DNA of 64,000 bases from Odiellus spinosus. Its lineage: Eukaryota > Arthropoda > Arachnida > Opiliones > Phalangiidae. A program made the position numbers and the translations under genes. Location of the stretch: NCBI GenBank assembly GCA_963920705.1, contig CAWUCO010000268.1:248001-312000 (forward strand), read 5' to 3'. The notes under the pieces were generated by a model. The model had not been told where the DNA came from. It searched no databases and saw only the letters and a program-made list of their open reading frames with translations. This document shows, in pieces, positions 1 through 64,000 of this stretch; positions within the stretch are counted from its first letter, which is position 1; each line of letters opens with the position of its first letter.

Positions 1-106
1 TAAATCGTTTAAAAATCAAAAGTTTTGTGTCCATTTTAATCCAATAATCTTGGATTTTTAAGTGTTTTTGCTTAATTTTAACCAATTTTATATTTGTCAC
101 AATTTT

Positions 107-1255
107 GCAATTTAGACAAAACCAAAGTCATTCAAAAGAGCAATTAATGGACAGTCTAAATAACAAGAGTTTTCAAAAATCCGTTGAAAAACAAGAAAAA
201 TATGGCCAATTCAAGAAATCATAGAATATCAAAATAGTCAAATTTCAGATTTTAAAAATTCGCTTTTTGATATTAGATGCTTTTTGAATTGTCCATATTT
301 TACATGTTTTTCAACGGATTTTCCAAAACTCTTGTTTTTTAGATAGACCAATATTTGCTCTTTCGAGTAGTCTTAATTTTGTCTAAATCGCTTAAAAATC
401 AAAAGTTTTGTGTCCATTTGAATCCAATAATCTTGGATTTTTAAGTGTTTTTGCTTTATTTTAACCAATTTTATATTTGTCACACTTTTGTAATTTAGAC
501 AAAACCAAAGTCATTCGAAAGAGCAATTAATGGACAGTCTAAATAACAAGAGTTTTCAAAAATCCGTTGAAAAACAAGAAAAATATGGCCAATTCAAGAA
601 ATCATACAATATCAAAATAGTCAAATTTCAGATTTTCAAAATTCGATTTTTGATATTAGATGCTTTTTGAATTGTCCATATTTTCCATGTTTTTCAACGG
701 ATTTTCCAAAACTCTTATTTTTTAGATAGACCAATATTTGCTCTTTCGAGTGGTCTTAATTTTGTCTAAATCGCTTAAAAATCAAAAGTTTTGTGTCCAT
801 TTTAATCCAATAATCTTGGATTTTTAAGTGTTTTTGCTTAATTTTAACCAATTTTATATTTGTCACAATTTTGCAATTTAGACAAAACCAAAGTCATTCA
901 AAAGAGCAATTAATGGACAGTCTAAATAACAAGAGTTTTCAAAAATCCGTTGAAAAACAAGAAAAATATGGCCAATTCAAGAAATCATAGAATATCAAAA
1001 TAGTCAAATTTCAGATTTTAAAAATTCGCTTTTTGATATTAGATGCTTTTTGAATTGTCCATATTTTCCATGTTTTTCAACGGATTTTCCAAAACTCTTG
1101 TTTTTTAGAGAGACCAATATTTGCTCTATCGAGTAGTCTTAATTTTGTCTAAATCGCTTAAAAATCAAAAGTTTTGTGTCCATTTGAATCCAATAATCTT
1201 GGATTTTTAAGTGTTTTTGCTTTATTTTAACCAATTTTATATTTGCCACAATTTT
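107..1255 (+). repeat. Alternating monomers near the left edge
   Basis: The monomers beginning at 107 and 873 share TCATTCAAAAGAG and an in-frame TAG (AATCATAGAAT), with TTAAAA in the loop and GAGTAG in the right arm. The monomer between them (490) has TCATTCGAAAGAG, TAC and TTCAAA. This suggests a 766-bp two-monomer unit that fades after about 1.25 kb. The monomer at 488 also begins TTTTGTAATTTAG instead of TTTTGCAATTTAG, which closes its frame. Confidence 0.6.
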
Positions 1256-4200
1256 GCAATTTAGACAAAACCAAAGTCATTCGAAAGAGCAATTAATGGA
1301 CAGTCTAAATAACAAGAGTTTTCAAAAATCCGTTGAAAAACAAGAAAAATATGGCCAATTCAAGAAATCATACAATATCAAAATAGTCAAATTTCAGATT
1401 TTCAAAATTCGCTTTTTGATATTAGATGTTTTTTGAATTGTCCATATTTTCCATGTTTTTCAACGGATTTTCCAAAACTCTTGATTTTCAGATAGACCAA
1501 TATTTGCTCTTTCGCGTGGTCTTAATTTTGTCTATATCGCTTAAAAATCAAAAGTTTTGTGTCCATTTTAATCCAATAATCTTGGATTTTTAAGTGTTTT
1601 TGCTTTATTTTAACCAATTTTATATTTGTCACAATTTTGCAATTTAGACAAAACCAAAGTCATTCGAAAGAGCAATTAATGGACAGTCTAAATAACAAGA
1701 GTTTTCAAAAATCCGTTGAAAAACAAGAAAAATGTGGCCAATTCAAGAAATCATACAATATCAAAATAGTCAAATTTCAGATTTTCAAAATTCGCTTTTT
1801 GATATTAGATGTTTTTTGAATTGTCCATATTTTCCATGTTTTTCAACGGATTTTCCAAAACTCTTGATTTTCAGATAGACCAATATTTGCTCTTTCGCGT
1901 GGTCTTAATTTTGTCTAAATCGCTAAAAAATCAAAAGTTTTGTGTCCATTTTAATCCAATAATCTTGGATTTTTAAGTGTTTTTGCTTTATTTTAACCAA
2001 TTTTATATTTGTCACAATTTTGCAATTTAGACAAAACCAAAGTCATTCGAAAGAGCAATTAATGGACAGTCTAAATAACAAGAGTTTTCAAAAATCCGTT
2101 GAAAAACAAGAAAAATGTGGCCAATTCAAGAAATCATACAATATCAAAATAGTCAAATTTCAGATTTTAAGAATTCGCTTTTTGATATTAGATGCTTTTT
2201 GAATTGTCCATATTTTCCATGTTTTTCAACGGATTTTCCAAAACTCTTGTTTTTTAGATAGACCAATATTTGCTCTTTCGAGTGGTCTTAATTTTGTCTA
2301 AATCGCTTAAAAATCAAAAGTTTTGTGTCCATTTTAATCCGATAATCTTGGATTTTTAAGTGTTTTTGCTTTATTTTAACCAATTTTATATTTGTCATAA
2401 TTTTGCAATTTAGACAAAACCAAAGTCATTCGAAAGAGCAATTAATGGACAGTCTAAATAACAAGAGTTTTCAAAAATCCGTTGAAAAACAAGAAAAATA
2501 TGGCCAATTCAAGAAATCATACAATATCAAAATAGTCAAATTTCAGATTTTCAAAATTCGCTTTTTGATATTAGATGTTTTTTGAATTGTCCATATTTTC
2601 CATGTTTTTCAACGGATTTTCCAAAACTCTTGATTTTCAGATAGACCAATATTTGCTCTTTCGAGTGGTCTTAATTTTGTCTAAATCGCTTAAAAATCAA
2701 AAGTTTTGTGTCCATTTTAATCCGATAATCTTGGATTTTTAAGTGTTTTTGCTTTATTTTAACCAATTTTATATTTGTCACAATTTTGCAATTTAGACAA
2801 AACCAAAGTCATTCGAAAGAGCAATTAATGGACAGTCTAAATAACAAGAGTTTTCAAAAATCCGTTGAAAAACAAGAAAAATATGGCCAATTCAAGAAAT
2901 CATACAATATCAAAATAGTCAAATTTCAGATTTTCAAAATTCGCTTTTTGATATTAGATGTTTTTTGAATTGTCCATATTTTCCATGTTTTTCAACGGAT
3001 TTTCCAAAACTCTTGATTTTCAGATAGACCAATATTTGCTCTTTCGCGTGGTCTTAATTTTGTCTAAATCGCTTAAAAATCATAAGTTTTGTGTCCATTT
3101 TAATCCAATAATCTTGGATTTTTAAGTGTTTTTGCTTTATTTTAACCAATTTTATATTTGTCACAATTTTGCAATTTAGACAAAACCAAAGTCATTCGAA
3201 AGAGCAATTAATGGACAGTCTAAATAACAAGAGTTTTCAAAAATCCGTTGAAAAACAAGAAAAATGTGGCCAATTCAAGAAATCATACAATATCAAAATA
3301 GTCAAATTTCAGATTTTAAGAATTCGCTTTTTGATATTAGATGCTTTTTGAATTGTCCATATTTTCCATGTTTTTCAACGGATTTTCCAAAACTCTTGTT
3401 TTTTAGATAGACCAATATTTGCTCTTTCGAGTGGTCTTAATTTTGTCTAAATCGCTTAAAAATCAAAAGTTTTGTGTCCATTTTAATCCAATAATCTTGG
3501 ATTTTTAAGTGTTTTTGCTTTATTTTAACCAATTTTATATTTGTCACAATTTTGCAATTTAGACAAAACCAAAGTCATTCGAAAGAGCAATTAATGGACA
3601 GTCTAAATAACAAGAGTTTTCAAAAATCCGTTGAAAAACAAGAAAAATGTGGCCAATTCAAGAAATCATACAATATCAAAATAGTCAAATTTCAGATTTT
3701 AAAAATTCGCTTTTTGATATTAGATGTTTTTTGAATTGTCCATATTTTCCATGTTTTTCAACGGATTTTCCAAAACTCTTGATTTTCAGATAGACCAATA
3801 TTTGCTCTTTCGCGTGGTCTTAATTTTGTCTAAATCGCTTAAAAATCAAAAGTTTTGTGTCCATTTTAATCCAATAATCTTGGATTTTTAAGTGTTTTTG
3901 CTTTATTTTAACCAATTTTATATTTGTCACAATTTTGCAATTTAGACAAAACCAAAGTCATTCGAAAGAGCAATTAATGGACAGTCTAAATAACAAGAGT
4001 TTTCAAAAATCCGTTGAAAAACAAGAAAAATGTGGCCAATTCAAGAAATCATACAATATCAAAATAGTCAAATTTCAGATTTTAAGAATTCGCTTTTTGA
4101 TATTAGATGCTTTTTGAATTGTCCATATTTTCCATGTTTTTCAACGGATTTTCCAAAACTCTTGTTTTTTAGATAGACCAATATTTGCTCTTTCGAGTGG

Positions 4201-5851
4201 TCTTAATTTTGTCTAAATCGCTTAAAAATCAAAAGTTTTGTGTCCATTTGAATCCCATAATCTTGGATTTTTAAGTGTTTTTGCTTTATTTTAACCAATT
4301 TTATATTTGTCACAATTTTGCAATTTAGACAAAACCAAAGTCATTCGAAAGAGCAATTAATGGACAGTCTAAATAGCAAGAGTTTTCAAAAATCCGTTGA
4401 AAAACAAGAAAAATATGGCCAATTCAACAAATCATACAATATCAAAATAGTCAAATTTCAGATTTTAAAAATTCGCTTTTTGATATTAGATGTTTTTTGA
4501 ATTGTCCATATTTTCCATGTTTTTCAACGGATTTTCCAAAACTCTTGATTTTCAGATAGACCAATATTTGCTCTTTCGAGTGGTCTTAATTTTGTCTAAA
4601 TCGCTTAAAAATCAAAAGTTTTGTGTCCATTTTAATCCAATAATCTTGGATTTTTAAGTGTTTTTGCTTTATTTTAACCAATTTTATATTTGTCACAATT
4701 TTGCAATTTAGACAAAACCAAAGTCATTCGAAAGAGCAATTAATGGACAGTCTAAATAACAAGAGTTTTCAAAAATCCGTTGAAAAACAAGAAAAATGTG
4801 GCCAATTCAAGAAATCATACAATATCAAAATAGTCAAATTTCAGATTTTAAAAATTCGCTTTTTGATATTAGATGCTTTTTGAATTGTCCATATTTTCCA
4901 TGTTTTTCAACGGATTTTCCAAAACTCTTGATTTTCAGATAGACCAATATTTGCTCTTTCGCGTTGTCTTAATTTTGTCTAAATCGCTTAAAAATCAAAA
5001 GTTTTGTGTCCATTTTAATCCAATAATCTTGGATTTTTAAGTGTTTTTGCTTTATTTTAACCAATTTTATATTTGTCACAATTTTTCAATTTAGACAAAA
5101 CCAAAGTCATTCGAAAGAGCAATTAATGGACAGTCTAAATAACAAGAGTTTTCAAAAATCCGTTGAAAAACAAGAAAAATGTGGCCAATTCAAGAAATCA
5201 TACAATATCAAAATAGTCAAATTTCAGATTTTAAGAATTCGCTTTTTGATATTAGATGTTTTTTGAATTGTCCATATTTTCCATGTTTTTCAACGGATTT
5301 TCCAAAACTCTTGATTTTCAGATAGACCAATATTTGCTCTTTCGCGTGGTCTTAATTTTGTCTAAATCGCTTAAAAATCAAAAGTTTTGTGTCCATTTTA
5401 ATCCAATAATCTTGGATTTTTAAGTGTTTTTGCTTTATTTTAACCAATTTTATATTTGTCACAATTTTGCAATTTAGACAAAACCAAAGTCATTCGAAAG
5501 AGCAATTAATGGACAGTCTAAATAACAAGAGTTTTCAAAAATCCGTTGAAAAACAAGAAAAATGTGGCCAATTCAAGAAATCATACAATATCAAAATAGT
5601 CAAATTTCAGATTTTAAGAATTCGCTTTTTGATATTAGATGCTTTTTGAATTGTCCATATTTTCCATGTTTTTCAACGGATTTTCCAAAACTCTTGTTTT
5701 TTAGATAGACCAATATTTGCTCTTTCGAGTGGTCTTAATTTTGTCTAAATCGCTTAAAAATCAAAAGTTTTGTGTCCATTTGAATCCAATAATCTTGGAT
5801 TTTTAAGTGTTTTTGCTTTATTTTAACCAATTTTATATTTGTCACAATTTT

Positions 5852-8800
5852 GCAATTTAGACAAAACCAAAGTCATTCGAAAGAGCAATTAATGGACAGT
5901 CTAAATAACAAGAGTTTTCAAAAATCCGTTGAAAAACAAGAAAAATGTGGCCAATTCAAGAAATCATACAATATCAAAATAGTCAAATTTCAGATTTTAA
6001 AAATTCGCTTTTTGATATTAGATGCTTTTTGAATTGTCCATATTTTCCATGTTTTTCAACGGATTTTCCAAAACTCTTGTTTTTTAGATAGACCAATATT
6101 TGCTCTTTCGAGTGGTCTTAATTTTGTCTAAATCGCTTAAAAATCAAAAGTTTTGTGTCCATTTTAATCCAATAGTCTTGGATTTTTAAGTGTTTTTGCT
6201 TAATTTTAACCAATTTTATATTTGTCACAATTTTGCAATTTAGACAAAACCAAAGTCATTCGAAAGAGCAATTAATGGACAGTCTAAATAACAAGAGTTT
6301 TCAAAAATCCGTTGAAAAACAAGAAAAATATGGCCAATTCAAGAAATCATACAATATCAAAATAGTCAAATTTCAGATTTTAAAAATTCGCTTTTTGATA
6401 TTAGATGCTTTTTGAATTGTCCATATTTTCCATGTTTTTCAACGGATTTTCCAAAGCTCTTGTTTTTTAGATAGACCAATATTTGCTCTTTTGAGTGGTC
6501 TTAATTTTGTCTAAATCGCTTAAAAATCAAAAGTTTTGTGTCCATTTTAATCCGATAATCTTGGATTTTTTAGTGTTTTTGCTTTATTTTAACCAATTTT
6601 ATATTTGTCACAATTTTGCAATTTAGACAAAACCAAAGTCATTCGAAAGAGCAATTAATGGACAGTCTAAATAACAAGAGTTTTCAAAAATCCGTTGAAA
6701 AACTAGAAAAATATGGCCAATTCAAGAAATCATACAATATCAAAATAGTCAAATTTCAGATTTTCAAAATTCGCTTTTTGATATTAGATGTTTTTTGAAT
6801 TGTCCATATTTTCCATGTTTTTCAACGGATTTTCCAAAACTCTTGATTTTCAGATAGACCAATATTTGCTCTTTCGCGTGGTCTTAATTTTGTCTAAATC
6901 GCTTAAAAATCAAAAGTTTTGTGTCCATTTGAATCCAATAATCTTGGATTTTTAAGTGTTTTTGCTTTATTTTAACCAATTTTATATTTGTCACAATTTT
7001 GCAATTTAGACAAAACCAAAGTCATTCGAAAGAGCAATTAATGGACAGTCTAAATAACAAGAGTTTTCAAAAATCCGTTGAAAAACAAGAAAAATGTGGC
7101 CAATTCAAGAAATCATACAATATCAAAATAGTCAAATTTCAGATTTTAAGAATTCGCTTTTTGATATTAGATGCTTTTTGAATTGTCCATATTTTCCATG
7201 TTTTTCAACGGATTTTCCAAAACTCTTGTTTTTTAGATAGACCAATATTTGCTCTTTCGAGTGATCTTAATTTTGTCTAAATCGCTTAAAAATCAAAAGT
7301 TTTGTGTCCATTTTAATCCAATAGTCTTGGATTTTTAAGTGTTTTTGCTTAATTTTAACCAATTTTATATTTGTCACAATTTTGCAATTTAGACAAAACC
7401 AAAGTCATTCGAAAGAGCAATTAATGGACAGTCTAAATAACAAGAGTTTTCAAAAATCCGTTGAAAAACAAGAAAAATATGGCCAATTCAAGAAATCATA
7501 CAATATCAAAATAGTCAAATTTCAGATTTTAAAAATTCGCTTTTTGATATTAGATGCTTTTTGAATTGTCCATATTTTCCATGTTTTTCAACGGATTTTC
7601 CAAAGCTCTTGTTTTTTAGATAGACCAATATTTGCTCTTTTGAGTGGTCTTAATTTTGTCTAAATCGCTTAAAAATCAAAAGTTTTGTGTCCATTTTAAT
7701 CCGATAATCTTGGATTTTTAAGTGTTTTTGCTTTATTTTAACCAATTTTATATTTGTCACAATTTTGCAATTTAGACAAAACCAAAGTCATTCGAAAGAG
7801 CAATTAATGGACAGTCTAAATAGCAAGAGTTTTCAAAAATCCGTTGAAAAACTAGAAAAATATGGCCAATTCAACAAATCATACAATATCAAAATAGTCG
7901 AATTTCAGATTTTAAAAATTCGCTTTTTGATATTAGATGTTTTTTGAATTGTCCATATTTTCCATGTTTTTCAACGGATTTTCCAAAACTCTTGATTTTC
8001 AGATAGACCAATATTTGCTCTTTCGAGTGGTCTTAATTTTGTCTAAATCGCTTAAAAATCAAAAGTTTTGTGTCCATTTTAATCCAATAATCTTGGATTT
8101 TTAAGTGTTTTTGCTTTATTTTAACCAATTTTATATTTGTCACAATTTTGCAATTTAGACAAAACCAAAGTCATTCGAAAGAGCAATTAATGGACAGTCT
8201 AAATAACAAGAGTTTTCAAAAATCCGTTGAAAAACAAGAAAAATGTGGCCAATTCAAGAAATCATACAATATCAAAATAGTCAAATTTCAGATTTTAAAA
8301 ATTCGCTTTTTGATATTAGATGCTTTTTGAATTGTCCATATTTTCCATGTTTTTCAACGGATTTTCCAAAACTCTTGTTTTTTAGATAGACAATATTTGC
8401 TCTTTCGAGTGGTCTTAATTTTGTCTAAATCGCTTAAAAATCAAAAGTTTTGTGTCCATTTTAATCCAATAGTCTTGGATTTTTAAGTGTTTTTGCTTAA
8501 TTTTAACCAATTTTATATTTGTCACAATTTTGCAATTTAGACAAAACCAAAGTCATTCGAAAGAGCAATTAATGGACAGTCTAAATAACAAGAGTTTTCA
8601 AAAATCCGTTGAAAAACAAGAAAAATATGGCCAATTCAAGAAATCATACAATATCAAAATAGTCAAATTTCAGATTTTAAAAATTCGCTTTTTGATATTA
8701 GATGCTTTTTGAATTGTCCATATTTTCCATGTTTTTCAACGGATTTTCCAAAGCTCTTGTTTTTTAGATAGACCAATATTTGCTCTTTTGAGTGGTCTTA

Positions 8801-9297
8801 ATTTTGTCTAAATCGCTTAAAAATCAAAAGTTTTGTGTCCATTTTAATCCGATAATCTTGGATTTTTAAGTGTTTTTGCTTTATTTTAACCAATTTTATA
8901 TTTGTCACAATTTTGCAATTTAGACAAAACCAAAGTCATTCGAAAGAGCAATTAATGGACAGTCTAAATAGCAAGAGTTTTCAAAAATCCGTTGAAAAAC
9001 TAGAAAAATATGGCCAATTCAACAAATCATACAATATCAAAATAGTCAAATTTCAGATTTTAAAAATTCGCTTTTTGATATTAGATGTTTTTTGAATTGT
9101 CCATATTTTCCATGTTTTTCAACGGATTTTCCAAAACTCTTGATTTTCAGATAGACCAATATTTGCTCTTTCGAGTGGTCTTAATTTTGTCTAAATCGCT
9201 TAAAAATCAAAAGTTTTGTGTCCATTTTAATCCAATAATCTTGGATTTTTAAGTGTTTTTGCTTTATTTTAACCAATTTTATATTTGTCACAATTTT
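5852..9297 (+). repeat. Trimeric higher-order repeat, three copies
   Basis: Three successive three-monomer blocks (5852-7000, 7001-8149, 8150-9297) repeat the same order. The first monomer is TGT/GCT type with CCAATAGTC and GCTTAATTTT in the linker. The second is TAT/GCT type with AAAGCTCTTG in the right arm, TTTTGAGTGG and CCGATAATC. The third has CTAGAA in place of CAAGAA and ends GTT. The third block is one base shorter because TAGATAGACAATAT lacks a C near 8390. Similar triplets recur at 10830-11978 and 12744-13891. Confidence 0.85.
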
Positions 9298-12200
9298 GCA
9301 ATTTAGACAAAACCAAAGTCATTCGAAAGAGCAATTAATGGACAGTCTAAATAACAAGAGTTTTCAAAAATCCGTTGAAAAACAAGAAAAATGTGGCCAA
9401 TTCAAGAAATCATACAATATCAAAATAGTCAAATTTCAGATTTTAAAAATTCGCTTTTTGATATTAGATGCTTTTTGAATTGTCCATATTTTCCATGTTT
9501 TTCAACGGATTTTCCAAAGCTCTTGTTTTTTAGATAGACCAATATTTGCTCTTTTGAGTGGTCTTAATTTTGTCTAAATCGCTTAAAAATCAAAAGTTTT
9601 GTGTCCATTTGAATCCAATAATCTTGGATTTTTAAGTGTTTTTGCTTTATTTTAACCAATTTTATATTTGTCACAATTTTGCAATTTAGACAAAACCAAA
9701 GTCATTCGAAAGAGCAATTAATGGACAGTCTAAATAGCAAGAGTTTTCAAAAATCCGTTGAAAAACAAGAAAAATATGGCCAATTCAACAAATCATACAA
9801 TATCAAAATAGTCAAATTTCAGATTTTAAAAATTCGCTTTTTGATATTAGATGTTTTTTGAATTGGCTATATTTTCCATGTTTTTCAACGGATTTTCCAA
9901 AACTCTTGTTTTTTAGATAGACCAATATTTGCTCTTTCGAGTGGTCTTAATTTTGTCTAAATCGCTTAAAAATCAAAAGTTTTGTGTCCATTTGAATCCA
10001 ATAATCTTGGATTTTTAAGTGTTTTTGCTTTATTTTAACCAATTTTATATTTGTCACAATTTTGCAATTTAGACAAAACCAAAGTCATTCGAAAGAGCAA
10101 TTAATGGACAGTCTAAATAGCAAGAGTTTTCAAAAATCCGTTGAAAAACAAGAAAAATATGGCCAATTCAACAAATCATACAATATCAAAATAGTCAAAT
10201 TTCAGATTTTAAAAATTCGCTTTTTGATATTAGATGTTTTTTGAATTGTCCATATTTTCCATGTTTTTCAACGGATTTTCCAAAACTCTTGATTTTCAGA
10301 TAGACCAATATTTGCTCTTTCGAGTGGTCTTAATTTTGTCTAAATCGCTTAAAAATCAAAAGTTTTGTGTCCATTTTAATCCAATAATCTTGGATTTTTA
10401 AGTGTTTTTGCTTTATTTTAACCAATTTTATATTTGTCACAATTTTGCAATTTAGACAAAACCAAAGTCATTCGAAAGAGCAATTAATGGACAGTCTAAA
10501 TAACAAGAGTTTTCAAAAATCCGTTGAAAAACAAGAAAAATGTGGCCAATTCAAGAAATCATACAATATCAAAATAGTCAAATTTCAGATTTTAAAAATT
10601 CGCTTTTTGATATTAGATGTTTTTTGAATTGTCCATATTTTCCATGTTTTTCAACGGACTTTCCAAAACTCTTGATTTTCAGATAGACCAATATTTGCTC
10701 TTTCGAGTGGTCTTAATTTTGTCTAAATCGCTTAAAAATCAAAAGTTTTGTGTCCATTTTAATCCAATAATCTTGGATTTTTAAGTGTTTTTGCTTTATT
10801 TTAACCAATTTTATATTTGTCACAATTTTGCACTTTAGACAAAACCAAAGTCATTCGAAAGAGCAATTAATGGACAGTCTAAATAACAAGAGTTTTCAAA
10901 AATCCGTTGAAAAACAAGAAAAATGTGGCCAATTCAAGAAATCATACAATATCAAAATAGTCAAATTTCAGATTTTAAAAATTCGCTTTTTGATATTAGA
11001 TGCTTTTTGAATTGTCCATATTTTCCATGTTTTTCAACGGATTTTCCAAAACTCTTGTTTTTTAGATAGACCAATATTTGCTCTTTCGAGTGGTCTTAAT
11101 TTTGTCTAAATCGCTTAAAAATCAAAAGTTTTGTGTCCAATTTAATCCAATAGTCTTGGATTTTTAAGTGTTTTTGCTTAATTTTAACCAATTTTATATT
11201 TGTCACAATTTTGCAATTTAGACAAAACCAAAGTCATTCGAAAGAGCAATTAATGGACAGTCTAAATAACAAGAGTTTTCAAAAATCCGTTGAAAAACAA
11301 GAAAAATATGGCCAATTCAAGAAATCATACAATATCAAAATAGTCAAATTTCAGATTTTAAAAATTCGCTTTTTGATATTAGATGCTTTTTGAATTGTCC
11401 ATATTTTCCATGTTTTTCAACGGATTTTCCAAAGCTCTTGTTTTTTAGATAGACCAATATTTGCTCTTTCGAGTGGTCTTAATTTTGTCTAAATCGCTTA
11501 AAAATCAAAAGTTTTGTGTCCATTTTAATCCGATAATCTTGGATTTTTAAGTGTTTTTGCTTTATTTTAACCAATTTTATATTTGTCACAATTTTGCAAT
11601 TTAGACAAAACCAAAGTCATTCGAAAGAGCAATTAATGGACAGTCTAAATAACAAGAGTTTTCAAAAATCCGTTGAAAAACTAGAAAAATATGGCCAGTT
11701 CAAGAAATCATACTATATCAAAATAGTCAAATTTCAGATTTTCAAAATTCGCTTTTTGATATTAGATGTTTTTTGAATTGTCCATATTTTCCATGTTTTT
11801 CAACGGATTTTCCAAAACTCTTGATTTTCAGATAGACCAATATTTGCTCTTTCGCGTGGTCTTAATTTTGTCTAAATCGCTTAAAAATCAAAAGTTTTGT
11901 GTCCATTTTAATCCAATAATCTTGGATTTTTAAGTGTTTTTGCTTTATTTGAACCAATTTTATATTTGTCACAATTTTGCAATTTAGACAAAACCAAAGT
12001 CATTCGAAAGAGCAATTAATGGACAGTCTAAATAGCAAGAGTTTTCAAAAATCCGTTGAAAAACAAGAAAAATATGGCCAATTCAACAAATCATACAATA
12101 TCAAAATAGTCAAATTTCAGATTTTAAAAATTCGCTTTTTGATATTAGATGTTTTTTGAATTGTCCATATTTTCCATGTTTTTCAACGGATTTTCCAAAA

Positions 12201-14656
12201 CTCTTGTTTTTTAGATAGACCAATATTTGCTCTTTTGAGTGGTCTTAATTTTGTCTAAATCGCTTAAAAATCAAAAGTTTGTGTCCATTTTAATCCGATA
12301 ATCTTGGATTTTTAAGTGTTTTTGCTTTATTTTAACCAATTTTATATTTGTCACAATTTTGCAATTTAGACAAAACCAAAGTCATTCGAAAGAGCAATTA
12401 ATGGACAGTCTAAATAACAAGAGTTTTCAAAAATCCGTTGAAAAACAAGAAAAATATGGCCAATTCAAGAAATCATACAATATCAAAATAGTCAAATTTC
12501 AGATTTTCAAAATTCGCTTTTTGATATTACATGTTTTTTGAATTGTCCATATTTTCCATGTTTTTCAACGGATTTTCCAAAACTCTTGATTTTCAGATAG
12601 ACCAATATTTGCTCTTTCGAGTGGTCTTAATTTTGTCTAAATCGCTTAAAAATCAAAAGTTTTGTGTCCATTTTAATCCAATAATCTTGGATTTTTAAGT
12701 GTTTTTGCTTTATTTTAACCAATTTTATATTTGTCACAATTTTGCAATTTAGACAAAACCAAAGTCATTCGAAAGAGCAATTAATGTACAGTCTAAATAA
12801 CAAGAGTTTTCAAAAATCCGTTGAAAAACAAGAAAAATGTGGCCAATTCAAGAAATCATACAATATCAAAATAGTCAAATTTCAGATTTTAAAAATTCGC
12901 TTTTTGATATTAGATGCTTTTTGAATTGTCCATATTTTCCATGTTTTTCAACGGATTTTCCAAAACTCTTGTTTTTTAGATAGACCAATATTTGCTCTTT
13001 CGAGTGGTCTTAATTTTGTCTAAATCGCTTAAAAATCAAAAGTTTTGTGTCCATTTTAATCCAATAATCTTGGATTTTTAAGTGTTTTTGCTTAATTTTA
13101 ACCAATTTTATATTTGTCACAATTTTGCAATTTAGACAAAACCAAAGTCATTCGAAAGAGCAATTAATGGACAGTCTAAATAACAAGAGTTTTCAAAAAT
13201 CCGTTGAAAAACAAGAAAAATATGGCCAATTCAAGAAATCATACATTATCAAAATAGTCAAATTTCAGATTTTAAAAATTCGCTTTTTGATATTAGATGC
13301 TTTTTGAATTGTCCATATTTTCCATGTTTTTCAACGGATTTTCCAAAACTCTTGTTTTTTAGATAGACCAATATTTGCTCTTTTGAGTGGTCTTAATTTT
13401 GTCTAAATCGCTTAAAAATCAAAAGTTTGTGTCCATTTTAATCCGATAATCTTGGATTTTTAAGTGTTTTTGCTTTATTTTAACCAATTTTATATTTGTC
13501 ACAATTTTGCAATTTAGACAAAACCAAAGTCATTCGAAAGAGCAATTAATGGACAGTCTAAATAACAAGAGTTTTCAAAAATCCGTTGAAAAACAAGAAA
13601 AATATGGCCAATTCAAGAAATCATACAATATCAAAATAGTCAAATTTCAGATTTTCAAAATTCGCTTTTTGATATTAGATGTTTTTTGAATTGTCCATAT
13701 TTTCCATGTTTTTCAACGGATTTTCCAAAACTCTTGATTTTCAGATAGACCAATATTTGCTCTTTCGAGTGGTCTTAATTTTGTCTAAATCGCTTAAAAA
13801 TCAAAAGTTTTGTGTCCATTTTAATCCAATAATCTTGGATTTTTAAGTGTTTTTGCTTTATTTTAACCAATTTTATATTTGTCACAATTTTGCAATTTAG
13901 ACAAAACCAAAGTCATTCGAAAGAGCAATTAATGGACAGTCTAAATAGCAAGAGTTTTCAAAAATCCGTTAAAAAACAAGAAAAATATGGCCAATTCAAC
14001 AAATCATACAATATCAAAATAGTCAAATTTCAGATTTTAAAAATTGGCTTTTTGATATTAGATGTTTTTTGAATTGTCCATATTTTCCATGTTTTTCAAC
14101 GGATTTTCCAAAACTCGTGATTTTCAGATAGACCAATATTTGCTCTTTCGAGTGATCTTAATTTTGTCTAAATCGCTTAAAAATCAAAAGTTTTGTGTCC
14201 ATTTTAATCCAATAATCTTGGATTTTTAAGTGTTTTTGCTTTATTTTAACCAATTTTATATTTGTCACAATTTTGCAATTTAGACAAAAACAAAGTCATT
14301 CGAAAGAGCAATTAATGGACAGTCTAAATAACAAGAGTTTTCAAAAATCCGTTGAAAAACAAGAAAAATGTGGCCAATTCAAGAAATCATACAATATAAA
14401 AATAGTCAAATTTCAGATTTTAAAAATTCGCTTTTTGATATTAGATGCTTTTTGAATTGTCCATATTTTCCATGTTTTTCAACGGATTTTCCAAAACTCT
14501 TGTTTTTTAGATAGACCAATATTTGCTCTTTCGAGGGTCTTAATTTTGTCTAAATCGCTTAAAAATCAAAAGTTTTGTGTCCATTTGAATCCAATAATCT
14601 TGGATTTTTAAGTGTTTTTGCTTTATTTTAACCAATTTTATATTTGTCACAATTTT

Positions 14657-17600
14657 GCAATTTAGACAAAACCAAAGTCATTCGAAAGAGCAATTAATGG
14701 ACAGTCTAAATAGCAAGAGTTTTCAAAAATCCGTTGAAAAACAAGAAAAATATGGCCAATTCAACAAATCATACAATATCAAAATAGTCAAATTTCAGAT
14801 TTTAAAAATTCGCTTTTTGATATTAGATGTTTTTTGAATTGTCCATATTTTCCATGTTTTTCAACGGATTTTCCAAAACTCTTGTTTTTTAGATAGACCA
14901 ATATTTGCTCTTTCGAGTGGTCTTAATTTTGTCTAAGTCGCTTAAAAATCAAAAGTTTTGTGTCCATTTTAATCCAATAATCTTGGATTTTTAAGTGTTT
15001 TTGCTTTATTTTAACCAATTTTATATTTGTCACAATTTTGCAATTTAGACAAAACCAAAGTCATTCGAAAGAGCAATTAATGGACAGTCTAAATAACAAG
15101 AGTTTTCAAAAATCCGTTGAAAAACAAGAAAAATGTGGCCAGTTCAAGAAATCATACAATATCAAAATAGTCAAATTTCAGATTTTAAAAATTCGCTTTT
15201 TGATATTAGATGCTTTTTGAATTGTCCATATTTTCCATGTTTTTCAACGGATTTTCCAAAACTCTTGATTTTCAGATAGACCAATATTTGCTCTTTCGAG
15301 TGGTCTTAATTTTGTCTAAATCGCTTAAAAATCAAAAGTTTTGTGTCCATTTTAATCCAATAATCTTGGATTTTTAAGTGTTTTTTCTTTATTTTAACCA
15401 ATTTTATATTTGTCACAATTTTGCAATTTAGACAAAACCAAAGTCATTCGAAAGAGCAATTAATGGACAGTCTAAATAACAAGAGTTTTCAAAAATCCGT
15501 TGAAAAACAAGAAAAATGTGGCCAATTCAAGAAATCATACAATATCAAAATAGTCAAATTTCAGATTTTAAAAATTCGCTTTTTGATATTAGATGTTTTT
15601 TGAATTGTCCATATTTTCCATGTTTTTCAACGGATTTTCCAAAACTCTTGTTTTTTAGATAGACCAATATTTGCTCTTTCGAGGGTCTTAATTTTGTCTA
15701 AATCGCTTAAAAATCAAAAGTTTTGTGTCCATTTGAATCCAATAATCTTGGATTTTTAAGTGTTTTTGCTTTATTTTAACCAATTTTATATTTGTCACAA
15801 TTTTGCAATTTAGACAAAACCAAAGTCATTCGAAAGAGCAATTAATGGACAGTCTAAATAGCAAGAGTTTTCAAAAATCCGTTGAAAAACAAGAAAAATA
15901 TGGCCAATTCAACAAATCATACAATATCAAAATAGTCAAATTTCAGATTTTAAAAATTCGCTTTTTGATATTAGATGTTTTTTGAATTGTCCATATTTTC
16001 CATGTTTTTCAACGGATTTTCCAAAACTCTTGTTTTTTAGATAGACCAATATTTGCTCTTTCGAGTGGTCTTAATTTTGTCTAAATCGCTTAAAAATCAA
16101 AAGTTTTGTGTCCATTTTAATCCAATAATCTTGGATTTTTAAGTGTTTTTGCTTTATTTTAACCAATTTTATATTTGTCACAATTTTGCAATTTAGACAA
16201 AATCAAAGTCATTCGAAAGAGCAATTAATGGACAGTCTAAATAACAAGAGTTTTCAAAAATCCGTTGAAAAACAAGAAAAATGTGGCCAATTCAAGAAAT
16301 CATACAATATAAAAATAGTCAAATTTCAGATTTTAAAAATTCGCTTTTTGATATTAGATGCTTTTTGAATTGTCCATATTTTCCATGTTTTTCAACGGAT
16401 TTTCCAAAACTCTTGTTTTTTAGATAGACCAATATTTGCTCTTTCGAGGGTCTTAATTTTGTCTAAATCGCTTAAAAATCAAAAGTTTTGTGTCCATTTG
16501 AATCCAATAATCTTGGATTTTTAAGTGTTTTTGCTTTATTTTAACCAATTTTATATTTGTCACAATTTTGCAATTTAGACAAAACCAAAGTCATTCGAAA
16601 GAGCAATTAATGGACAGTCTAAATAGCAAGAGTTTTCAAAAATCCGTTGAAAAACAAGAAAAATATGGCCAATTCAACAAATCATACAATATCAAAATAG
16701 TCAAATTTCAGATTTTAAAAATTCGCTTTTTGATATTAGATGTTTTTTGAATTGTCCATATTTTCCATGTTTTTCAACGGATTTTCCAAAACTCTTGTTT
16801 TTTAGATAGACCAATATTTGCTCTTTCGAGTGGTCTTAATTTTGTCTAAATCGCTTAAAAATCAAAAGTTTTGTGTCCATTTTAATCCAATAATCTTGGA
16901 TTTTTAAGTGTTTTTGCTTTATTTTAACCAATTTTATATTTGTCACAATTTTGCAATTTAGACAAAACCAAAGTCATTCGAAAGAGCAATTAATGGACAG
17001 TCTAAATAACAAGAGTTTTCAAAAATCCGTTGAAAAACAAGAAAAATGTGGCCAGTTCAAGAAATCATACAATATCAAAATAGTCAAATTTCAGATTTTA
17101 AAAATTCGCTTTTTGATATTAGATGCTTTTTGAATTGTCCATATTTTCCATGTTTTTCAACGGATTTTCCAAAACTCTTGATTTTCAGATAGACCAATAT
17201 TTGCTCTTTCGAGTGGTCTTAATTTTGTCTAAATCGCTTAAAAATCAAAAGTTTTGTGTCCATTTTAATCCAATAATCTTGGATTTTTAAGTGTTTTTGC
17301 TTTATTTTAACCAATTTTATATTTGTCACAATTTTGCAATTTAGACAAAACCAAAGTCATTCGAAAGAGCAATTAATGGACAGTCTAAATAACAAGAGTT
17401 TTCAAAAATCCGTTGAAAAACAAGAAAAATGTGGCCAATTCAAGAAATCATACAATATCAAAATAGTCAAATTTCAGATTTTAAAAATTCGCTTTTTGAT
17501 ATTAGATGTTTTTTGAATTGTCCATATTTTCCATGTTTTTCAACGGATTTTCCAAAACTCTTGTTTTTTAGATAGACCAATATTTGCTCTTTCGAGGGTC

Positions 17601-18482
17601 TTAATTTTGTCTAAATCGCTTAAAAATCAAAAGTTTTGTGTCCATTTGAATCCAATAATCTTGGATTTTTAAGTGTTTTTGCTTTATTTTAACCAATTTT
17701 ATATTTGTCACAATTTTGCAATTTAGACAAAACCAAAGTCATTCGAAAGAGCAATTAATGGACAGTCTAAATAGCAAGAGTTTTCAAAAATCCGTTGAAA
17801 AACAAGAAAAATATGGCCAATTCAACAAATCATACAATATCAAAATAGTCAAATTTCAGATTTTAAAAATTCGCTTTTTGATATTAGATGTTTTTTGAAT
17901 TGTCCATATTTTCCATGTTTTTCAACGGATTTTCCAAAACTCTTGTTTTTTAGATAGACCAATATTTGCTCTTTCGAGTGGTCTTAATTTTGTCTAAATC
18001 GCTTAAAAATCAAAAGTTTTGTGTCCATTTTAATCCAATAATCTTGGATTTTTAAGTGTTTTTGCTTTATTTTAACCAATTTTATATTTGTCACAATTTT
18101 GCAATTTAGACAAAACCAAAGTCATTCGAAAGAGCAATTAATGGACAGTCTAAATAACAAGAGTTTTCAAAAATCCGTTGAAAAACAAGAAAAATGTGGC
18201 CAATTCAAGAAATCATACAATATAAAAATAGTCAAATTTCAGATTTTAAAAATTCGCTTTTTGATATTAGATGCTTTTTGAATTGTCCATATTTTCCATG
18301 TTTTTCAACGGATTTTCCAAAACTCTTGTTTTTTAGATAGACCAATATTTGCTCTTTCGAGGGTCTTAATTTTGTCTAAATCGCTTAAAAATCAAAAGTT
18401 TTGTGTCCATTTGAATCCAATAATCTTGGATTTTTAAGTGTTTTTGCTTTATTTTAACCAATTTTATATTTGTCACAATTTT
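14657..18482 (+). repeat. Five-monomer higher-order repeat, two tandem copies of 1,913 bp
   Basis: The blocks 14657-16569 and 16570-18482 match monomer by monomer. Private variants recur exactly 1,913 bp apart: GGCCAGTTC near 15141 and 17054, and AATATAAAAATAG near 14394, 16307 and 18219. The one-base deletion TCGAGGGTC recurs twice per block. The order is AGC-type, TGT/GCT, TGT/GTT, AGC-type, TGT/GCT with the AATATAAAA variant. The 1,913 bp reflects two 382-bp monomers. Confidence 0.88.
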
Positions 18483-20013
18483 GCAATTTAGACAAAACCA
18501 AAGTCATTCGAAAGAGCAATTAATGGACAGTCTATATAGCAAGAGTTTTCAAAAATCCGTTGAAAAACAAGAAAAATATGGCCAATTCAACAAATCATAC
18601 AATATCAAAATAGTCAAATTTCAGATTTTAAAAATTCGCTTTTTGATATTAGATGTTTTTTGAATTGTCCATATTTTCCATGTTTTTCAACGGATTTTCC
18701 AAAACTCTTGTTTTTTAGATAGACCAATATTTGCTCTTTCGAGTGGTCTTAATTTTGTCTAAATCGCTTAAAAATCAAAAGTTTTGTGTCCATTTTAATC
18801 CAATAATCTTGGATTTTTAAGTGTTTTTGCTTTATTTTAACCAATTTTATATTTGTCACAATTTTGCAATTTAGACAAAACCAAAGTCATTCGAAAGAGC
18901 AATTAATGGACAGTCTAAATAACAAGAGTTTTCAAAAATCCGTTGAAAAACAAGAAAAATGTGGCCAATTCAAGAAATCATACAATATCAAAATAGTCAA
19001 ATTTCAGATTTTAAAAATTCGCTTTTTGATATTAGATGCTTTTTGAATTGTCCATATTTTCCATGTTTTTCAACGGATTTTCCAAAACTCTTGTTTTTTA
19101 GATAGACCAATATTTGCTCTTTCGAGGGTCTTAATTTTGTCTAAATCGCTTAAAAATCAAAAGTTTTGTGTCCATTTGAATCCAATAATCTTGGATTTTT
19201 AAGTGTTTTTGCTTTATTTTAACCAATTTTATATTTGTCACAATTTTGCAATTTAGACAAAACCAAAGTCATTCGAAAGAGCAATTAATGGACAGTCTAT
19301 ATAGCAAGAGTTTTCAAAAATCCGTTGAAAAACAAGAAAAATATGGCCAATTCAACAAATCATACAATATCAAAATAGTCAAATTTCAGATTTTAAAAAT
19401 TCGCTTTTTGATATTAGATGTTTTTTGAATTGTCCATATTTTCCATGTTTTTCAACGGATTTTCCAAAACTCTTGTTTTTTAGATAGACCAATATTTGCT
19501 CTTTCGAGTGGTCTTAATTTTGTCTAAATCGCTTAAAAATCAAAAGTTTTGTGTCCATTTTAATCCAATAATCTTGGATTTTTAAGTGTTTTTGCTTTAT
19601 TTTAACCAATTTTATATTTGTCACAATTTTGCAATTTAGACAAAACCAAAGTCATTCGAAAGAGCAATTAATGGACAGTCTAAATAACAAGAGTTTTCAA
19701 AAATCCGTTGAAAAACAAGAAAAATGTGGCCAATTCAAGAAATCATACAATATCAAAATAGTCAAATTTCAGATTTTAAAAATTCGCTTTTTGATATTAG
19801 ATGCTTTTTGAATTGTCCATATTTTCCATGTTTTTCAACGGATTTTCCAAAAGTCTTGATTTTCAGATAGACCAATATTTGCTCTTTCGAGTGGTCTTAA
19901 TTTTGTCTAAATCGCTTAAAAATCAAAAGTTTTGTGTCCATTTTAATCCAATAATCTTGGATTTTTAAGTGTTTTTTCTTTATTTTAACCAATTTTATAT
20001 TTGTCACAATTTT
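18483..20013 (+). repeat. Two-monomer duplication marked by CTATATAGC
   Basis: The monomers beginning at 18483 and 19248 share a private CTATATAGCAAG where other AGC-type copies read CTAAATAGCAAG. They lie 765 bp apart with matching following monomers for most of their length. This indicates a recent duplication of a dimer inserted into the five-monomer pattern. The next AATATAAAA landmark (near 20898) is displaced by seven monomers rather than five. Confidence 0.8.
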
Positions 20014-21867
20014 GCAATTTAGACAAAACCAAAGTCATTCGAAAGAGCAATTAATGGACAGTCTAAATAACAAGAGTTTTCAAAAATCCGTTGAAAAACA
20101 AGAAAAATGTGGCCAATTCAAGAAATCATACAATATCAAAATAGTCAAATTTCAGATTTTAAAAATTCGCTTTTTGATATTAGATGCTTTTTGAATTGTC
20201 CATATTTTCCATGTTTTTCAACGGATTTTCCAAAACTCTTGTTTTTTAGATAGACCAATATTTGCTCTTTCGAGGGTCTTAATTTTGTCTAAATCGCTTA
20301 AAAATCAAAAGTTTTGTGTCCATTTGAATCCAATAATCTTGGATTTTTAAGTGTTTTTGCTTTATTTTAACCAATTTTATATTTGTCACAATTTTGCAAT
20401 TTAGACAAAACCAAAGTCATTCGAAAGAGCAATTAATGGACAGTCTAAATAGCAAGAGTTTTCAAAAATCCGTTGAAAAACAAGAAAAATATGGCCAATT
20501 CAACAAATCATACAATATCAAAATAGTCAAATTTCAGATTTTAAAAATTCGCTTTTTGATATTAGATGTTTTTTGAATTGTCCATATTTTCCATGTTTTT
20601 CAACGGATTTTCAAAAACTCTTGTTTTTTAGATAGACCAATATTTGCTCTTTCGAGTGGTCTTAATTTTGTCTAAATCGCTTAAAAATCAAAAGTTTTGT
20701 GTCCATTTTAATCCAATAATCTTGGATTTTTAAGTGTTTTTGCTTTATTTTAACCAATTTTATATTTGTCACAATTTTGCAATTTAGACAAAACCAAAGT
20801 CATTCGAAAGAGCAATTAATGGACAGTCTAAATAACAAGAGTTTTCAAAAATCCGTTGAAAAACAAGAAAAATGTGGCCAATTCAAGAAACCATACAATA
20901 TAAAAATAGTCAAATTTCAGATTTTAAAAATTCGCTTTTTGATATTAGATGCTTTTTGAATTGTCCATATTTTCCATGTTTTTCAACGGATTTTCCAAAA
21001 CTCTTGTTTTTTAGATAGACCAATATTTGCTCTTTCGAGGGTCTTAATTTTGTCTAAATCGCTTAAAAATCAAAAGTTTTGTGTCCATTTGAATCCAATA
21101 ATCTTGGATTTTTAAGTGTTTTTGCTTTATTTTAACCAATTTTATATTTGTCACAATTTTGCAATTTAGACAAAACCAAAGTCATTCGAAAGAGCAATTA
21201 ATGGACAGTCTAAATAGCAAGAGTTTTCAAAAATCCGTTGAAAAACAAGAAAAATATGGCCAATTCAACAAATCATACAATATCAAAATAGTCAAATTTC
21301 AGATTTTAAAAATTCGCTTTTTGATATTAGATGTTTTTTGAATTGTCCATATTTTCCATGTTTTTCAACGGATTTTCCAAAACTCTTGTTTTTTAGATAG
21401 ACCAATATTTGCTCTTTCGAGTGGTCTTAATTTTGTCTAAATCGCTTAAAAATCAAAAGTTTTGTGTCCATTTTAATCCAATAATCTTGGATTTTTAAGT
21501 GTTTTTGCTTTATTTTAACCAATTTTATATTTGTCACAATTTTGCAATTTAGACAAAACCAAAGTCATTCGAAAGAGCAATTAATGGACAGTCTAAATAA
21601 CAAGAGTTTTCAAAAATCCGTTGAAAAACAAGAAAAATATGGCCAATTCAAGAAATCATACAATATCAAAATAGTCAAATTTCAGATTTTAAAAATTCGC
21701 TTTTTGATATTAGATGTTTTTTGAATTGTCCATATTTTCCATGTTTTTCAACGGATTTTCCAAAACTCTTGTTTTTTAGATAGACCAATATTTGCTCTTT
21801 CGAGTGGTCTTAATTTTGTCTAAATCGCTTAAAAATCAAAAGTTTTGTGTCCATTTGAATCCAATAA

Positions 21868-22250
21868 TCTTGGATTTTTAAGTGTTTAGCTTAATTTTAA
21901 CCAATTTTATATTGGTCACAATTTTGCAATTTAGACAAAACCACAGTCATTCGAAAGAGCAATTAATGGACAGTCTAAATAATAAGAGTTTTCAAAAATC
22001 CGTTGAAAAACAAGAAAAATATGGCCAATTCAAGAAACCATACAATATCAAAATAGTCAAATTTCAGATTTTAAAAATTCGCTTTTTGATATTAGATGTT
22101 TTTTGAATTGTCCATATTTTCCATGTTTTTCAACGGATTTTCAAAAACTCTTGTTTTTTAGATAGACCAATATTTGCTCTTTCGAGTGGTCTTAATTTTG
22201 TCTAAATCGCTTAAAAATCAAAAGTTTTGTGTCCATTTTAATCCAATAAT
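21868..22250 (+). repeat. Minus-family variant monomer inside the + array
   Basis: This copy carries five marks that are rare in the + half but occur together in the - half: a shortened linker AGTGTTTAGC, TTGGTCACAA, ACCACAGTC, AATAATAAG and AAACCATAC. The same combination occurs in the - copy ending near 36790. Read in monomer sense, the two match with about one difference over the open frame. The linker deletion removes the usual stop and lengthens the frame to 74 codons (21882-22106). Exact borders are approximate. Confidence 0.85.
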
Positions 22251-22691
22251 CTTGGATTTTTAAGTGTTTTTGCTTTATTTTAACCAATTTTATATTTGTC
22301 ACAATTTTGCAATTTAGACAAAACCAAAGTCATTCGAAAGAGCAATTAATGGTCAGTCTAAATAACAAGAGTTTTCAAAAATCCGTTGAAAAACAAGAAA
22401 AATGTGGCCAATTCAAGAAATCATACAATATCAAAATAGTCAAATTTCAGATTTTAAAAATTCGCTTTTTGATATTAGATGCTTTTTGAATTGTCCATAT
22501 TTTCCAGGTTTTTCAACGGATTTTCCAAAACTCTTGTTTTTTAGATAGACCAATATTTGCTCTTTCGAGTGGTCTTAATTTTGTCTAAATCGCTTAAAAA
22601 TTAAAAGTTTTGTGTCCATTTGAATCCAATAATCTTGGATTTTTAAGTGTTTTTGCTTTATTTTAACCAATTTTATATTTGTCACAATTTT

Positions 22692-22819
22692 GCAATTTAG
22701 ACAAAACCAAAGTCATTCGAAAGAGCAATTAATGGACAGTCTAAATAGCAAGAGTTTTCAAAAATCCGTTGAAAAACAAGAAAAATATGGCCAATTCAAC
22801 AAATCATACAATATCAAAA
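22692..22819 (+). repeat. Left palindrome arm of reference monomer
   Basis: About 128 bp from GCAATTTAGACA to AATATCAAAA. Aligned to the reverse complement of 22850-22976 it shows about 21 mismatches and one indel, roughly 83% identity by hand alignment. The best conserved blocks are ATTTAGACAAAA, TCGAAAGAGCAA, AACAAGAGTTTT, AAAATCCGTTGAAAAACA and AATATCAAAA. It contains three A5 tracts starting at 22760, 22772 and 22781. Confidence 0.93.
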
Positions 22820-22849
22820 TAGTCAAATTTCAGATTTTAAAAATTCGCT
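22820..22849 (+). other. Palindrome loop of reference monomer
   Basis: A 30-nt single-copy centre separates the two inverted arms and would be the loop of an extruded hairpin. It carries one of the most variable sites of the family (TTAAAA, TTCAAA or TTAAGA before ATTCGC). The TTAAGA form creates a GAATTC site in some + monomers, for example near 2168 and 3317. Confidence 0.88.
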
Positions 22850-22976
22850 TTTTGATATTAGATGTTTTTTGAATTGTCCATATTTTCCATGTTTTTCAAC
22901 GGATTTTCCAAAACTCTTGTTTTTTAGATAGACCAATATTTGCTCTTTCGAGTGGTCTTAATTTTGTCTAAATCGC
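22850..22976 (+). repeat. Right palindrome arm of reference monomer
   Basis: About 127 bp from TTTTGATATT to TAAATCGC, the inverted partner of the left arm. Two alternative states recur across the + half: CTTGTTTTTTAGATAG and CTTGATTTTCAGATAG. The first is closer to the left arm complement. The tail TCGAGTGGTC has variants TCGCGTGGTC, TTGAGTGGTC and TCGAGGGTC. The last is a one-base deletion that explains most of the 382-bp monomers between 14.2 and 21.5 kb. Confidence 0.93.
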
Positions 22977-23074
22977 TTAAAAATCAAAAGTTTTGTGTCC
23001 ATTTGAATCCAATAATCTTGGATTTTTAAGTGTTTTTGCTTTATTTTAACCAATTTTATATTTGTCACAATTTT
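22977..23074 (+). other. Linker of reference monomer
   Basis: This 98-bp segment joins consecutive palindromes and has its own symmetry. CTTAAAAATC (22976-22985, beginning at the last base of the right arm) pairs with GATTTTTAAG (23021-23030). Inside it, AATCCAA (23006-23012) pairs with TTGGATT (23018-23024) around the 5-nt loop TAATC. Downstream T-tracts begin at 23023, 23033, 23044 and 23054. Variable sites include CATTTTAATCC/CATTTGAATCC, CCAATAATC/CCGATAATC/CCAATAGTC and GCTTTATTTT/GCTTAATTTT. No gene is seen. Confidence 0.85.
23023..23057 (+). other. Helically phased T-tracts (predicted DNA bend)
   Basis: Four T-tracts of 4-5 bases start at 23023, 23033, 23044 and 23054, spaced 10, 11 and 10 bp. 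This is close to one helical turn, the classic arrangement for intrinsically curved DNA. The pattern recurs in nearly every monomer linker, for example starts at 1204, 1214, 1225 and 1235. Curvature itself is inferred, not seen. Confidence 0.7.
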
Positions 23075-24606
23075 GCAATTTAGACAAAACCAAAGTCATT
23101 CGAAAGAGCAATTAATGGACAGTCTAAATAACAAGAGTTTTCAAAAATCCGTTGAAAAACAAGAAAAATATGGCCAATTCAAGAAATCATACAAAATCAA
23201 AATAGTCAAATTTCAGATTTTAAAAATTCGCTTTTTGATATTAGATGTTTTTTGAATTGTCCATATTTTCCATGTTTTTCAACGGATTTTCCAACACTCT
23301 TGATTTTCAGATAGACCAATATTTGCTCTTTCGAGTGGTCTTAATTTTGTCTAAATCGCTTAAAAATCAAAAGTTTTGTGTCCATTTGAATCCAATAATC
23401 TTGGATTTTTAAGTGTTTTTGCTTTATTTTAACCAATTTTATATTTGTCACAATTTTGCAATTTAGACAAAACCAAAGTCATTCGAAAGAGCAATTATTG
23501 GACAGTCTAAATAGCAAGAGTTTTCAAAAATCCGTTGAAAAACAAGAAAAATATGGCCAATTCAACAAATCATACAATATCAAAATAGTCAAATTTCAGA
23601 TTTTAAAAATTCGCTTTTTGATATTAGATGTTTTTTGAATTGTCCATATTTTCCATGTTTTTCAACGGATTTTCCAAAACTCTTGTTTTTTAGATAGACC
23701 AATATTTGCTCTTTCGAGTGGTCTTAATTTTGTCTAAATCGCTTAAAAATCAAAAGTTTTGTGTCCATTTGAATCCAATAATCTTGGATTTTTAAGTGTT
23801 TTTGCTTTATTTTAACCAATTTTATATTTGTCACAATTTTGCAATTTAGACAAAACCAAAGTCATTCGAAAGAGCAATTAATGGACAGTCTAAATAACAA
23901 GAGTTTTCAAAAATCCGTTGAAAAACAAGAAAAATATGGCCAATTCAAGAAATCATACAAAATCAAAATAGTCAAATTTCAGATTTTAAAAATTCGCTTT
24001 TTGATATTAGATGTTTTTTGAATTGTCCATATTTTCCATGTTTTTCAACGGATTTTCCAACACTCTTGATTTTCAGATAGACCAATATTTGCTCTTTCGA
24101 GTGGTCTTAATTTTGTCTAAATCGCTTAAAAATCAAAAGTTTTGTGTCCATTTGAATCCAATAATCTTGGATTTTTAAGTGTTTTTGCTTTATTTTAACC
24201 AATTTTATATTTGTCACAATTTTGCAATTTAGACAAAACCAAAGTCATTCGAAAGAGCAATTAATGGACAGTCTAAATAGCAAGAGTTTTCAAAAATCCG
24301 TTGAAAAACAAGAAAAATATGGCCAATTCAACAAATCATACAATATCAAAATAGTCAAATTTCAGATTTTAAAAATTCGCTTTTTGATATTAGATGTTTT
24401 TTGAATTGTCCATATTTTCCATGTTTTTCAACGGATTTTCCAAAACTCTTGTTTTTTAGATAGACCAATATTTGCTCTTTCGAGTGGTCTTAATTTTGTC
24501 TAAATCGCTTAAAAATCAAAAGTTTTGTGTCCATTTGAATCCAATAATCTTGGATTTTTAAGTGTTTTTGCTTTATTTTAACCAATTTTATATTTGTCAC
24601 AATTTT
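23075..24606 (+). repeat. Dimeric higher-order repeat (766 bp, two copies)
   Basis: Units 23075-23840 and 23841-24606 each consist of a monomer with TACAAAATC (instead of TACAATATC) and CCAACACTCTTG, followed by an AGC-type monomer with TTCAACAAATC. The marks recur exactly 766 bp apart. The first unit has a private AATTATTGG near 23496, so the copies are not fully identical. Confidence 0.85.
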
Positions 24607-26138
24607 GCAATTTAGACAAAACCAAAGTCATTCGAAAGAGCAATTAATGGACAGTCTAAATAACAAGAGTTTTCAAAAATCCGTTGAAAAACAAGAAAAA
24701 TGTGGCCAATTCAAGAAATCATAGAATATCAAAATAGTCAAATTTCAGATTTTAAAAATTCGCTTTTTGATATTAGATGTTTTTTGAATTGTCCATATTT
24801 TCCATGTTTTTCAACGGATTTTCCAAAACTCTTGATTTTCAGATAGACCAATATTTGCTCTTTCGAGTGGTCTTAATTTTGTCTAAATCGCTTAAAAATC
24901 AAAAGTTTTGTGTCCATTTGAATCCAATAATCTTGGATTTTTAAGTGTTTTTGCTTTATTTTAACCAATTTTATATTTGTCACAATTTTGCAATTTAGAC
25001 AAAACCAAAGTCATTCGAAAGAGCAATTAAAGGACAGTCTAAATAATAAGAGTTTTCAAAAATCCGTTGAAAAACAAGAAAAATATGGCCAATTCAAGAA
25101 ATCATACAATATCAAAATAGTCAAATTTCAGATTTTAAAAATTCGCTTTTTGATATTAGATGTTTTTTGAATTGTCCATATTTTCCATGTTTTTTAACGG
25201 ATTTTCCAAAACTCTTGTTTTTTAGATAGACCAATATTTGCTCTTTCGAGTGGTCTTAATTTTGTCTTAATCGCTTAAAAATCAAAAGTTTTGTGTCCAT
25301 TTTAATCCAATAATCTTGGATTTTTAAGTGTTTTTGCTTTATTTTAACCAATTTTATATTTGTCACAATTTTGCAATTTAGACAAAACCAAAGTCATTCG
25401 AAAGAGCAATTAATGGACAGTCTAAATAACAAGAGTTTTCAAAAATCCGTTGAAAAACAAGAAAAATGTGGCCAATTCAAGAAATCATAGAATATCAAAA
25501 TAGTCAAATTTCAGATTTTAAAAATTCGCTTTTTGATATTAGATGTTTTTTGAATTGTCCATATTTTCCATGTTTTTCAACGGATTTTCCAAAACTCTTG
25601 ATTTTCAGATAGACCAATATTTGCTCTTTCGAGTGGTCTTAATTTTGTCTAAATCGCTTAAAAATCAAAAGTTTTGTGTCCATTTTAATCCAATAATCTT
25701 GGATTTTTAAGTGTTTTTGCTTTATTTTAACCAATTTTATATTTGTCACAATTTTGCAATTTAGACAAAACCAAAGTCATTCGAAAGAGCAATTAAAGGA
25801 CAGTCTAAATAATAAGAGTTTTCAAAAATCCGTTGAAAAACAAGAAAAATATGGCCAATTCAAGAAATCATACAATATCAAAATAGTCAAATTTCAGATT
25901 TTAAAAATTCGCTTTTTGATATTAGATGTTTTTTGAATTGTCCATATTTTCCATGTTTTTTAACGGATTTTCCAAAACTCTTGTTTTTTAGATAGACCAA
26001 TATTTGCTCTTTCGAGTGGTCTTAATTTTGTCTTAATCGCTTAAAAATCAAAAGTTTTGTGTCCATTTTAATCCAATAATCTTGGATTTTTAAGTGTTTT
26101 TGCTTTATTTGAACCAATTTTATATTTGTCACAATTTT
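24607..26138 (+). repeat. Dimeric higher-order repeat with TAG and AAAGGAC marks (766 bp, two copies)
   Basis: Units 24607-25372 and 25373-26138 each contain a TGT-type monomer with AATCATAGAAT, which closes the frame, followed by a monomer with AATTAAAGGACAG, AATAATAAG, TTTTTTAACGG and TTGTCTTAATCGC. All recur 766 bp apart. The second monomer has the AATAATAAG mark that is typical of the - half. Confidence 0.85.
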
Positions 26139-27285
26139 GCAATTTAGACAAAACCAAAGTCATTCAAAAGAGCAACTAATGGACAGTCTAAATAATAAGA
26201 GTTTTCAAAAATCCGTTGAAAAACAAGAAAAATATGGCCAATTCAAGAAATCATACAATATCAAAATAGTCAAATTTCAGATTTTAAGAATTCGCTTTTT
26301 GATATTAGATGCTTTTTGAATTGTCCATATTTTCCATGTTTTTCAACGGATTATCCAAAACTCTTGTTTTTTAGATAGACCAATATTTGCTCTTTCGAGT
26401 GGTCTTAATTTTGTCTAAATCGCTTAAAAATCAAAAGTTTTGTGTCCATTTGAATCCAATAATCTTGGATTTTTAAGTGTTTTTGCTTTATTTTAACCAA
26501 TTTTATATTTGTCACAAATTTGCAATTTAGACAAAACCAAAGTCATTCGAAAGAGCAATTAATGGACAGTCTAAATAACAAGAGTTTTCAAAAATCCGTT
26601 GAAAAACAAGAAAAATGTGGCCAGTTCAAGAAATCATACAATATCAAAATAGTCAAATTTCAGATTTTAAAAATTCGCTTTTTGATATTAGATGTTTTTT
26701 GAATTGTCCATATTTTCCATGTTTTTCAATGGATTTTCCAAAACTCTTGTTTTTTAGATAGACCAATATTTGCTCTTTCGAGTGGTCTTAATTTTGTCTA
26801 AATCGCTTAAAAATCAAAAGTTTTGTGTCCATTTGAATCCAATAATCTTGGATTTTTAAGTGTTTTTGCTTTATTTTAACCAATTTTATATTTGTCACAA
26901 TTTTGCAATTTAGACAAAACCAAAGTCATTCGAAAGAGCAATTAATGGACAGTCTAAATAACAAGAGTTTTCAAAAATCCGTTGAAAAACAAGAAAAATA
27001 TGGCCAATTCAAGAAATCATACAATATCAAAATAGTCAAATTTCAGATTTTAAAAATTCGCTTTTTGATATTAGATGTTTTTTGAATTGTCCATATTTTC
27101 CATGTTTTTTAACGGATTTTCCAAAACTCTTGATTTTCAGATAGACCAATATTTGCTCTTTCGAGTGGTCTTAATTTTGTCTAAATCGCTTAAAAATCAA
27201 AAGTTTTGTGTCCATTTTAATCCAATAATCTTGGATTTTTAAGTGTTTTTGCTTTATTTTAACCAATTTTATATTTGTCACAATT

Positions 27286-27574
27286 TTGCAATTTAGACAA
27301 AACCAAAGTCATTCGAAAGAGCAATTAATGGACAGTCTAGATAATAAGAGTTTTCAAAAATCCGTTGAAAAACAAGAAAAATATGGCCAATTCAAAAAAC
27401 ATCTAATATCAAAAAGCGAATTTTGAAAATCTGAAATTTGACTATTTTGATATTGTATGGTTTCTTGAATTGGCCATATTTTTCTTGTTTTTCAACGGAT
27501 TTTTGAAAACTCTTATTATTTAGACTGTCCATTAATTGCTCTTTCGAATGACTTTGGTTTTGTCTAAATTGCAA
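27286..27574. other. Head-to-head orientation switch (fold-back palindrome)
   Basis: The left arm of the last + monomer (27286-27395) and the left arm of the first - monomer (27465-27574) are reverse complements with one difference seen (CTAGAT versus CTAAAT). They flank a 69-bp asymmetric centre, 27396-27464, with the axis near 27430. The reading changes from left arm to reversed right arm at CAATTCAA (27388-27395). This 8-mer is shared by the left arm and the reverse complement of the right arm, so it is the microhomology at which the strands swapped. Beyond the arms the linkers also mirror each other with few differences, until a 9-bp deletion near 27755 breaks register. This is the only orientation change in the window. 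Confidence 0.95.
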
Positions 27575-30500
27575 AATTGTGACAATTATAAAATTGGTTA
27601 AAATTAAGCAAAAACACTTAAAAATCCAAGATTATTGGATTCAAATGGACACAAAACTTTTGATTTTTAAGCGATTTAGACAAAATTAAGACCACTCGAA
27701 AGAGCAAATATTGGTCTATCTGAAAATCAAGAGTTTTGGAAAATCCGTTGAAAAATATGGACAATTCAAAAAACATCTAATATCAAAAAGCGAATTTTTA
27801 AAATCTGAAATTTGACTATTTTGATATTCTATGGTTTCTTGAATTGGCCATATTTTTCTTGTTTTTCAACGGATTTTTGAAAACTCTTATTATTTAGACT
27901 GTCCATTAATTGCTCTTTCGAATGACTTTGGTTTTGTCTAAATTGCAAAATTGTGACAAATATAAAATTGGTTAAAATTAAGCAAAAACACTTAAAAATA
28001 TAAGATTATTGGATTCAAATGGACACAAAACTTTTGATTTTTAAGCGATTTAGACAAAATTAAGACCACTCGAAAGAGCAAATATTGGTCTATCTGAAAA
28101 TCAAGAGTTTTGGAAAATCCGTTGAAAAACATGGAAAATATATCCAATTCAAAAAACATCTAATATCAAAAAGCGAATTTTTAAAATCTGAAATTTGACC
28201 TTTTTGATATTGTATGGTGTCTTGAATTGGCCATATTTTTCTTGTTTTTCAACGGATTTTTGAAAACTCTTATTATTTAGACTGTCCATTAATTGCTCTT
28301 TCTAATGACTTTGGTTTTGTCTAAATTGCAAAATTGTGACAATTATAAAATTGGTTAAAATTAAGCAAAAACACTTAAAAATCCAAGATTATTACATTCA
28401 AATGGACACAAAACTTTTGATTTTTAAGCGATTTAGACAAAATTAAACCACTCGAAAGAGCAAATATTGGTCTATCTAAAAAACATGAGTTTTGGAAAAT
28501 CCCTTGAAAAACATGGAAAATATGGACAATTCAAAAAACATCTAATATCAAAAAGCGAATTTTGAAAATCTGAAATTTGACTATTTTGATATTCTATGAT
28601 TTGTTGAATTGGCCATATTTTTCTTGTTTTTCAACGGATTTTTGAAAACTCTTATTATTTAGACTGTCCATTAATTGCTCTTTCGAATGACTTTGGTTTT
28701 GTCTAAATTGCAAAATTGTGACAAATATAAAATTGGTTAAAATTAAGCAAAAACACTTAAAAATCCAAGATTATTGGATTCAAATGGACACAAAACTTTT
28801 GATTTTTAAGCGATTTAGACAAAATTAAGACCACTCGAAAGAGCAAATATTGGTCTATCTGAAAATCAAGAGTTTTGGAAAATCCGTTGAAAAACATGGA
28901 AAATATATCCAATTCAAAAAACATCTAATATCAAAAAGCGAATTTTTAAAATCTGAAATTTGACTATTTTGATATTGTATGATTTCTTGAATTGGCCATA
29001 TTTTTCTTGTTTTTCAACGGATTTTTGAAAACTCTTGTTATTTAGACTGTCCATTAATTGCTCTTTCGAATGACTTTGGCTTTGTCTAAATTGCAAAATT
29101 GTGACAATTATAAAATTGGTTAAAATTAAGCAAAAACACTTAAAAATCCAAGATTATTACATTCAAATGGACACAAAACTTTTGATTTTTAAGCGATTTA
29201 GACAAAATTAAACCACTCGAAAGAGCAAATATTGGTCTATCTAAAAAACATGAGTTTTGGAAAATCCCTTGAAAAACATGGAAAATATGGACAATTCAAA
29301 AAACATCTAATATCAAAAAGCGAATTTTGAAAATATGAAATTTGACTATTTTGATATTCTATGATTTGTTGAATTGGCCATATTTTTCTTGTTTTTCAAC
29401 GGATTTTTGAAAACTCTTATTATTAAGACTGTCCATTAATTGCTCTTTCGAATGACTTTGGTTTTGTCTAAATTGCAAAATTGTGACAAATATAAAATTG
29501 ATTAAAATTAAGCAAAAACACTTAAAAATCCAAGATTATTGGATTCAAATGATCACAAAACTTTTGATTTTTAAGCGATTTAGACAAAATTAAGACCACT
29601 CGAAAGAGCAAATATTGGTCTATCTGAAAATCAAGAGTTTTGGAAAATCCGTTGAAAAACATGGAAAATATATCCAATTCAAAAAACATCTAATATCAAA
29701 AAGCGAATTTTTAAAATCTGAAATTTGACTATTTTGATATTGTATGGTTTCTTGAATTGGCCATATTTTTCTTGTTTTTCAACGGATTTTTGAAAACTCT
29801 TATTATTTAGACTGTCCATTAATTGCTCTTTCGAATGACTTTGGTTTTGTCTAAATTGCAAAATTGTGACAATTATAAAATTGGTTAAAATTAAGCAAAA
29901 ACACTTAAAAATCCAAGATTATTGGATTCAAATGGACACCAAACTTTTGATTTTTAAGCGATTTAGACAAAATTAAGACCACTCGAAAGAGCAAATATTG
30001 GTCTATCTGAAAATCAAGAGTTTTGGAAAATCCGTTGAAAAATATGGACAATTCAAAAAACATCTAATATCAAAAAGCGAATTTTGAAAATCTGAAATTT
30101 GACTATTTTGATATTCTATGATTTCTTGAATTGGCCATATTTTTCTTGTTTTTCAACGGATTTTTGAAAACTCTTATTATTAAGACTGTCCATTAATTGC
30201 TCTTTCGAATGACTTTGGTTTTGTCTAAATTGCAAAATTGTGACAAATATAAAATTGGTTAAAATTAAGCAAAAACACTTAAAAATCCAAGATTATTGGA
30301 TTCAAATGGACACAAAACTTTTGATTTTTAAGCGATTTAGAGAAAATTAAGACCACTCGAAAGAGCAAATATTGGTCTATCTGAAAATCAAGAGTTTTGG
30401 AAAATCCGTTGAAAAACATGGAAAATATATCCAATTCAAAAAACATCTAATATCAAAAAGCGAATTTTTAAAATCTGAAATTTGACTATTTTGATATTGT

Positions 30501-31900
30501 ATGGTTTCTTGAATTGGCCATATTTTTCTTGTTTTTCAACGGATTTTTGAAAACTCTTATTATTAAGACTGTCCATTAATTGCTCTTTCGAATGACTTTG
30601 GTTTTGTCTAAATTGCAAAATTGTGACAAATATAAAATTGATTAAAATTAAGCAAAAACACTTAAAAATCCAAGATTATTGGATTCAAATGGACACAAAA
30701 CTTTTGATTTTTAAGCGATTTAGACAAAATTAAGACCATTCGAAAGAGCAAATATTGGTCTATCTGAAAATCAAGAGTTTTGGAAAATCCGTTGAAAAAC
30801 ATGGAAAATATATGCAATTCAAAAAACATCTAATATCAAAAAGCGAATTTTTAAAATCTGAAATTTGACTATTTTGATATTGTATGGTTTCTTGAATTGG
30901 CCATATTTTTCTTGTTTTTCAACGGATTTTTGAAAACTCTTATTATTTAGACTGTCCATTAATTGCTCTTTCGAATGACTTTGGTTTTGTCTAAATTGCA
31001 AAATTGTGACAAATATAAAATTGATTAAAATTAAGCAAAAACACTTAAAAATCCAAGATTATTGGATTCAAATGGACACAACACTTTTGATTTTTAAGCG
31101 ATTTAGACAAAATTAAGACCACTCGAAAGAGCAAATATTGGTCTATCTGAAAATCAAGAGTTTTGGAAAATCCGTTGAAAAACATGGAAAATATATCCAA
31201 TTCAAAAAACATCTAATATCAAAAAGCGAATTTTTAAAATCTGAAATTTGACTATTTCGATATTGTATGGTTTCTTGAATTGGCCATATTTTTCTTGTTT
31301 TTCAACGGATTTTTGAAAACTCTTATTATTTAGACTGTCCATTAATTGCTCTTTCGAATGGCTTTGGTTTTGTCTAAATTGCAAAATTGTGACAATTATA
31401 AAATTGGTTAAAATTAAGCAAAAACACTTAAAAATCCAAGATTATTGGATTAAAATGGACCCAAAACTTTTGATTTTTAAGCGATTTAGACAAAATTAAA
31501 AACCACTCGAAAGAGCAAATATTGGTCTATCTGAAAATCAAGAGTTTTGGAAAATCCGTTGAAAAACATGGAAAATATGGACAATTCAAAAAACATCTAA
31601 TATCAAAAAGCGAATTTTGAAAATCTGAAATTTGACTATTTTGATATTCTATGATTTCTTGAATTGGCCATATTTTTCTTGTTTTTCAACGGATTTTTGA
31701 AAACTCTTATTATTTAGACTGTCCATTAATTGCTCTTTCGAATGACTTTGGTTTTGTCTAAATTGCAAAATTGTGACAAATATAAAATTGGTTAAAATTA
31801 AGCAAAAACGCTTAAAAATCGAAGATTATTGGATTAAAATGGACACAAAACTTTTGATTTTTAAGCGATTTAGACAAAATTAAAAACCACTCGAAAGAGC
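27396..31900 (-). repeat. Irregular - monomers next to the switch
   Basis: The monomers here depart most from 383 bp. Two copies lack 9 bp in the right arm (GTTGAAAAATATGGAC near 27755 and 30042, where others read GTTGAAAAACATGGAAAATATGGAC in two pieces). They lie 2,287 bp apart, about six monomers, suggesting a duplicated block. Many copies have CTGAAAATCAAGAG and ATATATCCAATTC on the + strand, and two have an extra base in AATTAAAAACCACTCG near 31498 and 31885. Confidence 0.75.
28140..29669 (-). repeat. Dimer duplication (765 bp) near the switch
   Basis: ATATATCCAATTC (about 28139 and 28904), ATTACATTCAAATGG (28391 and 29156), AAATTAAACCACTCG (about 28440 and 29205) and AAATCCCTTG (about 28497 and 29263) recur 765 bp apart. 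They define two consecutive two-monomer units. GTATGGTGTC near 28216 is private to the first. Confidence 0.75.
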
Positions 31901-31929
31901 AAATATTGGTCTATCTGAAAATCAAGAGT

Positions 31930-34900
31930 TTTGGAAAATCCGTTGAAAAACATGGAAAATATGGACAATTCAAAAAACATCTAATATCAAAAAGCGAATT
32001 TTTAAAATCTGAAATTTGACTATTTTGATATTCTATGATTTCTTGAATTGGCCATATTTTTCTTGTTTTTCAACGGATTTTTGAAAACTCTTATTATTTA
32101 GACTGTCCATTAATTGCTCTTTCGAATGACTTTGATTTTGTCTAAATTGCAAAATTGTGACCAATATAAAATTGGTTAAAATTAAGCAAAAACGCTTAAA
32201 AATCCAAGATTATTGGATTAAAATGGACACAAAACTTTTGATTTTAAAGCGATTTAGACAAAATTAAGACCACTCGAAAGAGCAAATATTGGTCTATCTG
32301 AAAATCAAGAGTTTTGGAAAATCCGTTGAAAAACATGGAAAATATGGACAATTCAAAAAACATCTAATATCAAAAAGCGAATTTTTAAAATCTGAAATTT
32401 GACTATTTTGATATTGTATGGTTTCTTGAATTGGCCATATTTTTCTTGTTTTTCAACGGATTTTTGAAAACTCTTATTATTTAGACTGTCCATTAATTGC
32501 TCTTTCGAATGACTTTGGTTTTGTCTAAATTGCAAAATTGTGACCAATATAAAATTGGTTAAAATTAAGCAAAAACACTTAAAAATCCAAGATTATTGGA
32601 TTCAAATGGACACAAAACTTTTGATTTTTAAGCGATTTAGACAAAATTAAGACCACTCGAAAGAGCAAATATTGGTCTATCTAAAAAACAAGAGTTTTGG
32701 AAAATCCGTTGAAAAACATGGAAAATATGGACAATTCAAAAAACATCTAATATCAAAAAGCGAATTTTTAAAATCTGAAATTTGACTATTTTGATATTGT
32801 ATGGTTTCTTGAATTGGCCATATTTTTCTTGTTTTTCAACGGATTTTTGAAAACTCTTATTATTTAGACTGTCCATTAATTGCTCTTTCGAATGACTGTG
32901 GTTTTGTCTAAATTGCAAAATTGTGACCAATATAAAATTGGTAAAAATTAAGCAAAAACACTTAAAAATCCAAGATTATTGGATTCAAATGGACACAAAA
33001 CTTTTGATTTTTAAGCGATTTAGACAAAATTAAGACCACTCGAAAGAGCAAATATTGGTCTATCTAAAAAACAAGAGTTTTGGAAAATCCATTGAAAAAC
33101 ATGGAAAATATGGACAATTCAAAAAACATCTAATATCAAAAAGCGAATTTTTAAAATCTGAAATTTGACTATTTTGATATTGTATGGTTTCTTGAATTGG
33201 CCATATTTTTCTTGTTTTTCAACGGATTTTTGAAAACTCTTATTATTTAGACTGTCCATTAATTGCTCTTTCGAATGACTTTGGTTTTGTCTAAATTGCA
33301 AAATTGTGACCAATATAAAATTGGTTAAAATTAAGCAAAAACGCTTAAAAATCCAAGATTATTGGATTCAAATGGACACAAAACTTTTGATTTTTAAGCG
33401 ATTTAGACAAAATTAAGACCACTCGAAAGAGCAAATATTGGTCTATCTAAAAAACATGAGTTTTGGAAAATCCCTTGAAAAACATGGAAAATATGGACAA
33501 TTCAAAAAACATCTAATATCAAAAAGCGAATTTTTAAAATCTGAAATTTGACTATTTTGATATTGTATGATTTCTTGAATTGGCCATATTTTTCTTGTTT
33601 TTCAACGGATTTTTGAAAACTCTTATTATTTAGACTGTCCATTAATTGCTCTTTTGAATGACTTTGGTTTTGTCTAAATTGCAAAATTGTGACAAATATA
33701 AAATTGGTTAAAATTAAGCAAAAACACTTAAAAATCCAAGATTATTGGATTCAAATGGACACAAAACTTTTGATTTTTAAGCGATTAAGACAAAATTAAG
33801 ACCACTCGAAAGAGCAAATATTGGTCTATCTAAAAAACAAGAGTTTTGGAAAATCCGTTAAAAAACATGGAAAATATGGACAATTCAAAAAACATCTAAT
33901 ATCAAAAAGCGAATTTTTAAAATCTGAAATTTGACTATTTTGATATTCTATGATTTCTTGAATTGGCCATATTTTTCTTGTTTTTCAACGGATTTTTGAA
34001 AACTCTTATTATTTAGACTGTCCATTAATTGCTCTTTCGAATGACTTTGATTTTGTCTAAATTGCAAAATTGTGACCAATATAAAATTGGTTAAAATTAA
34101 GCAAAAACGCTTAAAAATCCAAGATTATTGGATTAAAATGGACACAAAACTTTTGATTTTAAAGCGATTTAGACAAAATTAAGACCACTCGAAAGAGCAA
34201 ATATTGGTCTATCTGAAAATCAAGAGTTTTGGAAAATCCGTTGAAAAACATGGAAAATATGGACAATTCAAAAAACATCTAATATCAAAAAGCGAATTTT
34301 TAAAATCTGAAATTTGACTATTTTGATATTGTATGGTTTCTTGAATTGGCCATATTTTTCTTGTTTTTCAACGGATTTTTGAAAACTCTTATTATTTAGA
34401 CTGTCCATTAATTGCTCTTTCGAATGACTTTGGTTTTGTCTAAATTGCAAAATTGTGACCAATATAAAATTGGTTAAAATTAAGCAAAAACACTTAAAAA
34501 TCCAAGATTATTGGATTCAAATGGACACAAAACTTTTGATTTTTAAGCGATTTAGACAAAATTAAGACCACTCGAAAGAGCAAATATTGGTCTATCTAAA
34601 AAACAAGAGTTTTGGAAAATCCGTTGAAAAACATGGAAAATATGGACAATTCAAAAAACATCTAATATCAAAAAGCGAATTTTTAAAATCTGAAATTTGA
34701 CTATTTTGATATTGTATGGTTTCTTGAATTGGCCATATTTTTCTTGTTTTTCAACGGATTTTTGAAAACTCTTATTATTTAGACTGTCCATTAATTGCTC
34801 TTTCGAATGACTGTGGTTTTGTCTAAATTGCAAAATTGTGACCAATATAAAATTGGTAAAAATTAAGCAAAAACACTTAAAAATCCAAGATTATTGGATT

Positions 34901-35760
34901 CAAATGGACACAAAACTTTTGATTTTTAAGCGATTTAGACAAAATTAAGACCACTCGAAAGAGCAAATATTGGTCTATCTAAAAAACAAGAGTTTTGGAA
35001 AATCCATTGAAAAACATGGAAAATATGGACAATTCAAAAAACATCTAATATCAAAAAGCGAATTTTTAAAATCTGAAATTTGACTATTTTGATATTGTAT
35101 GGTTTCTTGAATTGGCCATATTTTTCTTGTTTTTCAACGGATTTTTGAAAACTCTTATTATTTAGACTGTCCATTAATTGCTCTTTCGAATGACTTTGGT
35201 TTTGTCTAAATTGCAAAATTGTGACCAATATAAAATTGGTTAAAATTAAGCAAAAACGCTTAAAAATCCAAGATTATTGGATTCAAATGGACACAAAACT
35301 TTTGATTTTTAAGCGATTTAGACAAAATTAAGACCACTCGAAAGAGCAAATATTGGTCTATCTAAAAAACATGAGTTTTGGAAAATCCCTTGAAAAACAT
35401 GGAAAATATGGACAATTCAAAAAACATCTAATATCAAAAAGCGAATTTTTAAAATCTGAAATTTGACTATTTTGATATTGTATGATTTCTTGAATTGGCC
35501 ATATTTTTCTTGTTTTTCAACGGATTTTTGAAAACTCTTATTATTTAGACTGTCCATTAATTGCTCTTTTGAATGACTTTGGTTTTGTCTAAATTGCAAA
35601 ATTGTGACAAATATAAAATTGGTTAAAATTAAGCAAAAACACTTAAAAATCCAAGATTATTGGATTCAAATGGACACAAAACTTTTGATTTTTAAGCGAT
35701 TAAGACAAAATTAAGACCACTCGAAAGAGCAAATATTGGTCTATCTAAAAAACAAGAGTT
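31930..35760 (-). repeat. Five-monomer higher-order repeat, two tandem copies of 1,915 bp
   Basis: The blocks of about 31930-33845 and 33846-35760 share a series of marks at exact 1,915-bp offsets: TTTGATTTTGTC (32132/34047), TTTTAAAGCG (about 32243/34158), GACTGTGG (32893/34808), TTGGTAAAAATT (32938/34853), AATCCATTG (33087/35002), CTCTTTTGAATG (33650/35565) and GTTAAAAAACATGG (33857/35772). Edges are approximate, taken from the last matching and first non-matching sites (CTGAAAATC near 31914; GTATGA versus CTATGA near 35860 and 33945). Confidence 0.88.
34066..34448 (-). repeat. Reference monomer, - orientation (383 bp)
   Basis: A complete - unit: left arm 34321-34448, loop 34291-34320, right arm 34164-34290 and linker 34066-34163. 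The subfamily marks are AATAATAAGAG in the left arm, CCATACAAT at its inner end and ATTGGTCAC just outside it, all read on the - strand. On the + strand its linker/right-arm boundary reads TTTTAAAGCG instead of TTTTTAAGCG, a variant shared with the copy 1,915 bp upstream. The frame extends four codons upstream here because the linker reads TTGGTC rather than TTTGTC. Confidence 0.93.
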
Positions 35761-36559
35761 TTGGAAAATCCGTTAAAAAACATGGAAAATATGGACAATT
35801 CAAAAAACATCTAATATCAAAAAGCGAATTTTTAAAATCTGAAATTTGACTATTTTGATATTGTATGATTTCTTGAATTGGCCATATTTTTCTTGTTTTT
35901 CAACGGATTTTTGAAAACTCTTATTATTTAGACTGTCCATTAATTGCTCTTTCGAATGACTTTGGTTTTGTCTAAATTGCAAAATTGTGACAAATATAAA
36001 ATTGGTTAAAATTAAGCAAAAACACTTAAAAATCCAAGATTATTGGATTCAAATGGACACAAAACTTTTGATTTTTAAGCGATTAAGACAAAATTAAGAC
36101 CACTCGAAAGAGCAAATATTGGTCTATCTAAAAAACAAGAGTTTTGGAAAATCCGTTAAAAAACATGGAAAATATGGACAATTCAAAAAACATCTAATAT
36201 CAAAAAGCGAATTTTTAAAATCTGAAATTTGACTATTTTGATATTGTATGATTTCTTGAATTGGCCATATTTTTCTTGTTTTTCAACGGATTTTTGAAAA
36301 CTCTTATTATTTAGACTGTCCATTAATTGCTCTTTCGAATGACTTTGGTTTTGTCTAAATTGCAAAATTGTGACAAATATAAAATTGGTTAAAATTAAGC
36401 AAAAACACTTAAAAATCCAAGATTATTGGATTCAAATGGATACAAAACTTTTGATTTTTAAGCGATTTAGACAAAATTAAGACCACTCGAAAGAGCAAAT
36501 ATTGGTCTATCTAAAAAACAAGAGTTTTGGAAAATCCGTTGAAAAACATGGAAAATATG

Positions 36560-36940
36560 GACAATTCAAAAAACAACTAATATCAAAAAGCGAATTTTTA
36601 AAATCTGAAATTTGACTATTTTGATATTGTATGGTTTCTTGAATTGGCCATATTTTTCTTGTTTTTCAACGGATTTTTGAAAACTCTTATTATTTAGACT
36701 GTCCATTAATTGCTCTTTCGAATGACTGTGGTTTTGTCTAAATTGCAAAATTGTGACCAATATAAAATTGGTTAAAATTAAGCTAAACACTTAAAAATCC
36801 AAGATTATTGGATTCAAATGGACACAAAACTTTTGATTTTTAAGCGATTTAGACAAAATTAAGACCACTCGAAAGAGCAAATATTGGTCTATCTAAAAAA
36901 CAAGAGTTTTGGAAAATCCATTGAAAAACATGGAAAATAT
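36560..36940 (-). repeat. Minus-array partner of the 21.9-kb variant monomer
   Basis: On the + strand this copy reads AAGCTAAACACTT in the linker, GACTGTGGTTTTG in the left arm and GTATGGTTTC at the inner end. These are the exact complements of the rare marks at 21.9-22.1 kb. It also has an open frame of 74 codons (36566-36790). ACAACTAATATC near 36574 is its private difference. The GACTGTGG mark without the linker deletion also occurs near 32893 and 34808. Confidence 0.85.
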
Positions 36941-38395
36941 GGACAATTCAAAAAACATCTAATATCAAAAAGCGAATTTTTAAAATCTGAAATTTGACTA
37001 TTTTGATATTGTATGATTTCTTGAATTGGCCATATTTTTCTTGTTTTTCAACGGATTTTTGAAAACTCTTATTATTTAGACTGTCCATTAATTGCTCTTT
37101 TGAATGACTTTGGTTTTGTCTAAATTGCAAAATTGTGACAAATATAAAATTGGTTAAAATTAAGCAAAAACACTTAAAAATCCAAGATTATTTTATTCAA
37201 ATGGACACAAAACTTTTGATTTTTAAGCGATTAAGACAAAATTAAGACCACTCGAAAGAGCAAATATTGGTCTATCTAAAAAACAAGAGTTTTGGAAAAT
37301 CCGTTAAAAAACATGGAAAATATGGACAATTCAAAAAACATCTAATATCAAAAAGCGAATTTTTAAAATCTGAAATTTGACTATTTTGATATTGTATGAT
37401 TTCTTGAATTGGCCATATTTTTCTTGTTTTTCAACGGATTTTTGAAAACTCTTATTATTTAGACTGTCCATTAATTGCTCTTTCGAATGACTTTGGTTTT
37501 GTCTAAATTGCAAAATTGTGACAAATATAAAATTGGTTAAAATTAAGCAAAAACACTTAAAAATCCAAGATTATTGGATTCAAATGGACACAAAACTTTT
37601 GATTTTTAAGCGATTAAGACAAAATTAAGACCACTCGAAAGAGCAAATATTGGTCTATCTAAAAAACAAGAGTTTTGGAAAATCCGTTAAAAAACATGGA
37701 AAATATGGACAATTCAAAAAACATCTAATATCAAAAAGCGAATTTTTAAAATCTGAAATTTGACTATTTTGATATTGTATGATTTCTTGAATTGGCCATA
37801 TTTTTCTTGTTTTTCAACGGATTTTTGAAAACTCTTATTATTTAGACTGTCCATTAATTGCTCTTTCGAATGACTTTGGTTTTGTCTAAATTGCAAAATT
37901 GTGACAAATATAAAATTGGTTAAAATTAAGCAAAAACACTTAAAAATCCAAGATTATTGGATTCAAATGGACACAAAACTTTTGATTTTTAAGCGATTTA
38001 GACAAAATTAAAAACCACTCGAAAGAGCAAATATTGGTCTATCTGAAAATCAATAGTTTTGGAAAATCCGTTGAAAAACATGGAAAATATGGACAATTCA
38101 AAAAACATCTAATATCAAAAAGCGAATTTTGAAAATCAGAAATTTGACTATTTTGATATTCTATGATTTCTTGAATTGGCCATATTTTTCTTGTTTTTCA
38201 ACGGATTTTTGAAAACTCTTATTATTTAGACTGTCCATTAATTGCTCTTTCGAATGACTTTGGTTTTGTCTAAATTGCAAAATTGTGACCAATATAAAAT
38301 TGGTTAAAATTAAGCAAAAACGCTTAAAAATCCAAGATTATTGGATTAAAATGGACACAAAACTTTTGATTTTTAAGCGATTTAGACAAAATTAA

Positions 38396-41300
38396 GACTA
38401 CTCGAAAGAGCAAATATTGGTCTATCTAAAAAACAAGAGTTTTGGAAAATCCGTTGAAAAACATGGAAAATATGGACAATTCAAAAAACATCTAATATCA
38501 AAAAGCGAATTTTGAAAATCTGAAATTTGACTATTTTGATATTCTATGATTTCTTGAATTGGCCATATTTTTCTTGTTTTTCAACGGATTTTTGAAAACT
38601 CTTATTATTTAGACTGTCCATTAATTGCTCTTTCGAATGACTTTGGTTTTGTCTAAATTGCAAAATTGTGACAAATATAAAATTGGTTAAAATTAAGCAA
38701 AAACGCTTAAAAATCCAAGATTATTGGATTAAAATGGACACAAAACTTTTGATTTTTAAGCGATTTAGACAAAATTAAAAACCACTCGAAAGAGCAAATA
38801 TTGGTCTATCTGAAAATCAAGAGTTTTGGAAAATCCGTTGAAAAACATGGAAAATATGGACAATTCAAAAAACATCTAATATCAAAAAGCGAATTTTGAA
38901 AATCTGAAATTTGACTATTTTGATATTCTATGATTTCTTGAATTGGCCATATTTTTCTTGTTTTTCAACGGATTTTTGAAAACTCTTATTATTTAGACTG
39001 TCCATTAATTGCTCTTTCGAATGACTTTGGTTTTGTCTAAATAGCAAAATTGTGACCAATATAAAATTGGTTAAAATTAAGCAAAAACGCTTAAAAATCC
39101 AAGATTATTGGATTAAAATGGACACAAAACTTTTGATTTTTAAGCGATTTAGACAAAATTAAGACCACTCGAAAGAGCAAATATTGGTCTATCTAAAAAA
39201 CATGAGTTTTGGAAAATCCCTCGAAAAACATGGAAAATATGGACAATTCAAAAAACATCTAATATCAAAAAGCGAATTTTGAAAATCTGAAATTTGACTA
39301 TTTTGATATTCTATGATTTCTTGAATTGGCCATATTTTTCTTGTTTTTCAACGGATTTTTGAAAACTCTTATTATTTAGACTGTCCATTAATTGCTCTTT
39401 CGAATGACTTTGGTTTTGTCTAAATTGCAAAATTGTGACCATTATAAAATTGGTTAAAATTAAGCAAAAACGCTTAAAAATCCAAGATTATTGGATTCAA
39501 ATGGACACAAAACTTTTGATTTTTAAGCGATTTAGACAAAATTAAGACTACTCGAAAGAGCAAATATTGGCCTATCTAAAAAACAAGAGTTTTGGAAAAT
39601 CCGTTGAAAAACATGGAAAATATGGACAATTCAAAAAACATCTAACATCAAAAAGCGAATTTTGAAAATCTGAAATTTGACTATTTTGATATTCTAGGAT
39701 TTCTTGAATTGGCCATATTTTTCTTGTTTTTCAACGGATTTTTGAAAACTCTTATTATTTAGACTGTCCATTAATTGCTCTTTCGAATGACTTTGGTTTT
39801 GTCTAAATTGCAAAATTGTGACAAATATAAAATTGGTTAAAATTAAACAAAAACGCTTAAAAATCCAAGATTATTGGATTAAAATGGACACAAAACTTTT
39901 GATTTTTAAGCGATTTAGACAAAATTAAAAACCACTCGAAAGAGCAAATATTGGTCTATCTGAAAATCAAGAGTTTTGGAAAATCCGTTGAAAAACATGG
40001 AAAATATGGACAATTCAAAAAACATCTAATATCAAAAAGCGAATTTTGAAAATCTGAAATTTGACTATTTTGATATTCTATGATTTCTTGAATTGGCCAT
40101 ATTTTTTTTGTTTTTCAACGGATTTTTGAAAACTCTTATTATTTAGACTGTCCATTAATTGCTCTTTCGAATGACTTTGGTTTTGTCTAAATTGCAAAAT
40201 TGTGACCAATATAAAATTGGTTAAAATTAAGCAAAAACGCTTAAAAATCCAAGATTATTGGATTAAAATGGACACAAAACTTTTGATTTTTAAGCGATTT
40301 AGACAAAATTAAGACCACTCGAAAGAGCAAATATTGGTCTATCTAAAAAACATGAGTTTTGGAAAATCCGTTGAAAAACATGGAAAATATGGACAATTCA
40401 AAAAACATCTAATATCAAAAAGCGAATTTTGAAAATCTGAAATTGGACTATTTTGATATTCTATGATTTCTTGAATTGGCCATATTTTTCTTGTTTTTCA
40501 ACGGATTTTTGAAAACTCTTATTATTTAGACTGTCCATTAATTGCTCTTTCGAATGACTTTGGTTTTGTCTAAATTGCAAAATTGTGACCATTATAAAAT
40601 TGGTTAAAATTAAGCAAAAACGCTTAAAAATCCAAGATTATTGGATTCAAATGGACACAAAACTTTTGATTTTTAAGCGATTTAGACAAAATTAAGACTA
40701 CTCGAAAGAGCAAATATTGGTCTATCTAAAAAACAAGAGTTTTGGAAAATCCGTTGAAAAACATGGAAAATATGGACAATTCAAAAAACATCTAATATCA
40801 AAAAGCGAATTTTGAAAATCTGAAATTTGACTATTTTGATATTCTATGATTTCTTGAATTGGCCATATTTTTCTTGTTTCTCAACGGATTTTTGAAAACT
40901 CTTATTATTTAGACTGTCCATTAATTGCTCTTTCGAATGACTTTGGTTTTGTCTAAATTGCAAAATTGTGACAAATATAAAATTGGTTAAAATTAAGCAA
41001 AAACGCTTAAAAATCCAAGATTATTGGATTAAAATGGACACAAAACTTTTGATTTTTAAGCGATTTAGACAAAATTAAAAACCACTCGAAAGAGCAAATA
41101 TTGGTCTATCTGAAAATCAAGAGTTTTGGAAAATCCGTTGAAAAACATGGAAAATATGGACAATTCAAAAAACATCTAATATCAAAAAGCGAATTTTGAA
41201 AATCTGAAATTTGACTATTTTGATATTCTATGATTTCTTGAATTGGCCATATTTTTCTTGTTTTTCAACGGATTTTTGAAAACTCTTATTATTTAGACTG

Positions 41301-41843
41301 TCCATTAATTGCTCTTTCGAATGACTTTGGTTTTGTCTAAATTGCAAAATTGTGACCAATATAAAATTGGTTAAAATTAAGCAAAAACGCTTAAAAATCC
41401 AAGATTATTGGATTAAAATGGACACAAAACTTTTGATTTTTAAGCGATTTAGACAAAATTAAGACCACTCGAAAGAGCAAATATTGGTCTATCTAAAAAA
41501 CATGAGTTTTGGAAAATCCCTCGAAAAACATGGAAAATATGGACAATTCAAAAAACATCTAATATCAAAAAGCGAATTTTGAAAATCTGAAATTTGACTA
41601 TTTTGATATTCTATGATTTCTTGAATTGGCCATATTTTTCTTGTTTTTCAACGGATTTTTGAAAACTCTTATTATTTAGACTGTCCATTAATTGCTCTTT
41701 CGAATGACTTTGGTTTTGTCTAAATTGCAAAATTGTGACAAATATAAAATTGGTTAAAATAAAGCAAAAACGCTTAAAAATCCAAGATTATTGGATTCAA
41801 ATGGACACAAAACTTTTGATTTTAAAGCGATTTCGAAAAAATT
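38396..41843 (-). repeat. Trimeric higher-order repeat, three copies
   Basis: TTAAGACTACTCG occurs at about 38396, 39545, 40694 and 42227, spacings of 1,149, 1,149 and 1,533 bp. TTAAAAACCACTCG and GTGACCATTAT follow compatible three-monomer spacing. The last interval is four monomers, so one monomer was gained there. Nearly all copies from 37.9 to 43.8 kb carry TTCTATGATTTC, which places a TAG in the open frame. This explains why no 60-codon frame appears in that stretch. Confidence 0.82.
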
Positions 41844-43449
41844 AAGACCACTCGAAAGAGCAAATATTGGTCTATCTAAAAAACATGAGTTTTGGAAAAT
41901 CCCTTGAAAAACATGGAAAATATGGACAATTCAAAAAACATCTAATATCAAAAAGCGAATTTTGAAAATCTGAAATTTGACTATTTTGATATTCTATGAT
42001 TTCTTGAATTGGCCATATTTTTCTTGTTTTTCAACGGATTTTTGAAAACTCTTATTATTTAGACTGTCCATTAATTGCTCTTTCGAATGACTTTGGTTTT
42101 GTCTAAATTGCAAAATTGTGACCATTATAAAATTGGTTAAAATTAAGCAAAAACGCTTAAAAATCCAAGTTTATTGGATTCAAATGGACACAAAACTTTT
42201 GATTTTTAAGCGATTTAGACAAAATTAAGACTACTCGAAAGAGCAAATATTGGTCTATCTAAAAAAGAGTTTTGGAAAATCCGTTGAAAAACATGGAAAA
42301 TATGGACAATTCAAAAAACATCTAATATCAAAAAGCGAATTTTGAAAATCTGAAATTTGACTATTTTGATATTCTATGATTTCTTGAATTGGCCATATTT
42401 TTCTTGTTTTTCAACGGATTTTTGAAAACTCTTATTATTTAGACTGTCCATTAATTGCTCTTTCGAATGACTTTGGTTTTGTCTAAATTGCAAAATTGTG
42501 ACAAATATAAAATTGGTTAAAATTAAGCAAAAACGCTTAAAAATCCAAGATTATTGGATTAAAATGGACACAAAACTTTTGATTTTTAAGCGATTTAGAC
42601 AAAATTAAAAACCACTCGAAAGAGCAAATATTGGTCTATCTGAAAATCAAGAGTTTTGGAAAATCCGTTGAAAAACATGGAAAATATGGACAATTCAAAA
42701 AACATCTAATATCAAAAAGCGAATTTTGAAAATCTGAAATTTGACTATTTTGATATTCTATGATTTCTTGAATTGGCCATATTTTTCTTGTTTTTCAACG
42801 GATTTTTGAAAACTCTTATTATTTAGACTGTCCATTAATTGCTCTTTCGAATGACTTTGGTTTTGTCTAAATTGCAAAATTGTGACCAATATAAAATTGG
42901 TTAAAATTAAGCAAAAACGCTTAAAAATCCAAGATTATTGGATTAAAATGGACACAAAACTTTTGATTTTTAAGCGATTTAGACAAAATTAAGACCACTC
43001 GAAAGAGCAAATATTGGTCTATCTAAAAAACAAGAGTTTTGGAAAATCCCTTGAAAAACATGGAAAATATGGACAATTCAAAAAACATCTAATATCAAAA
43101 AGCGAATTTTGAAAATCTGAAATTTGACTATTTTGATATTCTATGATTTCTTGAATTGGCCATATTTTTCTTGTTTTTCAACGAATTTTTGAAAACTCTT
43201 ATTATTTAGACTGTCCATTAATTGCTCTTTCGAATGACTTTGGTTTTGTCTAAATTGCAAAATTGTGACCAATATAAAATTGGTTAAAATTAAGCAAAAA
43301 CGCTTAAAAATCCAAGATTATTGGATTCAAATGGACACAAAACTTTTGATTTTTAAGCGATTTAGACAAAATTAAGACCACTCGAAAGAGCAAATATTGG
43401 TCTATCTAAAAAACATAAATTTTGGAAAATCCCTTGAAAAACATGGAAA

Positions 43450-46400
43450 ATATGGACAATTCAAAAAGCATCTAAAATCAAAAAGCGAATTTTGAAAATC
43501 TGATATTTGACTATTTTGATATTCTATGATTTCTTGAATTGGCCATATTTTTCTTGTTTTTCAACGGATTTTTGAAAACTCTTATTATTTAGACTGTCCA
43601 TTAATTGCTCTTTTGAATGACTTTGGTTTTGTCTAAATTGCAAAATTGTGACAAATATAAAATTGGTTAAAATTAAGCAAAAACACTTAAAAATCCAAGA
43701 TTATTGGATTCAAATGGACACAAAACTTTTGATTTTTAAGCGATTAAGACAAAATTAAGACCACTCGAAAGAGCAAATATTGGTCTATCTAAAAAACAAG
43801 AGTTTTGGAAAATCCGTTGAAAAACATGGAAAATATGGACAATTCAAAAAACATCTAATATCAAAAAGCGAATTTTTAAAATCTGAAATTTGACTATTTT
43901 GATATTGTATGGTTTCTTGAATTGGCCATATTTTTCTTGTTTTTCAACGGATTTTTGAAAACTCTTATTATTTAGACTTTCCATTAATTGCTCTTTCGAA
44001 TGACTTTGGTTTTGTCTAAATTGCAAAATTGTGACCAATATAAAATTTGTTAAAATTAAGCAAAAACGCTTAAAAATCCAAGATTATTGGATTCAAATGG
44101 ACACAAAACTTTTGATTTTTAATCGATTAAGACAAAATTAAGACCACTCGAAAGAGCAAATATTGGTCTATCTAAAAAACAAGAGTTTTGGAAAATCCGT
44201 TGAAAAACATGGAAAATATGGACAATTCAAAAAACATCTAATATCAAAAAGCGAATTTTTAAAATCTGAAATTTGACTATTTTGATATTCTATGATTTCT
44301 TGAATTGGCCATATTTTTCTTGTTTTTCAACGGATTTTTGAAAACTCTTATTATTTAGACTGTCCATTAATTGCTCTTTCGAATGACTTTGGTTTTGTCT
44401 AAATTGCAAAATTGTGACCAATATAAAATTTGTTAAAATTAAGCAAAAACGCTTAAAAATCCAAGATTATTGGATTCAAATGGACACAAAACTTTTGATT
44501 TTTAAGCGATTAAGACAAAATTAAGACCACTCGAAAGAGCAAATATTGGTCTATCTAAAAAATTAGAGTTTTGGAAAATCCCTTGAAAAACATGGAAAAT
44601 ATGGACAATTCAAAAAACATCTAATATCAAAAAGCGAATTTTGAAAATCTGAAATTTGACTATTTTGATATTCTATGATTTCTTGAATTGGCCATATTTT
44701 TCTTGTTTTTCAACGGATTTTTGAAAACTCTTATTATTTAGACTGTCCATTAATTGCTCTTTCGAATGACTTTGGTTTTGTCTAAATTGCAAAATTGTGA
44801 CCAATATAAAATTGGTTAAAATTAAGCAAAAACGCTTAAAAATCCAAGATTATTGGATTCAAATGGACACAAAACTTTTGATTTTTAAGCGATTTAGACA
44901 AAATTAAGACCACTCGAAAGAGCAAATATTGGTCTATCTAAAAAACATAAATTTTGGAAAATCCCTTGAAAAACATGGAAAATATGGACAATTCAAAAAG
45001 CATCTAAAATCAAAAAGCGAATTTTGAAAATCTGATATTTGACTATTTTGATATTCTATGATTTCTTGAATTGGCCATATTTTTCTTGTTTTTCAACGGA
45101 TTTTTGAAAACTCTTATTATTTAGACTGTCCATTAATTGCTCTTTTGAATGACTTTGGTTTTGTCTAAATTGCAAAATTGTGACAAATATAAAATTGGTT
45201 AAAATTAAGCAAAAACACTTAAAAATCCAAGATTATTGGATTCAAATGGACACAAAACTTTTGATTTTTAAGCGATTAAGACAAAATTAAGACCACTCGA
45301 AAGAGCAAATATTGGTCTATCTAAAAAACAAGAGTTTTGGAAAATCCGTTGAAAAACATGGAAAATATGGACAATTCAAAAAACATCTAATATCAAAAAG
45401 CGAATTTTTAAAATCTGAAATTTGACTATTTTGATATTGTATGGTTTCTTGAATTGGCCATATTTTTCTTGTTTTTCAACGGATTTTTGAAAACTCTTAT
45501 TATTTAGACTGTCCATTAATTGCTCTTTCGAATGACTTTGGTTTTGTCTAAATTGCAAAATTGTGACCAATATAAAATTTGTTAAAATTAAGCAAAAACG
45601 CTTAAAAATCCAAGATTATTGGATTCAAATGGACACAAAACTTTTGATTTTTAAGCGATTAAGACAAAATTAAGACCACTCGAAAGAGCAAATATTGGTC
45701 TATCTAAAAAACAAGAGTTTTGGAAAATCCCTTGAAAAACATGGAAAATATGGACAATTCAAAAAACATCTAATATCAAAAAGCGAATTTTGAAAATCTG
45801 AAATTTGACTATTTTGATATTCTATGATTTCTTGAATTGGCCATATTTTTCTTGTTTTTCAACGGATTTTTGAAAACTCTTATTATTTAGACTGTCCATT
45901 AATTGCTCTTTCGAATGACTTTGGTTTTGTCTAAATTGCAAAATTGTGACCAATATAAAATTGGTTAAAATTAAGCAAAAACGCTTAAAAATCCAAGATT
46001 ATTGGATTCAAATGGACACAAAACTTTTGATTTTTAAGCGATTTAGACAAAATTAAGACCACTCGAAAGAGCAAATATTGGTCTATCTAAAAAACATAAA
46101 TTTTGGAAAATCCCTTGAAAAACATGGAAAATATGGACAATTCAAAAAGCATCTAAAATCAAAAAGCGAATTTTGAAAATCTGATATTTGACTATTTTGA
46201 TATTCTATGATTTCTTGAATTGGCCATATTTTTCTTGTTTTTCAACGGATTTTTGAAAACTCTTATTATTTAGACTGTCCATTAATTGCTCTTTTGAATG
46301 ACTTTGGTTTTGTCTAAATTGCAAAATTGTGACAAATATAAAATTGGTTAAAATTAAGCAAAAACACTTAAAAATCCAAGATTATTGGATTCAAATGGAC

Positions 46401-47200
46401 ACAAAACTTTTGATTTTTAAGCGATTAAGACAAAATTAAGACCACTCGAAAGAGCAAATATTGGTCTATCTAAAAAACAAGAGTTTTGGAAAATCCGTTG
46501 AAAAACATGGAAAATATGGACAATTCAAAAAACATCTAATATCAAAAAGCGAATTTTTAAAATCTGAAATTTGACTATTTTGATATTGTATGGTTTCTTG
46601 AATTGGCCATATTTTTCTTGTTTTTCAACGGATTTTTGAAAACTCTTATTATTTAGACTGTCCATTAATTGCTCTTTCGAATGACTTTGGTTTTGTCTAA
46701 ATTGCAAAATTGTGACCAATATAAAATTTGTTAAAATTAAGCAAAAACGCTTAAAAATCCAAGATTATTGGATTCAAATGGACACAAAACTTTTGATTTT
46801 TAAGCGATTAAGACAAAATTAAGACCACTCGAAAGAGCAAATATTGGTCTATCTAAAAAACAAGAGTTTTGGAAAATCCCTTGAAAAACATGGAAAATAT
46901 GGACAATTCAAAAAACATCTAATATCAAAAAGCGAATTTTGAAAATCTGAAATTTGACTATTTTGATATTGTATGGTTTCTTGAATTGGCCATATTTTTC
47001 TTGTTTTTCAACGGATTTTTGAAAACTCTTATTATTTAGACTGTCCATTAATTGCTCTTTCGAATGACTTTGGTTTTGTCTAAATTGCAAAATTGTGACC
47101 AATATAAAATTTGTTAAAATTAAGCAAAAACGCTTAAAAATCCAAGATTATTGGATTCAAATGGACACAAAACTTTTGATTTTTAATCGATTAAGACAAA
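43450..47200 (-). repeat. Four- and three-monomer blocks marked by AAAAAGCATCTAAAATC
   Basis: The rare AAAAAGCATCTAAAATC with ACATAAATTTTGG and CTGATATTTG occurs near 43465, 44997 and 46146, intervals of four and three monomers. Each is followed by monomers with CTCTTTTGAATG, AAGCGATTAAG and GTATGGTTTC in the same order. The changed interval points to gain or loss of one monomer by unequal exchange. A one-base variant ACGAATTTTTG near 43183 is private. Confidence 0.8.
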
Positions 47201-50200
47201 ATTAAGACCACTCGAAAGAGCAAATATTGGTCTATCTAAAAAACAAGAGTTTTGGAAAATCCGTTGAAAAACATGGAAAATATGGACAATTCAAAAAACA
47301 TCTAATATCAAAAAGCGAATTTTTAAAATCTGAAATTTGACTATTTTGATATTGTATGGTTTCTTGAATTGGCCATATTTTTCTTGTTTTTCAACGGATT
47401 TTTGAAAACTCTTATTATTTAGACTGTCCATTAATTGCTCTTTCGAATGACTTTGGTTTTGTCTAAATTGCAAAATTGTGACCAATATAAAATTTGTTAA
47501 AATTAAGCAAAAACGCTTAAAAATCCAAGATTATTGGATTCAAATGGACACAAAACTTTTGATTTTTAATCGATTAAGACAAAATTAAGACCACTCGAAA
47601 GAGCAAATATTGGTCTATCTAAAAAACAAGAGTTTTGGAAAATCCGTTGAAAAACATGGAAAATATGGACAATTCAAAAAACATCTAATATCAAAAAGCG
47701 AATTTTGAAAATCTGAAATTTGACTATTTTGATATTCTATGATTTCTTGAATTGGCCATATTTTTCTTGTTTTTCAACGGATTTTTGAAAACTCTTATTA
47801 TTTAGACTGTCCATTAATTGCTCTTTCGAATGACTTTGGTTTTGTCTAAATTGCAAAATTGTGACCAATATAAAATTTGTTAAAATTAAGCAAAAACGCT
47901 TAAAAATCCAAGATTATTGGATTCAAATGGACACAAAACTTTTGATTTTTAAGCGATTTAGACAAAATTAAGACCACTCGAAAGAGCAAATATTGGTCTA
48001 TCTAAAAAACATGAGTTTTGGAAAATCCCTTGAAAAACATGGAAAATATGGACAATTCAAAAATATCTAATATCAAAAAGCGAATTTTTAAAATCTGAAA
48101 TTTGACTATTTTGATATTGTATGATTTCTTGAATTGGCCATATTTTTCTTGTTTTTCAACGGATTTTTGAAAACTCTTATTATTTAGACTGTCCATTAAT
48201 TGCTCTTTCGAATGACTTTGGCTTTGTATAAATTGCAAAATTGTGACAAATATAAAATTGGTTAAAATTAAGCAAAAACACTTAAAAATCCAAGATTATT
48301 GGATTCAAATGGACACAAAACTTTTGATTTTTAAGCGATTTAGACAAAATTAAGACCACTCGAAAGAGCAAATATTGGTCTATCTAAAAAACATGAGTTT
48401 TGGAAAATCCCTTGAAAAACATGGAAAATATGGACAATTCAAAAAACATCTAATATCAAAAAGCGAATTTTTAAAATCTGAAATTTGACTATTTTGATAT
48501 TCTATGATTTCTTGAATTGGCCATATTTTTCTTGTTTTTCAACGGATTTTTGAAAACTCTTATTATTTAGACTGTCCATTAATTGCTCTTTCGAATGACT
48601 TTGGCTTTGTATAAATTGCAAAATTGTGACAAATATAAAATTGGTTAAAATTAAGCAAAAACACTTAAAAATCCAAGATTATTGGATTCAAATGGACACA
48701 AAACTTTTGATTTTTAAGCGATTTAGACAAAATTAAGACCACTCGAAAGAGCAAATATTGGTCTATCTAAAAAACATGAGTTTTGGAAAATCCCTTGAAA
48801 AACATGGAAAATATGGACAATTCAAAAAACATCTAATATCAAAAAGCGAATTTTGAAAATCTGAAATTTGACTATTTTGATATTCTATGATTTCTTGAAT
48901 TGGCCATATTTTTCTTGTTTTTCAACGGATTTTTGAAAACTCTTATTATTTAGACTGTCCATTAATTGCTCTTTCGAATGACTTTGGTTTTGTCAAAATT
49001 GCAAAATTGTGACAAATATAAAATTGGTTAAAATAAAGCAAAAACACTTAAAAATCCAAGATTATTGGATTCAAATGGACACAAAACTTTTGATTTTTAA
49101 GCGATTTAGACAAAATTAAGACCACTCGAAAGAGCAAATATTGGTCTATCTAAAAAACATGAGTTTTGGAAAATCCGTTGAAAAACATGGAAAATATGGA
49201 CAATTCAAAAAACATCTAATATCAAAAAGCGAATTTTTAAAATCTGAAATTTGACTATTTTGATATTCTATGATTTCTTGAATTGGCCATATTTTTCTTG
49301 TTTTTCAACGGATTTTTGAAAACTCTTATAATTTAGACTGTCCATTAATTGCTCTTTCGAATGACTTTGGTTTTGTCAAAATTGCAAAATTGTGACAAAT
49401 ATAAAATTGGTTAAAATAAAGCAAAAACACTTAAAAATCCAAGATTATTGGATTCAAATGGACACAAAACTTTTGATTTTTAAGCGATTTAGACAAAATT
49501 AAGACCACTCGAAAGAGCAAATATTGGTCTATCTAAAAAACATGAGTTTTGGAAAATTCCTTGAAAAACATGGAAAATATGGACAATTCAAAAAACATCT
49601 AATATCAAAAAGCGAATTTTGAAAATCTGAAATTTGACTATTTTGATATTCTATGATTTCTTGAATTGGCCATATTTTTCTTGTTTTTCAACGGATTTTT
49701 GAAAACTCTTATTATTTAGACTGTCCATTAATTGCTCTTTCGAATGACTTTGGTTTTGTCTAAATTGCAAAATTTTGACAAATATAAAATTGGTTAAAAT
49801 AAAGCAAAAACGCTTAAAAATCCAAGATTATTGGATTCAAATGGACACAAAACTTTTGATTTTTAAGCGATTTAGACAAAATTAAGACCACTCGAAAGAG
49901 CAAATATTGGTCTATCTAAAAAACATGAGTTTTGGAAAATCCCTTGAAAAACATGGAAAATATGGACAATTCAAAAAACATCTAATATCAAAAAGCGAAT
50001 TTTGAAAATCTGAAATTTGACTATTTTGATATTCTATGATTTCTTGAATTGGCCATATTTTTCTTGTTTTTCAACGGATTTTTGAAAACTCTTATTATTT
50101 AGACTGTCCATTAATTGCTCTTTCGAATGACTTTGGTTTTGTCTAAATTGCAAAATTGTGACCAATATAAAATTGGTTAAAATTAAGCAAAAACGCTTAA

Positions 50201-53200
50201 AAATCCAAGATTATTGGATTCAAATGGACACAAAACTTTTGATTTTTAAGCGATTTAGACAAAATTAAGACCACTCGAAAGAGCAAATATTGGTCTATCT
50301 AAAAAACATAAATTTTGGAAAATCCCTTGAAAAACATGGAAAATATGGACAATTCAAAAAGCATCTAAAATCAAAAAGCGAATTTTGAAAATCTGATATT
50401 TGACTATTTTGATATTCTATGATTTCTTGAATTGGCCATATTTTTCTTGTTTTTCAACGGATTTTTGAAAACTCTTATTATTTAGACTGTCCATTAATTG
50501 CTCTTTTGAATGACTTTGGTTTTGTCTAAATTGCAAAATTGTGACAAATATAAAATTGGTTAAAATTAAGCAAAAACACTTAAAAATCCAAGATTATTGG
50601 ATTCAAATGGACACAAAACTTTTGATTTTTAAGCGATTAAGACAAAATTAAGACCACTCGAAAGAGCAAATATTGGTCTATCTAAAAAACAAGAGTTTTG
50701 GAAAATCCGTTGAAAAACATGGAAAATATGGACAATTCAAAAAACATCTAATATCAAAAAGCGAATTTTTAAAATCTGAAATTTGACTATTTTGATATTG
50801 TATGGTTTCTTGAATTGGCCATATTTTTCTTGTTTTTCAACGGATTTTTGAAAACTCTTATTATTTAGACTGTCCATTAATTGCTCTTTCGAATGACTTT
50901 GGTTTTGTCTAAATTGCAAAATTGTGACCAATATAAAATTTGTTAAAATTAAGCAAAAACGCTTAAAAATCCAAGATTATTGGATTCAAATGGACACAAA
51001 ACTTTTGATTTTTAATCGATTAAGACAAAATTAAGACCACTCGAAAGAGCAAATATTGGTCTATCTAAAAAACAAGAGTTTTGGAAAATCCGTTGAAAAA
51101 CATGGAAAATATGGACAATTCAAAAAACATCTAATATCAAAAAGCGAATTTTGAAAATCTGAAATTTGACTATTTTGATATTCTATGATTTCTTGAATTG
51201 GCCATATTTTTCTTGTTTTTCAACGGATTTTTGAAAACTCTTATTATTTAGACTGTCCATTAATTGCTCTTTCGAATGACTTTGGTTTTGTCTAAATTGC
51301 AAAATTGTGACCAATATAAAATTTGTTAAAATTAAGCAAAAACGCTTAAAAATCCAAGATTATTGGATTCAAATGGACACAAAACTTTTGATTTTTAAGC
51401 GATTTAGACAAAATTAAGACCACTCGAAAGAGCAAATATTGGTCTATCTAAAAAACATGAGTTTTGGAAAATCCCTTGAAAAACATGGAAAATATGGACA
51501 ATTCAAAAATATCTAATATCAAAAAGCGAATTTTTAAAATCTGAAATTTGACTATTTTGATATTGTATGATTTCTTGAATTGGCCATATTTTTCTTGTTT
51601 TTCAACGGATTTTTGAAAACTCTTATTATTTAGACTGTCCATTAATTGCTCTTTCGAATGACTTTGGCTTTGTATAAATTGCAAAATTGTGACAAATATA
51701 AAATTGGTTAAAATTAAGCAAAAACACTTAAAAATCCAAGATTATTGGATTCAAATGGACACAAAACTTTTGATTTTTAAGCGATTTAGACAAAATTAAG
51801 ACCACTCGAAAGAGCAAATATTGGTCTATCTAAAAAACATGAGTTTTGGAAAATCCCTTGAAAAACATGGAAAATATGGACAATTCAAAAAACATCTAAT
51901 ATCAAAAAGCGAATTTTTAAAATCTGAAATTTGACTATTTTGATATTCTATGATTTCTTGAATTGGCCATATTTTTCTTGTTTTTCAACGGATTTTTGAA
52001 AACTCTTATTATTTAGACTGTCCATTAATTGCTCTTTCGAATGACTTTGGCTTTGTATAAATTGCAAAATTGTGACAAATATAAAATTGGTTAAAATTAA
52101 GCAAAAACACTTAAAAATCCAAGATTATTGGATTCAAATGGACACAAAACTTTTGATTTTTAAGCGATTTAGACAAAATTAAGACCACTCGAAAGAGCAA
52201 ATATTGGTCTATCTAAAAAACATGAGTTTTGGAAAATCCCTTGAAAAACATGGAAAATATGGACAATTCAAAAAACATCTAATATCAAAAAGCGAATTTT
52301 GAAAATCTGAAATTTGACTATTTTGATATTCTATGATTTCTTGAATTGGCCATATTTTTCTTGTTTTTCAACGGATTTTTGAAAACTCTTATTATTTAGA
52401 CTGTCCATTAATTGCTCTTTCGAATGACTTTGGTTTTGTCAAAATTGCAAAATTGTGACAAATATAAAATTGGTTAAAATAAAGCAAAAACACTTAAAAA
52501 TCCAAGATTATTGGATTCAAATGGACACAAAACTTTTGATTTTTAAGCGATTTAGACAAAATTAAGACCACTCGAAAGAGCAAATATTGGTCTATCTAAA
52601 AAACATGAGTTTTGGAAAATCCGTTGAAAAACATGGAAAATATGGACAATTCAAAAAACATCTAATATCAAAAAGCGAATTTTTAAAATCTGAAATTTGA
52701 CTATTTTGATATTCTATGATTTCTTGAATTGGCCATATTTTTCTTGTTTTTCAACGGATTTTTGAAAACTCTTATAATTTAGACTGTCCATTAATTGCTC
52801 TTTCGAATGACTTTGGTTTTGTCAAAATTGCAAAATTGTGACAAATATAAAATTGGTTAAAATAAAGCAAAAACACTTAAAAATCCAAGATTATTGGATT
52901 CAAATGGACACAAAACTTTTGATTTTTAAGCGATTTAGACAAAATTAAGACCACTCGAAAGAGCAAATATTGGTCTATCTAAAAAACATGAGTTTTGGAA
53001 AATTCCTTGAAAAACATGGAAAATATGGACAATTCAAAAAACATCTAATATCAAAAAGCGAATTTTGAAAATCTGAAATTTGACTATTTTGATATTCTAT
53101 GATTTCTTGAATTGGCCATATTTTTCTTGTTTTTCAACGGATTTTTGAAAACTCTTATTATTTAGACTGTCCATTAATTGCTCTTTCGAATGACTTTGGT

Positions 53201-54006
53201 TTTGTCTAAATTGCAAAATTGTGACAAATATAAAATTGGTTAAAATAAAGCAAAAACGCTTAAAAATCCAAGATTATTGGATTCAAATGGACACAAAACT
53301 TTTGATTTTTAAGCGATTTAGACAAAATTAAGACCACTCGAAAGAGCAAATATTGGTCTATCTAAAAAACATGAGTTTTGGAAAATCCCTTGAAAAACAT
53401 GGAAAATATGGACAATTCAAAAAACATCTAATATCAAAAAGCGAATTTTGAAAATCTGAAATTTGACTATTTTGATATTCTATGATTTCTTGAATTGGCC
53501 ATATTTTTCTTGTTTTTCAACGGATTTTTGAAAACTCTTATTATTTAGACTGTCCATTAATTGCTCTTTCGAATGACTTTGGTTTTGTCTAAATTGCAAA
53601 ATTGTGACCAATATAAAATTGGTTAAAATTAAGCAAAAACGCTTAAAAATCCAAGATTATTGGATTCAAATGGACACAAAACTTTTGATTTTTAAGCGAT
53701 TTAGACAAAATTAAGACCACTCGAAAGAGCAAATATTGGTCTATCTAAAAAACAAAAATTTTGGAAAATCCCTTGAAAAACATGGAAAATATGGACAATT
53801 CAAAAAGCATCTAAAATCAAAAAGCGAATTTTGAAAATCTGATATTTGACTATTTTGATATTCTATGATTTCTTGAATTGGCCATATTTTTCTTGTTTTT
53901 CAACGGATTTTTGAAAACTCTTATTATTTAGACTGTCCATTAATTGCTCTTTTGAATGACTTTGGTTTTGTCTAAATTGCAAAATTGTGACAAATATAAA
54001 ATTGGT
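47200..54006 (-). repeat. Nine-monomer higher-order repeat, two copies offset 3,446 bp
   Basis: Marks at 47.2-50.56 kb recur 3,446 bp further on: TTTTTAATCGATTAAG (47569/51015), AAAAATATCTAATATC (about 48056/51502), GGCTTTGTATAAATTG (48220/51666 and 48603/52049), CTTATAATTT (49326/52772), GGAAAATTCC (49551/52997) and AAAGCATCTAAAATC (50358/53804). The only differences noticed are AACATAAAT versus AACAAAAAT near 50310/53756 and AATTTTGAC versus AATTGTGAC near 49772/53218. Matching stops near 54.0 kb, where an extra AAAAAGCATC monomer was inserted. Confidence 0.9.
48002..48238 (-). other. Extended repeat frame (78 codons), not a gene
   Basis: On the + strand this copy reads AAAAATATCTAATATC instead of AAAAAACATCTAATATC. 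The one-base shortening removes the usual TGA and lengthens the frame into the right arm. A near-identical copy lies at 51448-51684, inherited through the nine-monomer duplication. It starts with TTG, like the other frames. It is an accidental read-through product of a satellite variant. Confidence 0.85.
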
Positions 54007-57000
54007 TAAAATTAAGCAAAAACGCTTAAAAATCCAAGATTATTGGATTCAAATGGACACAAAACTTTTGATTTTTAAGCGATTTAGACAAAATTAAGAC
54101 CACTCGAAAGAGCAAATATTGGTCTATCTAAAAAACATAAATTTTGGAAAATCCCTTGAAAAACATGGAAAATATGGACAATTCAAAAAGCATCTAAAAT
54201 CAAAAAGCGAATTTTGAAAATCTGATATTTGACTATTTTGATATTCTATGATTTCTTGAATTGGCCATATTTTTCTTGTTTTTCAACGGATTTTTGAAAA
54301 CTCTTATTATTTAGACTGTCCATTAATTGCTCTTTTGAATGACTTTGGTTTTGTCTAAATTGCAAAATTGTGACAAATATAAAATTGGTTAAAATTAAGC
54401 AAAAACACTTAAAAATCCAAGATTATTGGATTCAAATGGACACAAAACTTTTGATTTTTAAGCGATTAAGACAAAATTAAGACCACTCGAAAGAGCAAAT
54501 ATTGGTCTATCTAAAAAACAAGAGTTTTGGAAAATCCGTTGAAAAACATGGAAAATATGGACAATTCAAAAAACATCTAATATCAAAAAGCGAATTTTTA
54601 AAATCTGAAATTTGACTATTTTGATATTGTATGGTTTCTTGAATTGGCCATATTTTTCTTGTTTTTCAACGGATTTTTGAAAACTCTTATTATTTAGACT
54701 GTACATTAATTGCTCTTTCGAATGACTTTGGTTTTGTCTAAATTGCAAAATTGTGACCAATATAAAATTTGTTAAAATTAAGCAAAAACGCTTAAAAATC
54801 CAAGATTATTGGATTCAAATGGACACAAAACTTTTGATTTTTAAGCGATTTAGACAAAATTAAGACCACTCGAAAGAGCAAATATTGGTCTATCTAAAAA
54901 ACATGAGTTTTGGAAAATCCCTTGAAAAACATAGAAAATATGGACAATTCAAAAAACATCTAATATCAAAAAGCGAATTTTGAAAATCTGAAATTTGACT
55001 ATTTTGATATTCTATGATTTCTTGAATTGGCCATATTTTTCTTGTTTTTCAACGGATTTTTGAAAACTCTTATTATTTAGACTGTCCATTAATTGCTCTT
55101 TCGAATGACTTTGGTTTTGTCAAAATTGCAAAATTGTGACAAATATAAAATTGGTTAAAATAAAACAAAAACACTTAAAAATCCAAGATTATTGGATTCA
55201 AATGGACACAAAACTTTTGATTTTTAAGCGATTTAGACAAAATTAAGACCACTCGAAAGAGCAAATATTGGTCTATCTAAAAAACATGAGTTTTGGAAAA
55301 TCCGTTGAAAAACATGGAAAATATGGACAATTCAAAAAACATCTAATATCAAAAAGCGAATTTTTAAAATCTGAAATTTGACTATTTTGATATTCTATGA
55401 TTTCTTGAATTGGCCATATTTTTCTTGTTTTTCAACGGATTTTTGAAAACTCTTATTATTTAGACTGTCCATTAATTGCTCTTTCGAATGACTTTGGTTT
55501 TGTCAAAATTGCAAAATTGTGACAAATATAAAATTGGTTAAAATAAAGCAAAAACACTTAAAAATCCAAGATTATTGGATTCAAATGGACACAAAACTTT
55601 TGATTTTTAAGCGATTTAGACAAAATTAAGACCACTCGAAAGAGCAAATATTGGTCTATCTAAAAAACATGAGTTTTGGAAAATCCGTTGAAAAACATGG
55701 AAAATATGGACAATTCAAAAAACATCTAATATCAAAAAGCGAATTTTTAAAATCTGAAATTTGACTATTTTGATATTCTATGATTTCTTGAATTGGCCAT
55801 ATTTTTCTTGTTTTTCAACGGATTTTTGAAAACTCTTATAATTTAGACTGTCCATTAATTGCTCTTTCAAATGACTTTGGTTTTGTCAAAATTGCAAAAT
55901 TGTGACAAATATAAAATTGGTTAAAATAAAGCAAAAACACTTAAAAATCCAAGATTATTGGATTCAAATGGACACAAAACTTTTGATTTTTAAGCGATTT
56001 AGACAAAATTAAGACCACTCGAAAGAGCAAATATTGGTCTATCTAAAAAACATGAGTTTTGGAAAATTCCTTGAAAAACATGGAAAATATGGACAATTCA
56101 AAAAACATCTAATATCAAAAAGCGAATTTTGAAAATCTGAAATTTGACTATTTTGATATTCTATGATTTCTTGAATTGGCCATATTTTTCTTGTTTTTCA
56201 ACGGATTTTTGAAAACTCTTATTATTTAGACTGTCCATTAATTGCTCTTTCGAATGACTTTGGTTTTGTCTAAATTGCAAAATTGTGACCAATATAAAAT
56301 TGGTTAAAATTAAGCAAAAACGCTTAAAAATCCAAGATTATTGGATTCAAATGGACACAAAACTTTTGATTTTTAAGCGATTTAGACAAAATTAAGACCA
56401 CTCGAAAGAGCAAATATTGGTCTATCTAAAAAACAAAAATTTTGGAAAATCCCTTGAAAAACATGGAAAATATGGACAATTCAAAAAGCATCTAAAATCA
56501 AAAAGCGAATTTTGAAAATCTGATATTTGACTATTTTGATATTCTATGATTTCATGAATTGGCTATATTTTTCTTGTTTTTCAACGGATTTTTGAAAACT
56601 CTTATTATTTAGACTGTCCATTAATTGCTCTTTTGAATGACTTTGGTTTTGTCTAAATTGCAAAATTGTGACAAATATAAAATTGGTTAAAATTAAGCAA
56701 AAACGCTTAAAAATCCAAGATTATTGGATTCAAATGGACACAAAACTTTTGATTTTTAAGCGATTTAGACAAAATTAGACCACTCGAAAGAGCAAATATT
56801 GGTCTATCTAAAAAACATAAATTTTGGAAAATCCCTTGAAAAACATGGAAAATATGGACAATTCAAAAAGCATCTAAAATCAAAAAGCGAATTTTGAAAA
56901 TCTGATATTTGACTATTTTGATATTCTATGATTTCTTGAATTGGCCATATTTTTCTTGTTTTTCAACGGATTTTTGAAAACTCTTATTATTTAGACTGTC

Positions 57001-60000
57001 CATTAATTGCTCTTTTGAATGACTTTGGTTTTGTCTAAATTGCAAAATTGTGACAAATATAAAATTGGTTAAAATTAAGCAAAAACACTTAAAAATCCAA
57101 GATTATTGGATTCAAATGGACACAAAACTTTTGATTTTTAAGCGATTAAGACAAAATTAAGACCACTCGAAAGAGCAAATATTGGTCTATCTAAAAAACA
57201 AGAGTTTTGGAAAATCCGTTGAAAAACATGGAAAATATGGACAATTCAAAAAACATCTAATATCAAAAAGCGAATTTTTAAAATCTGAAATTTGACTATT
57301 TTGATATTGTATGGTTTCTTGAATTGGCCATATTTTTCTTGTTTTTCAACGGATTTTTGAAAACTCTTATTATTTAGACTGTACATTAATTGCTCTTTCG
57401 AATGACTTTGGTTTTGTCTAAATTGCAAAATTGTGACCAATATAAAATTTGTTAAAATTAAGCAAAAACGCTTAAAAATCCAAGATTATTGGATTCAAAT
57501 GGACACAAAACTTTTGATTTTTAAGCGATTTAGACAAAATTAAGACCACTCGAAAGAGCAAATATTGGTCTATCTAGAAAACATGAGTTTTGGAAAATCC
57601 CTTGAAAAACATAGAAAATATGGACAATTCAAAAAACATCTAATATCAAAAAGCGAATTTTGAAAATCTGAAATTTGACTATTTTGATATTCTATGATTT
57701 CTTGAATTGGCCATATTTTTCTTGTTTTTCAACGGATTTTTGAAAACTCTTATTATTTAGACTGTCCATTAATTGCTCTTTCGAATGACTTTGGTTTTGT
57801 CAAAATTGCAAAATTGTGACAAATATAAAATTGGTTAAAATAAAGCAAAAACACTTAAAAATCCAAGATTATTGGATTCAAATGGACACAAAACTTTTGA
57901 TTTTTAAGCGATTTAGACAAAATTAAGACCACTCGAAAGAGCAAATATTGGTCTATCTAAAAAACATGAGTTTTGGAAAATCCGTTGAAAAACATGGAAA
58001 ATATGGACAATTCAAAAAACATCTAATATCAAAAAGCGAATTTTTAAAATCTGAAATTTGACTATTTTGATATTCTATGATTTCTTGAATTGGCCATATT
58101 TTTCTTGTTTTTCAACGGATTTTTGAAAACTCTTATAATTTAGACTGTCCATTAATTGCTCTTTCGAATGACTTTGGTTTTGTCAAAATTGCAAAATTGT
58201 GACAAATATAAAATTGGTTAAAATAAAGCAAAAACACTTAAAAATCCAAGATTATTGGATTCAAATGGACACAAAACTTTTGATTTTTAAGCGATTTAGA
58301 CAAAATTAAGACCACTCGAAAGAGCAAATATTGGTCTATCTAAAAAACATGAGTTTTGGAAAATTCCTTGAAAAACATGGAAAATATGGACAATTCAATA
58401 AACATCTAATATCAAAAAGCGAATTTTGAAAATCTGAAATTTGACTATTTTGATATTCTTTGATTTCTTGAATTGGCCATATTTTTCTTGTTTTTCAACG
58501 GATTTTTGAAAACTCTTATTATTTAGACTGTCCATTAATTGCTCTTTCGAATGACTTTGGTTTTGTCTAAATTGCAAAATTGTGACCAATATAAAATTGG
58601 TTAAAATTAAGCAAAAACGCTTAAAAATCCAAGATTATTGTTTTCAAATGGACACAAAACTTTTGATTTTTAAGCGATTTAGACAAAATTAAGACCACTC
58701 GAAAGAGCAAATATTGGTCTATCTAAAAAACATAAATTTTGGAAAATCCCTTGAAAAACATGGAAAATATGGACAATTCAAAAAGCATCTAAAATCAAAA
58801 AGCGAATTTTGAAAATCTGATATTTGACTATTTTGATATTCTATGATTTCTTGAATTGGCCATATTTTTCTTGTTTTTCAACGGATTTTTGAAAACTCTT
58901 ATTATTTAGACTGTCCATTAATTGCTCTTTTGAATGACTTTGGTTTTGTCTAAATTGCAAAATTGTGACAAATATAAAATTGGTTAAAATTAAGCAAAAA
59001 CACTTAAAAATCCAAGATTATTGGATTCAAATGGACACAAAACTTTTGATTTTTAAGCGATTAAGACAAAATTAAGACCACTCGAAAGAGCAAATATTGG
59101 TCTATCTAAAAAACAAGAGTTTTGGAAAATCCGTTGAAAAACATGGAAAATATGGACAATTCAAAAAACATCTAATATCAAAAAGCGAATTTTGAAAATC
59201 TGATATTTGACTATTTTGATTTTCTATGATTTCTTGAATTGGCCATATTTTTCTTGTTTTTCAACGGATTTTTGAAAACTCTTGTTATTTAGACTGTCCA
59301 TTAATTGCTCTTTCGAATGACTTTGGTTTTGTCTAAATTGCAAAATTGTGACAAATATAAAATTGGTTAAAATAAAGCAAAAACACTTAAAAATCCAAGA
59401 TTATTGGATTCAAATGGACACAAAACTTTTGATTTTTAAGCGATTTAGACAAAATTAAGACTACTCGAAAGAGCAAATATTGGTCTATCTGAAAATCAAG
59501 AGTTTTGGAAAATCCGTTGAAAAACATGGAAAATATGGACAATTCAAATAACATCTAATATCAAAAAGCGAATTTTGAAAATCTGAAATTTGACTATTTT
59601 GATATTCTATGATTTCTTGAATTGGCCATATTTTTCTTGTTTTTCAACGGATTTTTGAAAACTCTTATTATTTAGACTGTCCATTAATTGCTCTTTCGAA
59701 TGACTTTGGTTTTGTCTAAATTGCAAAATTGTGACAAATATAAAATTGGTTAAAATAAAGCAAAAACGCTTAAAAATCCAAGATTATTGGATTCAAATGG
59801 ACACAAAACTTTTGATTTTTAAGCGATTTAGACAAAATTAAGACCACTCGAAAGAGCAAATATTGGTCTATCTAAAAAACATGAGTTTTGGAAAATCCCT
59901 TGAAAAACATGGAAAATATGGACAATTCAAAAAACATCTAATATCAAAAAGCGAATTTTGAAAATCTGAAATTTGACTATTTTGATATTCTATGATTTCT

Positions 60001-63000
60001 TGAATTGGCCATATTTTTCTTGTTTTTCAACGGATTTTTGAAAACTCTTATTATTTAGACTGTCCATTAATTGCTCTTTCGAATGACTTTGGTTTTGTCT
60101 AAATTGCAAAATTGTGACCAATATAAAATTGGTTAAAATTAAGCAAAAACGCTTAAAAATCCAAGATTATTGGATTCAAATGGACACAAAACTTTTGATT
60201 TTTAAGCGATTTAGACAAAATTAAGACCACTCGAAAGAGCAAATATTGGTCTATCTAAAAAACATAAATTTTGGAAAATCCCTTGAAAAACATGGAAAAT
60301 ATGGACAATTCAAAAAGCATCTAAAATCAAAAAGCGAATTTTGAAAATCTGATATTTGACTATTTTGATATTCTATGATTTCTTGAATTGGCCATATTTT
60401 TCTTGTTTTTCAACGGATTTTTGAAAACTCTTATTATTTAGACTGTCCATTAATTGCTCTTTTGAATGACTTTGGTTTTGTCTAAATTGCAAAATTGTGA
60501 CAAATATAAAATTGGTTAAAATTAAGCAAAAACACTTAAAAATCCAAGATTATTGGATTCAAATGGACACAAAACTTTTGATTTTTAAGCGATTAAGACA
60601 AAATTAAGACCACTCGAAAGAGCAAATATTGGTCTATCTAAAAAACAAGAGTTTTGGAAAATCCGTTGAAAAACATGGAAAATATGGACAATTCAAAAAA
60701 CATCTAATATCAAAAAGCGAATTTTTAAAATCTGAAATTTGACTATTTTGATATTGTATGGTTTCTTGAATTGGCCATATTTTTCTTGTTTTTCAACGGA
60801 TTTTTGAAAACTCTTATTATTTAGACTGTACATTAATTGCTCTTTCGAATGACTTTGGTTTTGTCTAAATTGCAAAATTGTGACCAATATAAAATTTGTT
60901 AAAATTAAGCAAAAACGCTTAAAAATCCAAGATTATTGGATTCAAATGGACACAAAACTTTTGATTTTTAAGCGATTTAGACAAAATTAAGACCACTCGA
61001 AAGAGCAAATATTGGTCTATCTAAAAAACATGAGTTTTGGAAAATCCCTTGAAAAACATGGAAAATATGGACAATTCAAAAAACATCTAATATCAAAAAG
61101 CGAATTTTGAAAATCTGAAATTTGACTATTTTGATATTCTATGATTTCTTGAATTGGCCATATTTTTCTTGTTTTTCAACGGATTTTTGAAAACTCTTAT
61201 TATTTAGACTGTCCATTAATTGCTCTTTCGAATGACTTTGGTTTTGTCAAAATTGCAAAATTGTGACAAATATAAAATTGGTTAAAATAAAGCAAAAACA
61301 CTTAAAAATCCAAGATTATTGGATTCAAATGGACACAAAACTTTTGATTTTTAAGCGATTTAGACAAAATTAAGACCACTCGAAAGAGCAAATATTGGTC
61401 TATCTAAAAAACATGAGTTTTGGAAAATCCGTTGAAAAACATGGAAAATATGGACAATTCAAAAAACATCTAATATCAAAAAGCGAATTTTTAAAATCTG
61501 AAATTTGACTATTTTGATATTCTATGATTTCTTGAATTGGCCATATTTTTCTTGTTTTTCAACGGATTTTTGAAAACTCTTATAATTTAGACTGTCCATT
61601 AATTGCTCTTTCGAATGACTTTGGTTTTGTCAAAATTGCAAAATTGTGACAAATATAAAATTGGTTAAAATAAAGCAAAAACACTTAAAAATCCAAGATT
61701 ATTGGATTCAAATGGACACAAAACTTTTGATTTTTAAGCGATTTAGACAAAATTAAGACCACTCGAAAGAGCAAATATTGGTCTATCTAAAAAACATGAG
61801 TTTTGGAAAATTCCTTGAAAAACATGGAAAATATGGACAATTCAAAAAACATCTAATATCAAAAAGCGAATTTTGAAAATCTGAAATTTGACTATTTTGA
61901 TATTCTATGATTTCTTGAATTGGCCATATTTTTCTTGTTTTTCAACGGATTTTTGAAAACTCTTATTATTTAGACTGTCCATTAATTGCTCTTTCGAATG
62001 ACTTTGGTTTTGTCTAAATTGCAAAATTGTGACAAATATAAAATTGGTTAAAATAAAGCAAAAACGCTTAAAAATCCAAGATTATTGGATTCAAATGGAC
62101 ACAAAACTTTTGATTTTTAAGCGATTTAGACAAAATTAAGACCACTCGAAAGAGCAAATATTGGTCTATCTAAAAAACATGAGTTTTGGAAAATCCCTTG
62201 AAAAACATGGAAAATATGGACAATTCAAAAAACATCTAATATCAAAAAGCGAATTTTGAAAATCTGAAATTTGACTATTTTGATATTCTATGATTTCTTG
62301 AATTGGCCATATTTTTCTTGTTTTTCAACGGATTTTTGAAAACTCTTATTATTTAGACTGTCCATTAATTGCTCTTTCGAATGACTTTGGTTTTGTCTAA
62401 ATTGCAAAATTGTGACCAATATAAAATTGGTTAAAATTAAGCAAAAACGCTTAAAAATCCAAGATTATTGGATTCAAATGGACACAAAACTTTTGATTTT
62501 TAAGCGATTTAGACAAAATTAAGACCACTCGAAAGAGCAAATATTGGTCTATCTAAAAAACATAAATTTTGGAAAATCCCTTGAAAAACATGGAAAATAT
62601 GGACAATTCAAAAAGCATCTAAAATCAAAAAGCGAATTTTGAAAATCTGATATTTGACTATTTTGATATTCTATGATTTCTTGAATTGGCCATATTTTTC
62701 TTGTTTTTCAACGGATTTTTGAAAACTCTTATTATTTAGACTGTCCATTAATTGCTCTTTTGAATGACTTTGGTTTTGTCTAAATTGCAAAATTGTGACA
62801 AATATAAAATTGGTTAAAATTAAGCAAAAACACTTAAAAATCCAAGATTATTGGATTCAAATGGACACAAAACTTTTGATTTTTAAGCGATTAAGACAAA
62901 ATTAAGACCACTCGAAAGAGCAAATATTGGTCTATCTAAAAAACAAGAGTTTTGGAAAATCCGTTGAAAAACATGGAAAATATGGACAATTCAAAAAACA

Positions 63001-64000
63001 TCTAATATCAAAAAGCGAATTTTTAAAATCTGAAATTTGACTATTTTGATATTGTATGGTTTCTTGAATTGGCCATATTTTTCTTGTTTTTCAACGGATT
63101 TTTGAAAACTCTTATTATTTAGACTGTACATTAATTGCTCTTTCGAATTACTTTGGTTTTGTCTAAATTGCAAAATTGTGACCAATATAAAATTTGTTAA
63201 AATTAAGCAAAAACGCTTAAAAATCCAAGATTATTGGATTCAAATGGACACAAAACTTTTGATTTTTAAGCGATTTAGACAAAATTAAGACCACTCGAAA
63301 GAGCAAATATTGGTCTATCTAAAAAACATGAGTTTTGGAAAATCCCTTGAAAAACATGGAAAATATGGACAATTCAAAAAACATCTAATATCAAAAAGCG
63401 AATTTTTAAAATCTGAAATTTGACTATTTTGATATTGTATGATTTCTTGAATTGGCCATATTTTTCTTGTTTTTCAACGGATTTTTGAAAACTCTTATTA
63501 TTTAGACTGTCCATTAATTGCTCTTTCGAATGACTTTTGTTTTGTATAAATTGCAAAATTGTGACAAATATAAAATTGGTTAAAATTAAGCAAAAACACT
63601 TAAAAATCCAAGATTATTGGATTCAAAGGGACACAAAACTTTTGATTTTTAAGCGATTTAGACAAAATTAAGACTACTCGAAAGAGCAAATATTGGTCTA
63701 TCTAAAAAACAAGAGTTTTGGAAAATCCGTTGAAAAACATGGAAAATATAGCCAATTCAAAAAACATCTAATATCAAAAAGCGAATTTTTAAAATCTGAA
63801 ATTTGACTATTTTGATATTGTATGGTTTCTTGAATTGGCCATATTTTTCTTGTTTTTCAACGGATTTTTGAAAACTCTTATAATTTAGACTGTCCATTAA
63901 TTGCTCTTTCGAATGACTTTGGTTTTGTCAAAATTGCAAAATTGTGACAAATATAAAATTGGTTAAAATAAAGCAAAAATACTTAAAAATCCAAGATTAT
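54007..64000 (-). repeat. Mosaic blocks of 6, 7 and 9 monomers to the window end
   Basis: Monomers with GACTGTACATTAATTG lie near 54700, 57381, 60828 and 63126, intervals of seven, nine and six monomers. Between them the same variant monomers appear in the same order but in different number: ACATAGAAAATATGG near 54931 and 57612, CTTATAATTT near 55836, 58134, 61582 and 63877, GGAAAATTCC, and AAAAAGCATC near 54190, 56488, 56870, 58785, 60317 and 62615. One monomer is 382 bp because AAAATTAGACC lacks an A near 56775. The array continues past the window end. Confidence 0.82.

Follow-up and report, generated by a model that had tools for sequence, protein, structure and literature searches.

The 64-kb window, by which we mean the whole stretch of DNA analysed here (C261:248001-312000 of a 443-Mb, 286-contig assembly), consists of a single AT-rich (ca. 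73% A+T) satellite with a 383-bp monomer whose orientation is reversed at one junction. In the stretches of this assembly that we read, in-register orientation switches are confined to one short arm block of the monomer's internal dyad, and the most likely reading of the junction in the window is that a widespread chimeric arm was copied there, not that a fresh fold-back took place. Our preferred explanation, to which we assign a probability of about 0.6, is that exchange in the register of the dyad produced chimeric arms, that these were spread by satellite turnover, and that a chimeric class that we call X35 has one of its copies at the window's junction.

Geometry of the junction

Orientation switches were located with a two-orientation, phase-aware Viterbi path (2 orientations x 383 phases), which places the sole switch of the window at 27388 with an ambiguity over exactly the bases CAATTCAA (Table 1), where an earlier sequence-only reading had also put the crossover. 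That reading had called the reversal single, which holds for the window but not beyond it, given that the flip recurs, with 297 switches in the window and the other stretches read. The two subarrays on either side are multi-kilobase in size and opposed in orientation (27.4 kb forward and 36.6 kb reversed). Among BLAST matches longer than 350 bp, 71 are forward and begin to the left of 27430 and 95 are reversed, and the junction itself is overlapped by one of each kind (forward, 27146-27524; reversed, 27336-27714). No open reading frame of at least 100 aa (table 11) was found across the 64-kb window, and an Rfam scan of positions 26000-29000 gave no match.

Table 1. Features of the window, with positions counted from its first base
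Feature	Position	Strand	Basis or remark
Forward (F) array of the 383-bp satellite	1..27387	+	Viterbi path all F; forward BLAST matches
Left palindrome arm (h1 half-unit)	27286..27395	+	One mismatch against right arm
18-bp h1/h2 identity tract AAAATCCGTTGAAAAACA	27357..27374	+	Commonest switching tract (206/292, stretches read)
F-to-R switch point, 8-bp identity tract CAATTCAA	27388..27395	.	Class X35 (outer h1, inner h2)
69-bp centre, the monomer's A loop in reverse orientation	27396..27464	.	Dyad centre 27430
Right palindrome arm	27465..27574	-	One mismatch against left arm
Mirror copy of the 18-bp tract, TGTTTTTCAACGGATTTT	27486..27503	-	
Reversed (R) array of the 383-bp satellite	27396..64000	-	Viterbi path; reversed monomers
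R monomers near the junction, R000-R012	27396..32292	-	Mostly more diverged than bulk; locally duplicated variants

The palindrome around the switch has its computed centre at 27430.0, exactly the A centre of the monomer. Its earlier description as near-perfect, with 110-bp arms, one mismatch (27340/27520) and a 69-bp centre, is correct in every figure, though the limit of 110 bp is an arbitrary one: since the same satellite continues on both flanks, in opposite orientation, 110 bp marks no real end of the visible palindrome, and lengthened arms differ at only 4 places over 285 bp and 7 over 298 bp. Equal closeness was found in 2.9% of 1,750 sampled pairs of left and right segments, and the left arm is nearer still (3 differences) to another right monomer. 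The 8-bp arm identity at the crossover is likewise present but says little by itself, because any crossover between part-identical arms must map to an identity tract. A blunt random join would meet the register about once in 383; among the tracts of at least 8 bp shared by the two orientations, 12 of 27 already lie on the dyad diagonal, so that one junction is weak evidence for a hairpin mechanism.

The monomer is a dyad of two half-units

When the consensus was set against its reverse complement at each of the 383 registers, with 200 shuffles as control, one clear dyad emerged (identity 0.627 against a shuffle maximum of 0.44; for the R-side consensus, 0.621 against 0.46). Since this dyad has two centres that lie half a monomer apart, the 383-bp monomer is a pair of inverted half-units of ca. 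192 bp, h1 and h2. Their identity is 67.7% in a global alignment and reaches 45 of 50 columns in an arm block 35 to 84 bp from the A centre, and the array is laid out as an A-B-A-B chain of loops joined by these arms. Single-strand DNA folding is predicted at -50.4 kcal/mol for the arm region of the monomer (z -9.9 against shuffles) and at -137.8 kcal/mol for the junction (z -28.8). Special conservation of the 18-bp tract was not seen (rank 61 of 383). Six monomer words of 14 to 15 letters had no match in the open papers searched; a 19-base word gave three single matches among viral contigs and no further similarity was better than 27 bp at 96%, which we take as chance.

In-register orientation switches fall in one arm block in the stretches read

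About 272 kb of the assembly were read as stretches, in addition to short loci. Twenty stretches were picked by similarity around some of 94 matches and are biased toward the window's junction; 16 stretches of 4 kb were placed by coordinate on C261, C112, C47 and C100, contigs that had been selected as similarity-search hits while the positions on them had not. The 383-bp satellite is the sole family in the window and in 35 of these 36 stretches (L012-L047), and its presence at points far apart on C261, C112 and C100 suggests large satellite blocks. The one stretch with no copy (L045, C47:100001-104000) carries a short-period repeat tract at 1284-2578 in which several frames are open on both strands.

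Across the window and the 36 stretches, 292 of 297 orientation switches lie exactly in the h1/h2 dyad register, a count that is inflated by copies of the same event; in the window and the coordinate-placed stretches only, 43 of 44 do so. Three of the five off-register switches are within 2 bp of register and two are real exceptions. Every in-register switch (292/292) falls at u=35-84, i.e., within the 50-bp arm block, where u is the distance in bp from the A centre. Exchange points map to the 18-bp tract in 206 cases, to the 8-bp tract in 50, to two 9-bp tracts in 22 and 12, and to a single base between tracts in the remaining 2, with none of the 292 in the outer 12-bp identity tracts (u=106-117 and u=128-139). 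The sequence-only reading had proposed to ask whether other switches also sit inside the arms at short identities; in the stretches read they do, so the monomer's palindrome governs where orientation changes. The register and the limitation to the best-matched block show that the place of exchange is governed by h1/h2 pairing.

All 60 synthetic random joins were placed by the switch finder at the offset given to them, none of them in register, and the in-register fraction stayed stable at switch costs of 8, 25 and 40 (281/287, 280/285 and 227/231, respectively, on 25 stretches). The offsets of eight phase breaks without change of orientation vary, and two (190 and 196) are close to half a monomer; breaks as such are thus not limited to the register.

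Each switch leaves a chimeric arm, either of type X (outer h1 and inner h2) or of the converse type Y, and by tract and type nine chimera classes can be told apart, three of which were seen once or twice. Arms of the Y56 class fall into 13 clusters, which may represent many separate events. On contigs where about half of the arms carry a switch, loop orientation is nearly random (Table 2), with regular exceptions such as a 766-bp head-to-head dimer in L014 (C6). Among the matches listed for C6, the X35 (to 625 kb), Y56 (to 198 kb), h2 (to 81 kb) and h1 (to 32 kb) words are on the plus strand throughout and the Y35 words on both strands; by these matches, the first tens to hundreds of kb of this contig are a strand-asymmetric form of the satellite.

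Table 2. Arms with an orientation change, by sample
Sample	Arms with change/arms
Window	1/334
Coordinate-placed, C261	6/200
Coordinate-placed, C112	27/59
Coordinate-placed, C100	9/20
Coordinate-placed, C47	0/20
Picked, C6	42/102
Picked, C100	96/189
Picked, C112	21/50
Picked, C138/C20/C167	79/152
Picked, C132	5/51
Picked, C261	6/355
Picked, C47	0/101

The junction word is widespread

Genome-wide counts of exact 23-mers at the 8-bp tract, which miss mutated copies, gave 5,322 + 6,528 = 11,850 copies of the X35 word that is the window's exact junction and 485 of Y35, the reciprocal chimera, i.e., a ratio of 24 to 1. The unrecombined words occur 53,267 (h1) and 30,490 (h2) times, Y56 as the converse chimera at the 18-bp tract 8,926 times, and reversed-word controls 0 times. 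On C261, all eight F-to-R switches read (the window's, four coordinate-placed and three picked) are X35, and the 141-bp X35 arm of the window differs from the seven others at 1, 1, 1, 2, 2, 3 and 7 positions, the last being L013. Its G at u=90 is common to just 2 of 47 other X35 arms, both in L014, and two derived bases are common to the X35 arms of C100 (where one row did not align), C138, C20, C167 and C6b and to 2 of the 3 on C112. Separated at more than 3 differences, the 48 X35 arms fall into 4 clusters; of the 48 arm rows compared, one (L020 at 4046) could not be aligned and was left out of interpretation. We infer that X35 arose on one or a few occasions and was copied thereafter. Since nearly all X35 arms on C261 are devoid of shared derived variants, independent exchanges may instead have taken place repeatedly at this tract.

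The matches listed also include at least seven dispersed mini-arrays with a stereotyped spacing of h1 and X35 words (C1:33021216, C2:2550691, C2:8467920, C3:23307311, C4:19303642, C5:7090449 and C5:18269439). Three mini-arrays that were read (L048-L050) are palindromic, fold-back-like elements with the satellite inside, one of them (L049) 96.4% self-complementary across 3,740 bp, and the F/R junction in each is off register (c=46). Such mini-arrays may be a source or vehicle of the satellite.

The two arrays are not mirror copies

There is no sign that the right array is a mirrored copy of the left. With monomers L(i) set against R(i) at the window's junction, offset 0 is no closer than offsets of -8 to 8, and a control with offsets of -5 to 5 gave no mirror order either, including at the second long junction (L013). 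A cruder mirror comparison that had no offset control (identity 0.948-0.977 at L013 and 0.881-0.934 in the window) was set aside because indels shift its result. Near-fixed variants also differ between the arrays, as at site 200, with C in 66 of 70 left monomers and T in 93 of 95 right ones.

As far as the junction the left array is homogeneous; next to it on the right lies a diverged zone, in which R000-R012 show 13 to 20 differences from the R consensus against a bulk mean of 6.1 (the count for R000 takes in some bases left of the switch), with the exceptions of R003 (2), R005 (7), R011 (8) and R012 (9). The R monomers at 27715-28088 and 30002-30375 have a 9-bp deletion in common, R002, R004, R006, R008 and R010 a rare triple change, and R003 and R005 another set of changes; all this sharing is local duplication near the junction. 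Of the 7 left monomers closest to the junction, 6 carry R-type variants, as do 4 of the 63 farther away, and L-type variants occur in R003-R005 and one far R monomer; this clustering is partly circular, since monomers farther off served to define the variants. This mixing across the junction argues against a random misjoin. Of 13 variants at sites where the arms differ, 7 go toward the base of the partner arm, which is no significant arm-to-arm conversion bias (p=0.14).

Origin of the junction

Under the explanation that we prefer, the satellite would act as a chain of alternating A and B hairpin loops linked by arms, in which h1 in one direction could pair with h2 in the other and strand exchange would then flip the orientation of the array. 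As h1 and h2 align in opposite directions, such an exchange would turn the array and leave the A-B-A-B alternation unbroken. It might take the form of a template switch, gene conversion or crossover, either within one monomer or between copies, and the founding event may have been a template switch as well as a recombination of one copy with another. The founding exchanges would have given rise to the chimeric arms X and Y, ordinary satellite turnover would then have copied and spread them, and in the window one X35 copy would divide two arrays, each homogenised on its own since then. The confinement of in-register switches in the stretches read, the recurrence of the junction word across the genome, the imbalance of X35 and Y35 and the lack of mirror order are direct observations; exchange as the cause, non-reciprocal copying and spread by turnover are what these patterns suggest to us.

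The sequence-only reading had instead suggested a template switch or fold-back between the arms of one hairpin; on this model, a fork or broken end switched from arm to arm at this very site and went on to copy the left array backwards, making the right array. The exact hairpin register and the predicted folding of the monomer arm region far above shuffles speak for such an event, and the 24 to 1 excess of X35 over its reciprocal is allowed by non-reciprocal copying. Yet mirror order is absent both here and at L013, the arrays differ at near-fixed sites (C or T at site 200) and the junction word is present 11,850 times, so that an on-site fold-back is already disfavoured and, in our estimate, distinctly unlikely. 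An ordinary reciprocal inversion by recombination of two inverted half-units, whose R-to-F counterpart would lie beyond the window, appears unlikely too. The in-register homology speaks for it, and for the inversion site INV_2 of Tribolium madens ectopic recombination of similar inverted subunits has been proposed (PMC13081366). A reciprocal crossover should, however, leave both ends at the same tract, whereas single-loop runs have same-tract neighbours at chance (59 of 104 against 55.6 expected), X35 and Y35 stand at 11,850:485, and all four short inverted blocks read whole on C261 (L027, L030, L033 and L038) end in unlike tracts, X35 with Y56 or Y76, two of them with an even number of loops. 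With neighbours sharing tracts at chance and X35 so far above Y35, simple reciprocal inversion leaves no trace, and non-reciprocal copying followed by turnover seems to fit better, though drift could also remove reciprocal products.

We give little credence to an assembly or library artefact, in the form of chimeric reads or a misjoin of two arrays. Several satellite contigs (C261, C112, C100, C138, C20 and C167) are indeed sized in whole thousands, as scaffolding cuts would leave them, but several contigs switch in register every few hundred bases, below the usual length of long reads, if such were used, variants are mixed across the junction, and its arms differ where a fold-back read would give identical ones. 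Least probable of all is a site-specific recombinase that flips loops by acting on the 18-bp tract or the 50-bp block: 206 of 292 switches do lie in the 18-bp tract and exchange is found within 50 bp only, but the other 86 exchange points are spread over four further places in the block, the tract is not exceptionally conserved, and homology length alone would probably predict the same place.

Relation to known systems and significance

The nearest described case that we found is that of the (peri)centromeric macro-dyad satellites of Tribolium (PMC13081366). In T. madens, two satellites are arranged in inverted subarrays with conserved inversion sites, those of INV_2 numbering 6,428 with 98.2% conservation, and the authors name Tribolium as the only genus for which such arrays are documented to date (PMC13081366). 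Both systems have long inverted subarrays of one satellite, the TmSat2 monomer also contains inverted segments, and the inversion site itself recurs as a highly similar segment (PMC13081366), represented here by the 11,850 exact copies of the X35 23-mer and its use in 8 of 8 F-to-R switches on C261. Unlike the two intermingled satellites of Tribolium, a major and a minor one, a single family occupies the satellite stretches read here; the switches are resolved to bases within a 50-bp block of the monomer's dyad, in nine chimera classes, and about half of the arms are switched in some contigs as opposed to one switch per several kilobases (PMC13081366). Long internal inverted repeats are also known from the satellites of Trichogramma brassicae (385 bp with 80-bp inverted repeats) and T. 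brevicornis (1061 bp with ca. 470-bp inverted segments), the former, compared by description alone, being nearly the same size as our 383-bp monomer; orientation switching is not described for either in the part of that article available to us (PMC13081366). Different here from T. madens are the confinement of switches to the dyad at base level, the nine chimera classes and the near-random orientation in some contigs.

In the genome isomers of herpesviruses, segments between inverted repeats invert. Segments between inverted homologous arms are likewise found in either orientation here, with the differences that very many loops stand in tandem and that neither ongoing flipping nor a dedicated enzyme is indicated by these sequences. 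The telomere motif of Tribolium is TCAGG, and overlapping genome matches number 9,597 for (TTAGG)6 against 143 for (TCAGG)6; these counts seem unlike Tribolium, and the genome may lie outside that genus. Short TCAGG blocks near contig ends (C1:104-413, C4:25324115-25324374 and C6:24897734-24897928) flip orientation within about 50 to 70 bp, in a genome in which (TTAGG)6 is far commoner.

As a more far-reaching idea that we regard as doubtful though conceivable, loops could be independently invertible, with exchange frequent enough to randomise orientation over whole contigs, and what is maintained would then be the dyad structure and not strand or order, possibly because that structure serves centromeric chromatin. 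To our knowledge, changes in the direction of satellite arrays have usually been guessed from few junctions. The present genome holds thousands of copies of one junction along with several other classes, and register, tract length and reciprocity provide a clean null against which their points of exchange can be placed to within a few bases. It can thus be asked now whether the dyad drives inversion, whether the events are reciprocal and whether the alternation of hairpins survives the randomising of orientation. For recurring conserved inversion sites such as those of Tribolium, our results suggest a simple reason, namely that they would be copied chimeric arms.
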